DNA from: Selaginella tamariscina
Lineage: Eukaryota; Streptophyta; Lycopodiopsida; Selaginellales; Selaginellaceae
NCBI GenBank assembly: GCA_003024785.1
Contig: PUQB01000471.1
Span: 363,872 to 427,871, forward strand
DNA length: 64,000 nucleotides
Direction: 5' to 3'
This document shows, piece by piece, positions 1-64,000 of this stretch. The translations under genes and the position numbers were made by a program. The notes beneath the pieces were generated by a model that saw only the letters and a program-made list of their open reading frames with translations, was not told the DNA's origin and ran no database searches. Within the stretch, counting starts at the first letter, position 1. Each line of letters opens with the position of its first letter.

Positions 1-2404
1 TATAAGACTTCTTAATATAGTATTTGTTTTAGTAATATCCTTATGATATATATTCAATTGTACCCGTAGTGAGAATCACTATTTGTTGTTAAAGTATCTG
101 TATAGGTTAGGAGAAGCTGTATATATTGAATTAATCTTTACAAATTATACACTTGGTGATATCATATAATTAGGTTAATTTGAATTTTAAATAGTTCAAT
201 TTTGCATGCTCTGCTTATGTATTCTAGTGTGTTACAATTTACAAGAATTTTATTAATGACCACATAAAAGAAAGTTTTTAGGGGTATACTTTGATGTGTA
301 CTATATTGTGGAGACTGGATGCCCTTACCCATTTGTATGTGATGTCCTCTACTTATAAATCTAATAATTCATATTATTTAATTATGAATTTCTATCTTAT
401 AAAATTGTGTATTATATAGCACATAGTTTACATATAACGCTACCATTGTAAGTACTATCTAAATCCATCTCGTCACCATTGTTATATCTTATGGCTTTAG
501 AATACATTTGTCTTGATATTTTTACACTTTCATATTTAGTCTTCCACATAAATTGTGTGTAATCCTCATGTCTAGATATAAATTCTTTTTATCTTAATCG
601 TTTCATTTTGATGGCAGATTTGAAGAAACAATGGAGGGTGGGAGGGTTAAGAAGAGAGCAAGAGTCGTTCCACAACCTTCACCATCTCTTCCATATCTAC
701 CAATGGACATTCAATGTGTCATCTTGTTCAAGCTTCCTTTTCCAAGTTTGCTGCGTGCCCGGTCTGTATGCAAGGAATGGAAGGATTCGATTGACTCAGA
801 AAGTTTTAGGAGCACATATCGTGACATAAGCGTGTGTGTCATGGCTCTCTCTGCGGAACTTGGATCTTGGAAGAATAGCCGTAACGGCCCAATCCGTGTT
901 GCTCCAAGTGGCGATAATCAATTAGTTATATACAGTGGCTCTTTAGCCAAGTGGTTCCGAATTGGCTGCTTGCAGTGTAGGAATGTATGGTCTTGCTCAA
1001 AGTCAGGTCTGATCCTTTTAAGTGGTTATCCCTTGGTTGACGCATGCATGACACAGCCATTTGTAGTGGGGAATCCCATCACAAACAATTGGAAGGAGTT
1101 GCCTCCTTTACCACCAACAGAGGTTTATATTGGGGGGTATATATGTTATGAGTTTGCCACGATTTCAGACGTCGGTAATGGTCATTACCAAGTTATGGTT
1201 GCAGTCCATTCATGCACCTACATGGCTTCGAGGACTTCAGTTCTGGTTTATGACTCTAGAGCATTGAATTGGACGAAGCATCCCATGGGATTGCGCACTT
1301 GTATGGGAACACACCTTCACGATGGCTGTTGGGCGACAGTTGTTACAGAAGATGGTAAGACGTATGTGACTCCCAAGAGATCAAGGAATGTTGTACATAG
1401 GTATTTTGCATGTTATAGTGCGCAAAATGGTAGAGAGTGGGAAGTTTTGCTGCATGAACCCAAGCATGCACAGGTGATTGCACTAGTGAATTGGGGAGGG
1501 ATGCTTTATATGGTTGGTTACTACGAGAGGAACAATGCGACAGTACTCGGAATATGGTTGATCCGCATTCGAGGGATGCGTTTTATAAGTGAGACACAAA
1601 TAGATATGTGGCTTAAAACATTTGGGCCAAGTAAGGCCAATTGGACATCATTTGTGAACTGTTGTAAACATGGGGACTTCATACAGGTAAATTTTATGTG
1701 ATTTGTTAAATTTGAGTAAATTATATATTTGCATTTGTGTTTTAGATTTTTGATGGGAGACACATGAACAATCGTGTTGCAATGCGTATGATTTTGTACG
1801 ATGTGAGGAAGGATGTTTGGAACCTAAAGACTCTTAAGAACAAGCCTAACGGATGGGCACGTGGACATGGGTATGATCTCGTGGGATTTGGCTTTGGAAG
1901 TCCTTAGCTTTTTTAATTTGGTGTGGATGGTTTTGTGTGGCGGTTTAGGTTTTTTCTTTTAATATAGTGATAAGGCAAGTGCTTTGTAATTAAATACCAT
2001 GCAGAAACTAAAGACTACAGTGTATATAATGGCAAGGGTAATAAATGATTAAAATAGCAAGTTTGTTTTAAGATATTTTATATTTTATTGTTCATATGTA
2101 AATATACATATCAAAAATATTTTATACTGTAAATAGTTATTTAAATGTATTACTATTCTTTATTTTTGTTTTATCACAACATATTATTTATGAAGTTCTA
2201 TTTATGTCACTTCAATAAATTGGACACCCTCTTTATTCGTGTATTTAAAATCATCTTTTTTACGAGGTTTATACATAAATGTTCATATATTGTAGATAAA
2301 TATGCTTTAGTGGATAATGAATATAATATTGATGATTAATAAATATAATATTGTTGGAAGGAGATTAACATAAAGAAAATAAACATTAATAAACAAGAAG
2401 AAAT
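1..2404. repeat. Tandem duplication, copy 1 (left end outside window)
   Basis: This stretch matches 2,928-5,335 almost base for base. The differences noticed by eye are mainly length changes in TA or T runs and one extra A. The copy starts outside the window and holds one complete F-box gene plus about 600 bp upstream and 500 bp downstream. The non-coding flanks are as similar as the coding part, so the duplication is recent or has been homogenised, or one copy is an assembly artefact. Confidence 0.95.
631..1907 (+). CDS. F-box protein with kelch/FBA-like C-terminal region, copy 1
   Basis: Probable substrate-recognition subunit of an SCF (SKP1-cullin-F-box) ubiquitin ligase. Exon 1 is 631-1686 (352 codons), the intron is 1687-1745 (GTAAAT...TTTTAG), and exon 2 is 1746-1907, ending in TAG, giving 405 residues. 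The F-box lies at about residues 22-56 (LPMDIQCVILFKLPFPSLL, then RARSVCKEW), after a basic RVKKRAR stretch. The remaining 340 residues contain short repeats with aromatic and glycine pairs (NNWKELPPLPP, VLVYDSRALNWTKHP, YDVRKDVWNL), as in kelch-type or FBA-type plant F-box proteins. The ATG at 631 is preferred because it follows a splice-acceptor-like TTTTGATGGCAG (about 605-616), which suggests a 5' UTR intron; an overlapping 608 start in another frame stops early. The gene looks intact. The substrate is unknown. The family is known to expand rapidly in plants. Confidence 0.85.
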
Positions 2405-2927
2405 TAGGACAAAATTAAAAGTAAGGCAATACTAAAGATATTATACTTAACTTCATGCAAGTTCGTGCTTTTTACTTTTAATTGCTTATATCAGTAATGT
2501 GATTTATATTTGAAAATGTATAGAAAAAATTTAGAAAATAAAATCCATGTTCTTTAATTACATCAAGTTTTGTGCAAAGGAATATACTTAATGCACACAC
2601 ACACGCGTAATGTACACGTGGACAGGAGCATCGCGTGGTTGTGCGTGGGTATCCTCAATATATATAGGACTAGAATATAACCCTACATATCCTACATAGT
2701 ACTGTGAAGTCCTGGCTAAGAGTATGTTCTTAGTAATATTTATGGAATTCCGATTCTTATAAAGATACATGAATCCCACCCTTGGTTTTGTTTATTCATA
2801 AGATATAAAATACGAATATATAAATATTTTCCCTTCTTAAAATTAGTTTTAAATTGTCGCGCATGTGCATAGAATTTGATTCTAGGTAGTGTTGTCTATA
2901 TATAACATAAAGACTTTTACTTCTTAA
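2405..2927. other. Intergenic spacer between the tandem copies
   Basis: AT-rich sequence unique to the junction side of copy 1. It contains a short CA run near 2,595 and no convincing coding region. If the repeat unit is about 2.93 kb, this is the part that would follow copy 2, but copy 2 is cut off at 5,335 by the retroelement fossil. Confidence 0.6.
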
Positions 2928-5335
2928 TATAAGACTTCTTAATATAGTATTTGTTTTAGTAATATCCTTATGATATATATTCAATTGTACCCGTAGTGAG
3001 AATCACTATTTGTTGTTAAAGTATCTGTATAGGTTAGGAGAAGCTGTATATATTGAATTAATCTTTACAAATTATACACTTGGTGATATCATATAATTAG
3101 GTTAATTTGAATTTTAAATAGTTCAATTTTGCATGCTCTGCTTATGTATTCTAGTGTGTTACAATTTACAAGAATTTTATTAATGACCACATAAAAGAAA
3201 GTTTTTAGGGGTATACTTTGATGTGTACTATATTGTGGAGACTGGATGCCCTTACCCATTTGTATGTGATGTCCTCTACTTATAAATCTAATAATTCATA
3301 TTATTTAATTATGAATTTCTATCTTATAAAATTGTGTATTATATATAGCACATAGTTTACATATAACGCTACCATTGTAAGTACTATCTAAATCCATCTC
3401 GTCACCAATTGTTATATCTTATGGCTTTAGAATACATTTGTCTTGATATTTTTACACTTTCATATTTAGTCTTCCACATAAATTGTGTGTAATCCTCATG
3501 TCTAGATATAAATTCTTTTTATCTTAATCGTTTCATTTTGATGGCAGATTTGAAGAAACAATGGAGGGTGGGAGGGTTAAGAAGAGAGCAAGAGTCGTTC
3601 CACAACCTTCACCATCTCTTCCATATCTACCAATGGACATTCAATGTGTCATCTTGTTCAAGCTTCCTTTTCCAAGTTTGCTGCGTGCCCGGTCTGTATG
3701 CAAGGAATGGAAGGATTCGATTGACTCAGAAAGTTTTAGGAGCACATATCGTGACATAAGCGTGTGTGTCATGGCTCTCTCTGCGGAACTTGGATCTTGG
3801 AAGAATAGCCGTAACGGCCCAATCCGTGTTGCTCCAAGTGGCGATAATCAATTAGTTATATACAGTGGCTCTTTAGCCAAGTGGTTCCGAATTGGCTGCT
3901 TGCAGTGTAGGAATGTATGGTCTTGCTCAAAGTCAGGTCTGATCCTTTTAAGTGGTTATCCCTTGGTTGACGCATGCATGACACAGCCATTTGTAGTGGG
4001 GAATCCCATCACAAACAATTGGAAGGAGTTGCCTCCTTTACCACCAACAGAGGTTTATATTGGGGGGTATATATGTTATGAGTTTGCCACGATTTCAGAC
4101 GTCGGTAATGGTCATTACCAAGTTATGGTTGCAGTCCATTCATGCACCTACATGGCTTCGAGGACTTCAGTTCTGGTTTATGACTCTAGAGCATTGAATT
4201 GGACGAAGCATCCCATGGGATTGCGCACTTGTATGGGAACACACCTTCACGATGGCTGTTGGGCGACAGTTGTTACAGAAGATGGTAAGACGTATGTGAC
4301 TCCCAAGAGATCAAGGAATGTTGTACATAGGTATTTTGCATGTTATAGTGCGCAAAATGGTAGAGAGTGGGAAGTTTTGCTGCATGAACCCAAGCATGCA
4401 CAGGTGATTGCACTAGTGAATTGGGGAGGGATGCTTTATATGGTTGGTTACTACGAGAGGAACAATGCGACAGTACTCGGAATATGGTTGATCCGCATTC
4501 GAGGGATGCGTTTTATAAGTGAGACACAAATAGATATGTGGCTTAAAACATTTGGGCCAAGTAAGGCCAATTGGACATCATTTGTGAACTGTTGTAAACA
4601 TGGGGACTTCATACAGGTAAATTTTATGTGATTTGTTAAATTTGAGTAAATTATATATTTGCATTTGTGTTTTAGATTTTTGATGGGAGACACATGAACA
4701 ATCGTGTTGCAATGCGTATGATTTTGTACGATGTGAGGAAGGATGTTTGGAACCTAAAGACTCTTAAGAACAAGCCTAACGGATGGGCACGTGGACATGG
4801 GTATGATCTCGTGGGATTTGGCTTTGGAAGTCCTTAGCTTTTATTAATTTGGTGTGGATGGTTTTGTGTGGCGGTTTAGGTTTTTTTCTTTTAATATAGT
4901 GATAAGGCAAGTGCTTTGTAATTAAAACCATGCAGAAACTAAAGACTACAGTGTATATAATGGCAAGGGTAATAAATGATTAAAATAGCAAGTTTGTTTT
5001 AAGATATTTTATATTTTATTGTTCATATGTAAATATACATATCAAAAATATTTTATACTGTAAATAGTTATTTAAATGTATTACTATTCTTTATTTTTGT
5101 TTTATCACAACATATTATTTATGAAGTTCTATTTATGTCACTTCAATAAATTGGACACCCTCTTTATTCGTGTATTTAAAATCATCTTTTTTACGAGGTT
5201 TATACATAAATGTTCATATATTGTAGATAAATATGCTTTAGTGGATAATGAATATAATATTGATGATTAATAAATATAATATTGTTGGAAGGAGATTAAC
5301 ATAAAGAAAATAAACATTAATAAACAAGAAGAAAT
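2928..5335. repeat. Tandem duplication, copy 2
   Basis: Direct repeat of 1-2,404 in the same orientation. It ends abruptly at 5,335 within an AAGAAGAAAT stretch. Beyond that point copy 1 continues into its own flank, while copy 2 runs into pol-like sequence of a Ty3-type fossil. The missing remainder of the unit was not found on the far side of the fossil. Confidence 0.95.
3561..4837 (+). CDS. F-box protein with kelch/FBA-like C-terminal region, copy 2
   Basis: The predicted protein has the same exon 1 as the gene at 631-1907, with the same exon layout: exon 1 3561-4616, intron 4617-4675, exon 2 4676-4837. The F-box at about residues 22-56 and the repeat-like C-terminal region are unchanged, and no disabling change is seen. 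The copy keeps about 630 bp of upstream sequence, so it may carry the same promoter. It lies 500 bp from the broken Ty3-type fossil at 5,336. Whether both loci are expressed cannot be told from sequence; short RNA reads could not tell them apart over exon 1. Confidence 0.85.
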
Positions 5336-8300
5336 ATGGAATATCTCTTAACCCTTCCAAGTGTGTGTTTGGTATGACCACAAGAAAGCTGTTGAGACAC
5401 ATCATATCCAAGGATCAGCGTCGTATGGGATTGATGTGAGCATCAGCAGAGATGCCAGCCTTTCAAATGTTATAGAACTCTAGCGATTCTTGGGGAAGGC
5501 AGGCTTCTATTGCAAGTTGATCAGCAATATGCTAGTTGGGCCCTCAAAATGTTATAGAACTCTGGTGATTCTTGGGGAAGGCAAGCTTCTATTGCAAGTT
5601 GATTAGGCAATATGCTGATAGGGCCCAACCAATGACTGAACTACTCGTAAAGGAGGCGCCATACAAATGGACTACCAACTGATAGGTAACTTTTGAAGAC
5701 ATCAAGCGTTAGTTGGTGGAGGTGCCTCATTTTATAGGACTGGAATCAGCAATTTCACTTACAAACATATGGTTCCAATTTAGTAGTGGGTGCAGTCCTA
5801 TCCCAGGAGGACAGAGAGCGAATCCTTCGGCCCATAGCATACGGAAGCTGGCTCATGACGCTGACTGAACACAACTATTTTTCAACAGATAAGGAGTGTC
5901 TGGCAATCATCTACAGAGTTTCAAAGTTCTGTCACTATATCCTAGGTAACCACTTCGTTATGATTGTGGATCACCATGCCCTACTCTACCTCATTAACAA
6001 ACCCTTAGCTCACAAGAAGACTGGCAAGGTGGCTCCTCCTATTACAGAAGTTTGACTCATCGTGGTCCATAAGGCATGTAAACTACACATATCACTCGAC
6101 CTCCTCTCCATGATACCTAGTGGCAAATAGCATGAGGCCACACCAATGCTCGATATACCGGGGGTGGACCTCTTCGAAGTGGTAGTGGAGCAGCAAAACC
6201 CACCATGAAACACCATAACTGCAACCAACGTGGATATCCCAGAATGGCAATGATGATGCAACGCTACCTTGCTAATGAACTCAATGGGCTGTCAGGATGT
6301 TGGCCATCCATAGGCAAAGAGTCACCCAAAAGTGCCTATCCTTCAGCTAATTGGAGATTAGCTATACAAGTGGGGAGAGATGACATCCCTTGGAGATATC
6401 CCTAGCTTGGGAAATCCCCAAGATTCTTGATGCGGCACATGCGGGACATAGTGCGGGATACTTTGGAGGGGACAAGACAGCTAGGAAGATTCTACAGACT
6501 GGACTATGATGGCCCATGATCTTCCAAGACACCACCAGGCCAACAAAAAGCTATAGTGACTATCAATAAATTGGCAGACCAATGACCAACCAAGGCATGG
6601 AGTACCACCCATCAACAAGAATGGCAGCATTTGAGAAGTGGGGCTTAGACTTCATAGTCCCAATCAACTCGAGGCCCATGTGACACACATTGTGGTGGCA
6701 ACATACTATGCCATAAAGTGGGTAGAGGCGAAGGCGCTCAGAGAGGCAATAACATGGTAGATAGCGAAGTTCATTTATGAAAACATCCTAATAAGGTTCG
6801 GCTATTTGCTAGAGTTAGTATCAGACCAAGGGAGTCACTTCATCAATGAAATCGTCCGTGAGGTGGTTAGCACATTCATCATCAAGCACCACAAGCCAAC
6901 AGCTTTTTACCCACAAGGAAACTAATAGGTTGAGTCCACAAACAAGACACTAGTTCAGGAAGCTCTGCCACAACGAACCCAAACGATGGGAGGAGATGCT
7001 ACCATTCGTTTTATGGACGTACCAAATGACCTTCAAAAATAGGGTGCACATTCCGCTCACACTACAGCAAGATCGTTCACCTCTCAATAGTGCAATCCAA
7101 CACCCCTCTAGCACCATGATGATGGAATGGACCAAGTATTTATCCAAGAGATTTGGGTGCCTTATGAAGGCCAAGAGAGAATAGTGGAACTCGTAGCACC
7201 CAGATACTTCAAATTCAACGATTTGATCGAGCAACCCGACATCTAGGAGGTTAGGAAGTGGATGCGCCTGATCAGGTTCTTCAACCTTTCATGGAGAGAA
7301 GTGGAGAGACAAGATTCGCTGAGTTAACCCAACAATTATCTAGACCACACATCTGGAGATAGGGAAGGTCAAACAATCAGGGATTCGATTCAGCTTAGGA
7401 GGTAGTGCGTCCTACTATGTGGCCCTAAACCAACTGGCAACCATATTCAAGCTACGAGATGATGGCCTAGCACTAGAGGAGCTGCTAGAACTTGAACACT
7501 AGTGGTTCCCTGCCAAGAGGGACAAAATGGCACTATCCAAGTTTAGCATATAGGAAGAATAGGACGTGGACAAGTTCCTAGCACTCACAATGTTCATGTT
7601 TACTAGTAGAATGGAGAGGCACATTGCCATGCAACTAGCAAATGCTTTCTACAATGCTTGGGAGGAAGTTGCGGTGGATTGAACATATTGTCTTAGGCAC
7701 TACATAATACTAGCACTGACCCATAATATTAACAGGATCCAGAAGGGGTCATGGCAAAAGCTCTCCATAGCTGGCCATATCAGCATCACAAGTTCCAAAT
7801 CCCTTACCAGTGTAACTCCAATCTGATACCACATGAGAATGGGAGGAGGGAGAGCAGGTCGAAACAAGCCAAGCAAGAAAGGGGAAGCAACTAACAACCT
7901 CAAAGTTGTCATGAAAACGGGTGAGAGACAACCCCTCCCCAAAGTAGGTTAGATTTAGAAAACCTCAAGAGAAGGAGCGGAGACCCTTGACCACGGAGTC
8001 CATATCAGCAGTCCCTATGGCAATAGGCCCTAAATTACCACCAAACTCACCATAGGTACCACAAGGAGCAGCCATAAATCCTGCATGTCAGCCATAGCCA
8101 TCCAACTCGGGGAATGAGGAGAAAGACACCAAAAACATGCTTGGCAAGACCTACCATCACTTCCATGCCAATGAGCAGTGGGCTTCCTCAGTTCACCTAG
8201 AACTCACCAAGGCCTTTGATCGAATTAGAAAGGCAGTGGCAATGTACAATGACTTAGACCTCATGGGTGTGGCCAAGGAGCACAATGTCATAGTAGAGAA

Positions 8301-10380
8301 GCTTATGAAATGTTGCCTAACCACTCGAAAGGAAGCCAAGTGTTATGTAGAACATGTCCTCTAGGGAGTCCAACAGTGGGAGGCCACAAAGACAGGGTGG
8401 ATGCAAGAAGAGGAGGCTTGCAAGGCAATAGTCGTGGGTCTTGACAAGCTGTAGAAAAGATACAATGGCCTCCAGCATCTCCATGACCAACTCAGGCACA
8501 ACCACAAACACACCATAGTGAAGAAGGAGGGCAAACCCACGAGCTCAGTACAAGACTCATGCAAAGGGAGAGGAAGCTCAAGGAAGCTCAAGGAAGCCCA
8601 TGGGAAGCTGTAGCAACCAGGGAGGAGCTGTACCAGCGCATCACCCAACTCACAAAGCAGGAGCAAGAGCTGTCCGAGGCCAGGGCAAAACTTGTGACCA
8701 ATCAGGAAGGACCCACGCCGGTAAAGCCGTTGGCAATCGTTCCATTCCAGTAAAATGAGGGGAGGAGCGCACTCGAGTACAAAGCCCAACAAGACCAGCT
8801 ACAAACCACCATTAAGAAGCTAAGGGAGCATGCCCAGCAACAAGCCCAACTACTTGCAATGAAGGAGTAGGAGATACAACACTTGCTCAAGCGAGTTCAA
8901 GAGTTGGAGGCCTAGCTGGCACGAACCAAGGAGCAGCAGGCAGGGTACAAGGCTAAGCTACATGGATCTATTGAGTTGAGGGATGCAAGAATTTTTGCCC
9001 TAAAGCTAAAGTTAGCCACAATAGAGAATGAAGTTGCCACCTACTACAAGCACTATGGAGTAGGCTAGGGAAAGAGAGCATATGTCATAGTTCTAACCTG
9101 GTGGGTTGACTACTTAGGTAAGATTGTGGGATATGTGGGATATGTGGGCAAAAAGACTCAAGCGTAACTGGGGTCATCACGATCAGGGGCCCTCTCATAA
9201 ACACCAATTGGCCCTTTGCCTAGTTGACATAATGGGAGAGGAAAGGTTGTGACATTTGGTATTAGGGTGGTCTAGCTAAACCCCTCGATCACATGTGTAC
9301 AGCCAAGTGATTTATGATCGATTCTAGCTCAATTGACATGTGAAATGGCACCCCTCAATCACATGTGTACAGCCAAGGATTTTCGCTTCTGGCTCGATTG
9401 ACATGTGAAATGGGTGGAGAGTGTCATAGTTTTAACCTGGTGAGTTGACTCATATGTGGGAAAAAGACTCAAGCGTAACTGGGTCATCACGACCAAGGCC
9501 CTCTCATAAGAAGGACCAAAGGGTCAAGGTCCTTCTAGTCCATCTTCTTGTGTGTATCTTGTTCCAAGGGGCACACGGTAGAGTCGCAACCACCACGAGA
9601 TGAGGGGATACCATCTTCAGGTGAGGAGAATCCACCCTGATAGCCACAACCCTTCCAACATTGTGAGGTGATTCCACAAGGTCGCACGGTCCTGCCAAGC
9701 CACCCATTGGACAAGGGAATACCATCCAACCGAGGTATGCCACGCCAGTAGCCTCCATCTTTGGGGAAAGGGCCACCCTGTATCTTTAAGACGCAATACA
9801 TACATATTTTTTGTTTGTTGCTGCCATCCCCATCCTCCTTTCTCTCCTTCTTTACTTCTACCCTTGTGGGAACCCGCACACCAGCAGAAGGAGGAACTCC
9901 ACTCCACTAGTAAACAGACCCTAGTGGCGTCCAGGTAGAGGCCACTACTACAACCTCCCAATGCATCCTGAAGTAATGACCGGACCCCAATCCAAAACGC
10001 TAGGATTGGTCATTGGCAACATCATCCTAGCAACCACCCACATTTGACCTATGGAGTCCCCAATAACCACTTGCTACAGTGAACTCCATATGCGTATGAC
10101 AATTAATGAATGGTCGTGGGGGACTCCGCATGTCAAATGTGGGTTGAGTGTGTAGATATCTCCTATGGTCGCCAAGATGCTATTGCCAATGTCCACCTTC
10201 GTGGTTTCGAGACGGAAGTTTGGTCGTTTCCGCAGAGAATATGGGTTATGTGGTGGCTAGCCTCTACCCGGATGCCGTGAGGGTTCATGTCTAGGGTACC
10301 TAAGAAGGTTTGGAGTTTTGCCAAGGGTGAGGGCACAAGTTATAAGAGAGAGAAAGAGAGAGAGAGAACCTCCTTATTAA
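5336..10380 (+). mobile_element. Broken Ty3-type LTR retrotransposon fossil, 5'-truncated
   Basis: Plus-strand translations show, in order, the end of a reverse transcriptase (KCVFGMTTRKLL, RFLGKAGFYCKLI, about 5,350-5,520), RNase H (about 5,780-6,010, DKECLAIIYRVSKF) and integrase-like sequence (about 6,400-7,230, LVSDQGSHFINEIV). A region of unknown function (7,330-7,690) and a glutamine/lysine-rich coiled-coil region (about 8,100-9,060) follow. The sequence starting TGTCATAGTT at 9,083 recurs at 9,422 (about 110 bp direct repeat) and is probably an LTR start; a 66-bp tandem duplication lies between the two. The far LTR end is not resolved; a GA microsatellite at about 10,350-10,368 is near it. 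No 5' LTR or gag was recognised. There are many breaks, so it is old and inactive. Confidence 0.75.
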
Positions 10381-13278
10381 TAGTAGGAATATATAAAGGA
10401 GCAAATGATACTAATGGCTAACTATCCAAGCAGAATGCCTTGAATTGACAATTATTTAAGCTTATCTATGTGCCAAACAATCCTATTATGCAAATAAGAA
10501 GAACCTTGTTACTAAACCACCTCCTGCCTTATATAGTGATGCTATGGAGTCTTAGATGCCGTCCACTTGTGTAGCTAGATGGGCCTTAGTCATGATGGCC
10601 CTGCACAAGGTCAACTATCATAACACCTCTTCCCCATGCACACCGTCTTATGTACGTCACGACCGTTGGTGAAATTCTCTATCCTACTATTAGAGTTGCA
10701 TGACAGCCATCCTTAGCTATCAACATTGCCTATCCTATTGGCATGTGGGGGAGTTGACTTGTGGAGCCCCAGCCTTCCATCTCGTGGATGCCTCCCCTTT
10801 ACACCAATGGTCCATTGGTTAGCAGTGGTTGCACCATCACTAACCATATATATGTAAGTATGAAATGTATATGTTATTTTTTGATTAAACATGTGTACTA
10901 TTTAATTAATTATTCTTTTACTAAAAATGTGTATCAATATAATTAAGAGGGAGTAAAACTTTCTCTAAAATTATTATTAATATTGTGCCAAATAAAGCCT
11001 CTAATTATTGTTGTAAGAACATATATACACACTTGAACACACACTAACATACATATTAATATTCACCTCTGCAAATGATTATATAACTTTGTTTGCAAAT
11101 AAACTTTTAGTTTATTAATATGTAGTGTTGTGGATGTATATTGTGTTATGCATGTATATGTATATAGTATGTATAAATGTATTATGTGCATACACTTTTA
11201 ATATACAAAAATGTGCAAATCCATTTCTATTGAACATAAATATATGTGTATTTGCATTGTTATGTATGTATGTGTGTGTTTGTGTCTTGCATTTTGCATA
11301 TTATACATAAAAATGATATCCTTGTTACCATTTTGTATGACATTACTTTAGCAAACGTAACACATACACATAATATCGTATCTTTATATATACAACACTT
11401 ATCTTGAAAATGATAGGTTTATGCTTAATGGATTATTTTTTTTCCACATTTTGCATATGTATACATACAATTTGAGAAATTTAGAAATATATATTCAAAG
11501 AAACTAGTATGTTTGTGGATATATATGTATAAAGTACTATTCATTATTTCATTTATATATATTGGATATGTAAAACTATATAGATTTGGCTATGGATGTG
11601 TATTTATATTGTTATGTATGTATATGTTTATATAAAAGATAATATCTTAATTGATTAATTCATAATGGTATAAATGTATAATGTGTATACACACTCTTAT
11701 ACACAAACATATATGTATTTCTATTGTAAGAAATGTATATATATCGATTTACTTACTATACACAGGTCGGCCTTAGAATTTCCCAAAAATATTTAAGGAA
11801 TTTTAGAATATATTTAAATAATATCGAATATTCATATAGAATTTAGAATATCTTGAAAATCTTATATCAGACTTTATCCCATCAAAGCCTTGTTGCCCTC
11901 CCTAGCCAACTATGGGTTCTTCTTGGCCTCTAAGACCATGAGTGGGATTTATCATGCCGAGGGCTTTGGAGGGCAATAAGGCTTTGGCATGATAAATCTT
12001 GCTGAACATTTGGGAGAGCAAGATGAATTTGATGGGATTAATCGTGTCGAATTGTGCCCTTCATGGCAAACGACAGGATTTTATACTACCGCTACCTTGT
12101 TGCATTCCAAAGCACTAGCATTACAAGTTCTCCATGCAAACATAAAAAGTTAAAACAACATAAGTATAAAAATTGAAAATATATAAATATGTAATGTATC
12201 ATTTTAATATCTAATAGATATTAAGACTAATCTAATAAAGTCACTTGCTCGATGGTGTACAAATCCACATTTTTTCATCACTTTCTTATGACACACAACT
12301 TATGAGCTACAAAACTGTGAAGTTTTCATTCTATTCTCAAAGAGTACAACACACTTGCCTATCAAGATAAATAATATATTTATTTAGGTGATTCATGAAT
12401 ACAAAAATATATTCATGAGACTTATTGAAAACAAAAAGTGCGCAACATAATTATTTAAATAACTACTTATAAATAATTTTATTGCGATTTTTTAGTTCCT
12501 TAAATTGTTTCATGAATATACTTTTGGATTCATGAATTAACATGAATAATTGTTCATCTTGATAAAATTGTGTATTATAACGATGAAACAAGCCAAAAGA
12601 CTAAGAAATTTTGTCTTAATCAATGTGGAAGTTATTATCACTTACATTATACAAACATATTTGTAATTAACATGATCATTTCAGAGTGTGTTAACCATGT
12701 AGCAAGAGATCTTATAAAATTTTAACTATTACTTTTACATAAAAATGATTATTAAATGTAAAGTGCAAATTAATAAATACATTTACGAAGATTGAGAATG
12801 AGGCTCTCTTTAAACTAAAACTTACATATGCATTTTGACATTATTCTTTAACATATTGTACTTCAATATTGCTTATTGAACTTGTTACTAATGTTGTCAT
12901 ATACTGTATATGTCATATATTTGTTGTAAAGTGGTTCATTTATACTGATATTTGTGTGTATTAACAGATAAATATATAAATATAATTTAGAACATGATTT
13001 GTATAACACAAGAATAAACATGGAATATGGGTGTTAGAATCAACTATAATCTCTTCATAAATGAACGTTCATCTAGTCAAATCCTAGTTTTGTCCTGTGT
13101 GGTAAAAAAATTTGGTTTTTTCAACCTATAGAAACACTTGCAAGTGGTCAAGCCCAATTGTAACATTTTGATGGCCATAAATCTTATTGAAAAACCAAAT
13201 ATAAATAAAATTTCTTACAAATTCCATACTATGAACAAAAAGGTCAAGAAAATTATGAGGGTTTTATTCTATTAGTAA
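10381..13278. other. AT-rich intergenic DNA
   Basis: Long AT-rich stretch with TATATA/TGTATA runs (about 11,100-11,760). No coding region, RNA gene or retroelement end could be supported. The only structure recognised is the decayed palindrome cluster at about 11,865-12,112, listed separately. Confidence 0.6.
11865..12112. repeat. Decayed palindrome array (third member of the GGCGGGATTAATCCCGCC family)
   Basis: Motifs such as TGGGATTTATCATGCC (about 11,942), CATGATAAATCTTGC (about 11,984), GATGGGATTAATCGTG (about 12,036) and CAGGATTTTATACTACCGC (about 12,072) recur every 35-50 bp. They resemble the repeats of the arrays at 31.4-32.3 kb and 35.7-36.3 kb after extensive decay. Membership is an inference from shared core (GGGATTAATC), spacing and symmetry. 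Confidence 0.5.
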
Positions 13279-13433
13279 TTTACACTCAAATAAAGTTATG
13301 TAACATTAATTTATACTTAGATGATGTTGTGTAACATCAATTTACACTTAAATAAAGTCGTGTAACATCCATATACACTCATACAAAGTTGTGTAACATC
13401 AATTTACACTAAGCTAATGTTGTTTAAATAAAA
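13279..13433. repeat. 31-bp tandem repeat, about five units
   Basis: Units start at 13,279, 13,310, 13,341, 13,372 and 13,403. Each begins with TTTACACTNA or a near variant and ends with TGTAACATCAA or a near variant. The units differ at several positions, so the array is not recent. Confidence 0.85.
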
Positions 13434-13464
13434 GAATAAGTGTTTAGTTTTGGTAGGGCTTTTG

Positions 13465-13765
13465 TCAAGCCACGATCCAGGAACCAGGAAGAGAGCAGGA
13501 CTTTAAGAACAAGAAGGCTTGACTTAGAAGCAGGACGGAGAGCAAGACAGGAACTTAGGAACTCAGGAGCAAAACCAGGCTCAGGATAGGATCCAGGAGC
13601 AAGATAGGAACATGATAGGATCCAAGAGCCAGACAGGAAAGCGTAGGACAGGATCCAGGAACAAGACAGGAATAGAACAGGATTCGGGAATAAGACAGGA
13701 GCAGGACAGGATCTAGGAGCGAGACAGGAGATGACAAGAAGCAAGACAAGACAAGATTGATCGTA
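13465..13765. repeat. Purine-rich minisatellite (GACAGGA / GGATCCAGGA motifs)
   Basis: The plus strand is strongly purine-biased, with irregular repeats of AGGACAGGATC, CAAGACAGGA and CCAGGAGC. A minus-strand open frame through it (low-complexity Leu/Ser/Pro) is a by-product of the bias and is not called as a gene. Confidence 0.75.
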
Positions 13766-13924
13766 GTAAGACTGGTGTTGATAGTAACTGATTGTAAAAC
13801 AATTAGGTCGGAGCTTTTATGCTCACAACTCCAAGAGCTAATCTAGGCATGAGTGCTAAAAGTGGTTGCATGCATGTAAAAGTGGCTGCATGCATGCAAA
13901 GGCTAAGATGAGTCCACATGTCCC

Positions 13925-14007
13925 TTATCCTCTAGACATATCCTGTGGTATATCCTGTAAAAATATCTTGCAACCGTATCCTGTATCCGGAATCCATGTA
14001 GGAATAT
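13925..14007. repeat. TATCCTGT-type short repeat cluster at the family A insertion site
   Basis: Repeated TATCCTGTA/TATCCTGCAACC and CCGGAATCC motifs occur here and continue just after the right end of the retroelement (24,758-24,810). The LTR element therefore inserted into a small repeat cluster, and the two halves can be matched across it. Confidence 0.6.
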
Positions 14008-15738
14008 TGTCAGAGTTTTAACCCAAAGGGCCAACATGTGGCAACACGTGGCTGCCAGGTGGCCATTCGGCGTCATCACCCTGTGTGAGCAACGCTAAGT
14101 TTCCCAGAACAACCCCAACGACCCTTAGGAGTTAGACTCTAATGCCCAAGTGGACAGGAGACTTTAGGGTTTAGCCTAAGTCTCCCTAGAATGTCTACCC
14201 CCAAAACCCTTGAGGGATAACCCTAGTTGACTTAGGGTCTTGCCCTAGAAGACCTAGACAGGCTCATGCCCTAACCCCCATCAAGGAGACGTGTGTTCCA
14301 CACATACCCTCGTGATAGAGCTAAGGCATCGTCACTTACCCCTTGAGAAATCACCCTCATCCGGGGTACAACCCTTTAGGGCGACAAGGGGTACCCTGAA
14401 CCACAACTAACCCCTAAGGGTTTGAGTGGCCAAGTCATACCCTAGACCTAGGGCTAGTACTTAGTGAGGACATAAGTGTGCGCCGTAGGCGGACACGAGT
14501 GTTCTGCTAAGCAAACTCCCTAAGGTTAGGTTTGAGATAACCCTAAGGACATGACCTTGCGAGTGCCTCACGAAAGGGCTCCTACTAACACGCTTAGGTT
14601 GTTTAACCCTTAAATTTCAAGGAGAACACTCCCCTAGCCAAGTGTGCCAAAGCACACCTAGTTATGAGACCTAACCTCCCTTGAGCAGATGCCCAAGGCT
14701 TAGCACCCTAGTGCAAGCACAAGCATGTCTATTTGCTAAAATATCCAACCCCTTGGCGACAAGCCTATGACATAACCCCAAAGGGTGTGCCTCGGGCGTT
14801 GTACCATGTGACGTTTAGCCCAGTGTCACATCTCCATGTGACACTGCCTTTCCCGATGTGGCTATCATGCCATAGCCCTTAGATTCAAGAGTTGCACTAA
14901 GTGCCACAAACGTGGCTCCTAAATGCCAACTTTAGAATCCCTTAATGAACCCTCAGGAACCAGGTAACGAGTTGGCATCCCTTAATGAACCCTCAGGAAC
15001 CAGGTAACGTGAACCTGTCAAACAAGATCCCACGCCCACAGTTGGACAAGGACATAGATGTGCCTTGCTTGGCTGTGAGTGCTACACCTAGCTTGATGTG
15101 GAGGAGGAGGCTAGAGACAAGCCTTAACCTCTGCCTCTTGGAACATGCATTCCGACAAGACCTCCCAGGCATGGATTCGCCAACGTTAAGAGTAAGTTAT
15201 CCCGAAGGTGAGACATACCCCTAGCATCTGGAAGTTAGGGCGGCACAACAGAGGGTTGTGCTTTAACAACACAAGCTAGAGCTTGCACCGAGAGAAGAGT
15301 AACGAGCTCAATCATGAACCCAGAAACCCTTACTCCTATACTCTACCTTATTTATGTGACGGAGCCCCCCCCCCTCCTTTCCTGTATGTGTAAGTGGGTT
15401 GGCACTGAATTTTAGCCCCTCAGAGAAATTAACAATATAAGCCTATAACTCACCCTTTACTCCTACCCCTAAACCCTACCCAAGGGGGTGGGGTTTTAGG
15501 GCATGGGTTAGGGCAACCCTAGGGGTGTTCTTAACCCTACTTAACACGCCAAACTCATCTACAAAGACCAATCAGCCTATTCATGACGTCAAAATTGGGG
15601 GTGGGTTTCTAGAAAATAAGTTCTAGCTTCGCTTAGAGTTTTCTGTAAATACTTAATGACACCCAGCTGGACCATCATTAGATACCCAAGTGCACTAAGC
15701 AGGCCTGTTTCCTACTACATCTAGGGTCCATCAACATA
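14008..15738 (-). repeat. Family A 3' LTR, main part (continues at 19,121-19,187 after the nested insertion)
   Basis: Matches the LTR at 23,002-24,752. It is rich in CCCTA/TAGGG-type words, including CCCTAAACCCTACCC. The LTR is split at 15,738 by a DNA transposon and resumes at 19,121, ending ACTATGACA at 19,187. Confidence 0.9.
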
Positions 15739-16037
15739 CACCGGAAAATGTAAAATAAACAAAGCAAAAAAACTATGCTTAATTTTATAAATACTAGGGT
15801 AAAAAAAATTTGACTAACATACTAGGGGAAGTACTAAGGGTCGAAGAACAAGGGTTGGTTTTGGGTTTGTAACATGTATAAAATTATGTTATAATTAATT
15901 AAAATATAGTGAGCTAACCTAAACAGGGGATCCTAGAATATGCTTTAGGGTTCTTTATGTGAAGCGGTGGAGCGTGCTCCGCAGATCCGGCGGCATGGGT
16001 TTAGCTCTCCAAGATATGGCGCTGTGCAATATCAACG

Positions 16038-16357
16038 GTGGCCACTCAATCTGGTGAGTGGATTCATGGTTATACACTACCCCAAGAATATGCACCGATC
16101 ATCATCCCAGCGAATACTACACTCGTAATGAAGCTCTCTTGTTTAGCGGACAGTTTCCACACCATCTGGACAGCAGGACCAACAAATGAGAGGAGCATCA
16201 TCTCCATGGCCTTGGCCATCCATGACATGCCTGTGTACAGATTTCTATGCAATGCCAACAAGGATAAGCTGTGCAATGGGTGGTCTGAGGTCCATGGATA
16301 GGCCCCGGAGAAGACCCAATTTCGATCGTCCCAGTAGAACAGAGAGAATCAACAAGA
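16038..16357 (+). pseudogene. Unrecognised exon-like segment inside the CACTA-like element
   Basis: An open stretch of 87 codons (16,038-16,301) has ordinary protein-like composition (YTLPQEYAPIIIPANTTL, FHTIWTAG) unlike the AT-rich surroundings. A donor-like ATG|GTAAGA follows near 16,357. I do not recognise the family. It lies 230 bp upstream of the MECR exons in the same orientation and may be a third captured fragment or the 5' part of a chimeric transcript. Confidence 0.4.
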
Positions 16358-16592
16358 TGGTAAGATCAACCACATTTATCGATGTCCACAAGTAAGTGTG
16401 TATTGTAGATATACAAGTTACAGATTCAATTAATTATATGAAAATGTGGTGTAGATGTATATTATATAAACATAAACCACAGGGTCATCAACATATGTAT
16501 ATTGTGTATATAGATACACACACATAAATTCGTGTATGTATGTATATACATACATGTTTCTTTTATACAAATGGATGTTTATATAAAAAGAA

Positions 16593-17933
16593 GTGGAGCT
16601 TCCTGGTCGTCCTCTTGAGAAAGGGGAAGTATGCGTCAAGATGCTGGCAGCTCCTATCAACCCATCAGACATCAACAGAATAGAAGGTTGAACGTGTGTG
16701 TACCCGTAACATAGCCACTTCAGTATCATACAGTGTTCTCAATAGTGTATGTAAGTTATAATGTTGTACGCTGTACACTTTACTATGGTTTAGCATTTGA
16801 TTATAATCTATATGTATTGTATGTACATGTACATACATTTTATGTGTTAGAATTGGACTGGATTTTGAGAGAGAGAGATTTATTTGCGTTTATATATATT
16901 GATTGTAAGTTTATATATATATATATATAGATGTGGCAGACACATGTAGATATACATACATTATCAATGGTTTATTAATTTTACATGTTTTATATAAGTT
17001 TAATTTTTTTGTCTTTTTCTTGTTTTCAGGGTATATCCGATGCGATCTACACCTCCTGCAGTTGCCGGTGGTGAAGGTGTTGGACAGGTAGTTTCTGTTG
17101 GATCGGATGTTAAACATTTGTCAGTAGGAGATTGGGTCATTCCAACATATTCCGGAATCGGTTAGTATAATAAGTATATAATTTATATATAAATACTTTA
17201 TCTTAATCCAGTTAAATAAATACATAGATAACCGAAGTTACTGAACATTATAAAACTTAGCTTTTAAGTTACACACGTATCTGTGCAGGAACGTGGAGCA
17301 CACATGTGCTAAAAGAGGAGAGTGTATGGTGTAAAGTTCCTGATAATGTGCCCATGGAATACCTGGCTACCATCTCTGTCAAACCCTGCACCGCACTCAG
17401 AATGCTCGAAGATTTTGCTTCGTTAGAAGCTGGTAATTAATTAAATATTAACTTACTAAAACTTCTATTAATTGTTATTTTTGAAGTTTTACATTTAAAA
17501 ACTAATATATGTATTTATATTTGTGTGTGTGTGCGCGCGCGTTTGTTGCAGGGGATGTGGTTGTTCAGAACGGGTCTACGAGTATGGTTGGACAATGTGT
17601 CATACAAATTGCACACGCAAAAGGTCTCCAGACCATCAATATTGTGCGTGAGAGGTACATAACGTATATTTTGTGTACCGACGTACACATAGTCGTATAC
17701 ACGTACATATAGATAGCTGTAACCTATGTACGTGCGTACATAGTAGATACACACGTTTTGTAAGTGACAGTCATTACACGCTGATACATATGAATGCATA
17801 TTGTGTGGTTTCTTATATAATTCGTGATTTCAGGCCAGGAATTGAAGACACTAAGAAAAAGCTAATGGATTTAGGTGCAACGCAAGTCGTGCTTGACAGT
17901 CAATTTGATTCACCAAACTTCAAAAATATTGTG
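16593..17933 (+). pseudogene. MECR: Mitochondrial enoyl-thioester (trans-2-enoyl-CoA/ACP) reductase fragment, five exons
   Basis: MECR/ETR1 is an NADPH-dependent medium-chain reductase that catalyses the last step of mitochondrial type II fatty acid synthesis. Exons by splice signals: 16,593-16,686 (KMLAAPINPSDINRIEG), 17,030-17,160 ([17 protein letters not shown], then [12 protein letters not shown]), 17,289-17,432 (LATISVKPCTALRMLEDF), 17,552-17,654 ([19 protein letters not shown], the nucleotide-binding region) and 17,834-17,933 (KLMDLGATQVVLDSQ). Exons 2-5 join in frame through GT/AG introns; the first junction is one base out of frame. The targeting peptide and the C-terminal part of the family are absent, so it cannot make the full enzyme. 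It is carried by the CACTA-like element, and a macrodomain fragment follows in the same direction. The intact parent gene should lie elsewhere in the genome. Confidence 0.85.
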
Positions 17934-17982
17934 GTGAGTATTTCATATACGAACAGATGTAAGCACACACGTGTGTGTGTGA

Positions 17983-18405
17983 GTGTGTGGGGAGAAACCG
18001 ACCCCTCCCCCACCTCCGCCTCCGGAGCCACTCACTGGAGTGGTCAAGTACAAGCTGTCCGAGTCCAGCACTCTTGTTATCTGGAAAGGGGATATAGGGC
18101 TCTGGTTCATCGATGGACAAACAGATGCAGTCGTAAGTTTTTTTGTTCTTCACACACACACCCACACACACTGTATGTATGGACAGTTCAGACAATTATA
18201 ATTCCTTATAAGCAAATTATCATCTAAGTCTATATATGCATTTATACGTCTTGATACGTCTTATTTGATTGTTTATTTTGCTCATTGTTTGGATGATGTT
18301 TCACTCACAGGGCTGCTTTGAATCTGGCAACATCAGAAGGCATTAAGTACATTGCCTTCCCGGCATTGTCTTGCGAGCTTTATGGGTAAAGCTTGCAACT
18401 CTCTG

Positions 18406-18436
<31 letters not shown>

Positions 18437-18758
18437 TACAATGGCTTTCTTTTATCTAGTTATCACACACACACACAGAGGAGAAGAACACAAGACATGT
18501 AGCTTAAAAGAACAACAGTTTTCAGCCGAGTCCTATTATATATATTCCTATATAGCATACATACAAGTATTCTAGATGTGTATGCATTCATATATATCAG
18601 GATTGACAATATACGTATAGGCTTGTGCTTACTGCAATAATATTATAATAGCATATTTATCTATCTAGCTATACACACACACAGTATAACTGATGAATCT
18701 TGTTTACATTAGTTTCTTTTCTTGCAGAGGCCTCGTTGATGCAGAACCTCACGCATGA
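17983..18758 (+). pseudogene. Macrodomain (ADP-ribose-binding/deacetylase type) protein fragment
   Basis: Three pieces resemble plant macrodomain proteins. The first, about 17,983-18,132 (SSTLVIWKGDIGLWFIDG, then QTDAV), ends at a GTAAGT donor. The second is 18,311-18,385 (ALNLATSEGIKYIAFPALS). The third is 18,728-18,758 and ends in TGA. The second and third join in frame. Between the first and second, the family normally has the NAAN and GGGVDGAIHRAAG motifs that bind ADP-ribose; that segment is missing here and the direct junction is out of frame. The first piece starts with a proline run (PPPPPPPEP). This is therefore a partial copy that could not bind ligand normally. It sits directly after the MECR exons inside the same DNA transposon, so a chimeric transcript is possible. 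Confidence 0.75.
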
Positions 18759-19187
18759 AGAAACGCTTCCGAAAGGTGGACTGGTGTGTGTGAGAGAGAG
18801 AGGGGATTCACACAGAGATCACCATAATGTTTATTATTTTTAATTTAATTAATGAAAGTTAAAGAGTTTTTATTAAGTACAATTAAAATCAATAAATCAA
18901 TCTAAAATTAAATAAATAAATTATATAGAAAACAAATAGAAATTATTACTGTATAAACAAGGGTAAAAACAAAATAATAATACAATGTATATTAACTATA
19001 TTAAAAAATAAACCAATGTTTGACCCCTAGTAACTGCTTTTTACAAAAACAAAGGCTTGTTTTCTAGTGTTGTTTTTTACCTTAAAAATGCCAAAAACTA
19101 GGGGTTTACATTTTCCGGTGATAGTACAGTAGGTAACAACAGTTAACATCCAAAGTAAAGGGTCAAGTCATAGTAAAAACTATGACA

Positions 19188-19201
19188 CACTCCCCGCCTT
19201 T
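19188..19201 (-). other. Family A polypurine tract
   Basis: On the minus strand AAAGGCGGGGAGTG ends directly against the 3' LTR (TGTCATAG...). The position and purine content fit a plus-strand primer site and support the minus orientation. Confidence 0.7.
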
Positions 19202-22200
19202 GAAAATGTCAACGTCCTCATTGACGTCCAACTCCAAGACTAAATAATGTTAGAGAAAACTAACCAAAACTAACATATCACTCTATGCAGAGTTAGCCAA
19301 AAGTTCACATAATTTCATTACCCCCTTGCATTACGCGAAGCCAAGTACTTTAAAACCGTCGTTCACTGAGTCATAAACCCAGTTGCCGGAGGCACCACCT
19401 ATGACATGAAGTCACTTGGAGACTTTTTGCACGTTTGCAAAGTCTGTCACCCGACGCACACAACACTGGTTAATTTCTTTATTTAACTAGAATTTATATT
19501 GGAGGCCTTTAGTTAGTGTTGTTGTCGGCCCCTTAGTTAATAAGAAATAAAGACTTACTTTATTCCTTAATATTAAACGCTATTGACGACCTCTATCATC
19601 TAGCGCACAATAAGCATTTCTCAAATGCTTGACCAAACACCTTCACATTTCTTTGATTTTCCAATGGTCCCACATTTCCACATGTTACGGTATTATAACC
19701 TCACATTTCTGCATCCCTCAGTGTTTCTCATTACTCCTTTACATAAGGGTCTACTACTATACCTCCCTTGTTAATATATAGCTACGCCAGACTAAGTATG
19801 AGACTTTTATCGGAAACAAGCTCTTTTCCGATATAAGAGTACTATTCATAAAACCTTGTTCTTTATAAACATGTCAATCTGGCCAGAGGCGATCACAGAG
19901 GCGCATGGCTATACACATGTATACAACAAGATTATGCCAACCTACCAACTGCCATCCACTTGGTGTGTTATTAACATAAATTTATTCCCAATAGGAATCA
20001 AATTCAGTCAAATTTGCGACCAAGTGTGATAGCACTACCATTTGTCTTTCGCAACCAACTTTGTACTCTTTCATAACACCGACCAGTTCAGGGACCAGAT
20101 AAGCTAACATACTTTTCTTATAAACCAATGTGGAAACCAGGAAATTTAACCCATCTCTAGTGCCTCAATCGACAACCTTTAAATAACACGTCTCTTAATT
20201 GTCATCTCATTGTACTCATTCCCCAAAGAGCACATCATACTAGATGCCGTTCAATACTTCCTAACTCTTTATCTCACTAAGTTTAAAAATACCAAATTTT
20301 AAAACTTAATTTCCACGATAAGAGTCTCCCTAAACTTGTAATACTGCACGTCTTCATAACATTATATTGATCTCTAACTATTATGTAAATGTTTCTCAAC
20401 ACTATATCGAAGTACATCATTTTCATTAATTTGAGCAATTAGTGTTTTGACAAACATCTTTTTAAACTAATCCTTATTCCATAAACAGTTGTAATTTTGA
20501 TATTGATACTCTAGAATGGATAATGATCGTTTTAACGTTCAAATCCTAAGTTTATCAACTAGTTGTTATACTAGCGGATATAAACTTACAATTATATCAA
20601 TCCATCAAAATGCTACAACTATAATATAGACATGGTCTTAGTTTACATGAACCGAACTTGAGTTTTTGAGATGGACATATAATGTTATGACAATATTCCG
20701 AGGAACTTGTTCAGAGACTAAGAGCAATCATGAATTAGTGTCTGGTTTATCTAATTGATTTAGTAAGATATCAACCTCCACATAAATGTTATCATAACAC
20801 TAAAGTGTTATATCAACTTCATGTTTTAGTCATACCTTATAATTCAATAGATCTCCCCAAACATGAATAAAATATCTAGTTCAGTACATTGAACTAAGAT
20901 ACATTATTCATTCTAGACACCTAGCATCCAGAAAAGTATCACATTGCCCTCAAGCAATGTATTGAGAAATGCCTCATTTCTCAACAAACTTAAAAACATG
21001 TTTCAAGTTATAACACTAAGGTAGTGCCTTACCAAAGTGTCAAACTCAAGTGTGTTTGAGTCTTTTTATTATATGATTATGGCCACCTCATGTGATCATA
21101 ACCAAGTTTTGATATTGAACGCTCTAAACTCAATATTGAAGAGATATTATACCATATTTTGACAAGTCATTTATAACCAATCTTGAAAAGATTGTCACAA
21201 ATTCTGCTAAAGTATAGAATATAAATATCTCAACAGATGAGGTGATAGGAAACCTCATATTCTCGAACCGGATATTGGACGAACCTTGAACTACAATCAT
21301 CAAGAAGGGACACCATCTTCTTGAGCTAATCCCGCTACACAATATCATACTTACAAGAATATTGAACCAACTTAAGGAACACCATCAAACCTTGAGATAG
21401 AACTAACAACTAACCCAAGGAATACAATCAAATCTTGAGTTAAGAATAGTTCTATTTTTTCAATATTCTGAAAGATTAAAGATACATACTTTATTTGTTA
21501 TTTAAGTGCCCACATTTGCGACCATGATATAAAGTCAAGAAACCGTCTTTTGAATAATCGTATTCGACTCTAAAATGAAATTGATATTGAAAATCAAGAT
21601 CAACTTCTAATTCTCATCGAACACCGACTCTTTGAAGAGATACATGCACTTAAACCTCCAATGGAAATCCGACTATTACTAGCTCATTGGTAATTCTCAA
21701 CATAAGTTATCAAACTTAACAAGTTTTCTTACTTAGTCGATAAATAAAGTGAAGAATCCCAAATCATGCTCTTCTTAACCAAGGAATCACCTTTGTTCAA
21801 GAACTTATCCCCACATTTCAAACAACATTACAAATTTCAATATTAAAGAGTTAATAATGAAAATGTGCAAGTGTGCGCCAAACGCCTTCACTATGCAAGT
21901 CCTTCATTACTCAGTAAACTAAAATGTAAACATATGTTTCCAACATTTCTTTTTAAGATACATCACGCCATCCATCCAAAAGCTGCATTGATAGAAATGC
22001 AACATTAAATTCGTCTACTGCCAAAATCTATTATTCTATTTCTTTCTTATGATCTCACATAAGATAACTTCATAATCAAGTTAGTCGAGCTAGCTAACTT
22101 GAATACAAAGTGCGCGCTTACAACCAACTAAGGTTTCAAGTTGTACTTTGTTCAAATTAGGTGACTTGAACATAGTAAACTATTTTACTTAATGTTACTT

Positions 22201-22980
22201 GTAGCTAGTGTCATCAAAATATTGCAAACATCGGACAATACTTTGATTACATTGAATCTAAGAATCAACTGTTTAACATATTCATCATATGTTAATATTT
22301 GACATTTCGTTGTATTATAAGTTCATCACCATAGTCTACTTTTTGGAGTTACACTCTGGAAAACATGCACTATAATGAGAGCTTATTTTACACTTTATGT
22401 CAAAATGTAGTATTCCCTCTTATGTTTGAATATGCCCCTTTTTTCCGGAGTTAAAGACTCACATTTAAACATAAGTCTTTCCCCGTTTGAACACTACAGT
22501 TGGATCCGATATTGAATCTTGACATAAGCCAAACTCAAAGGACACTATCCGTTTCCAAATCATGTGTTATCCCAAATTCAAACACCTTAAAGAAAAAGAA
22601 AAATTTTCAATAATGGGTAAGCTTAGCATATCACATGATCCACTTCACAAGACTTAGTTTGTAAGCCAGAACAAACTAACACGCCACGTCTTGTGAAAAC
22701 ATATGGTAAAGTAACCTGGACAACCTTAAGGTCAAATAACCTAAAGAAAACGTAACCTGGCATGCAACTTGGAAGTTGTCTTCCAAGTGCTACCTTCGAC
22801 ATTGGAGTCCATAACCCACACCCACTTATTAAGTAGATGTTCTTTGAAGAGTTATAGATCTCAGGACAAACTCTCCACACAGAATTCAGACGTTAGCCGA
22901 AAGTGATATAGTACTTCAAAAATTTAGAACAAACTAAACCCTGAAACACACTACAACTTTAGGCAGTCCTGCTGATCGTA
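19202..22980 (-). other. Family A internal region, no coding capacity recognised
   Basis: About 3.8 kb of AT-rich sequence with only short open frames and none resembling gag, protease, reverse transcriptase or integrase. Its first 180 bp (next to the left LTR) and last 130 bp (next to the right LTR) resemble the matching borders of family B at 53,916-54,080 and 59,220-59,356. Confidence 0.75.
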
Positions 22981-22982
22981 GA

Positions 22983-22999
22983 GAATGGCTCTAATACCA
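22983..22999 (-). other. Family A primer-binding site (tRNA-iMet-like)
   Basis: On the minus strand the LTR end CTCTGACA is followed, after AT, by TGGTATTAGAGCCATTC. This is close to the TGGTATCAGAGCCAT complement of plant initiator methionine tRNA used by many plant retroelements. Confidence 0.75.
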
Positions 23000-23001
23000 A
23001 T

Positions 23002-24752
23002 TGTCAGAGTTTTAACCCAAAGGGCCAACACGTGGCTGCCAGGTGGCCATTCGGCGTCATCACCCTGTGTGAGCAACGCTAAGTTTCCCAGAACAACCCC
23101 AACAACCCTTAGGGTTAGACTCTAATGCCCAAGTGGACAGGAGACTTTAGGGTTTAGCCTAAGTCTCCCTAGAATGTCTACCCCCAAAACCCTTGAGGGA
23201 TAACCCTAGTTGACTTAGGGTCTTGCCCTAGAAGACCTAGACAGGCTCATGCCCTAACCCCCATCAAGGAGACGTGTGTTCCACACATACCCCTGTGATA
23301 GAGCTAAGGCATCGTTACTTACCCTTTGAGTCACCCTCATCCAGGAGTACAACCCCTTTAGGGCGACAAGGGGTACCCTGAACCACAACTAACCCTTAAG
23401 GGTTTGAGTGGCCAAGTCATACCCTAGACTTAGGGCTAGTACTTAGTGAGGACATAAGTGTGCACCGTAGGCGGACACGAGTGTTCTGCTAAGCAAACTC
23501 CCTAAGGCTAGGTTTGAGATAACCCTAAGCACATGACCTTGCGAGTGCCTCACGAAAGGGCTCCTGCTAACACGCTTAGGTTGTTTAACCCTTAAATTCC
23601 AAGGAGAACACTCCCCTAGCCAAGTGTGCCAAAGCACACCTAGTTATGAGACCTAACCTCCCTTGAGCGGATGCCCAAGGCTTAGCACCCTAGTGCAAGC
23701 ACAAACATGTTTGTTTGCTAAAGTATCCAACCCCTTGGCGACAAGCCTATGACATAACCCCAAAGGGCGTGCCTCGGGCATTGTACCATGTGACGTTTAG
23801 CCAGTGTCACATCTCCATGTGACACTGCCTTTCCCGATGTGGGCTATCATGCTATAGCCCTTAGATTCAAGAGTTGCACCAAGTGCCACAAACGTGGCTC
23901 CTAAATGCCAACTTTAGAATCCCTTAATGAACCCTCAGGAACCAGGTAACGTGAACCTGTCAAACAAGATCCCACGCCCATAGTTGGACAAGGACACAGA
24001 TGTGCCTTGTTTGGCTGTGAGTGCTACACTAGCTTGACGTGGAGGAGGAGGCTAGAGACAAGCCTTAACCTCTACCTCTTGGAACATGCATTCCGACAAG
24101 ACCTCCCAGGCATGGATTCACCAACGTTAAGGGTAAGCTACCTCGAAGGTGAGACATACCCTAGCATCTGGAAGTTAGGGCGGCACAACAGAGGGTTGTG
24201 CCTTAACGACACAAGCTAGAGCTTGCACCGAGAGAAGAGTAACAAGCTCAGTCATGAACCCAAAAACCCTTACTCCTATACTCTACCTTATTTATGTGAC
24301 GGAGCCCCCCCCTCTTTTCCTGTATGTGTAAGTGGGTTGGCACTGAATTTTAGCCCCTCAGATAAATTAACAATATGAGCCTATAACTCACCCTTTACTC
24401 CTACCCCTAAACCCTACCCAAGGGTGGGGTTTTAGGGCGTGGGTTAGGGCAACCTAGGGTTAGGTCAACCCTAGGGTGTTCTTAACCCTACTTAACATGC
24501 CGAACTCATTTACAAAGACCAATCAGCCTATTCAGGACGTCAAAATTGGGGGTGGGTTTCTAGAAGGTAAGTTCTAGCTTCGCTTAGAGTTTTCTGTAAA
24601 TACTTAATGACACCCGGCTGGACCATCATTAGATACCCAAGTGCACTAAGCGGGCCTGTTTCCTACTACATCTAGGGTCCATCAACATAGTACAGTAGGT
24701 AACAACAGTCAACATCCAAAGTAAAGGGTCGAGTCATAGTAAAATTATGACA
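23002..24752 (-). repeat. Family A 5' LTR, intact length 1,751 bp
   Basis: Starts TGTCAGAG and ends TATGACA in plus-strand reading, with the target duplication AATAT directly outside. It provides the uninterrupted version of the site where the sister LTR received the CACTA-like insertion. Confidence 0.9.
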
Positions 24753-24757
24753 AATAT

Positions 24758-26780
24758 CCTGCAACTCGTATCCTGTATTCGGAATCCTGTATTCTATATC
24801 GGGTCGTGACAGCTTTGAACAACACCACTATGTTGAACAACATATAGAACACTTTTCAAAGATGTAAACATTGTATTACATTTCAACTTCACCAGTATGA
24901 CACTTGCATGTCATTTAAAGTTGAGAGGCGGCATTGGTGAGATGGTTAACATTTAAAAAAAGATGAAGGACTATGTGATTGCTTAATATATTTGTTACTC
25001 TCAATACTATAAACATCAAATTCACAACAAAATGGATTAAGAGACATCCAAAAGCCTACATTAATTCATCAAAATACCTCTACTTAATCCATAGCATCCA
25101 ATAGCCTTAATTAATTTTGATTAATGCAAAGGTTGTCAAAAGATGATGAATGTTATTTTTACTCTATAATACCATGATATAATTACTTTAGATGGGTCAA
25201 GTCATTAGCTTGAATTCATCACAATAAACGATGTGGTAAAATTATATTATTTCAATTTATGACCCAAGAAGGAAATACGATGGAGGTCTCGATAAACATA
25301 GTTTTCTATTGAAAAAAGAGTTTGGACATTGAGAGACATTAAATGTCACATTCAGTATGACTATAAGAAAATGCATGAATTCTGATGGTGAGAGTAATAA
25401 AGATATAATATATTCCTTAGAATTTGTTTTTTAATAAAGGATTCTTAATAATTAATCATGTCATTCTTTCTTTAAACATAGAATATTCTAAAGAAAGTTC
25501 TTATATAAAATATTATATATTATTATTAAATACTATTTAAATAATAAAATTGCTAATCATTAATAATTAGGACTATAGAAAGTCTCATTTTTGTTTAAGA
25601 GTGCTTGCATGTTTTAACATTAACATCAGTTCATGTATGTGCCCTAAGTCATATAATTAACATGTATAAACCAAATGGTGTATAAAACATATCTTCAAAC
25701 ACATGATTAATCATGTCAATAGAATTAAAAGCCAACACGATAGAATCTCACCCTTGGATGTTGCATATGCACCACCCATAATAAATCTTCTAGAGAGCAA
25801 AACTGGAGCTAGTTATCTTCAGAAGTCAATTGTGGTTCATTAGAGCTATATGATGGCCATTGTTTTAGCATAATGATGTTTAAAGAGTATTCCATTTCAG
25901 AGGCCATTTCTAAAACAACTAATGCATGATTGGGTCGTTGATGCTAGCTTTGGGGACTATAAACTAGTGCTATACCATTTTCATCCAAAATGCTACCATC
26001 TTTGCAAACTTCTCCAAGCACGTACCATATTAGTCACACAAGCATCATATACATTAGTAGAAGTGGTTGCAAGGACATCCATGGAGTTTAATACTCTAGG
26101 TTCTTGTTTTAGAGATGGAAAATGGGTATGTTCTAAAAGATAATGTGAATTTGATGGTGTTGCTACTGAGAATAGCTCATGGAGACCAAAATTCAATTTG
26201 CAATCAGCACCTAGATGAAGGTTATATATAGAAATTATCAATTTAACTAATGAGGCAAATAAACCATATGCATGTTGTACTAAAGTGGGCATGATACGTG
26301 AAAATGGGAATATAAAATAAATTACTAATTAATACTTAAGTTTTAATTATTAATTAATCATTTAATTAATATGTAATTAAGCCTTAAATATTAATTAATT
26401 AATTAATTAATCCTTCAATAACCTTACTTAGTAAGGAATATTCCTAAAATATCTTAGAATATTCATATTATTCTAAAAATAGTTTACAATAATGAAGAAA
26501 TACTATCAAACATAATTACAAATGAAATCATTTTTTATCAACATGTTAATTTTTTATAAATACTTTCTTCCTAACATACAGAGAAATCTCCTCATTTTGT
26601 CTAAATCATCACTCTCCGGATTAATCAAATCATTTTGGTCAATATCTTGATGTTGTTGCCACCACTAACACTCTCACGAATGCAATTGGGAGTTGCCATC
26701 CTTGTTAATACATAAGATGTATAAGACCAGGTCTGCATAAAGGCTCATCTAAAAATGACGTTCCTTAAGAATAATATTAT
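24758..26780. other. Intergenic DNA without recognised genes
   Basis: The first 50 bp complete the TATCCTGT repeat cluster. The rest is AT-rich. A segment at about 25,540-25,745 resembles pieces at about 40,020-40,085 and 42,403-42,505 (shared words such as CCTAAGTCAT and TAATTAACATGTATAAA), so it belongs to a dispersed repeat. Open frames near 25,920-26,290 overlap on both strands and match nothing I recognise. Confidence 0.5.
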
Positions 26781-26849
26781 AAAGCGCCCGGTTGCTATCC
26801 TTCATTTTATAAAATTCAAAATCACGAGAAAGAAAAGCTTCAGGAAATG

Positions 26850-27814
26850 TATTTGATACGGTGGATACTGCTCACAAAAATTTTCGAGATTCTTCTTTCT
26901 GAGGCACGTATCCAAGTAGTTCACTAGCTCATCCATGATATCGTATCAGAATATGGATCGAAAGTGATTGGATGAATACAAGCAATGTTTTGGTTGAGCA
27001 TAGCCTTCTGAGGAGAGTCGTCTACTACTAAGATATGTGCATTCTTCATTATCCTTAAGCGACTGATCTCCCCATGAGTCCCAATTATTCTTTCATTCTT
27101 GAAGAAGTATGGCTTGCTTTCCTTTCTTATATTGTGAAATTCGAGAGGTTTATAACACATTCGCTGGTCAAAAATCCAATCTTTACGAATCACCTCTTCT
27201 GCAACACTACAATGTTTCTTAAGCAAATTCAACAGCGGTGTTAAGTTATGAATCTGCATGCATGACCAAATCCCCACAAGCGCACCCATCTCCTTAAGCT
27301 TTTGAAAGAGACGATCCAACCCTGGACGAAAAATAATATCATATCGAAATTTACCATGACAAGGAATGAAATCTCCTTGTTTGATTTCTTTTTTCCTATC
27401 CTCGGGCCTTTGTCGATGAAGCAGAACACCATTGACATCCAACAACACAATATGGCCATGAGTAACATGAGATAGCGTTGCCTCTTGAATACTTTGCAAA
27501 TCACTTGTTTGCTCCCTTTCACATTTATCCGTTGCACTATCTCGTTGCCTATCCCTTCATCATTTAATTGTACATCATCCTTACAAGATTCAGATATTGC
27601 ATGCGCTGAAGAAATTGATTTCGGAACTGAAGCCAATAAAAGATGATGAAAAAACTGAAGTGGCCCCCATGGTAACGATGTTTTGAGCTGCATTATTATC
27701 CATTTCCTGCATGAACTCTGTCATTCTGACATGTGGCACAAGAAATTGTCGCCAAACCCCTCTCTTACCTCATGCCAATGCTGAAAATCCATGTTCTCAA
27801 TTGTTTCATTACAT
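26850..27814 (-). pseudogene. FCP1/NIF-type HAD phosphatase-like gene remnant
   Basis: HAD-fold phosphatases of the FCP1/SCP group dephosphorylate phospho-serine, for example on the RNA polymerase II tail. Visible on the minus strand: motif I HIVLLDVNGVLL (27,40x-27,44x; the usual DxDGT/L has N in place of the second D), the helix FRPGLDRLFQKLKEMG, then SCMQIHNLTPLLNLL, and motif III ILVVDDSPQKAM near 27,020. A small upstream exon at 27,769-27,814 with good splice signals and a following exon starting at 27,687 precede the domain. The likely C-terminal end (DELVNYLDTCLRKKN) lies in a different frame from the main 191-codon open frame, and the N-terminal exon also changes frame. The catalytic second aspartate appears substituted, so activity is doubtful even if expressed. 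It lies downstream of, and parallel to, the ParB/methyltransferase gene. Confidence 0.65.
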
Positions 27815-27988
27815 CTGCAAAATGATAATTAGCTGACCTTAAACAAGGTATATTATTTACCTTGTTAATGTGTGACCCATGTTTGAACTAAAAGCTTCAT
27901 TAATCCTTGAGAATTTATTTTCTGTACAAATATAAACGAAATATACAAAAATGCCTTATGTTACACTCATTTACAACTATTCGTCACT

Positions 27989-30900
27989 CTAAGAACTCAT
28001 TAACAATTCTTCTTCGCTATTACCTTCTGAGTGAGGCGAAGAAGGTCTAAGCCGCTTGTGAGATGGTTCAAGATCTTCTGTATCTTCTATTGATGTTTCC
28101 ATGGGTAATGGAGTGTGCGAATGTTCTGTACTCCTCGAGATAACTTCCGGTCTAATATCTGATTGAAGTTCGTCCTCAGACTCCGACATTGAACCAGATT
28201 CGTCTTCAGAGCTATCGCACTTATCTGGAGGGAACTTTCTCAAATACTCCTTTATGGATTCGTTGGGGTAGTCAGTTGAGAACCTATCTATCCACTTGTT
28301 CAGGTCCTCAACCATGGTCTTATCCTTTTCAACGGCAAATACACATGTATGCCGAAGGTAACACTCCTTCAAGACGGACCCCCTAGTGCAGTAGTCAAAA
28401 ACCCACGCATCACTGTGAGGACCCCTGATCAAGTTGACGATGCTCCGTGCCGCTTGACTTGTATGTTTGGATAACGTACATTGCCGAATACGTCTCACCT
28501 ATCGGTGTATCGGATGGAGGTTCAGGGCCGTTGGAGTGCAAACAGATGCCTGGCCAGTCATTTGGAAGTTTGAAATGTTTGGCGCATTCCTAACAACCAA
28601 GTGAACAACCGAATCAATGCACTTCGGATCAGCATCATTCATATAAAATCCTGTCCAACGATGTTTATTCCTCTTGGCAAAGGAGAAGGCAAAGGTATCG
28701 GTGACATGAGCAAGAATCAAGAAATAAATACCTGAAAACGTAGATATCAGTCAAGAGTGCAAGTATGAATTCAATAATAAATACCTTCTTTGTACATGCT
28801 TGCACGGCTAAGTTTCTCCACCAATCCTCTAGTGTCCTGTCTGTCGAAGGATTTTTTGACACCCGCCGATCCATCACGAACAATTGAAACGGTTTCCTAC
28901 AAGCAGTGATGGTACCCCATAAAGTCTCCGAATCCAACAACAAACATCTGTAGGGCTTGTCGTGATTCGTAGCATCCTCCTTTATAAGGTTCAACTCGGT
29001 TCTCCGCTGCTGAAGGACTGCCATAAGAGAAGGCGTCATCGCAATGTTCTCCTTTTTGGCGTTGGCGTGCAATAGATTCTTGCCCAGATCTTCCGATTGA
29101 TTCACCCATTCGACAAGCATATCATCATTTTCACATGCAAATATTTGCTGACCTCTTCATATGTTGAAGCCGAAATCCAACCCAGTTTGTGGCAGTGTAT
29201 TCCCAACCACTCCTTGAAGTGCCTGACCGTCTTCAACTCCATTGCCTTGAGATGAAAAGGAGAGGTGGGCTGCTGTTGTTAATTGTAATTTGCCATCAAT
29301 CACCAAATCAGCCAAGACTTCCATCTCCTCCATCGTTGTTCCATTTAAAGGCTTCAACCATGTGAGCTTGAAATCGTTGTCTACATCCTTTATAGATTGA
29401 ACAGACTTAGCCTTCGGCGTCTTACTGGGTTTCTTTGCAGACTTCTCTGAGGGCTCTTCACTTGTCTGCTTCTTCTTCAGTGTTCCTTTTGCAAAGGATT
29501 CCATAATCCCCAACCATTTGCAAAGATCCTATCCTCGGGACAAGAAATCAACATCATCAAAAAGGATGTTTCCTTCCCGCCCACCTGGGCAAAATCAACT
29601 GCTACAATTTCTTCAACTCTCTGAGAAAAAGACAGATTAATATACCGGCGAGATAAATCCCGCCCAAACAATTTGCTTACCCGGTAGTCCGCAGATTGTG
29701 TATTCCCTGCGGTAGCTCTTTGTGGTCGCTGAAGAGATTCCCACACGGCTCGCGTGTGTTTAACTTCTCCCATATTTTGCTGTTGTAGTGGTTGGTGTCT
29801 GCAGCGTCCCATTCCGCCGATAACTTATGGTACTGCTCGATTGTGAGATTCGGCTTCGCTAAAAACGCCGATCTTTTCGTCAGCTTCTCACGGGTATGCT
29901 CGGAAAGTTTTGTTGCCATCGTTCCTTTGTTGTGTTCGTCGAGAAGTCGTTGGGCTGCCGTTATTGTGTGCTGGCCACTAATGATGTAGTACTTAACTGA
30001 TTTTCTATTCTCCGTCTGAACCTTCCTCATTTGTTCCGGTGTTGTGATCCACACTTTGTCAGCGCCTTTGTTTCTCTAGTATGCGCACAAAACAGCATTA
30101 TGTGGAACGGTGTAAGAATTGTCGTCCTTCATCTTCTCCATGAGCTCAGCTACACGTTCCTGATTCAGTGGCCTGTAATTGAAGTTTGGGTTGACGCTGC
30201 AATACTTAACCCTACACTCGTAAATCCTATCATCCAACATCATTTCCTTGTGGCTTATTGCAGCATGGGACGCCACAGGTGCAGCTGACAAAACGACTAA
30301 TGATTTTCTTCTACGATCCGAATCAACATGTGTGATCCCCGATTGATGCTGTTCTAATGTTCTCCACACTCTTCCAGCTCCCGAAATTTGCTAAGCAAAT
30401 TGAACGTGATCTGTAAAGAACCTGAGACCAAGCCACCCTCTCAATCTCCTTATGATGTCGCTGTGTTCTTCTTCAATGTGAAGAGGGACGATTGCTCCAC
30501 TTGTGGATTTTTGTATTGTGAAGCAAATCTCTGCTGAAATACACCTACTCGATGAGTCTGAAGATCTTCGAAGTAGACATCCAGTTGGATCCCCTCCATA
30601 GATGGGCTTTCGTTGAGTTGAAGAAGAACTCCAAGGTCAACATCATTAGTGAACACGTGAACGTCATTATCCACAAGTCGACAAAACCACCCGAAATTAA
30701 TGTTGTAACTGGCGACCTCTGGATCCGAGAACGTGACATTGGATGGAACAAGGCATATGTGTCGAGCATCGTTCAATCTGGGTTCACAGCATGCTTTCGG
30801 ATGCTTGACTAGCACACCCACTTTCCATTGTTTTGCTTGTCCATGCGATGTGACAGAGGTTAGTTTGACAGCAACCATGGTTGTTCCAATGCGCTTCCCG

Positions 30901-31113
30901 TTTAGTTTAAATATGGCCAAGTTGATTCCAGAATCCCCCTGCCCATCTCTTCTCCTGCTCTCGTCTTTAATGTCACCTCAATTCCACATCTGAATACAAA
31001 AATGATTAGTTCAAGCACATATCCGAGTATAAGATTTATTTTAATTCTTACCCAGAATTTGACGACGACTCCATACTAATGACTCGATCTCCTTGTTTAA
31101 TTAAATCGTCCTT
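27989..31113 (-). pseudogene. ParB-like domain fused to DNA adenine/cytosine-N4-type methyltransferase-like domain (disrupted gene)
   Basis: Read right to left. A first exon lies at 31,052-31,113 with clean GT/AG borders. A 150-codon N-terminal region follows (30,450-30,920; no family recognised). A ParB/Srx-like segment (about 29,680-30,240) has NPNFNYRPLNQERVAELM and YYIISGQHTITAAQRLL. A basic linker (KKKQTSEEPSEKSAKKPSK, about 29,450) comes next. The methyltransferase-like part has LFVMDRRVSKN (about 28,870), at the place of the DPPY motif, and VFDYCTRGSVLKECYLRH followed by VFAVEKD (about 28,330-28,400), at the SAM-binding motif. An acidic Ser/Glu-rich tail ends the gene at 27,989. ParB plus N4/N6 methylase is known from phage and bacterial proteins; the DPPY-like and FxGxG-like residues here are degenerate. 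The frame is broken several times, so it is probably not functional. Confidence 0.6.
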
Positions 31114-31213
31114 CTGCAAAATAATACACTATGAATACAAATCATATAAAAACGCACACACACTTGTATAAACCCGAATATACAAAATAATACACAAGAG
31201 AAGTGGAGGAATT

Positions 31214-31300
31214 AACTGTCCAAAGCTCACCTTTGTGCTAGTGCAAAAGAAAGATAACATTTCGTTTTAGAACCACCACAAATGTGAGCTCTGGACAGTT
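31214..31300. other. Hairpin-forming inverted repeat
   Basis: AACTGTCCAAAGCTCACCTT plus TGTG at 31,214-31,237 pairs with 31,277-31,300, giving a 24-bp stem with about two mismatches and a 39-nt loop. It lies between the first exon of the ParB/methyltransferase gene and the palindrome array. It could be a foldback element or a small-RNA hairpin; there is no evidence of transcription. Confidence 0.6.
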
Positions 31301-31404
31301 TTACATAGTTTCCTAGCTTTTACTCGAAATATTATGATAAGATGATAAAAGTAAATAAAATGAGATATGCAACTTATATATACTAATACACATATATATT
31401 CACA

Positions 31405-32315
31405 TGGAAGGTGCGGCGGGATTAATCTCGCCACCTTTCTGCCTTGAACGGAGTGCAGAATTAATCTTGCCACCCTTCTCGGTCTCAGAGAGAACTTGGC
31501 AGGATTTATTTAGCACACCCCTTCAGTGACTCCAGAAAGGAGGCGGGATTAATCTCGCCCACCATGTAAGGGATGGTTAAATAATTTCGCCACCTTCCCA
31601 GTTCTCTCCATTGGTATGTTGTAAACCTTCTACGTCTCAGACAGAAACATTTGGGATTGGTCCGACTCACCAATGAAGATAAAAGGGAAGGGTGGCGAAA
31701 TTCATTCCTCCAATAGGCATTGAAGGCTCGGTGGGATTAATCCCCGCCCAGGGCCTTCACTCGGTCCTATGCGGCGGGATTAATCCCGCTGGACGCCAAT
31801 TCCTTGCGCAAAATCAGGCGGGATTAATCTCGCCGCGTAGACCCTTCAGTTAGGCCTTTGGTGGCGGGATTAAACCCGCCCGATTCCGCGCAGGGCAGCG
31901 GGATTAATCCCGCCACCAGGCCCTTCACTCGGGCCCTAGGCGGCGGGATTAATCTCGCTAGACACCAATGCCCTGCGCGGAATCGAGCGGGATTAATCCC
32001 GCCGCCTAGGCCCTTCAGGCAGGCCTTTGGCGCGGGATAAATTCCGCCCAATTCGCGCAGGGCATGCGTACGCGGCGGGATTAATCCCGCTGCTCATGAG
32101 GCTAACAGAATAGCCTACCTGAAGGGCGGCGGGATTGATCCTGCTGCCGAGGGTCTAACCATATAGAGGCGGGATTAATCCCGCCGCTATATGGTGAGAC
32201 GTGTGTAGCAGCGGGATTAATCCGCCGCCGAGGGTCTAACCATATAGCGGCGGGATTAATCCTGCCGCTACACATGTCTCACCATATAGCAGCGGGATTA
32301 ATCCCGCCGCTACGC
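31405..32315. repeat. Palindrome array 1: about 19 copies of an 18-bp palindrome, spacing about 42-46 bp
   Basis: The consensus unit core is GGCGGGATTAATCCCGCC, a perfect palindrome. Good copies lie near 31,541, 31,771, 31,817, 31,863, 31,895, 31,942, 31,985, 32,074, 32,166, 32,249 and 32,291. The DNA between cores is not constant: it falls into a few types, some of them reverse complements of each other (for example GATTCCGCGCAGGGCA near 31,881 and its complement near 31,966), so there is a higher-order palindromic layout. Most differences from consensus are C-to-T or G-to-A changes at CCG/CGG. The left 200 bp is more decayed than the right. Open frames across it on both strands are by-products. 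Confidence 0.95.
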
Positions 32316-32807
32316 ACATATATATTTATATATATGTATATGTGTGTAAGAGAGTGCGTGTGTGTCAAAGATAGACAAATCAGATAAAATTATACTGATA
32401 CACAAATTATACCGATACACAAATTATATGTATATCGTGTGTATGTGTGTGTGAAACAAATAAAATCATACAGATAAACAAACAAATCAATAAAATTATA
32501 TATATGTGTGTGTGTGTGTATATATATATAGGAGTGTGCGTGTGTGTGCGAGAGATAGATAAATAAATAAAATTATACAGATACTGGTACACATAATATA
32601 TGTATGTATATATGTACATAGGTATATATATATGTGTGTGTATATGTATATCGTGTGTATGCGTGTGTGAAACAAATAAAATCATACAAATAACAAACAC
32701 ACACACACACATATATATATACAGGAGTGTGCGTGTGTGTGCAAGAGATACAATTAACAAATCAATAAAATTATACAGATACACACACACACATATATAT
32801 ATGTGTG

Positions 32808-32838
<31 letters not shown>

Positions 32839-33425
32839 GTATAGGAGTGTGCGTGTGTGTGCGATACATAGATAAATAAATAGAATTATACAGATACTGG
32901 TACACATAATATATGTATGTATATTATATGTATATAGGTATAATATATATGTGTGTGTGTGTGTATATGTATATCGTGAGTATGCGTGTGTGAGCGAAAC
33001 AAATAAAATCATACAGATAAACAGGAGTGTGCGTGCGTGTGCAAGAGATAAAATTAATAAATTAATAAAATTATACAGATACACAAACACAAACACACAC
33101 AGATATATATATATATATATCTGTGTGTGTATATGTATACAAGTGTGCGTGTGTGCGAGAGATAGAGATCTATAGAGAAAAGAGAGAGAGAAGGATATAT
33201 ATATTATATATATATATAGATCTGTGTCACACAGATATATATATATCTGTGTGTGTGTGTATATAAATATGTGTGTGTGTGTGTGTATATGTATACGAGT
33301 GTGCGTGTGTGCGAGAGATAGAGATCTAAATTATATTATTAAGATACACACACATATAAATATATAAATAAATAAATAAACTCAGAGGAGTGTGCGTGTG
33401 AGAGAGAGAGAGATTTCACCTGTGT
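32316..33425. repeat. Microsatellite block (TATATG, TGTG, TATA, GAGA)
   Basis: About 1.1 kb of mixed TA/TG/CA runs with a recurring longer unit: GAGTGTGCGTGTGTG followed by AGAGATA...AAATAAAATTATACAGATAC, seen near 32,350, 32,530, 32,725, 32,845, 33,025 and 33,140. The block is thus an array of roughly 100-180 bp units built from microsatellite. The long minus-strand open frame here (32,407-33,096) is low-complexity and is not a gene. Confidence 0.85.
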
Positions 33426-33779
33426 GAGAGAGAGAAGGAGATTTCACTGCTGCCGCCGCCGCCTTACAAACCCTAGGAATATACTTAAATCCTAAAAGGA
33501 ATAGAATATATATTAACCTTAATCGAATATTCCTTCTAAGAATATACTTAAACCCTAAAAAGATTAAACTAGTGATTCGCCCTAAACGAATATTCTTTCA
33601 TTATATTATCAGCGTGTGCATGTGCGTGGATGTATCACATACACCCCAAGAATAAATATCATGCAGGGGTTTAACACGTGTGTGTCCATGAGAGTGTTAA
33701 AGTTTCACGTGCAGCGATACATATATACACACATAGTATTATATACATAGACATACATACATATTAGTACATATTAACA
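33426..33779. other. Intergenic DNA with TTAGG-like and CTTAAATCC repeats
   Basis: Contains a short GCC run (about 33,450) and two similar stretches, GGAATATACTTAAATCCTAAAAGG and its neighbour at about 33,476 and 33,540. No coding region is supported. Confidence 0.4.
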
Positions 33780-34430
33780 TTAGAGAGACAGAGTACAGGA
33801 TCATGTATGGTGTGTATGTATGAGAGAAGAGTGACAATACATATTATGGATCATGCATGGTGTGTATGTTTGAGAGAAGAGAGACAGTACATATTTACAT
33901 GGATCATGCATAGTGTGTATGTATGAGAGAAGAGTGAGAATGTTAATAAATTAAATTCATACACATTGGATATATTAGTACACACATATACATACACACG
34001 TGTATACACACAGACATACATAGATATTACATGTGTAAATTCAATGTGTTACATAGGGTTTAGGGTTTAGGGTTAGGATGGATCATGCATGGTGTTTATG
34101 TATGAGAGTGACTGTTATACACAGATATACATTATACATATTACATAATATTGTAACATCAGTACATATTATGGATCATGCATGGTGTGTATGTATGAGA
34201 GAAGAGACAGGCTACATATTATGGATCATAATCATGCATGGTGTGTATGTATGAGAGAATGGATTATGCATGGTGACACTGTGTATGTATGAGAAGAAGA
34301 TAGAGTGTTAACAAATGAAAATCGTACACATTGCATATATTATATTAGTACACATATATACATACACACGTGTATACACATAGACATACATATATATATA
34401 CATGTGTAAATTCAATGTGTTACATACACA
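33780..34430. repeat. Minisatellite: TGGATCATGCATGGTGTGTATGTATGAGAGAAGAG-type units
   Basis: About seven copies of a roughly 50-bp unit whose core is GGATCATGCATGGTGTGTAT (near 33,799, 33,847, 33,899, 34,079, 34,163, 34,222 and 34,261). A larger block of about 95 bp at 33,960-34,054 is repeated at about 34,325-34,424, so the region grew by duplication at two scales. Confidence 0.8.
34055..34076. repeat. Interstitial telomere-type repeat
   Basis: About three consecutive TTTAGGG-type units, the plant telomere motif, lie at the end of the first large minisatellite block. The array is too short to be a chromosome end. Confidence 0.8.
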
Positions 34431-35410
34431 CACACTGAGTACATATAAATCATACATGCGTTGAACATGATGTTTTCAATAAAGAAGCAACATATAATTT
34501 CTCAAGTTTGGTTTAGGGCAATGTGCATGTGTGTGCATATGTGTCTCTGTAAGTGCTTCTAATGCGTGTGCACATGTATATATAAATTTATGATTGTGTT
34601 TATATATAATATGTGCAAAATAAACATTGAATAATTAAGAAAATAATATTAATATACACACTATGAACATATTTTAAATTATACATAATAATATATGATT
34701 TTATCTAATATATAGCCATATATAGTTTTAAGAATATATATTAATTTAATATTGATAATAAGGTTTAACACTAGAATATTCTTGAAATAATAACAAATTA
34801 ATTGAGAAAATCCCATTAATATATACAAATGTAGAATAATTACTGAGATAATTAAGAATAAGACTAATTTAATTGATAATTATGTTTAATATTAGAATAT
34901 TCTTTGAATATTAAGAAAAAAAAAGAATATCCCATTAATAGTAGGAAATGTAATTAATTACTCGAGTAATTAAGAAAATAATAATAATAAATAGACTATG
35001 AATATATTTTAAATGATACATAATAATATATCAATTTATTTATTATATTAGTGTATATATATATAATATAAACTTAATAATATATGCTTGAATATTAAGA
35101 ATGTAGAATAATTACAAAAATTTCGTAATATTAAACAGCTTGAAGCACTTGAATGACATTAAATGTAATTTTAAAACACTCATTGGAATTGGAGAGTATA
35201 TATGTCAGACTGTCGGTTATTTATTTCAACTCATCTTAAATTTTCTTTTCTGTTATTTCAAAAATTTTGAATTTCTGACATAAGTATTGTCGGTCTGACA
35301 TGTAAATTTGAAAATGCATTTAATTTCCCACTCAAATTCAGATCTGGTTCTTTTCCGGCAAGGGTTTCTTCATTTCTTTATTTTTCACTCTTCAGATTTT
35401 CTTTTTCTTC
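34431..35410. other. AT-rich intergenic DNA
   Basis: TA-rich sequence with two similar AATATTCTTGAAATAAT/AATATTCTTTGAATATT stretches (about 34,770 and 34,895), suggesting decayed repeats. No gene is supported. Confidence 0.5.
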
Positions 35411-35413
35411 TTA

Positions 35414-35492
35414 GTAATCAGCTCAGGAGCGACATTAAATTGGGTGCGCTATTGTTTATAGGAAAGCACGGCGCCTTCAGTGCTGTTTATAA
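35414..35492 (+). pseudogene. Protein kinase-like first-lobe exon fragment
   Basis: The open frame ends IKLGALLFIGKHGAFSAVYK, which fits the start of a protein kinase domain: the glycine-rich loop (G-K-H-G-A-F-S-A-V) followed by VYK. It is cut by a good GTAAGT donor at 35,493 after two bases of the last codon. A TTCTTAG acceptor-like site lies just before 35,414. No further kinase exon (VAxK lysine, HRD or DFG) was found in the next 1.2 kb, which is palindrome array and then the DUF7869-like gene. It is probably a stray exon; the loop lacks one of the usual glycines. Confidence 0.45.
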
Positions 35493-35654
35493 GTAAGTAT
35501 TATAAACAAATTTAAATATATTTATAAAGATTCACTCGTTTACATTCTCTCTTAAATTTTAAAATTTAGGAATTTAGGAATGCATTAGGATTACAATATA
35601 TTCTGTTAGGGATTTATCCCGTTTAAATATATTTTTAACTTAATATTCTCGATT

Positions 35655-36345
35655 AGCCGGGGCGGCGGGATTAATCCGGCCATTTTTTTTCGCCTCTTCG
35701 AAGAGGTGGCGGGATTAATCCCGCCACCATCTCTTTAATAGCTATGACAGAATTTGTCCGGGCAATGCTTCTCCGCCTCTTAAGAAGAGCGGCGGGATTA
35801 ATCTCGCCATCCATTTTAGGCGGCAGAGAAGTGTGGCGGGATTTATCTCGCCATCACATTCCTGTTTTAAATATTTGTGGGCAGGATTCATCCCGAATTT
35901 CTTTAAAATCATAATTTCGGAGAGAATTGTGGGCGGGATTAATCCCGTCGCTTATTCCCCCTCATCAGAGTTGTGGGCGGATTAATCCTGCCGCTTATTT
36001 TTCGTCGTCAGAGTTGTGGGCGGGATTAATCCCGCCGCCTATTCTCCTTCGTTAGTGTTGTGGGCGGGATTAATCCCGCCCCTCTTCCTCGTTGGAGGGA
36101 TTTGCGGCGGGATTAATCCCGCCGTGGACTCCCTCCCGTGAGGAAGAAGCGGCAGGATTAATCCCCCGGTACTTCCTCGTCGAAGGGAGTCCACGGCGGA
36201 TTAATCCGCCGCCTCTCTCAGACGAGAAAGAATTGGCGGGATTAATCCCGCCGACGATTCCCTCATGTGAGGAAGAATCGGCGAGATTAATCCCGCCCAT
36301 CGTTCCTCGTCGGATGGAGTCGTGGGCGGGATTAATCCCGCCCAT
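35655..36345. repeat. Palindrome array 2: about 15 copies of the same 18-bp palindrome, spacing about 43-45 bp
   Basis: Same core as the array at 31.4-32.3 kb, with copies near 35,659, 35,707, 35,791, 35,836, 35,931, 35,976, 36,020, 36,063, 36,106, 36,151, 36,194, 36,235, 36,281 and 36,326. In the middle part the inter-core DNA is a tandem repeat (GCTTATTCCCCCTCATCAG-like), while from 36,080 it switches to alternating arms such as CCTCGTTGGAGGGA and CCCTCCCGTGAGGA that are themselves inverted relative to each other. The inter-core sequences differ from those of the first array, so only the palindrome is conserved between the two. Confidence 0.95.
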
Positions 36346-36740
36346 CAGTTGTATTAATAAAGCATAAGATATTATCTTTATACATAATTATGTATTATTG
36401 CACATGCATATTATTAAGCAACCGTAGTTATAATTTCTTAGAAATATTGCATAAACAGATATCATAAATAACACAATTATTTATGTGCAGGACAATATGT
36501 ATAATACTAGGATAAAATATGTCTTATTCGAAACAACGAGATAGTTGGCACTAGAACTGTGGAAGTTCGAGATGATAATGCATCATGTCACAATATTGCC
36601 CAAGGATCTTGTGTGTACGTATGGGTGAACACCATTTTTAAGCTTGAGGTTCCAGAATGGAATTTGAGAAGGGTTCTCCTGTATTGTGGGATTTGGATGA
36701 AGTCAAGGCTGACATAGAATATAGAGTCACAAACAAACAG
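36346..36740. other. Upstream region of the DUF7869-like gene
   Basis: AT-rich to 36,485. An acceptor-like TTATGTGCAG at about 36,489 and less AT-rich sequence after it suggest an unplaced 5' exon or leader. No protein family is recognised. Confidence 0.35.
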
Positions 36741-36765
36741 TAGCACGAGTTTTTCAGATGATGGC

Positions 36766-39510
36766 TTGCCTACTGTGATGGATGAGGTGATTCTCTTTCT
36801 TCATGAGATTGAGGTTGGGAGAGGCATCATCACAGCTATAAATTCAATGGAAGTAGTGTCAAAAGAGAAACTAGGGTCCGACTTCGTGGGTGTAGTTGTG
36901 ACAAAGGTTTCACCTAATGGCACTTTGCATCCTGGATCCCTCGTGAGGTGGCGAACATCTGAATTAAGACGGGAAGATGATTCAACATATTCTGGGTTGA
37001 ATTTCAATAATAACAACCCGGAAGAACAACTCATATTTGAAGAGGTTCCTTGCATTGGTCCTATTGTAAGAAAAAGGCGATTCATGGGTTGCAAATCTTC
37101 CCCTGCAAGTTTCAGCAAGAGGGTCAAGATGGATCCTACATCTTCTGAAAGTGTTATGAGCATTTCCACGATTGATTGCTACAAGAAGAAGTGTTGTCAG
37201 ATGGCAGACCGGAATGAAATTACCCAATGTAGACATGTCTTTCGTACGCTCACCCAAAAGCAAAGGCATGAGTTTGTATATGCAGCACTAACTGGGTGTA
37301 TTGATGGAATGACCTCAGACACAGGTTATCAGAGTACATCCATGGTATTTAATAAGGTGGCCATCTGCTTCAAAGCTTGGTACAGTATATAGGGATCCCA
37401 AAGACCACGTTCTACCGTCGGAGGGATGAGTGGCTAGATGGAGTGCGGACCTCAGTACATGGGAACACTCGCTTGGTCAAAACCCGCTCTCACATTATGG
37501 CAGCCATAGAGATACTCAAGGCTTTTGTGGAAGCAAATGCAGACATGATGCCTCACAAATGCCGAACCACAAATGCAGGGATCAGGGAAATCTCAAGGTT
37601 TTGCCTTCAATCTACACTCAATTGAAGCTGTGTGAACATGTGAACAAGTGCCTCAATTTGATGGGTCTGCAAGCAATCTGCACTGGTACCTTTAACAACA
37701 TATGGAATACTCATTTTAAGGATGTGGAGATTGCAAAACACTCTAGCTTTTCCAAGTGTGACACTTGTACATCATTGAAGGCTAGAGGCTTGTGCAAAAA
37801 CCTTGGTGGAGATCACTGCCATTCAAAAGAAGATGGAGGCCCACATGATTGCACAACAAACTTGCCGGTCAGTATTATGCACACCGCATGCTTTCTGTGT
37901 CACGCCCATCAGAGTACCTGTGCTTGATCCATGACAAGATGGATCATTCAAAGACCAGCATTCCAAAGCTCGTTGCAACACCAAAGTGCCTTGGAAATGT
38001 CATGAAACTTCCGATTTCATTGACAGATGTGCTAACACATGGACACGGTTGTGAGTCATATGGGACACTTTTCACTTCCACATTGGTCTAGTGACTCCAA
38101 TTTCACTATTGGGTCGTTGGACATGTGTTTCAGAAACTTGAAGCCCACTCATAGACACGTCCTATCAGTGATCTCAAAGTGAAGAAACAACACCTTCAAC
38201 CTTTACATAATGCTCTCATGAACACGTCTGCACTTGAGGCTACTTGGGAATATGAGAGGCATTGTCAGCAGCCTGCACAAAAAACAGATGGCCCTGTTGA
38301 GAGTTCAGGTTCAGTGGAGGGATCTAGCTCAAATAGTGTACATGTGTCCTCAACATTAAATAAGCTTCCTTGTCATTTGCTTTTACAAATGGATAATTGT
38401 GTAGGCAAGAACAAAAATAGGTAAATCATTTTACTTAAGGTTTCTCAAGCTCATACTTACTTTTATTATTTTCTAGATATGTGCTAGCATACTTGTCAAT
38501 GCTTGTTGCCAAAGGTGTGTTTGAGACAATCACGCTCAATTTTCTTATGGTTGGTCACACTCATGAAGATATTGATGCGTTCTTCAGCAAGGTCTCCAAC
38601 TCTACAAAAAGGACAAGTGCACTTACCTTACCGCATATGATGAATCTTTTTTAAAACTGCATCTCTAAAAAAAGTTGTGCTTTGCTTGTGACTGAGGTGC
38701 CAGACTTCAAAAAATTTCTCAAGGAGTATATAAAAGAGGGGAGTGATTCTTTAGTTGGTCACCTTGTGCCGCTACAATTCTTTTTCTCTATACGAGATGG
38801 TATACCTATTATGCAGTACAAGTTACGGCCATCAAAGCATGAGTGGTTACCAAAAGAGGGGTTAATGCTCTTCAAAAGTGAAGAGAATGGAAAGCCACTT
38901 CTCCCAAAAGGACAACCACACCCTATTCCATTGAGTGCCCAGCTCAAGGAACAAGAGGTTATTATTGATGGCATCAAAAAATATGTGTCATGGGTTCAAA
39001 ATCGATGCCAAAGAATTCTAATAAGGCAACTGGTTAGTCAGAACTATATAAGCATGTGGTCGACTATTGGGAGACTGTTGTTTGAGAGTTGGAAGGGCCT
39101 ATTATCACAAGTACAGAATTGCAACACCCTTTTTGGCCTAAAACAAGGTGGCGAGAGGAGATTGAAATAACATGACTGAGCACAGACGACATAGAAGCCA
39201 GTAGTGATGTGGAAGTGCAACCCCACACTTTGTTGTACAAAGGAACCAAAAACCTAAAGCATACTTTGATTGCTGCCAGGATCTTCAAAAACTAATGATG
39301 GTTCTCATTACTCCAGATGCGTCATTAATCAGCCTATTTGGATGGGTCAAATTATCGACACACCTGAAGTAATTACAAAAAATAGTATTGTTAAGGTTAC
39401 ATGGTTCAAACCACAAAAAAGGCGACACGAGAAGGAGAGCGAAAGATATAATGGATGCCTAGAGAAAACATGGTCTCCCAATCAAAAGACCCAGCATGTT
39501 TTATAAATGT
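36766..39510 (+). pseudogene. DUF7869-like gene (transposase-like or host gene of unknown role), frame-disrupted
   Basis: Segments in order: an N-terminal part with FVGVVVTKVSPNGTLHPGSL (about residues 45-65 of the 36,766 frame); a helix-turn-helix-like IPKTTFYRRRDEWLDGVR (about 37,390-37,440); a Cys-rich FSKCDTCTSLKARGLC (about 37,750); IHDKMDHSKTSIPKL (about 37,925); LLLQMDNCVGKNKNRYVLA, split by an intron at 38,421-38,475; FLMVGHTHEDIDAFFSKVS (about 38,545); and a C-terminal LFKSEENGKPLLPKG (about 38,870). The D...D...HTHEDID layout matches DUF7869-type proteins, abundant in mosses, lycophytes and oomycetes, as I recall; the spaced acidic residues suggest an RNase H-like core, which is inference. 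Coding sequence changes frame several times (near 37,390, 37,640, 37,850, 38,650 and 39,170). No terminal repeats were found around it. Confidence 0.6.
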
Positions 39511-40089
39511 TAAATCCATTCGATATGGGTGAATGTCAAGAAGCGTTGATAAAGTCCAAAACAAACTGCAAAAGGAATGTATATTTTCTAAAGCTTAGAG
39601 CAATTACAAAATTATAAAATATTATATATTTAATATTCATAATTATTATAAACTCTTTAATAATAGTACCAAACTGTTTTACTTAACTATATAAATTAAA
39701 AAAATGATATGGAAAATTGACTATATTATTATAGGATTTATAAATATATTATACTACTACAAATTTTTAATTAATAATGTTAATTTAAATATTAATATTT
39801 TAATAACAACATCAAATATTTATATAATGTACCTTTTATGCTCTTCCTTAATTGTTTATTAGGCAATATTATATAATTTAATACCTTCTACTTTTATAAT
39901 GTTATTAATTTTTTCAATGAATGATAATTTATTAAAGGGTCGAATACAAAATAGAATATTCTAAAGAATATTCTATTTTCAAACATATATTCTAAAGAAT
40001 ATTTCTTTAATATTAGAAAATGCAATTAAATAACTAAATTGCTAATTATTAGGAATGGGACTATAGCCATGCCCATTTTAGTTACAACA
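39511..40089. other. AT-rich intergenic DNA
   Basis: TA-rich, including an AGAATATTCTAAAGAATATTCT inverted motif near 39,952. The piece at 40,020-40,085 resembles 25,540-25,600. No gene is supported. Confidence 0.5.
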
Positions 40090-43000
40090 TGCATTAAGGA
40101 TTAAATTATAAAATAAGTAACTGTCACCTAGTGTTTTAGTTTTATTAAAAAAAAAGGAGATCACTTGTATATGCTTATTTTAAATAATATTTACAATATA
40201 TAATACATAAATCTTAATGAACCCGTTAGGAGTTAACAACATTCTTTCTTATACTATCCACATAAAAATGGCTGTTCCCCTTTTTTCCTGTTATTCATCT
40301 TGTTATCGTTGTCCATCTTGTTACTACATATAAAATAGTATGGTTTTTTGAGCGGGTTTCTCTTTAAAGTAATATGAAAACAAATATATGTACAACAATG
40401 AGAGAGAGAAATAGATATATATGCATTAAAAGTAATAGAAGTAATTTAAAGTAGCACTAGTTTAAGGTCTCAGTCATTTCAGCTAATTTAAATTTTAATA
40501 TTGTTTAAAAGTTCAAATAAGAGAAAATACTAATATTGCTGAAATTTTCTTATAATTTTAAGATAAATTTAAATAATGTAAAGCTATATTCCTATATACA
40601 TAGAGGTCTGTATAAATGCACATACGAATGCTATGAACATGCACAGACTGAAGAAATCACAAATAATATTTATATATTTATATATATATATATAATATAT
40701 AATATATTTTATACAAGCTCATAGATTAGGTCTTGTGCATCTTAATGGTAATGGATAATCTTGTGTGATGTTAACATTGATCATGGGTGATAGTCTTAGT
40801 TCTAGTAACAAACATGCATATGCATGCATGCGCACGTGTGTGTGATTATTGGTGTGCAAAACTAATGACGATACCATTAATACAAACTGAATTGATTCAC
40901 TTACAATATATATAGGTTATATATCTAATGCATATATTAATGTCAAACTAAAGTAACATGGCTAGCTTCCCTTGTTTCAACAGCTTTTGTTACCTATTAT
41001 CAAATTTTAAGCTTTCATTTCGACTTTAACATTGATAAAGTAATAATATATCCATTAACATTCCTACGGTCAATAAATGTTATCCGTACGTTACAACAAT
41101 ATACAAATATATGTTGTATATATAAAAAACTGTTTAATATAACTTTCACTATAATAATAATAATAAATGATTCTATTTGTTTAATATAATAAATAAATAA
41201 ATTAAAACCAGACTTATTACAATAAAAATTCATGTTCCTTAACCATGCTATTATAATCAAGAATTCATATTTCATAATAGAATTAAAAAAAATCCTTTTA
41301 TTAAACAAAATAAATCTATATTCAATAATAATAATTTAAAGGTTAAATTATTTTACTCATTTTCTTTTTAAAAATTGATCAAGTATAAGTTTACATACTA
41401 CACTGTTTTAACCTTAAATTTACTATATCATTAGAATATACTGTATTACCAAATTTTAATTTATAAATCTGTATTAAAATGTTTTGGGTATAAATTTTAA
41501 AGTAAATTTAAATCAAAACATGTTCATAGATAATAAATTCTGAATTGTATTAAATAGCAAATTATGGAATATATGTAATGCAAAATATATAGTATATAAT
41601 TTAATGTGTGTGTATATATATATTATGTGTTAATGCTTGATGTTCAATACTTGTAGCCCGTGTTATTGCTTAATGTTCAATACTTGTAGCTCGTGTTGGT
41701 TTTAATGATCACTTTTTTTATATAATTTTTTCAACTTTGTAATCCATTCTCCATTATTTATTTTGACAATTTTTTCATTGTTCATTTTGAATTTACAATA
41801 AGTATTCCATTAGCAGTTTGAGTCGGTATAAATACACATGATGATTTTTAAAGTACTATAACAAGTCATTCTCCAATTATTGTGATATATCCGTATTTTT
41901 ATTTTAAGCAAGTGCATAAATATAAAGAAGAACCTACAAATTTACATAAGTAATTAAAAACCTTATTTAAACATATGATTTACGTAAAGTCTTTTTGTGC
42001 AACTCCTCTTGTACCTTGTTTAAGTGGCATCTCATGTTGTGTTTATATTAGATTGTTTTCACGATCCTTATTATTCGTTGGTAGGCCGTACAATAGTTTG
42101 AACTCAACTTGCATTTGTTAAACTCAGATACCTCTAGCTTCACCAATCAAAATAGAAGTTAAATAATAAAATAAGCCACTTCAATTGTAATGTCGTCCCA
42201 TTTCACCATAATGAAGAACACGTGTCACACATTGCGATCCTTGTTGTGTAATTCTTACAGAAAGTCAATTGTTTGCTTCCCATTGCTTGTGATATTTATG
42301 ATTTCCTCTACTCTATTGTGCAAAAACAAAAATGAGGCATGTTTTAGTCATACAATGTTAAATACCCTAAATTATGTAATGAAATATACATAAAATCACA
42401 CATAGGTTCGTCGATGTGTCCTAAGTCATGTAATTAACTATGTATAAAATTAAACGGTGTAAAAAATATATATTAAAACACACGATTAACAATGTCAATA
42501 CAAAAGAACTCCATTAAAATCCAACTCAACCTGAACATTTAGTTACACAAAAAGTTATGTCCTTTAGTCAAAGTCATAAAAAATAAAACTTAAAAATAGC
42601 ACATTCTAGCTTTGGATGCATGAGTATCTTTTGATATAAAGAGAGATGACTTGATTAGTGAATTTAAAATTCCAATTTTAAACCCAATCTTGAGAGTAAT
42701 TATGGATTTTAAGATGGTGAGCTTGTGCTCGTGGAACCGTGTAAGAATAAATAGTGCTAATTTAAAATAAAAAAACCACCTATAAACTAGATGTTTTTAT
42801 GGACGGTATATAATACTATTAAATTCAAGGAATGGGTTTCATATGTATATTATGATTATTTTAATGTGTGTGTTGCAAGTACAAATGTCAGAATGAGACA
42901 AAAAAATTTTAATATACAATCTTTAGCTAATATGTGGAATGACAAGGATGAAATTTTGTGGCTTTTATAAATTTCTTGTTGCACTTCAATTAGTCGCAAA

Positions 43001-45177
43001 AGTTTCCAGTCATAATACACGATCGTAAGATTGTTTTAAGCACAAACTTTTCTCAAATAATGGCAATGTTATATGGGAGTTTTTAACCTTGCCTTCAACG
43101 TCTATATTTCTATATTACGGTTCTCATGTGAATATATAAGGATGGCTGCATTTTACAATATTTGCCATCACAATTATGTTAATTATTAGATCGCTACTTT
43201 AGGTAACATGTAGGTTCTACTGCAATCTCTGTAATTTTGGGTTTGACCATAATGTATATAAATATATATTGTATTGTAATTGTCATAAGAATCCGTCATA
43301 TGGAAAGATCCAAAAGTGATAGAAATTAAGGCTTCCATAAAACAATATGCTTTTGTAGTTACACAGTTTCAATATGTATATTTCATGTAAACTTTCGCCT
43401 TTTTTTTTTCCTATTTCACTTAGTTATGTATGTTTTTTAATAATGATTTCTACATAATTTGTTACAATGGATATAGATACATATTCTTTTGTATATGTAG
43501 TATTGAGTATGTATTCACTGCTGAGATATAATAATATAGCTTAATATATTTCACATAATACATTGCTTGATATTTCATCGGCATTTTCATCATTTCCTCT
43601 ACTTGTGCACATAAATAATCGTATAGCTATATGCACACACCTGCATATCGATGTACCTACACATACATGTATGCAAGATGCGTATGTGTATATATAAACA
43701 TAAATAATTTGTAAGGAGCTTGCACTAATCATACGAGCAAAAGCATGAGCTGCCTAGGGATCCCCATCTACATTAATACATACAAGTGCATATAATAATA
43801 CATGTGTATAATTTTATTACTGAACGAAATGAATTTTCAGCAGGCTTCATTAAGTATACAATTGTAATTATAACTTATTTCTCATAGCATGTTCTTAAAC
43901 ATTTATTTAGAGGGATCCCATACACAGTGATTTGTATATATATATATACATGAATACATTCTGTTATATTTTTTTCTAATATATTTAATGTAGAACTACC
44001 TTATCAAAGCTAGTGTTACTTAATGCTCCCTAATCACCATAACACACTTCAAACCACATGTGATTTAAAGTACGTTGGCATGATATATTTATATTTATAT
44101 GTAAATTAAACAAGACAAACTACCTAAAATAATTTTTAATTTAATACAATAAAAGATTGTGCACTTCTGTTTTCTAGTGGAATATCAGGTATACGATACA
44201 TCGTACAAGGAACAACTATGTGTGTGTGCACGCACACACATGCACACGCACATCCACGTTTACATACGCACTTATCAAGCACGCGAATGCCTACGTGCAC
44301 TCTTACCACGTGCCTAGGCACCGTTGGATAAGAATGGCTTGCAATATAAATTTAGAACAATTAACCCTAGGCAATCACTTGAATTTCCTTTCTTTATTCC
44401 ATAAGCATGTATTGTAGCGCGGAGGAATCTAACTACGATGAATTGATTCTACAACTGGTATTCGAGTCTGGTAATTTAATTGATGCAAAGGATCTAGCAA
44501 GGCTTCCACTTCTTTCTCGCCATTGGAATCAACTTTGTGCACAAGTGCAACCATGTAGCTTGTCAATCCAAGTTTCTCGGTGCAAAAGTCAGCGGCTTGC
44601 AAATAAGATATGTACAAAGGCTCTTTTGTCTAGACGGGGTTGAAACGAGTTACCGTCGATTTCATGCGGTGGCATCCCGTCCAGCTACACCATTTTCAAA
44701 TGCCTTGGTCAATTTACAGGGACACTTGCAAGAGTTTGTATTGCCAATGTATAAGTGTAACTGCATTCGGCTCCAAACCCTAGTAAACAATTCCCCTTTC
44801 CTCGAGTCATTCAAGGTTTATGATATGACCTATGCATCACCAACTGACTCAAGCCTCGAGTTCAACAAGAAGAGTTTGAGATGCATATCAATGGAGGGTT
44901 ATTCGCACGTACATGTCAAAATAAATTGCCCAAACTTGATGGAATTATCAATTAAGTTATCTTGTGACTCAAGCAATGTATACTTGACGGGCTGCAACCA
45001 ACTCAAGAGGATCGAAATTAGAGCAAAGAACTTTATTCATTCAACTTGCACTTTCGATCATCTAACTTATTTTGAGGCTTGCTCCACAAACATACGGACG
45101 ATATAATAAGGTGTGTGGTTCTTGAGACGCTAATATTGCAGTATTGTAAAGGTATCTCTTCTCCTTTGGAGATCTCA
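40090..45177 (+). repeat. Large inverted repeat, arm 1
   Basis: About 5.09 kb that reappears in reverse complement at 47,469-52,520. Paired coordinates sum to about 92,610-92,645 throughout, showing few large indels. Arms differ by a few percent by eye, with mostly small substitutions and run-length changes. The arm holds about 4.3 kb of AT-rich DNA upstream of an F-box/LRR gene plus the first half of that gene. It ends inside the coding region, so the break at 45,177 defines the copied segment. Confidence 0.95.
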
Positions 45178-45953
45178 AGTACAACACTGAAGAAATTGGA
45201 TGTTCGTTGTTTGCATGGCCATGTTTTTGTGGGAGCTCCTAACCTAAGGGAGTTTATATGTCACAGCGTCCAAGGGGTTCGTCTAGTGGATTGTAATAAG
45301 CTGGAAAAGATGGATACCGATGTTTGGTCAGATAGACTCGACATCAAAAGTTCAAACTTTGAGCGTCTAGAGCATGTTAGTCTCCGCAGGGTAGACGGAA
45401 AAACAAGTGATGTCCTTCTCAATTTTCCTGCTTACGTACCCTTACTTTGAGTGATCATTACATGGGACATGAGAGACTTACTTCCTTAACCATATGTAGC
45501 AACACACTTACTAAATTGGATACTTGGATGTTGTCCGATATGAATGTTACAATAACAGCACCTATGCTACTCGAGTTGAGCTTACGTGGATGTGGAAGAG
45601 TCGCAATTCATGCCCATAACTTGAAGTATGCCACTCTATCAGGAAATTACGATTTCAGCTTTGTGGGCCATCACTACAAGCTAGCTGATCTCAAGTTAAC
45701 TAATGTTAACATGAGTGCTGGATTGCATTACATATTAGACTATGCGACAAAAATATGTAGATTGGAACTGTGCTACTTACTTGAACAAGAGCACTTTGAG
45801 AAAGATCTTGAACGTGTTGCCTTTAGAAAAGTTATTGTTGTATGGGAGTGGATGCGTGGACAGAGGATTAGGAAAGTTTGCCATGCTGGATATACAATGC
45901 ACCAGAAACGGGTGCGTGGTGCTTTCCATGAAATAATTTACTCAAGGAAATAA
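44407..45953 (+). pseudogene. F-box/LRR protein gene, frame-disrupted (source copy of the inverted repeat)
   Basis: Probable SCF ubiquitin-ligase adaptor. The N-terminal F-box is seen as DELILQLVFESGNLIDAKDL and ARLPLLSRHWNQLC (residues about 11-45). About 450 residues of leucine-rich repeats follow (FLESFKVYDM, NLMELSIKLSC, TLKKLDVRCLHG, LLELSLRGCG, LADLKLTNVNM), as in FBD/LRR-type plant F-box proteins. Coding sequence runs through three frames. One change is a G run at about 44,635 (4 G here, 5 G in the other arm; 3 G would keep frame). One is near 45,097, where the other arm has an extra C and stays open. One is near 45,450. The frame is otherwise open over 1.5 kb, so recent pseudogenisation and sequencing error in runs are both possible. 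The 3' half (45,178-45,953) is not duplicated. Confidence 0.75.
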
Positions 45954-47267
45954 AGTTTCTATTTCATTAGTAACAAATTATATTGTGTTCCGCACACAAA
46001 ATGATATCTTTATTATTATTGACTACAAGTTAATGTTACAGCTCTTAACCCAACTCTCTCACACACACAACGGTTCACAAACCAACATGCTATATAGCAT
46101 ACTAGAGTCCTTACATGCATATAAAATTGTCTATATATATATATATGTGTATAAATAAATAAACCAATATAAAACAGTCAAAATGTGTGACTTAGTCAGG
46201 TGGTTGACATGTGAACTGTGACATGTATTGGCAAACTATATTTTTTCAACTGTGTACAGGTTTTTTTAGCGATTTTATGCGATTTATTACACGATTTTTA
46301 TTTGTTTTTTAATAGGGTTTAAATATATGTTTTTTTTTCAAACCAAACTCACTACAAAACCAGAAAATTAATGTGACTTTACAAATGATTATTCACACCT
46401 CAGCTAGTTATTTTTTTTAATGGTTTTATATACGACTTTTTCATTTAAAATTTATGCAATCTTTTACATGCTTTTTTTGTTATATGATTTATTATACGTT
46501 TTTTATATATGATTTTAAGACATGGTTTTGAATATTCATTTGACTTTTGTAGTGTTTTGAATATGGTTTTGGTAATTTTTGATAGTTTGTATTAATGGTT
46601 ATAATTAAAAAACATTTATTAAAGTGGTTTTTTAATATACTCAAAATACAAAAAGCTATTACAAAAACTTATTTTTTAAGCAAAATTGACTAGTTTTAAA
46701 ACATTTTTTTTTTCAAACTTCTAATTTAACTTAAATAAACCATGTTTAAAACTGATGAATTAAAGAACGTAAACAAAGCTTGTTAAGTTTTATATTACTT
46801 GATATAGAAAGCACATGGTGTTTCATAATTCTTTGTGTAATAATAATTCTTAAGATTTAACAAATTTAGAGTGTATTGTATAGTCGTCATCCTTAAGTTA
46901 AAAAGTGATTTCATTTGCATGCGAAAATGCACGTGTCCACACTTGGTTGTATAAAACAAGTCTTAGTACTTGTATATATATAACAATAATTATTTTGTAT
47001 AAAACGTATTTAATGTATGTGATTATGACACTTATCAAAAATCATTTATAGCCTTTTTAATCCTTTTTTTAAAATTGCTTCTCCTACTTCATTTTTTGAT
47101 TGATTTGTTAATGGTCATTCATCATTTAAAAGAGAAAGTTTGGAGGACTTAAAGAATTTACACGATTGTTCTCTAGTTCTATATTATATATAAATCAAAA
47201 AATTATAATAACGTCATTAAGACTTTACTTTAACATCTTTATTCTTCAATTTATGTCATCATCATCA
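45954..47267. other. Spacer between the inverted arms
   Basis: Unique AT-rich DNA with long T runs and repeated TTTTATACGATTTTT-like words (about 46,270-46,510). No coding sequence is supported. Confidence 0.6.
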
Positions 47268-47468
47268 TTATTAAACATATTCTTCTTTTAAGTTAAAATC
47301 TTATAACACATCAGCACACTTTCATTTACATGAAAATAAGAGAAAAAAGGTTTGATTTTTAAAAAAGCTACAATAGTTTAAAATTAATAATAAATTAAAT
47401 AATTTATATTCAAAATGTTTCTCGTCAATAAAATTATAAATTTAAAAAAAAAAATTAAAATCACTTCA
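47268..47468 (+). repeat. About 200-bp terminal inverted repeat, left copy
   Basis: From TTATTAAACAT (outer) to TCACTTCA (inner) this sequence is matched in reverse complement by 52,979-53,177. It directly abuts the broken end of arm 2. AT-rich inverted repeats of 100-500 bp enclosing a piece of a host gene are typical of MULE-type (Mutator-like) elements. No convincing 8-10 bp target duplication was found. Confidence 0.8.
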
Positions 47469-48241
47469 CAAGATCTCCAAAGGAGAAGAGATACCTTTAT
47501 AATACTGCAATATTAGCGTCTCAAGAACCACACACTTTATTATATCATCCGGTACGTTTGTGGAGCAAGCCTCAAAATAAGTTAGATGATCGAAAGTGCA
47601 AGTTGAATGAATAAAGTTCTTTGCTCTAATTTCGATCCTCTTGAGTTGGTTGCAGCCCGTCAATATACATTGCTAGAGTCACAAGATAACTTAATTGATA
47701 ATTCCATCAAGTTTGGGCAATTTATTTGACATGTACGTGTGAATAACCCTCCATCGATATGCATCTCAGACTCTTCTTGTTGAACTCGAGGCTTGAGTCA
47801 GTTGGTGATGCATACTTCATATCATAAACCTTGAATGACTCGAGGAAAGGGAATTGTTTACTAGGGTTTGGAGCCGAATGCAGTTACACTTATACATTGG
47901 CAATACAAACTCTTGCAGTGTCCCTGTAAATTGACCAAGGCATTTGAAAATGGTGTAGCTGGACGGGATGCCACCGCATTTGAAATTGATGGGTAACTCG
48001 TTTCAACCCCCGTCTAGACAAAAGAGCCTTTGTACATATCTTATTTGCAAGCCGCTGACTTTTGCACCGAGAAACTTGGATTGACAAGCTACATGGTTGC
48101 ACTTGTGCACAAAGTTGATTCCAATGGCGAGAAAAGAAGAGGAAGCCTTGCTAGATCCTTTGCATCAATTAAATTACCAGACTCGAATACCAGTTGTAGA
48201 ATCAATTCATCGTAGTTAGATTCCTCCACGCTACAATACAT
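47466..48241 (-). pseudogene. F-box/LRR gene, truncated copy in arm 2
   Basis: Reverse-complement copy of the 5' half of 44,407-45,953. It starts at the equivalent ATG (48,241) and is cut at the arm end (about 47,469) after SSPLEI. The LRR part (TGCNQLKRIEIRAKNFIHS, then YFEACSTNVPDDIIKC) is open across the place where arm 1 changes frame. The G run near 48,008 has 5 G and shifts the frame. Without its C-terminal half it cannot encode the full receptor, but it and its copied upstream region could give antisense or hairpin RNA with the source gene. Confidence 0.8.
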
Positions 48242-51200
48242 GCTTATGGAATAAAGAAAGGAAATTCAAGTGATTGCCTAGGGTTAATTGTTCTAAATTT
48301 ATATTGCAAGCCATTCTTATCCAACGGTGCCTAGGCACGTGGTAAGAGTGCACGTAGGCATTCGCGTGCTGATAAGTGCGTATGTAAACGTGGATGTGCG
48401 TGTGCACACACATAGTTGTTCCTTGTACGATGTATCGTATACCTGATATTCCACTAGAAAACAGAAGTGCACAATCTTTTATTGTATTAAATTAAAAATT
48501 ATTTTAGGTAGTTTGTCTCTGTTTAATTTACATATAAATATAAATATATCATGCCAACGTACTTTAAATCACATGTGGTTTGAAGTGTGTTATGGTGATT
48601 AGGGAGCATTAAGTAACACTAGCTTTGATAAGGTAGTTCTACATTAAATATATTAGAAAAAAATAATAACAGAATGTATTCATGTATATATATATACAAA
48701 TCACTGTGTATGGGATCCCTCTAAATAAATGTTTAAGAACATGCTATGAGAAAATAAGTTATAATTACAATTGTATACTTAATGAAGCCTGCTGAAAATT
48801 CATTTCGTTCAGTAATAAAATTATACACATGTATTATTATATGCACTTGTATGTATTAATGTAGATGGGGATCCCTAGGCAGCTCATGCTTTTGCTCGTA
48901 TGATTAGTGCAAGCTCCTTACAAATTATTTATGTTTATATATACACATACGCATCTTGCATACATGTATGTGTAGGTACATCGATATGCAGGTGTGTGCA
49001 TATAGCTATACGATTATTTATGTGCACAAGTAGAGGAAATGATGAAAATGCCGCTGAAATATCAAGCAATGTATTATGTGAAATATATTAAGCTATATTA
49101 TTATATCTCAGCAGTGAATACATACTCAATACTACATATACAAAAGAGATATGTATCTATATCCATTGTAAGCAAATTATCGTAGAAATCATTATTAAAA
49201 AACATACATAACTAAGTGAAACAGGAAAAAAAAAAGGCGAAAGTTTACATGAAATATACATATTGAAACTGTGTAACTACAAAAGCATATTGTTTTATGG
49301 AACCCTTAATTTCTATCACTTTTGGATCTTTCCATATGACGGATTCTTATGACAATTACAATACAATATATATTTATATACATTATGGTCAAACCCAAAA
49401 TTACAGAGATTACATATGTTACCTAAAGTAGCGATCTAATAATTAACATAATTGTGATGGCAAATATTGTAAAATGCACCCATCCTTATAAATATTCACA
49501 TGAGAACCGTAATATAGAAATATAGACGTTGAAGGCAAGGTTAACAAACTCCCATGATCTTATATAACATTGCCATTATTTGAGAAAAGTTTGTGCTTAA
49601 AACAATCCTTACGATCGTGTATTATGACTGGAAACTTTTGCGACTGGTTGAAGTGCAGCAAGAAATTTATAAAAAGCCACAAAATTTCATCCTTGTCATT
49701 CCACATATTAGCTAAAGTATAATTTATATTAAAATTTAATAATAAATGTCATTGTAATATTCTTTTTATTAAGTCTCGATAAGCCAGATATTGTATATTA
49801 AAAAAAATTGTCTCATTCTGACATTTGTACTTGCAACACACACATTAAAATAATCATAATATGCATATGAAGCCCATTCCTTAATTTAATAGTTTATAAA
49901 CCATTCTAGTTTATAGGTGGTTTTTATTTTAAATTAGCACCTATTTATTCTTACACAGTTCCACGAGCATAGACTCACCATCTTAAAATCCATAATTACT
50001 CTCACGATTGGGTTTAAAATTAGGAATTTTAAATTCACTAGTCAAGTCATCTCTCTTTATATCAAAAGATACTCATGCATCCATACATATTATAACAAGC
50101 TAGAATGTGCTATTTTAAAGTTTTCTTTTTTATGACTTTGACTAAAGGACATAACTTTTTGTGTAACTAAATGTTCAGGTTGAGTTGGATTTTAATGGAG
50201 TTCTTTTGTATTGACATTGTTAATCATGTGTTTTAATATATATTTTTTACACCGTTTAATTTTATACATAATTAATTACATGACTTAGGACACATTCACG
50301 AACCTATGTGTGGTTTTATGTATATTTCATTACATAACTTAGGACACATCCACGAACCTATGTGTGATTTATGTATATTTCATTATATAACTTAGGGTAT
50401 TTAACATTGTACGACTGAAAACATGCCTCATTTTGTTTTTGCACAATAGAGTAGAGGAAATTAAAATATCACAAGCAATGGGAAGTAAACAATTGACTTT
50501 CTGTAAGAATTACACAACAAGGATGCAATGTGTGACATGTGTTCTTCATTATGGTGAAATGGGACGACATTACAGTTAAGTGGCTTATTTTATTATTTAA
50601 CTTCTATTTTGATTGGTGAAGCTAGAGGTATTTGAGTCTAACAAATGCAAGTTGAGTGCAAACTATTGTACAACTACCAACAAATAATAAGGATCGTGAA
50701 AAAAATCTAATATAAACACAACATGAGATCCCACTTAAACAGGTAGAAGAGGAGTTGCACAAAAAGGCTTTACATAAATCATATGTTTAAATAAGGTTTT
50801 TAATTACTTATGTAAATTTGTAGGTTCTTCTTTATATTTATGGACTTGCTTAAAATAAAAAATAAGGATACATCACAATAATTGGAGAATGACTTGTTAT
50901 AGTACTTTCAAAAATCATCATGTGCATTTATACCACTCAAACTGCTAATGGATACTTATTGTAAATTCAAAATGAACAATGAAAAATTGTTAAAATAAAT
51001 AATGGAGAATGGATTACAAAGTTGAAAAAGTATATAAAAAAGTGATCATTAAAACCAACACGAGCTACAAGTATTGAACATTAAGCATACAAGTATTGAA
51101 CATCAATAAATAATATATATACACACACATCTAAATTTATATACTATATATATTTATGCATTACATATATTATATAATTTGTTATTTAATACAATTCAGA

Positions 51201-52520
51201 ATTTATTATCTATGAACATGTTTTGATTTAAATTTACTTTAAAATTTATACCCAAAACATTTTAATACAGATTTTATAAATTAAAATTTGGTAATACAGT
51301 ATATGCTAATGATATAAGTAAATTTAAGGTTAAAACAGTGTAGTATGTAAACTTAACTTGATCAATTTTTAAAAGAAACTGAGTAAAATAATTTAACCTT
51401 TAAATTATTATTATTGAATATAGATTTATTTTGTTTAATAAAAGGATTTTTTTTACTTTATTATGAAATATGAATTCTTGATTATAATAGCATGGTTAAG
51501 GGACATGAATTTTATTGTAATAAGTTGGTATACAATTTATTTATTTATTATATTAAATAAATAGAATCATTTATTATTATTATTAGTGAAAGTTATATTA
51601 AACAGTTTTTATTATATATACGTATATTGTTGTAACGTACAGATAACATTTATTTTACCGTAGGAATGTTAATGGATATATTATTACTTTATCAATGTTA
51701 AAGTGAAACTAGCTTAGAATTTGATAATAGGTAACAAAAAGCTGTTGAAACAAGGGAAGCCAGCCATGTTACTTTAGTTTGACATTAGTATATAGCATTA
51801 GATATATAACCTATATATATTGTAAGTGAATCAATCAGTTTGTATTAATGGTATCGTCATTAGTTTTGCACACCAATAATCACACACACGTGCGCACGCA
51901 TGCATATGCATGTTTGTTACAGTGTGTGCATGTTCATAGCATCGTATGTGCATTTATACAGACCTCTATGTATATAGGAATATAGCTTTACATTATTTAA
52001 ATTTATCTTAAAAATTTATAAAAAAATTCAAGCAATATTAGTATTTTCTCTTTATTTGAACTTTTAAACAATATTAAAAATTTAAATTAGCTGAAATGAC
52101 TGAGACCTTAAACTAGTGCTACTTTAAATTACTTTTATACTTTTAATGCATATATATCTATTTCTCTCTCTCATTGTTGTACATATATTTGTTTTGCCAT
52201 ATACTTTGCAGAAACCCGCTTGAAAAACCATACTATTCTATATGTAGTAAAAGATGGACAACGATAACAAGATGAATAACAGAAAAAAGGGGAACATCCA
52301 TTTATTATGTGGATAGTATATAGAAAGAATGTTGTTAACCAAGGATTACCCCTTTATATAGAACGAGTGATGTAACGGGTTCATTAAGATTTATGTATTA
52401 TATAAATATTGTAAATAATTATTTAAAATAAGCATATATACAAGTGATCTCCTTTTTTTTAATAAAACTAAAACGCTAGGTGACGTTTACTTAATTTTTA
52501 TAGTTTAATCCTTACATATT
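47469..52520 (-). repeat. Large inverted repeat, arm 2
   Basis: Reverse complement of 40,090-45,177. Arm-specific differences include an extra copy of a roughly 65-bp segment (TATGTGTG...CATTACATAACTTAGGACACAT, about 50,281-50,395, present once in arm 1) and about 30 extra bases near 52,340-52,375. Confidence 0.95.
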
Positions 52521-52978
52521 TGTATCCCATTGAAAACATCTGTTCACCTTGTTTAGGTATACTAGAAAGAAAAATACAAGAATTTTGAATTCAATTATGT
52601 TTAATATAATTATGCAAAACGTACCTCATCCACCACCCTTATTTTATATATATTTTAAATATTTAAATAAAAAATAAATAAACTTTTTTAAAATACATAC
52701 TTCCACTTGGTTTTTAGTTTTTATTGTTTTGTTAATTAATTAAATTAATACAAAGAAAGCGTGTCCCTTAACAGGCTCTTTTCAAAAACATTATATAATC
52801 TTTTATTGTATAACGATGAAAAACCTTACTATTTCATTTCCCCCAACATTTAATAATAAACAGATAGCTAAAATAATAAAATAAGATAACTAGAAATGAT
52901 ATATTTTAAACTCATAGAAAAATAGTGAATTCTAAGACATTAAAATGAACCAAAATTATACCACCTCCGTATATTCCC
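52521..52978. other. AT-rich filler between arm 2 and the right terminal repeat
   Basis: Does not match the flank of arm 1 and has no recognised gene. It may be a second captured fragment or the element's own interior. Confidence 0.45.
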
Positions 52979-53177
52979 ATGAAGTGATTTTTATTTTTTA
53001 AAAATTTATAATTTTATTGACAAGAAAACATTTTGAATGATAAATTTATTTAATTTATTATAATTTCAAACTATTGTAGCTTTTTAAAAATCATTTTTTT
53101 TCCTCTTATTTTCATGTAAATGAAAGTGTGTTTATGTGTTATAAGATTTTAGCTTAAAAGAATAACATGTTTAATAA
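52979..53177 (-). repeat. About 200-bp terminal inverted repeat, right copy
   Basis: Reverse complement of 47,268-47,468 with scattered differences. Its outer end directly adjoins a truncated family B LTR. Confidence 0.8.
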
Positions 53178-56100
53178 CCTTGGAATTCCCTCTCTATAAA
53201 CCCCACGAAATCTAGTGAAGTAATCCATATTAGAAACCCAACCACCAAGTTCACGAACGAGACTCACCTTGTGAATTAGGATATACGAACCAGTCAAGCT
53301 ATAGGTATCGTTTCTAGCTTGGCGTGGTTGAGGCAGCCGGAGCAAGGCCTCAACCACTAGTTTTGCGAAATGGGAACTCAGGCAACGCCTTTGAGCTTGC
53401 AAGTAAGTTTTCAGACCAAGGAATTTGATTTGTACCCTGTTGTGTGAAAGTTTGGGCGGCACAATAAAGGGTTGCACCTTGACGACACATGCTTAGCTTG
53501 CACTGATAAGAGGTTAACGAGCTCTCTTTTGAACACAAGAAGCCTCACTACATACATTCTACCCTAATTATATGGAGCCCCCCTATATTTTCCTAAATGA
53601 GTAAGTGGGCTGGCAAGAAAATGCCAGCCTTGATGAAATTGAGATATCGTAACCTAATCCTAAACCTAACCCCTAGTGAGGGGTATTAGGGCATGAGCAA
53701 CCCTAGGGTTAGGTCAACCTTACCTTTTCGACAAGCTATATTTAACGGAAAACCTATCTTGCAACATCAAATCGAGGGAGAGTTTAGTACTACCTTTGCT
53801 TAGAGTTTCTCAAGGTACCTAGTGCCAACTGGCCGGACTACCCTTAAACACCTAAGTGCACTAAGCAGGGTTGTTTCTCACTACAACTAGGGTTCGTCAC
53901 ACATCTCGGTAGGTAACAATGTCCTCATTGATGTCTAACTCCAAGACTAGACTAGGTTAGGAAAAATTAACTAAAAACTAACACTAATCACTCTATGTGG
54001 AATCAACAAAAAGTTCACAAGTTTTATTACCCCTTTTGCATTATGCGAAGCCAAGTACTTTAAAATAGTCGTTCACTTCATCTTTTCATAACTGATGAAC
54101 CTGTTTCCTCTTTGTTAACAGGTTCAGAGCCTCCTTAGCAAACTCGTATTGAGAATATGCTATCACAAATTCATCTACTAAAGTTGACACTAGTGTTGAC
54201 ATAATACAAAGTTGACCCTTCTTATTGAGTGCATCTGCTACCACATTGTCCTTTCCAGCTTTATGTATGATTTCAAGCTAAAATCGTGCCAACTTTTACT
54301 GCTATCTGGCATATTTTGGTGATAGCTTCAACTGCATTTTGAATTACCTTAGAGTTACACTATTTGTCCAAACCACAGTGCCATGACTTGGAAAATAATG
54401 ATGCCAATACTCCAAGGAAACAACAATAGCATACATCTCCTTTTTGTGAGTAGGTCATTGAATTTGTGCGGCATCCAACTTCTTTGAAAAAAAGAACACT
54501 GGATGTCCCTTTTATTGTAATACACCACCAATTGCAAAGTCAGAAGTGTCACATTATACCTCAAATGGATCTTTAAAGACGGCCAACTGCAAAACCGGCT
54601 TAAAAGAGATAACTTCTTTGAGTTTGACGAATGCACGTTAGCACTTTGGAGTCCAATGCCATGGAATGTTCTTCATGAGATCTGTCAATGGGGCTGCTAC
54701 CTTTGAGTAATCTTTTATGAACCTACGATAATAACCTATCAGACCAAGAAATGATCTGACTTCATGCACATCTTTCAAAATCGACCACTCGATAATAACT
54801 TAAACTTTCTTTGGATCCATAGCAACCTTCTCACCTAAGATCGAGTGTCTTAAGAAATCTATCTTTGTTTGACCAAATGCACACTTGCTTTCTTTAACAT
54901 ACAACTGGTTCTCTCTTAATCTCTAAAACACTTTTTCTAAGTGTTCTATATGTTTTTTAATTATCGAATTGAGAACCAGAATGTCATTAGTATACATCAT
55001 TACGAACTCGTTTAGATAGTCTTTAAACACATCATTCATCATTGTGCAAAAAGTTGTTGGAGCATTACACAACCCAAATGGCAAGACTAAAAACTCAAAT
55101 GATCCATAACGTGTTCGAAAAGCGGTCTTCTCGATGTTATTCTCTGCTATCTGAATCTGATGGTATTCGGATCTCAAGTCTATTCTTAAAAAATACTTTG
55201 CTTTCGATAGCCTATCAAATAAGTTGTTCACTCGTGGAAGAAGATACTTATTTTTTAGTTATTGCGTTTTGTGCTTGATAATTCACACACATTCGCATCG
55301 TGCCATCCTTTTTCATTATAAACAGGATTGGTGCACCATATGACAATCGACTAGGTCGATTGTGTCCTTGACTAATCAATTCTGTCAATTGTCTCTTCAA
55401 TTCTATTAACTCTTGAGGATTCAACCGATATAGGGCTCTTGCAAGTAGAGATGAACCTGGCAGAATCTCTATCTTATGATCCACACCTCGACGTGGAGGT
55501 AACTTAGGTGATAAATTTTCTGGTAACACGTCCTTAAATATGTTCAAGACTTCCAAAATAGGTTCGGAAATAAATTCTTAACCATCTCCTATCTTAACTT
55601 CACCAGTATCTAAAACCATTGCAAGAAATATACGTTCCTGATGTTTAACTGTCTTAAGGTAAGGAACATAGGATTTGAATCCTTATCAGTTAGCATCTCC
55701 ATCCTGAGCGTTGTTTTTATAATATCCTCTTTGTTTATTGCAAGTGTGATTCAATTATTTCTAGAACCTCTCATTTTGATTACATGTTTATGAAACCATT
55801 CCATACCCAAAACAAAGTCAAACCCCATCATATTAAAGACAACTAAGTCTAGTTTAGCCTTTCAACCTTTAATTTGGACAGGAATTGCTTTTATTATATT
55901 ATTAATATTTTGAGAACCTTTGCCAAAATTGATCTTTATTTCACATATCTTTATTACATCTAAATTCAATCGATGAGTTAGACTAGTCAATATGAAGTTG
56001 TATGTTGCTCCAGTATCGATCACCATTTGGACTTGATCCCCCTGTATCCTTCCGGTCAAATATAGCAAAGGGTCAGTTTTGTCTTAAATAATGAATAAGG

Positions 56101-56553
56101 CAGATTGTGTCTGGCACAACATTACCTCTTCTAACTCATCGTCTGGATCTTTAAGCTTTTCTAATTCAATAACTTCTTCTTCTACCATTGCCTTGAAATG
56201 ACCCGATTGTTGTGAGGGTGCCTGACATTGTCTAGTGAAATGATCAGGCTTGTTACAATTATAACATGTTGGAACCCCACCTGCAGATTGTGAGGGAGCA
56301 GACTTTGGAGTCGAGCCCTTGGCCTGCTAAGGTGGTGGTAACACTAACGGTTTCCAAGGTCCAATGGTCTTAATGTATTTAAAAAGTTGGAATTGCCGAC
56401 AAAGGGACTTATACTTTGAATTGATGGTAATTGATTTGGCTGCCTATCAAAGCTTATGAATCCAGACTTTGGAGGAAAACTTCTTGGTTTAGGTTTTGCA
56501 TCCTCCCCCTTATTGTACAAGTCTTCTAACGACATGCCATAAGCAACCTTTTG

Positions 56554-58233
56554 TGTCAGAGTTTTAACCCAAAGGGCCAACACGTGGCAACACGTGGCTG
56601 CCAGGTGGCCATTCGGCGTCATCACCCTGTGTGAGCAACGCTAAGTTTCCCAGAACAACCCCAACGACCCCTAGGGTTAGACTCTAATGCCCAAGTGGAC
56701 ATGAGACTTAGGGTTTAGCCTAAGTCTCCCTAGAATGTCTGCCCCCAAAACCCTTGAGGGATAACCCTAGTTGACTTAGGGTCTTGCCCTAGAAGACCTA
56801 GACAGGCTCATGCCCTAACCCCCATCAAGGAGATGTGTGTTCCACACATACCCCTGGACAGAGCTAAGGCATCGTCACTTACCCTTGAGGAATCACCCTC
56901 ATCCGGGAGTACAACCCCTTTAGGGCGACAAGGGGTACCCTGAACCACGACTAACCCCTAAGGGTTTGAGTGGCCAAGTCCCTAAGGCTAGGTTTGGGAT
57001 GACCCTAAGCACATGACCTTGCGAGTGCCTCACAAAAGGGCTCCTACTAACATGTTTAAGTTGTTCAACCCTTGAATTCCAAGGAGAACACTCCCCTAGC
57101 CAAGTGTGTCAAAGCACACCTAGTTATGAGACCTAACCTCCCTTGAGCAGATGCCCAAGGCTTAGCACCCTAATGCAAACACAAGCATGTCTGTTTGCTA
57201 AAGTATCCAACCCCTTGGCAACAAGCCTATGACATAACCCCAAAGGGCGTGCCTCGGGTGTTGTACCATGTGACGTTTAGCCCAGTGTCACATCTCCATG
57301 TGACACTGCCTTTCCCGATGTGGACTATCATGCTTAGATTCAAGAGTTGCACCAAGTGCCACAAACGTGTCCCCTAAATGCCAACTCTAGAACCCCTCAA
57401 TTATCCCTTAAGACCCGGTAAGGAAACCCTTGTCAATCAAGAACCCACAACCACAGTTGGACAAGGACACAAACGTGCCCTGGTTAGCTGTGAGTGTTGC
57501 TCCTAACTTGACGTGGAGGAGGAGGCTGGAGACAAGCCTCAACCTCTACTTCTTGGTACGTGCATCCCAATAAGTCCTCCCAGGCATGGATTCGCCAACG
57601 TTAAGGGTAAGCTACCCCAAAGGTGGGACGTACCCCTGTTGTCTGGAAGTTAGGGCGGTACAACAGAGGGTTGTACCTTAACGACACAAGCTGAAGCTTG
57701 CACCGGCAGAAAAGCAACAAACTCAGTCATGAACCCAGGAGCTCTCCTACATATACTCTACCTTATTTATGTGACGGAGCCCCCCCCCTCTTTTCCTGTT
57801 TGTGTTTGTGGGCTAGCACTGAATTCTAGCCCCTTAAATAAATTAGCAATATGAGCCTATAACTCACCCTTACTCCTACCCCTAAACCCTACCCAAGGGG
57901 GTGGGGGTTTTAGGGCGTGGGTTAGGGCAACCCTAGGGTTAGGTCAACCCTATTGGTGTTCCTAACCCTACTTAACACGCCAAACTCATCTACAAAGACC
58001 AATCAGCCTATTCGGGACGTTAAAATTGGGGGTGGGTTTCTAGAAGGTAAGTTCTAGCTTTGCTTAGAGTTTCTTGCAAATACCTAATGACACCCGGCCG
58101 GACCATCACCAGATACCCAAGTGCACTAAGCGGGCCTGTTTCCTACTACATCTAGGGTCCATCAACATAGTACAGTAGGTAACAACAGTCAACGTCCAAA
58201 GTAAAGGGTCGAGTCATAGTAAAAACTATGACA
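56554..58233 (-). mobile_element. Solo LTR of family A nested in family B
   Basis: A 1,680-bp sequence, TGTCAGAG...ACTATGACA, matching the LTRs at 14,008 and 23,002. It is flanked by a 5-bp target duplication TTTTG (56,549-56,553 and 58,234-58,238) inside the gag-like region of family B. A single LTR with a target duplication indicates loss of the internal part by recombination between LTRs. Confidence 0.9.
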
Positions 58234-59356
58234 TTTTGAGTTGCCTCCTAACATTCTCGATAGCTTGTTAGCTTGTACCTTAGGATCTCCTTTTGTGTCT
58301 TCTCATTTTAAGCTGGCCATGAAGCAGCTTCAAGCTTTATCATCACTCATGTTCAAGACCAAACGCCGTACACTTTCAAACTGATAAACATGGTCCACCA
58401 GGTTTCCCCGAATTCTTTGTTTACAAGCTGCCAAATTAGCACGTAATTGCAACCCAAGGTCATCCGGCATATACTGCTTTTTGATCTCTCTTTTTAGTAT
58501 TTCCAGTTGTTTCGATATTCAGGTTCACCTTCAACTATTTGCCACCAAGTCTTAGCTTCTCCTTTGAGAAACTGCTTGGCATGCAACCCTTTTCGTCTTT
58601 CTCATGGAAGCAGCCTCAAAATAACTTTCTATATCATATAACCAGTTGTCCATAATTTTATAGTCTTTTGAACCTAAAAATTTTGAAGGCTTGACTGGCT
58701 TGAATTTACTAGGACCGCTACCACCTTCATCTGCAAAAGAATTCGATTCAGAGGAACCTAATCTGGATTATGCTTCTTCTTCTTTATTCATGTGTCTAGT
58801 TGTGGAACATATGGTAATGTGGTAACTGCTGGAATTTGATTAACAACATTACCTATTTGATCGTTGAACCCTAAAATATCCCCTCGAAGTTTGTTTAGAA
58901 CATCCATCATTATTCCCTGTCAACCAGGCCGTTGCCTAACTCTATGGGGTCGACCTAGATTAGCTTTATCCATCTCTTCATTTTGAGCCTTTGCGACAAC
59001 CCTCTCTGCCTTAGGCTCTGGTTACTTTTTTTTGTTCATCGTATTGAACCATAGTTTCAACACTCGGAGAATATGCTTGGAATATTCCCAATATGAAGTT
59101 GCACATGTTGTACACCCACACATATCAGCTTGAACCAGCATAAGACTTTTGAACATATCCAGAATCTCACGCCGACTCATTGAGCAAGTGCTTTCTAAAG
59201 GTTGATGACTCACAAGATTAAACTCTCTGTGCAGAATACAGACATGTCAATCGAAAGCGATAGATAAAATCAAGAACTTAAAGTTATCTAAACACTAAAA
59301 CACCCTATGACTTAAGGCAGTCCTACTGATCACAAAGAACTTGCTCCAATACCAAT

Positions 59357-60296
59357 TGTCAGAGTTTTTATCTGGTGCCACAAAGGCGGCTTGCCAGGTG
59401 CCAACCTTGAAATCCCCTCTCTGAAAACCCCACGAAATCTAACCCATATTAGGAACCCAACCTTTAAGAACTTAAGCCCCTAGTTGACCAAGTCCACAAA
59501 CAAGACTCACATTGTGAATTAGGATATACAACCAGCCGAGCTATAGGTATTGTTCCTAGCTTGGCATGGTCGAGGCGGCCGAAGCAAGGCCTCAACCATT
59601 AGTTTTGCAGAACGAGAACTTAGGCAACGCCTTTGAGCTTGTGAGCAAGTTTTTGGATCAAGGAATTTGATTAACTCCTTGGAAGTGACGTACCTAGTCA
59701 CAAAGGCGAGATCCTGCCAGCGATAAGGATAATCTAATCCAAAGTTGGGACGTACCCTGTTGTGTGGAAGTTTGAGCGGCACAATAAAGGGTTGCGCCTT
59801 GACAACACAAACTTAGTTTGCACCGGTAGGAGGTTAACAAGCTTTCTTTTGAACACACGAAGCCTCACTACATACACTCTACCCTAATTATGTGATGGAG
59901 CGCCCCCCATGTTTTCCTAAATGAATAAGTGGGCTGGCACGAAAATGCCAACCCTTGATGAAATTGAGATGTCCTAACCTAACCCCTACGGGGGGTAGGG
60001 GGTATTAAGGCGTGGGGTTAGGGAAACCCTAGGGTTAGGTCAATCATAGGGGTGTCCCTAACCCTTTTTGATAAGTTATATTTAACAGAAAACCTATCTT
60101 GTAACGTCAAACCGTTTTAAAATGTAAGTACTATCTTTATTTAGAGTTTCTCGACAACCAGCCGGACTACCCTTAAAACACCTAAGTGCATTAAGCGGGG
60201 CTGTTTATCACTACAAGTAAGGTTCGTCACACATCTCGATAAGTAACAATAGTCAAACCCCAAAGTAAAGGGTCGAGTCATAGTAAAACTATAACA
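59357..60296 (-). repeat. Family B 5' LTR
   Basis: Shares its first bases (TGTCAGAGTTTT) and last 45 bases (AAAGTAAAGGGTCGAGTCAT onward) with family A LTRs but differs through most of its length. It contains the same kind of CCTAACCC/GGGTTAGG words. Confidence 0.85.
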
Positions 60297-60520
60297 TGTT
60301 TGTTGGTCACCATGGTGAGGATGCAATGGTCACCAATTAAACCATGTTGGTCAACATTGTAGATCCATGCATGGTAGTAGAAACCCACCTGGGAGTGTCT
60401 CCCTGCTACTCTGCTTAAACAACACAAGCGAAAGTAATAAGCAATGGCAAGTAGACCCAAGTGCAACCATGTTGGTCACCATTGTATTTGGTCCTAAACC
60501 TTGTTGGTCACCACATACAG
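60297..60520. repeat. Cluster of TTGGTCACCAT motifs
   Basis: TGTTGGTCACCA(T/A) or close variants recur near 60,300, 60,327, 60,346, 60,470 and 60,503, in one orientation, with related ATGGTCACCAA. The spacing is irregular. Origin unknown; it starts directly at the outer end of the family B LTR. Confidence 0.55.
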
Positions 60521-60627
60521 TAATGAGACTAAAAATACATTTTTTAAATTAGAAAAACAACTAGATGGTGATATTTAAATAAAATAAAGTACTTCTTCTT
60601 CTGCCCCATGTGCTTTGCCCGAAGTTT

Positions 60628-60822
60628 TCAACTTGTTGCCAAACCTTTCGTGATGAGGAGATATTGGGGCACAAACTTCTTAGAAAACTCCACACTGTTG
60701 TAGTTAATTCTAAAGCCCAATGACTTCCTATCACCAAACTTGGTCTTGAGCCTCAATACAAAAACATAATATAAATCACGGACTTCGCAAAGCTTCAACA
60801 ACTTCTCCCTTAGCTCAATATG
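60628..60822 (-). pseudogene. RPS24: Ribosomal protein eS24 (RPS24) fragment
   Basis: eS24 is a component of the small cytosolic ribosomal subunit. The minus-strand frame reads LREKLLKLCEVRD, VFVLRLKTKFGDRKSLGF and SVEFSKKFVPQYLLITKGLA. This lines up with the central part of eS24, where KLxxxYEVxD, FRTHFGGGKSTGFGLIYD and AKKFEPKYRLIRNGL are conserved. Conserved glycines and arginines are replaced (GDRKS for GGGKS, LITKG for LIRNG), and a stop follows GLATS. The N-terminal beta strands and basic C-terminal tail are absent. The divergence and truncation argue for a pseudogene rather than a working exon. A TATTGAG acceptor-like site lies at its 5' border, so it may derive from genomic rather than processed copying. 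Confidence 0.65.
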
Positions 60823-62270
60823 TATGAAAAAACAAAAATAGATTTTTCTATACAAAAACAAGTTTATATGTCATTCTTTTCATATGCATGTAACAATGTT
60901 TGGTATATAAGCTGAAGATGCTTACCCCTAAAGTTGACCTTGTATCTCCTAGGTTAACCTTCATGTAAAATTTACCATGGTATAATCTATTTTGAATATT
61001 ATAACATTTTATAAGAGGTGACCAACATGAGGTAATGAATGCGAGCTGACCAACGATACATGTGAAGATATTTCTTAAAGGCTGAGTTATACTAATGATG
61101 CATAATAATAAATAGTGATGACCAAACACTACCTAACCAAAAGATTGAATTAGGTCACCACACAAGGCATCACTTATAAAATCCTCAAGATAGGCATAGA
61201 GTAGGACATAATTAAAATATTATTCTATATGGACCACCGCACTTGCTAAGGCTTCACAATTTGAGCAAGTTAAAAGGAGAAGGGGCTACCTATAGTTAGG
61301 AACCAACATTGTTGCAAAATGAAAATTCATATAAGAATGTGTCATTCACAAGTTGCAATTGAGATTCCCATGAAGCAATCGAGAAAGGATCCTATGGGAT
61401 GCTCCTGTACGACACCAATCGTGAGTGAAATTAACAGTGCAAAAGAATGCCTAGAATACTTATAAGAGTTGCTTGTGAATAACTCTGTTGAGAAACGTGT
61501 AGTAACTATGACATAATTCAAATTTCTTTTGAGATACTTGTGTTTAATACGTTTGTAACAGGAGAAAGAAAACGACAATAATGTTAAGATGTGTCCGAAG
61601 GATAAGGTAAACTTAGCATTCGTTAAGCAGGAAAACCATTCTGATGTGATGCTTGTAGGGACGTATACGTGCACCTCTTATTCTGCACAAATAATTATAT
61701 ATACGTGCACACATATACACACAAATATGTGGGTATGTGTATGTACATAAATAATGTATGCACATTAAAAACCACAAATATGTGTATAAGTATATGGGTT
61801 TTTTGAAATTTTAAAATTTCAATCGACATGCACAGGTTTATTGAACTTATGAGCACAACATCCAGTCTCTTGAATGGGTAAATGCATCCATAATAAAATA
61901 TATGATATGCATAATGGATGTATTTATGCTTTATAACTACAACATGCAATGTATTGTATAAAAACCATGGAAAACATGTGATTAAGTAACCTTCGTATAT
62001 GTAATTGTGTTTAAAGATGATATGCATTCTTAAAAATGCATTGAAAGTTGATCCTTAATTAAATTACATTAAATTAATTATGAAAGCTTTTGAATATATA
62101 ATATAGTAGAAATAGCTTTTAATTTAACTTTGTTTGTGTACGATTGCTAAAAAACCAATTTAAGGACAGTGACAACATTACTCAATATTCATTTAAAGAC
62201 ATTATTTGTAATAATTTTATATTAAATTTAAATGCATAAGGTTAGGGTTTAAGAGTTTTAGGGTTCTTGA
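60823..62270. other. Intergenic DNA without recognised genes
   Basis: Mixed AT-rich sequence with ACACAT/TATATA runs near 61,690-61,760. A short minus-strand stretch near 60,935-60,965 ends at a donor-like GGGTAAGC and might be another exon remnant. No family was recognised in the two 110-codon minus-strand frames. Confidence 0.4.
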
Positions 62271-62372
62271 AGAATATGGATTCAAGAATGTGGATCAAAT
62301 CCAAGTGTTTTCTCTCTCTCACACACACATGCACACGCACACCCGCGCGCGCGCACACATGCAAATTGAAGG

Positions 62373-62577
62373 CTTTCTAGGGATCCTGGGAGGTATGTCG
62401 ATCGGCAGCAAGGCTTGTGCCAGCCATGGCGATGGCCCTGCCAAGAAGGTGAAGAATACAAAGGTGAGAAGAATGAGGACGAAGATCTCAATGTGGGCGA
62501 TTGCTGGCAAGCGCATTATCATCTGTCTCCCTAAGCCGGACTCTGTCTGCTGTCGACTATGCACAACGCGCTCTCAG
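62373..62577 (+). other. Possible upstream exon of the SET-domain gene
   Basis: A less AT-rich segment flanked by an acceptor-like TTTCTAG and a donor-like CAG|GTGTGT. It encodes a basic, cysteine-containing peptide (SHGDGPAKKVKN, WAIAGKRIIICLPKPDS). I do not recognise it, and its link to the SET exons at 63,396 is based on orientation and proximity only. Confidence 0.35.
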
Positions 62578-63220
62578 GTGTGTATGTGTGTGTGTGTGCG
62601 TGCGCATGTGTGATACACTTGCTATAGACGAATGCGAAAAGTAAAAACACTAATGTGTCCTTTACTAAGCAGTAGTTATATGTATGCATACAAGTATATT
62701 TATTCAATATTTATATAACTTCATGTATTCTATGCATTCATCTATATATAGAGGCGTATACATACACGGATTTATGTGGTGCTTCTCATCTGTTTCTGAT
62801 GCATAGCATTCCATATTCCTTCCAGACATTTCACATTCTGGAATATGGATGGCTAAGATATACTTTAATAAAATATTACACTGTTTCCATATTATATATA
62901 TATATATACAAATTACTATGGTCCCCTTGTGTTATTAAATCAGCGATGTAGGGTTAATTCTCAAGACAATTTCATTGAAAGAGTCAGAAGCTCAACAAGC
63001 TTATTCTGTATTAATTAGTTTTTATTTAAGAATCTATTAGACTAAATACTACTCCCTAGAGAGAACGCATAGACATGGATATGTTATGTGCAACTGCAAA
63101 GAGTAAAATGTGCTAAGATACACTAATTTGTTTGCGCATATGAAAGTAATGTCTATATTAAGTAGCAGAGTATGTATCTAACTCTATCAGTGCTAAACGT
63201 GTTTATGAATGTTAAAGTTG

Positions 63221-63253
<33 letters not shown>

Positions 63254-63395
63254 TTGTAAATTATTAAGTACGTGACTTTCTACATATACATAGATGCACA
63301 CAGCGAGGTGTGTACCCCAATCCTATAGATCTTTAAAACATATCTGTGTGTGTGTGTGTATAAACTTATTCAAAATGGTGTGAACTTGAACACAG

Positions 63396-64000
63396 GTGGT
63401 TTGCAAGACGAAAGTGCAGTGTGAATTTTCTTTCATGGTTACAAAAGCGGGGTGAGCACGATGTGAGCACCGCAATCACTATTGGGATGTCACCACATGG
63501 CAGGTATGCTCTTTGGTATATATACATTTGTTGTATGTGTATAATGTATGTCTATGGATACTAGACATATATACGTATTTATGGATGTTATGTGTACGAT
63601 TTGTCAGAGTCTGTTTGCCTCTCGCCCCATACATACTGGAGAATGCATGCTCCAGGTTTCACGTGATTTGGTAAGGTTAATTAACTTTGCACTTACTAGA
63701 GGTTCTTATAAACATTGTGTGTGTGGGTGTGTCTCTCTGTGTGTGGTGTGAGGATATATAAATAAACATATACATATACGTATATAAATGATGCTACATA
63801 CGTATACACACATAACATTTATAAAAAGGAACGACATATATATTATTAATTTCTGTTATGATAATTATTAATATAATATACTTCTTTATTTTCTACAAAG
63901 ATAGATGATCACTCCCGATAGACTCCCGGACGAAGTAATACGTTTGTTGTCCAAGGACGTCAGTGATTGGCAGGACTTGCTCTTTTATACTTGCTCATAA
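63396..64000 (+). CDS. SET-domain protein-lysine methyltransferase (Rubisco LSMT/SETD3-4-like), 5' part, runs off the window
   Basis: SET proteins of this group methylate lysines on proteins such as Rubisco, aldolase, ribosomal proteins or actin, using SAM. Three exons fit the family start: 63,396-63,503 (CSVNFLSWLQKRG, ITIGMSPHG), 63,610-63,670 (SLFASRPIHTGECMLQVSRD) and 63,905 onward (MITPDRLPDEVIRLL). They join in frame with GT/AG signals. Together they form the (G)xSLFA...GE.L..V start of the SET fold and the LP.E linker that follows it. Near 63,978 the frame DWQDLLFYTCS ends in TAA at the very edge, while the next frame reads ALLLYLLI, which fits the family better. So a one-base loss is present, from either decay or a sequencing slip. 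The catalytic NHxC/Y region would lie outside the window. Confidence 0.65.

Follow-up and report, generated by a model that had tools for sequence, protein, structure and literature searches.

A CACTA-like Pack-TYPE transposon of Selaginella tamariscina with fragments of three host genes

The element and its target site

The window analysed is a 64-kb stretch of Selaginella tamariscina DNA (contig C806). A transposable element was delimited exactly in it, at 15739-19120. It is bordered by a 16-bp terminal inverted repeat (TIR), CACCGGAAAATGTAAA, which is perfect at both ends (15739-15754 on the forward strand, 19105-19120 on the reverse strand), and no other match to this repeat was found within the window at up to three mismatches. 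Comparison of the flanks revealed a target-site duplication, ATA, at 15736-15738 and 19121-19123. The insertion lies in a retrotransposon whose limits were read by eye as 14008-24752, with AATAT on both sides. This retrotransposon comprises an LTR split by the element (14008-19187, reverse strand), an internal region (19188-23001) and a sister LTR (23002-24752, reverse strand) that displayed, on alignment, an empty target site with a single ATA; the limits of both LTRs were likewise set by eye. When the flanks of the element were joined with the omission of one ATA, they could be aligned to two sister LTRs, the one at 23002-24752 and another copy at about 56554-58233, both of which are intact empty sites. 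The latter copy looks like a solo LTR. Between the two LTRs of the host retrotransposon, 52 of 1734 aligned bases differ, 49 of them by transitions, and there are 82 gap columns besides. A first-pass annotation of the sequence had proposed the perfect 16-bp repeats, the ATA duplication and the empty site in the sister LTR; all of these were recovered, the empty site in two LTRs.

Both subterminal regions are AT-rich. The left one (15755-15940) contains two ACTAGGG motifs, and its first part is common to all 42 elements of the family that were typed. Two further ACTAGGG motifs, in opposite orientations, are located in the right one (18801-19104). A backbone stretch of about 700 bp, named X, which is found in most other subtypes, is missing from the window copy at 15912/15909.

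Captured gene fragments

The largest piece of host DNA is a MECR block on the forward strand (16336-17989), defined by alignment to the host gene L031 on contig C1315. It consists of a piece of the 5' leader, five exons with their introns, and 56 bp of intron 5. The exons were placed at 16587-16686 (E1, start approximate and 2 bp shorter than in most copies), 17030-17160 (E2), 17289-17432 (E3), 17552-17654 (E4) and 17834-17933 (E5), and the four introns between them are of the GT-AG type. E2 to E5 matched trans-2-enoyl-CoA reductase 2vcy, the human enzyme, with an E value of 7.7e-45. The five exons with introns reported earlier were confirmed. Compared with the donor, a single base pair is deleted at the acceptor of E2 and, as a result, E1 and E2 are joined out of frame in the window copy. 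Inheritance of this frame break from the capture was considered and rejected, since the deletion is absent from the donor and from 14 of 20 copies.

The donor gene L031 includes the start exon, E1 to E5 and the C-terminal exons, and no TIR was detected in 6,001 bp of this locus at up to two mismatches. The alignment of window positions 16380-17989 to L031 has 1622 columns, with 9 mismatches and 91 gap columns, and positions 16336-16391 match a separate upstream stretch of the same gene. The 212 bp of L031 between the two matches hold the start codon and the first exon (exon 0), which is thus missing from the window copy; the C-terminal exons of the donor are also absent from the element. Over 1331-1379 aligned MECR base pairs, the copies of the element differ from the donor by 0.4-1.2%.

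Parts of a macrodomain gene were found in the same orientation as MECR, as had been claimed. Two pieces, at 18028-18132 and 18311-18385, follow the order of the host gene L050, to which they are 47% (E 1e-10) and 61% (E 7e-8) identical in a search against a 1.4-kb subject. The second piece belongs to a later exon (18311-18385, forward strand, AALNLATSEGIKYIAFPALSCELYG) and matched Pfam Macro with an E value of 2e-4, 0.3 bits under the cut-off. The first piece alone gave no NCBIfam or PDB match; together with the proline-rich start, it gave in Pfam a weak match to an unrelated plant domain (E 0.0013) and nothing else. With both pieces joined, macrodomains were retrieved from the PDB at E values of 0.32 or worse. 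The start of the gene is also present, upstream of MECR, at 16249-16335 (forward strand, ATG at 16294, MDRPRRRPNFDRPS), and family and host comparison identified 17987-18132 (forward strand, LTGVVKYKLSESSTLVIWKGDIGLWFIDGQTDAV) as the second half of the same exon 1, which is therefore split by the MECR block. Two BLAST matches overlap by 17 bp at 18231-18247, where the central macrodomain exons are missing. These exons occur in recognisable order in four of eight elements that have the macrodomain gene as their cargo without MECR and, because these four sisters still hold them, the lack of the ADP-ribose-binding segment in the window copy is most likely the outcome of a later deletion.

Host relatives of the macrodomain gene were located on contigs C1013, C1026 and C969. 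The nearest among the loci fetched, L053 on C969, is 71% identical in one exon, and at E 1e-4 its DNA did not match the element. None of the host relatives fetched, which represent a small part of 94 matches, could be recognised as the direct donor. Aligning the captured exons to intact genes, as the first-pass annotation had suggested, thus led to the donor in the case of MECR and to relatives in the case of the macrodomain.

The same annotation counted two captured genes. Both are present, and the count has to be raised by a third host fragment that it missed, an exon fragment of an MFS transporter of the SV2/sugar-transporter type, in antisense orientation at about 16080-16237 (reverse strand). 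This piece matched SV2A (E 1.2e-4), TIGR00898, a cation transporter model (E 1.3e-7), and an SV2 model (E 2.1e-6), the two model scores being far under the cut-offs set for whole proteins; no Pfam match was obtained with it. Its donor, L052 on contig C949, is 98.7% identical over 158 bp and contains further MFS exons. L052 was recognised as part of an MFS transporter gene by Pfam Sugar_tr (E 4.4e-28, exons joined by hand), and no exact TIR was present in 2,001 bp of the locus.

For selected stop-free pieces from the rest of the window element, Pfam and NCBIfam gave no convincing name. The best match there was to DPM2 (E 0.045), on the strand opposite to the MFS piece.

Copies in the genome

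The assembly searched comprises 300,702,823 bp in 1391 contigs. With the element as query, at least 62 match rows were obtained (40 of 538 candidates scored), and at least 26 copies, the window's own included, are near full length, with rows covering 94% or more of the element. The exact TIR occurs 100 times in forward and 90 times in reverse orientation, and its reversed control is not found in either. At up to two mismatches the counts are 287 and 285, against 104 and 112 for the control; the excess of 356 termini puts the size of the family at about 180 elements.

Strict 3-bp duplications of varied sequence flank 14 of the 20 best copies (L001-L020) and are absent from the other six. Two copies, L005 and L013, have damaged ends and appear duplicated by eye. 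A further 29 loci (L021-L049), the MECR donor L031 among them, were picked for MECR matches or listed TIRs; a TIR pair lay in the fetched stretch at 22 of these, and all 22 pairs are bordered by a perfect 3-bp duplication. The 20 copies diverge by 0.03-1.7% at aligned bases.

The 20 best copies and the 22 TIR-paired further elements were typed by module. MECR is carried by 29 of these 42 elements, and every one of the 29 also has the MFS fragment, against none of the 13 elements free of MECR. Eight of the latter contain the macrodomain gene with neither MECR nor MFS. The remaining five have the ends, X and other cargo, and neither macrodomain nor MECR; no convincing name was obtained in Pfam or NCBIfam for four cargo pieces from such macrodomain-free and MECR-free elements.

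Thus, fixed ends are found with 3-bp duplications at different targets, in many copies, with three host fragments inside and two donors free of TIRs. The termini recur in the genome, further copies are flanked by duplications of their own, and donors or relatives of the three fragments are on separate contigs (MECR on C1315, MFS on C949, the macrodomain relative on C969); for these reasons the capture model of the first-pass annotation holds. Adjacency of the parent genes or uniqueness of the termini, named there as grounds for giving it up, was not observed.

Classification of the element

The element displays the features of a Pack-TYPE transposon: matching TIRs with a target-site duplication, host coding DNA inside, and multiple related elements in the genome. 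Pack-MULEs have duplications of about 9 bp and long TIRs, and here the duplication is 3 bp and the TIR 16 bp. A Helitron has neither TIR nor target-site duplication, and the element has both.

The name CACTA-like, given in the first-pass annotation, fits the behaviour of the element, including its 3-bp duplication, and does not extend to its ends, which read CACCG, or to a linked transposase. Pfam scans of a set of its stop-free pieces gave no transposase match. A genome search for Transposase_21 yielded 28 matches, the best at E 1.4e-11; none of them was tied to the TIRs of the element, and no TIRs surround a transposase-like ORF at 36.7 kb of the window. On contig C280, one TIR was noticed 8.7 kb from a Transposase_21 match below the cut-off; no link between the family and this match emerged from the termini listed.

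The CACCG termini and the lack of a linked transposase could be attributed to an origin in a different superfamily that also produces 3-bp duplications (PIF/Harbinger or some rare relative). Such an origin is considered unlikely. PIF/Harbinger needs a TWA target-site duplication, and the duplications found are mostly of other sequences (CCT, TCT, TTT, TCA, ATG and others; TAA occurs once in the strict set). The CAC ends, the 3-bp duplications and the subterminal ACTAGGG motifs fit CACTA-type elements, and Transposase_21 matches do occur in the genome. The motif is present four times, in both orientations, in two subterminal stretches of 134 bp, although 19 of 2000 shuffled sequences also contained a 7-mer with four occurrences, and its unit falls short of the 10-20 bp reported for such repeats. 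The element is best regarded as working like a Pack-CACTA and, since its terminus is CACCG, it is not filed as CACTA proper. It can be concluded with high confidence that a non-autonomous, CACTA-like Pack-TYPE transposon of the cut-and-paste kind has repeatedly acquired and spread fragments of host genes. Its mobility would rely on an autonomous relative that provides the transposase in trans.

Order and route of acquisition

In the eight macrodomain-only elements, the sequence at 16335 is joined directly to that at 17987, and the junction letters themselves were seen in six of the eight. In one of them, L041, the frame that starts at the ATG stays open through MDRPRRRPNFDRPSGEKPT... and continues into the macrodomain, while in the window copy the frame starting at 16294 enters the MECR leader after codon 14. 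Several members free of MECR have a worn first macrodomain exon. As the halves of exon 1 are contiguous in 8 of the 42 elements, and as MECR is unlikely to have been excised so precisely that an open native exon was restored, the MECR block was most likely inserted into a macrodomain exon that had already been captured, and no TIR relic accompanies it. At the right junction, the MECR and macrodomain matches overlap by 3 bp (17987-17989). None of the scored macrodomain modules is present in 5 of the 29 MECR-bearing elements, and three more have the 5' part only; these macrodomain-poor elements are read as deletions, which is not proven.

Tandem fusion, in which two neighbouring elements become one and the DNA between them is included, has been put forward for Pack-CACTA and the other Pack-TYPE elements (PMC8903248), and related elements that could have fused do exist in this genome. 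As the source of the MECR block, it is nevertheless distinctly improbable. The block lies inside a single macrodomain exon whose halves are contiguous in the eight MECR-free elements, no internal TIR-like 16-mer with fewer than five mismatches was detected in the element, and the 6,001 bp of the donor locus are devoid of a TIR. Judging by the junctions, we favour an internal, repair-like uptake, in which a copied patch of MECR DNA would have been introduced during the repair of a break or gap within a resident element. A partial TIR match of nine bases with one mismatch was observed at 17062, in MECR exon E2.

The comparison of family members supports a history in which the macrodomain gene was probably captured first, with its introns. 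The MECR fragment would then have entered the middle of the first macrodomain exon, and the MFS exon fragment may have been added just upstream in the same lineage, before or after MECR. Losses of the backbone stretch X, of the first MECR exon and of the central macrodomain exons would have given rise to the 3.4-kb subtype of the window, which lacks all three. Element L046 (4361 bp) retains X and the first MECR exon, and its central macrodomain exons are already gone. The 3.4-kb subtype would finally have been amplified and landed in the LTR.

Coding capacity and variation among copies

A chimeric MECR-macrodomain protein maintained by selection was evaluated as the possible product of the element. 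E2 to E5 are free of stops, E5 could in principle be joined in phase to the macrodomain half-exon, and exons vary less than introns among the 20 copies (12 of 858 against 31 of 859 filtered columns, Fisher P 0.005). The antisense MFS piece, which is included in the exon count, varies as little as the sense exons do, and the changes in the MECR exons give no sign of protein constraint: eight distinct nonsynonymous changes, one of them a stop, and no synonymous ones, the chance of zero synonymous changes under neutrality being 0.12. Moreover, neither the first exon of MECR nor its C-terminal exons are present, indels break the frame in the window copy, and the macrodomain pieces of this copy are joined out of frame and run into a stop. 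A selected chimeric protein is therefore hardly credible, and a working fusion enzyme appears unlikely from the sequence. A chimeric transcript, as suggested previously, is possible; it would be a mixed and mostly untranslatable RNA.

The ends of the element vary more than the exons (19 of 191 filtered columns; Fisher P 7e-8). The difference between exons and introns was found at G/C positions (P 0.0006) and was not significant at A/T positions (P 0.25). In the CHH context, counted without the low-complexity filter, variable columns numbered 2 of 276 in exons, 14 of 263 in introns and 16 of 85 in the ends. The slower change of the captured exons is an unexplained pattern and serves as a lead only, the filters having been picked after a first look.

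Comparison with known elements

In Tgm-Express1, a CACTA element of the soybean wp allele, splicing places the captured exons in mixed transcripts (Zabala and Vodkin 2007, PMC1947982). It resembles the present element in being non-autonomous, in having TIRs and in containing pieces of several unrelated host genes, introns included. It has five fragments, resides in a gene intron and is supported by cDNA, whereas the element described here has CACCG ends, is inserted in an LTR and is known from genomic DNA alone; in addition, one captured gene sits here inside a captured exon of another, unlike in Tgm-Express1 (PMC1947982). With Pack-CACTA and other Pack-TYPE elements it shares the TIRs and duplication, the lack of a transposase, the host coding DNA and the occurrence in groups of related elements whose interior contains newer DNA (PMC8903248). 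The acquisition proposed for those elements is the fusion of neighbouring insertions (PMC8903248), whereas here MECR seems to have been taken up within a single resident element.

The combination of one set of ends with many host cargoes is also known from the Tpn1 family of the Japanese morning glory, for which 28 types are given (as cited in PMC8195511); Tpn1, unlike the present family, is a CACTA family of an angiosperm (PMC8195511). The CACTA-type elements of Chenopodium likewise contain captured gene fragments and subterminal repeats, although their captures are described relative to a transposase region and their ends are CACTA, in contrast to what was found here (PMC8978399). In the open-licence literature, no paper was found on the capture of a macrodomain with an enoyl reductase and none on gene capture by CACTA elements in lycophytes, and the titles surveyed held nothing on such gene capture in non-seed plants. 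The kind of element is thus already known, and in this family the steps and some of the donor genes are still readable.

A 2026 review considers that a further, undiscovered mechanism for the uptake of unlinked gene pieces by TIR transposons may exist (PMC13317346). We tentatively suggest, at somewhat less than even confidence, a second capture route distinct from tandem fusion: a resident element that is broken internally would copy in part of a host gene to which it is not linked, in this case within a previously captured exon, and exon-like cargo on both strands would escape the silencing marks placed on the ends. If this route is real, the family holds the states before and after the uptake, along with two donor genes. 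Since MECR-free and MECR-bearing elements, two donors and readable junctions are available, models of acquisition become directly testable. The family also constitutes a hazard for annotation, with MECR exons about 99% identical to those of the host gene in at least 29 mobile copies.

The 20 best genome copies of the Pack-TYPE element (15739-19120) were aligned over window positions 15755-19104. It was observed that introns and element ends varied more between copies than did the captured exons of either strand, and that this difference was most marked where a position was G/C or had a CHH context. Across this alignment the captured exons gave no indication of being constrained at the protein level. 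Pfam Macro has 25 matches genome-wide, and at least four of these (contigs C591, C438, C471 and C671) adjoin the terminal inverted repeats (TIRs) of the element, so the macrodomain gene family looks larger through mobile copies. Five further loci (L032, L034, L040, L042 and L045) belong to the same element family and carry quite different cargo, pieces of which received no name from Pfam.

The LTR retrotransposon that hosts the element (14008-24752) is flanked on both sides by AATAT and apparently lies on the minus strand. Its LTR at 23002 is adjoined by TTGGTATTAGAGC, which resembles a PBS. No ORF of 150 codons was found in the internal region, and transitions accounted for 49 of the 52 differences between the LTRs. 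Another LTR of this family (56554-58233), one of the two empty sites for the element, is probably a solo LTR, since TTTTG flanks it on both sides.

ORFs at 36718-39170 gave a weak match to Transposase_23 (TNP1/EnSpm; E 0.023), and a search around them found no CAC-type TIR pair. On the minus strand, an NLI-interacting-factor-like phosphatase ORF was located at 26924-27556 (E 5.9e-11). The window also contains a direct duplication (1-2404 and 2928-5335), whose copies are 99.75% identical and each hold an F-box/kelch-like ORF of 367 codons, and a large inverted duplication (40095-45175 and 47471-52514; identity 88-96%); ORFs at 44.5-46.0 kb showed weak F-box/LRR-type matches.
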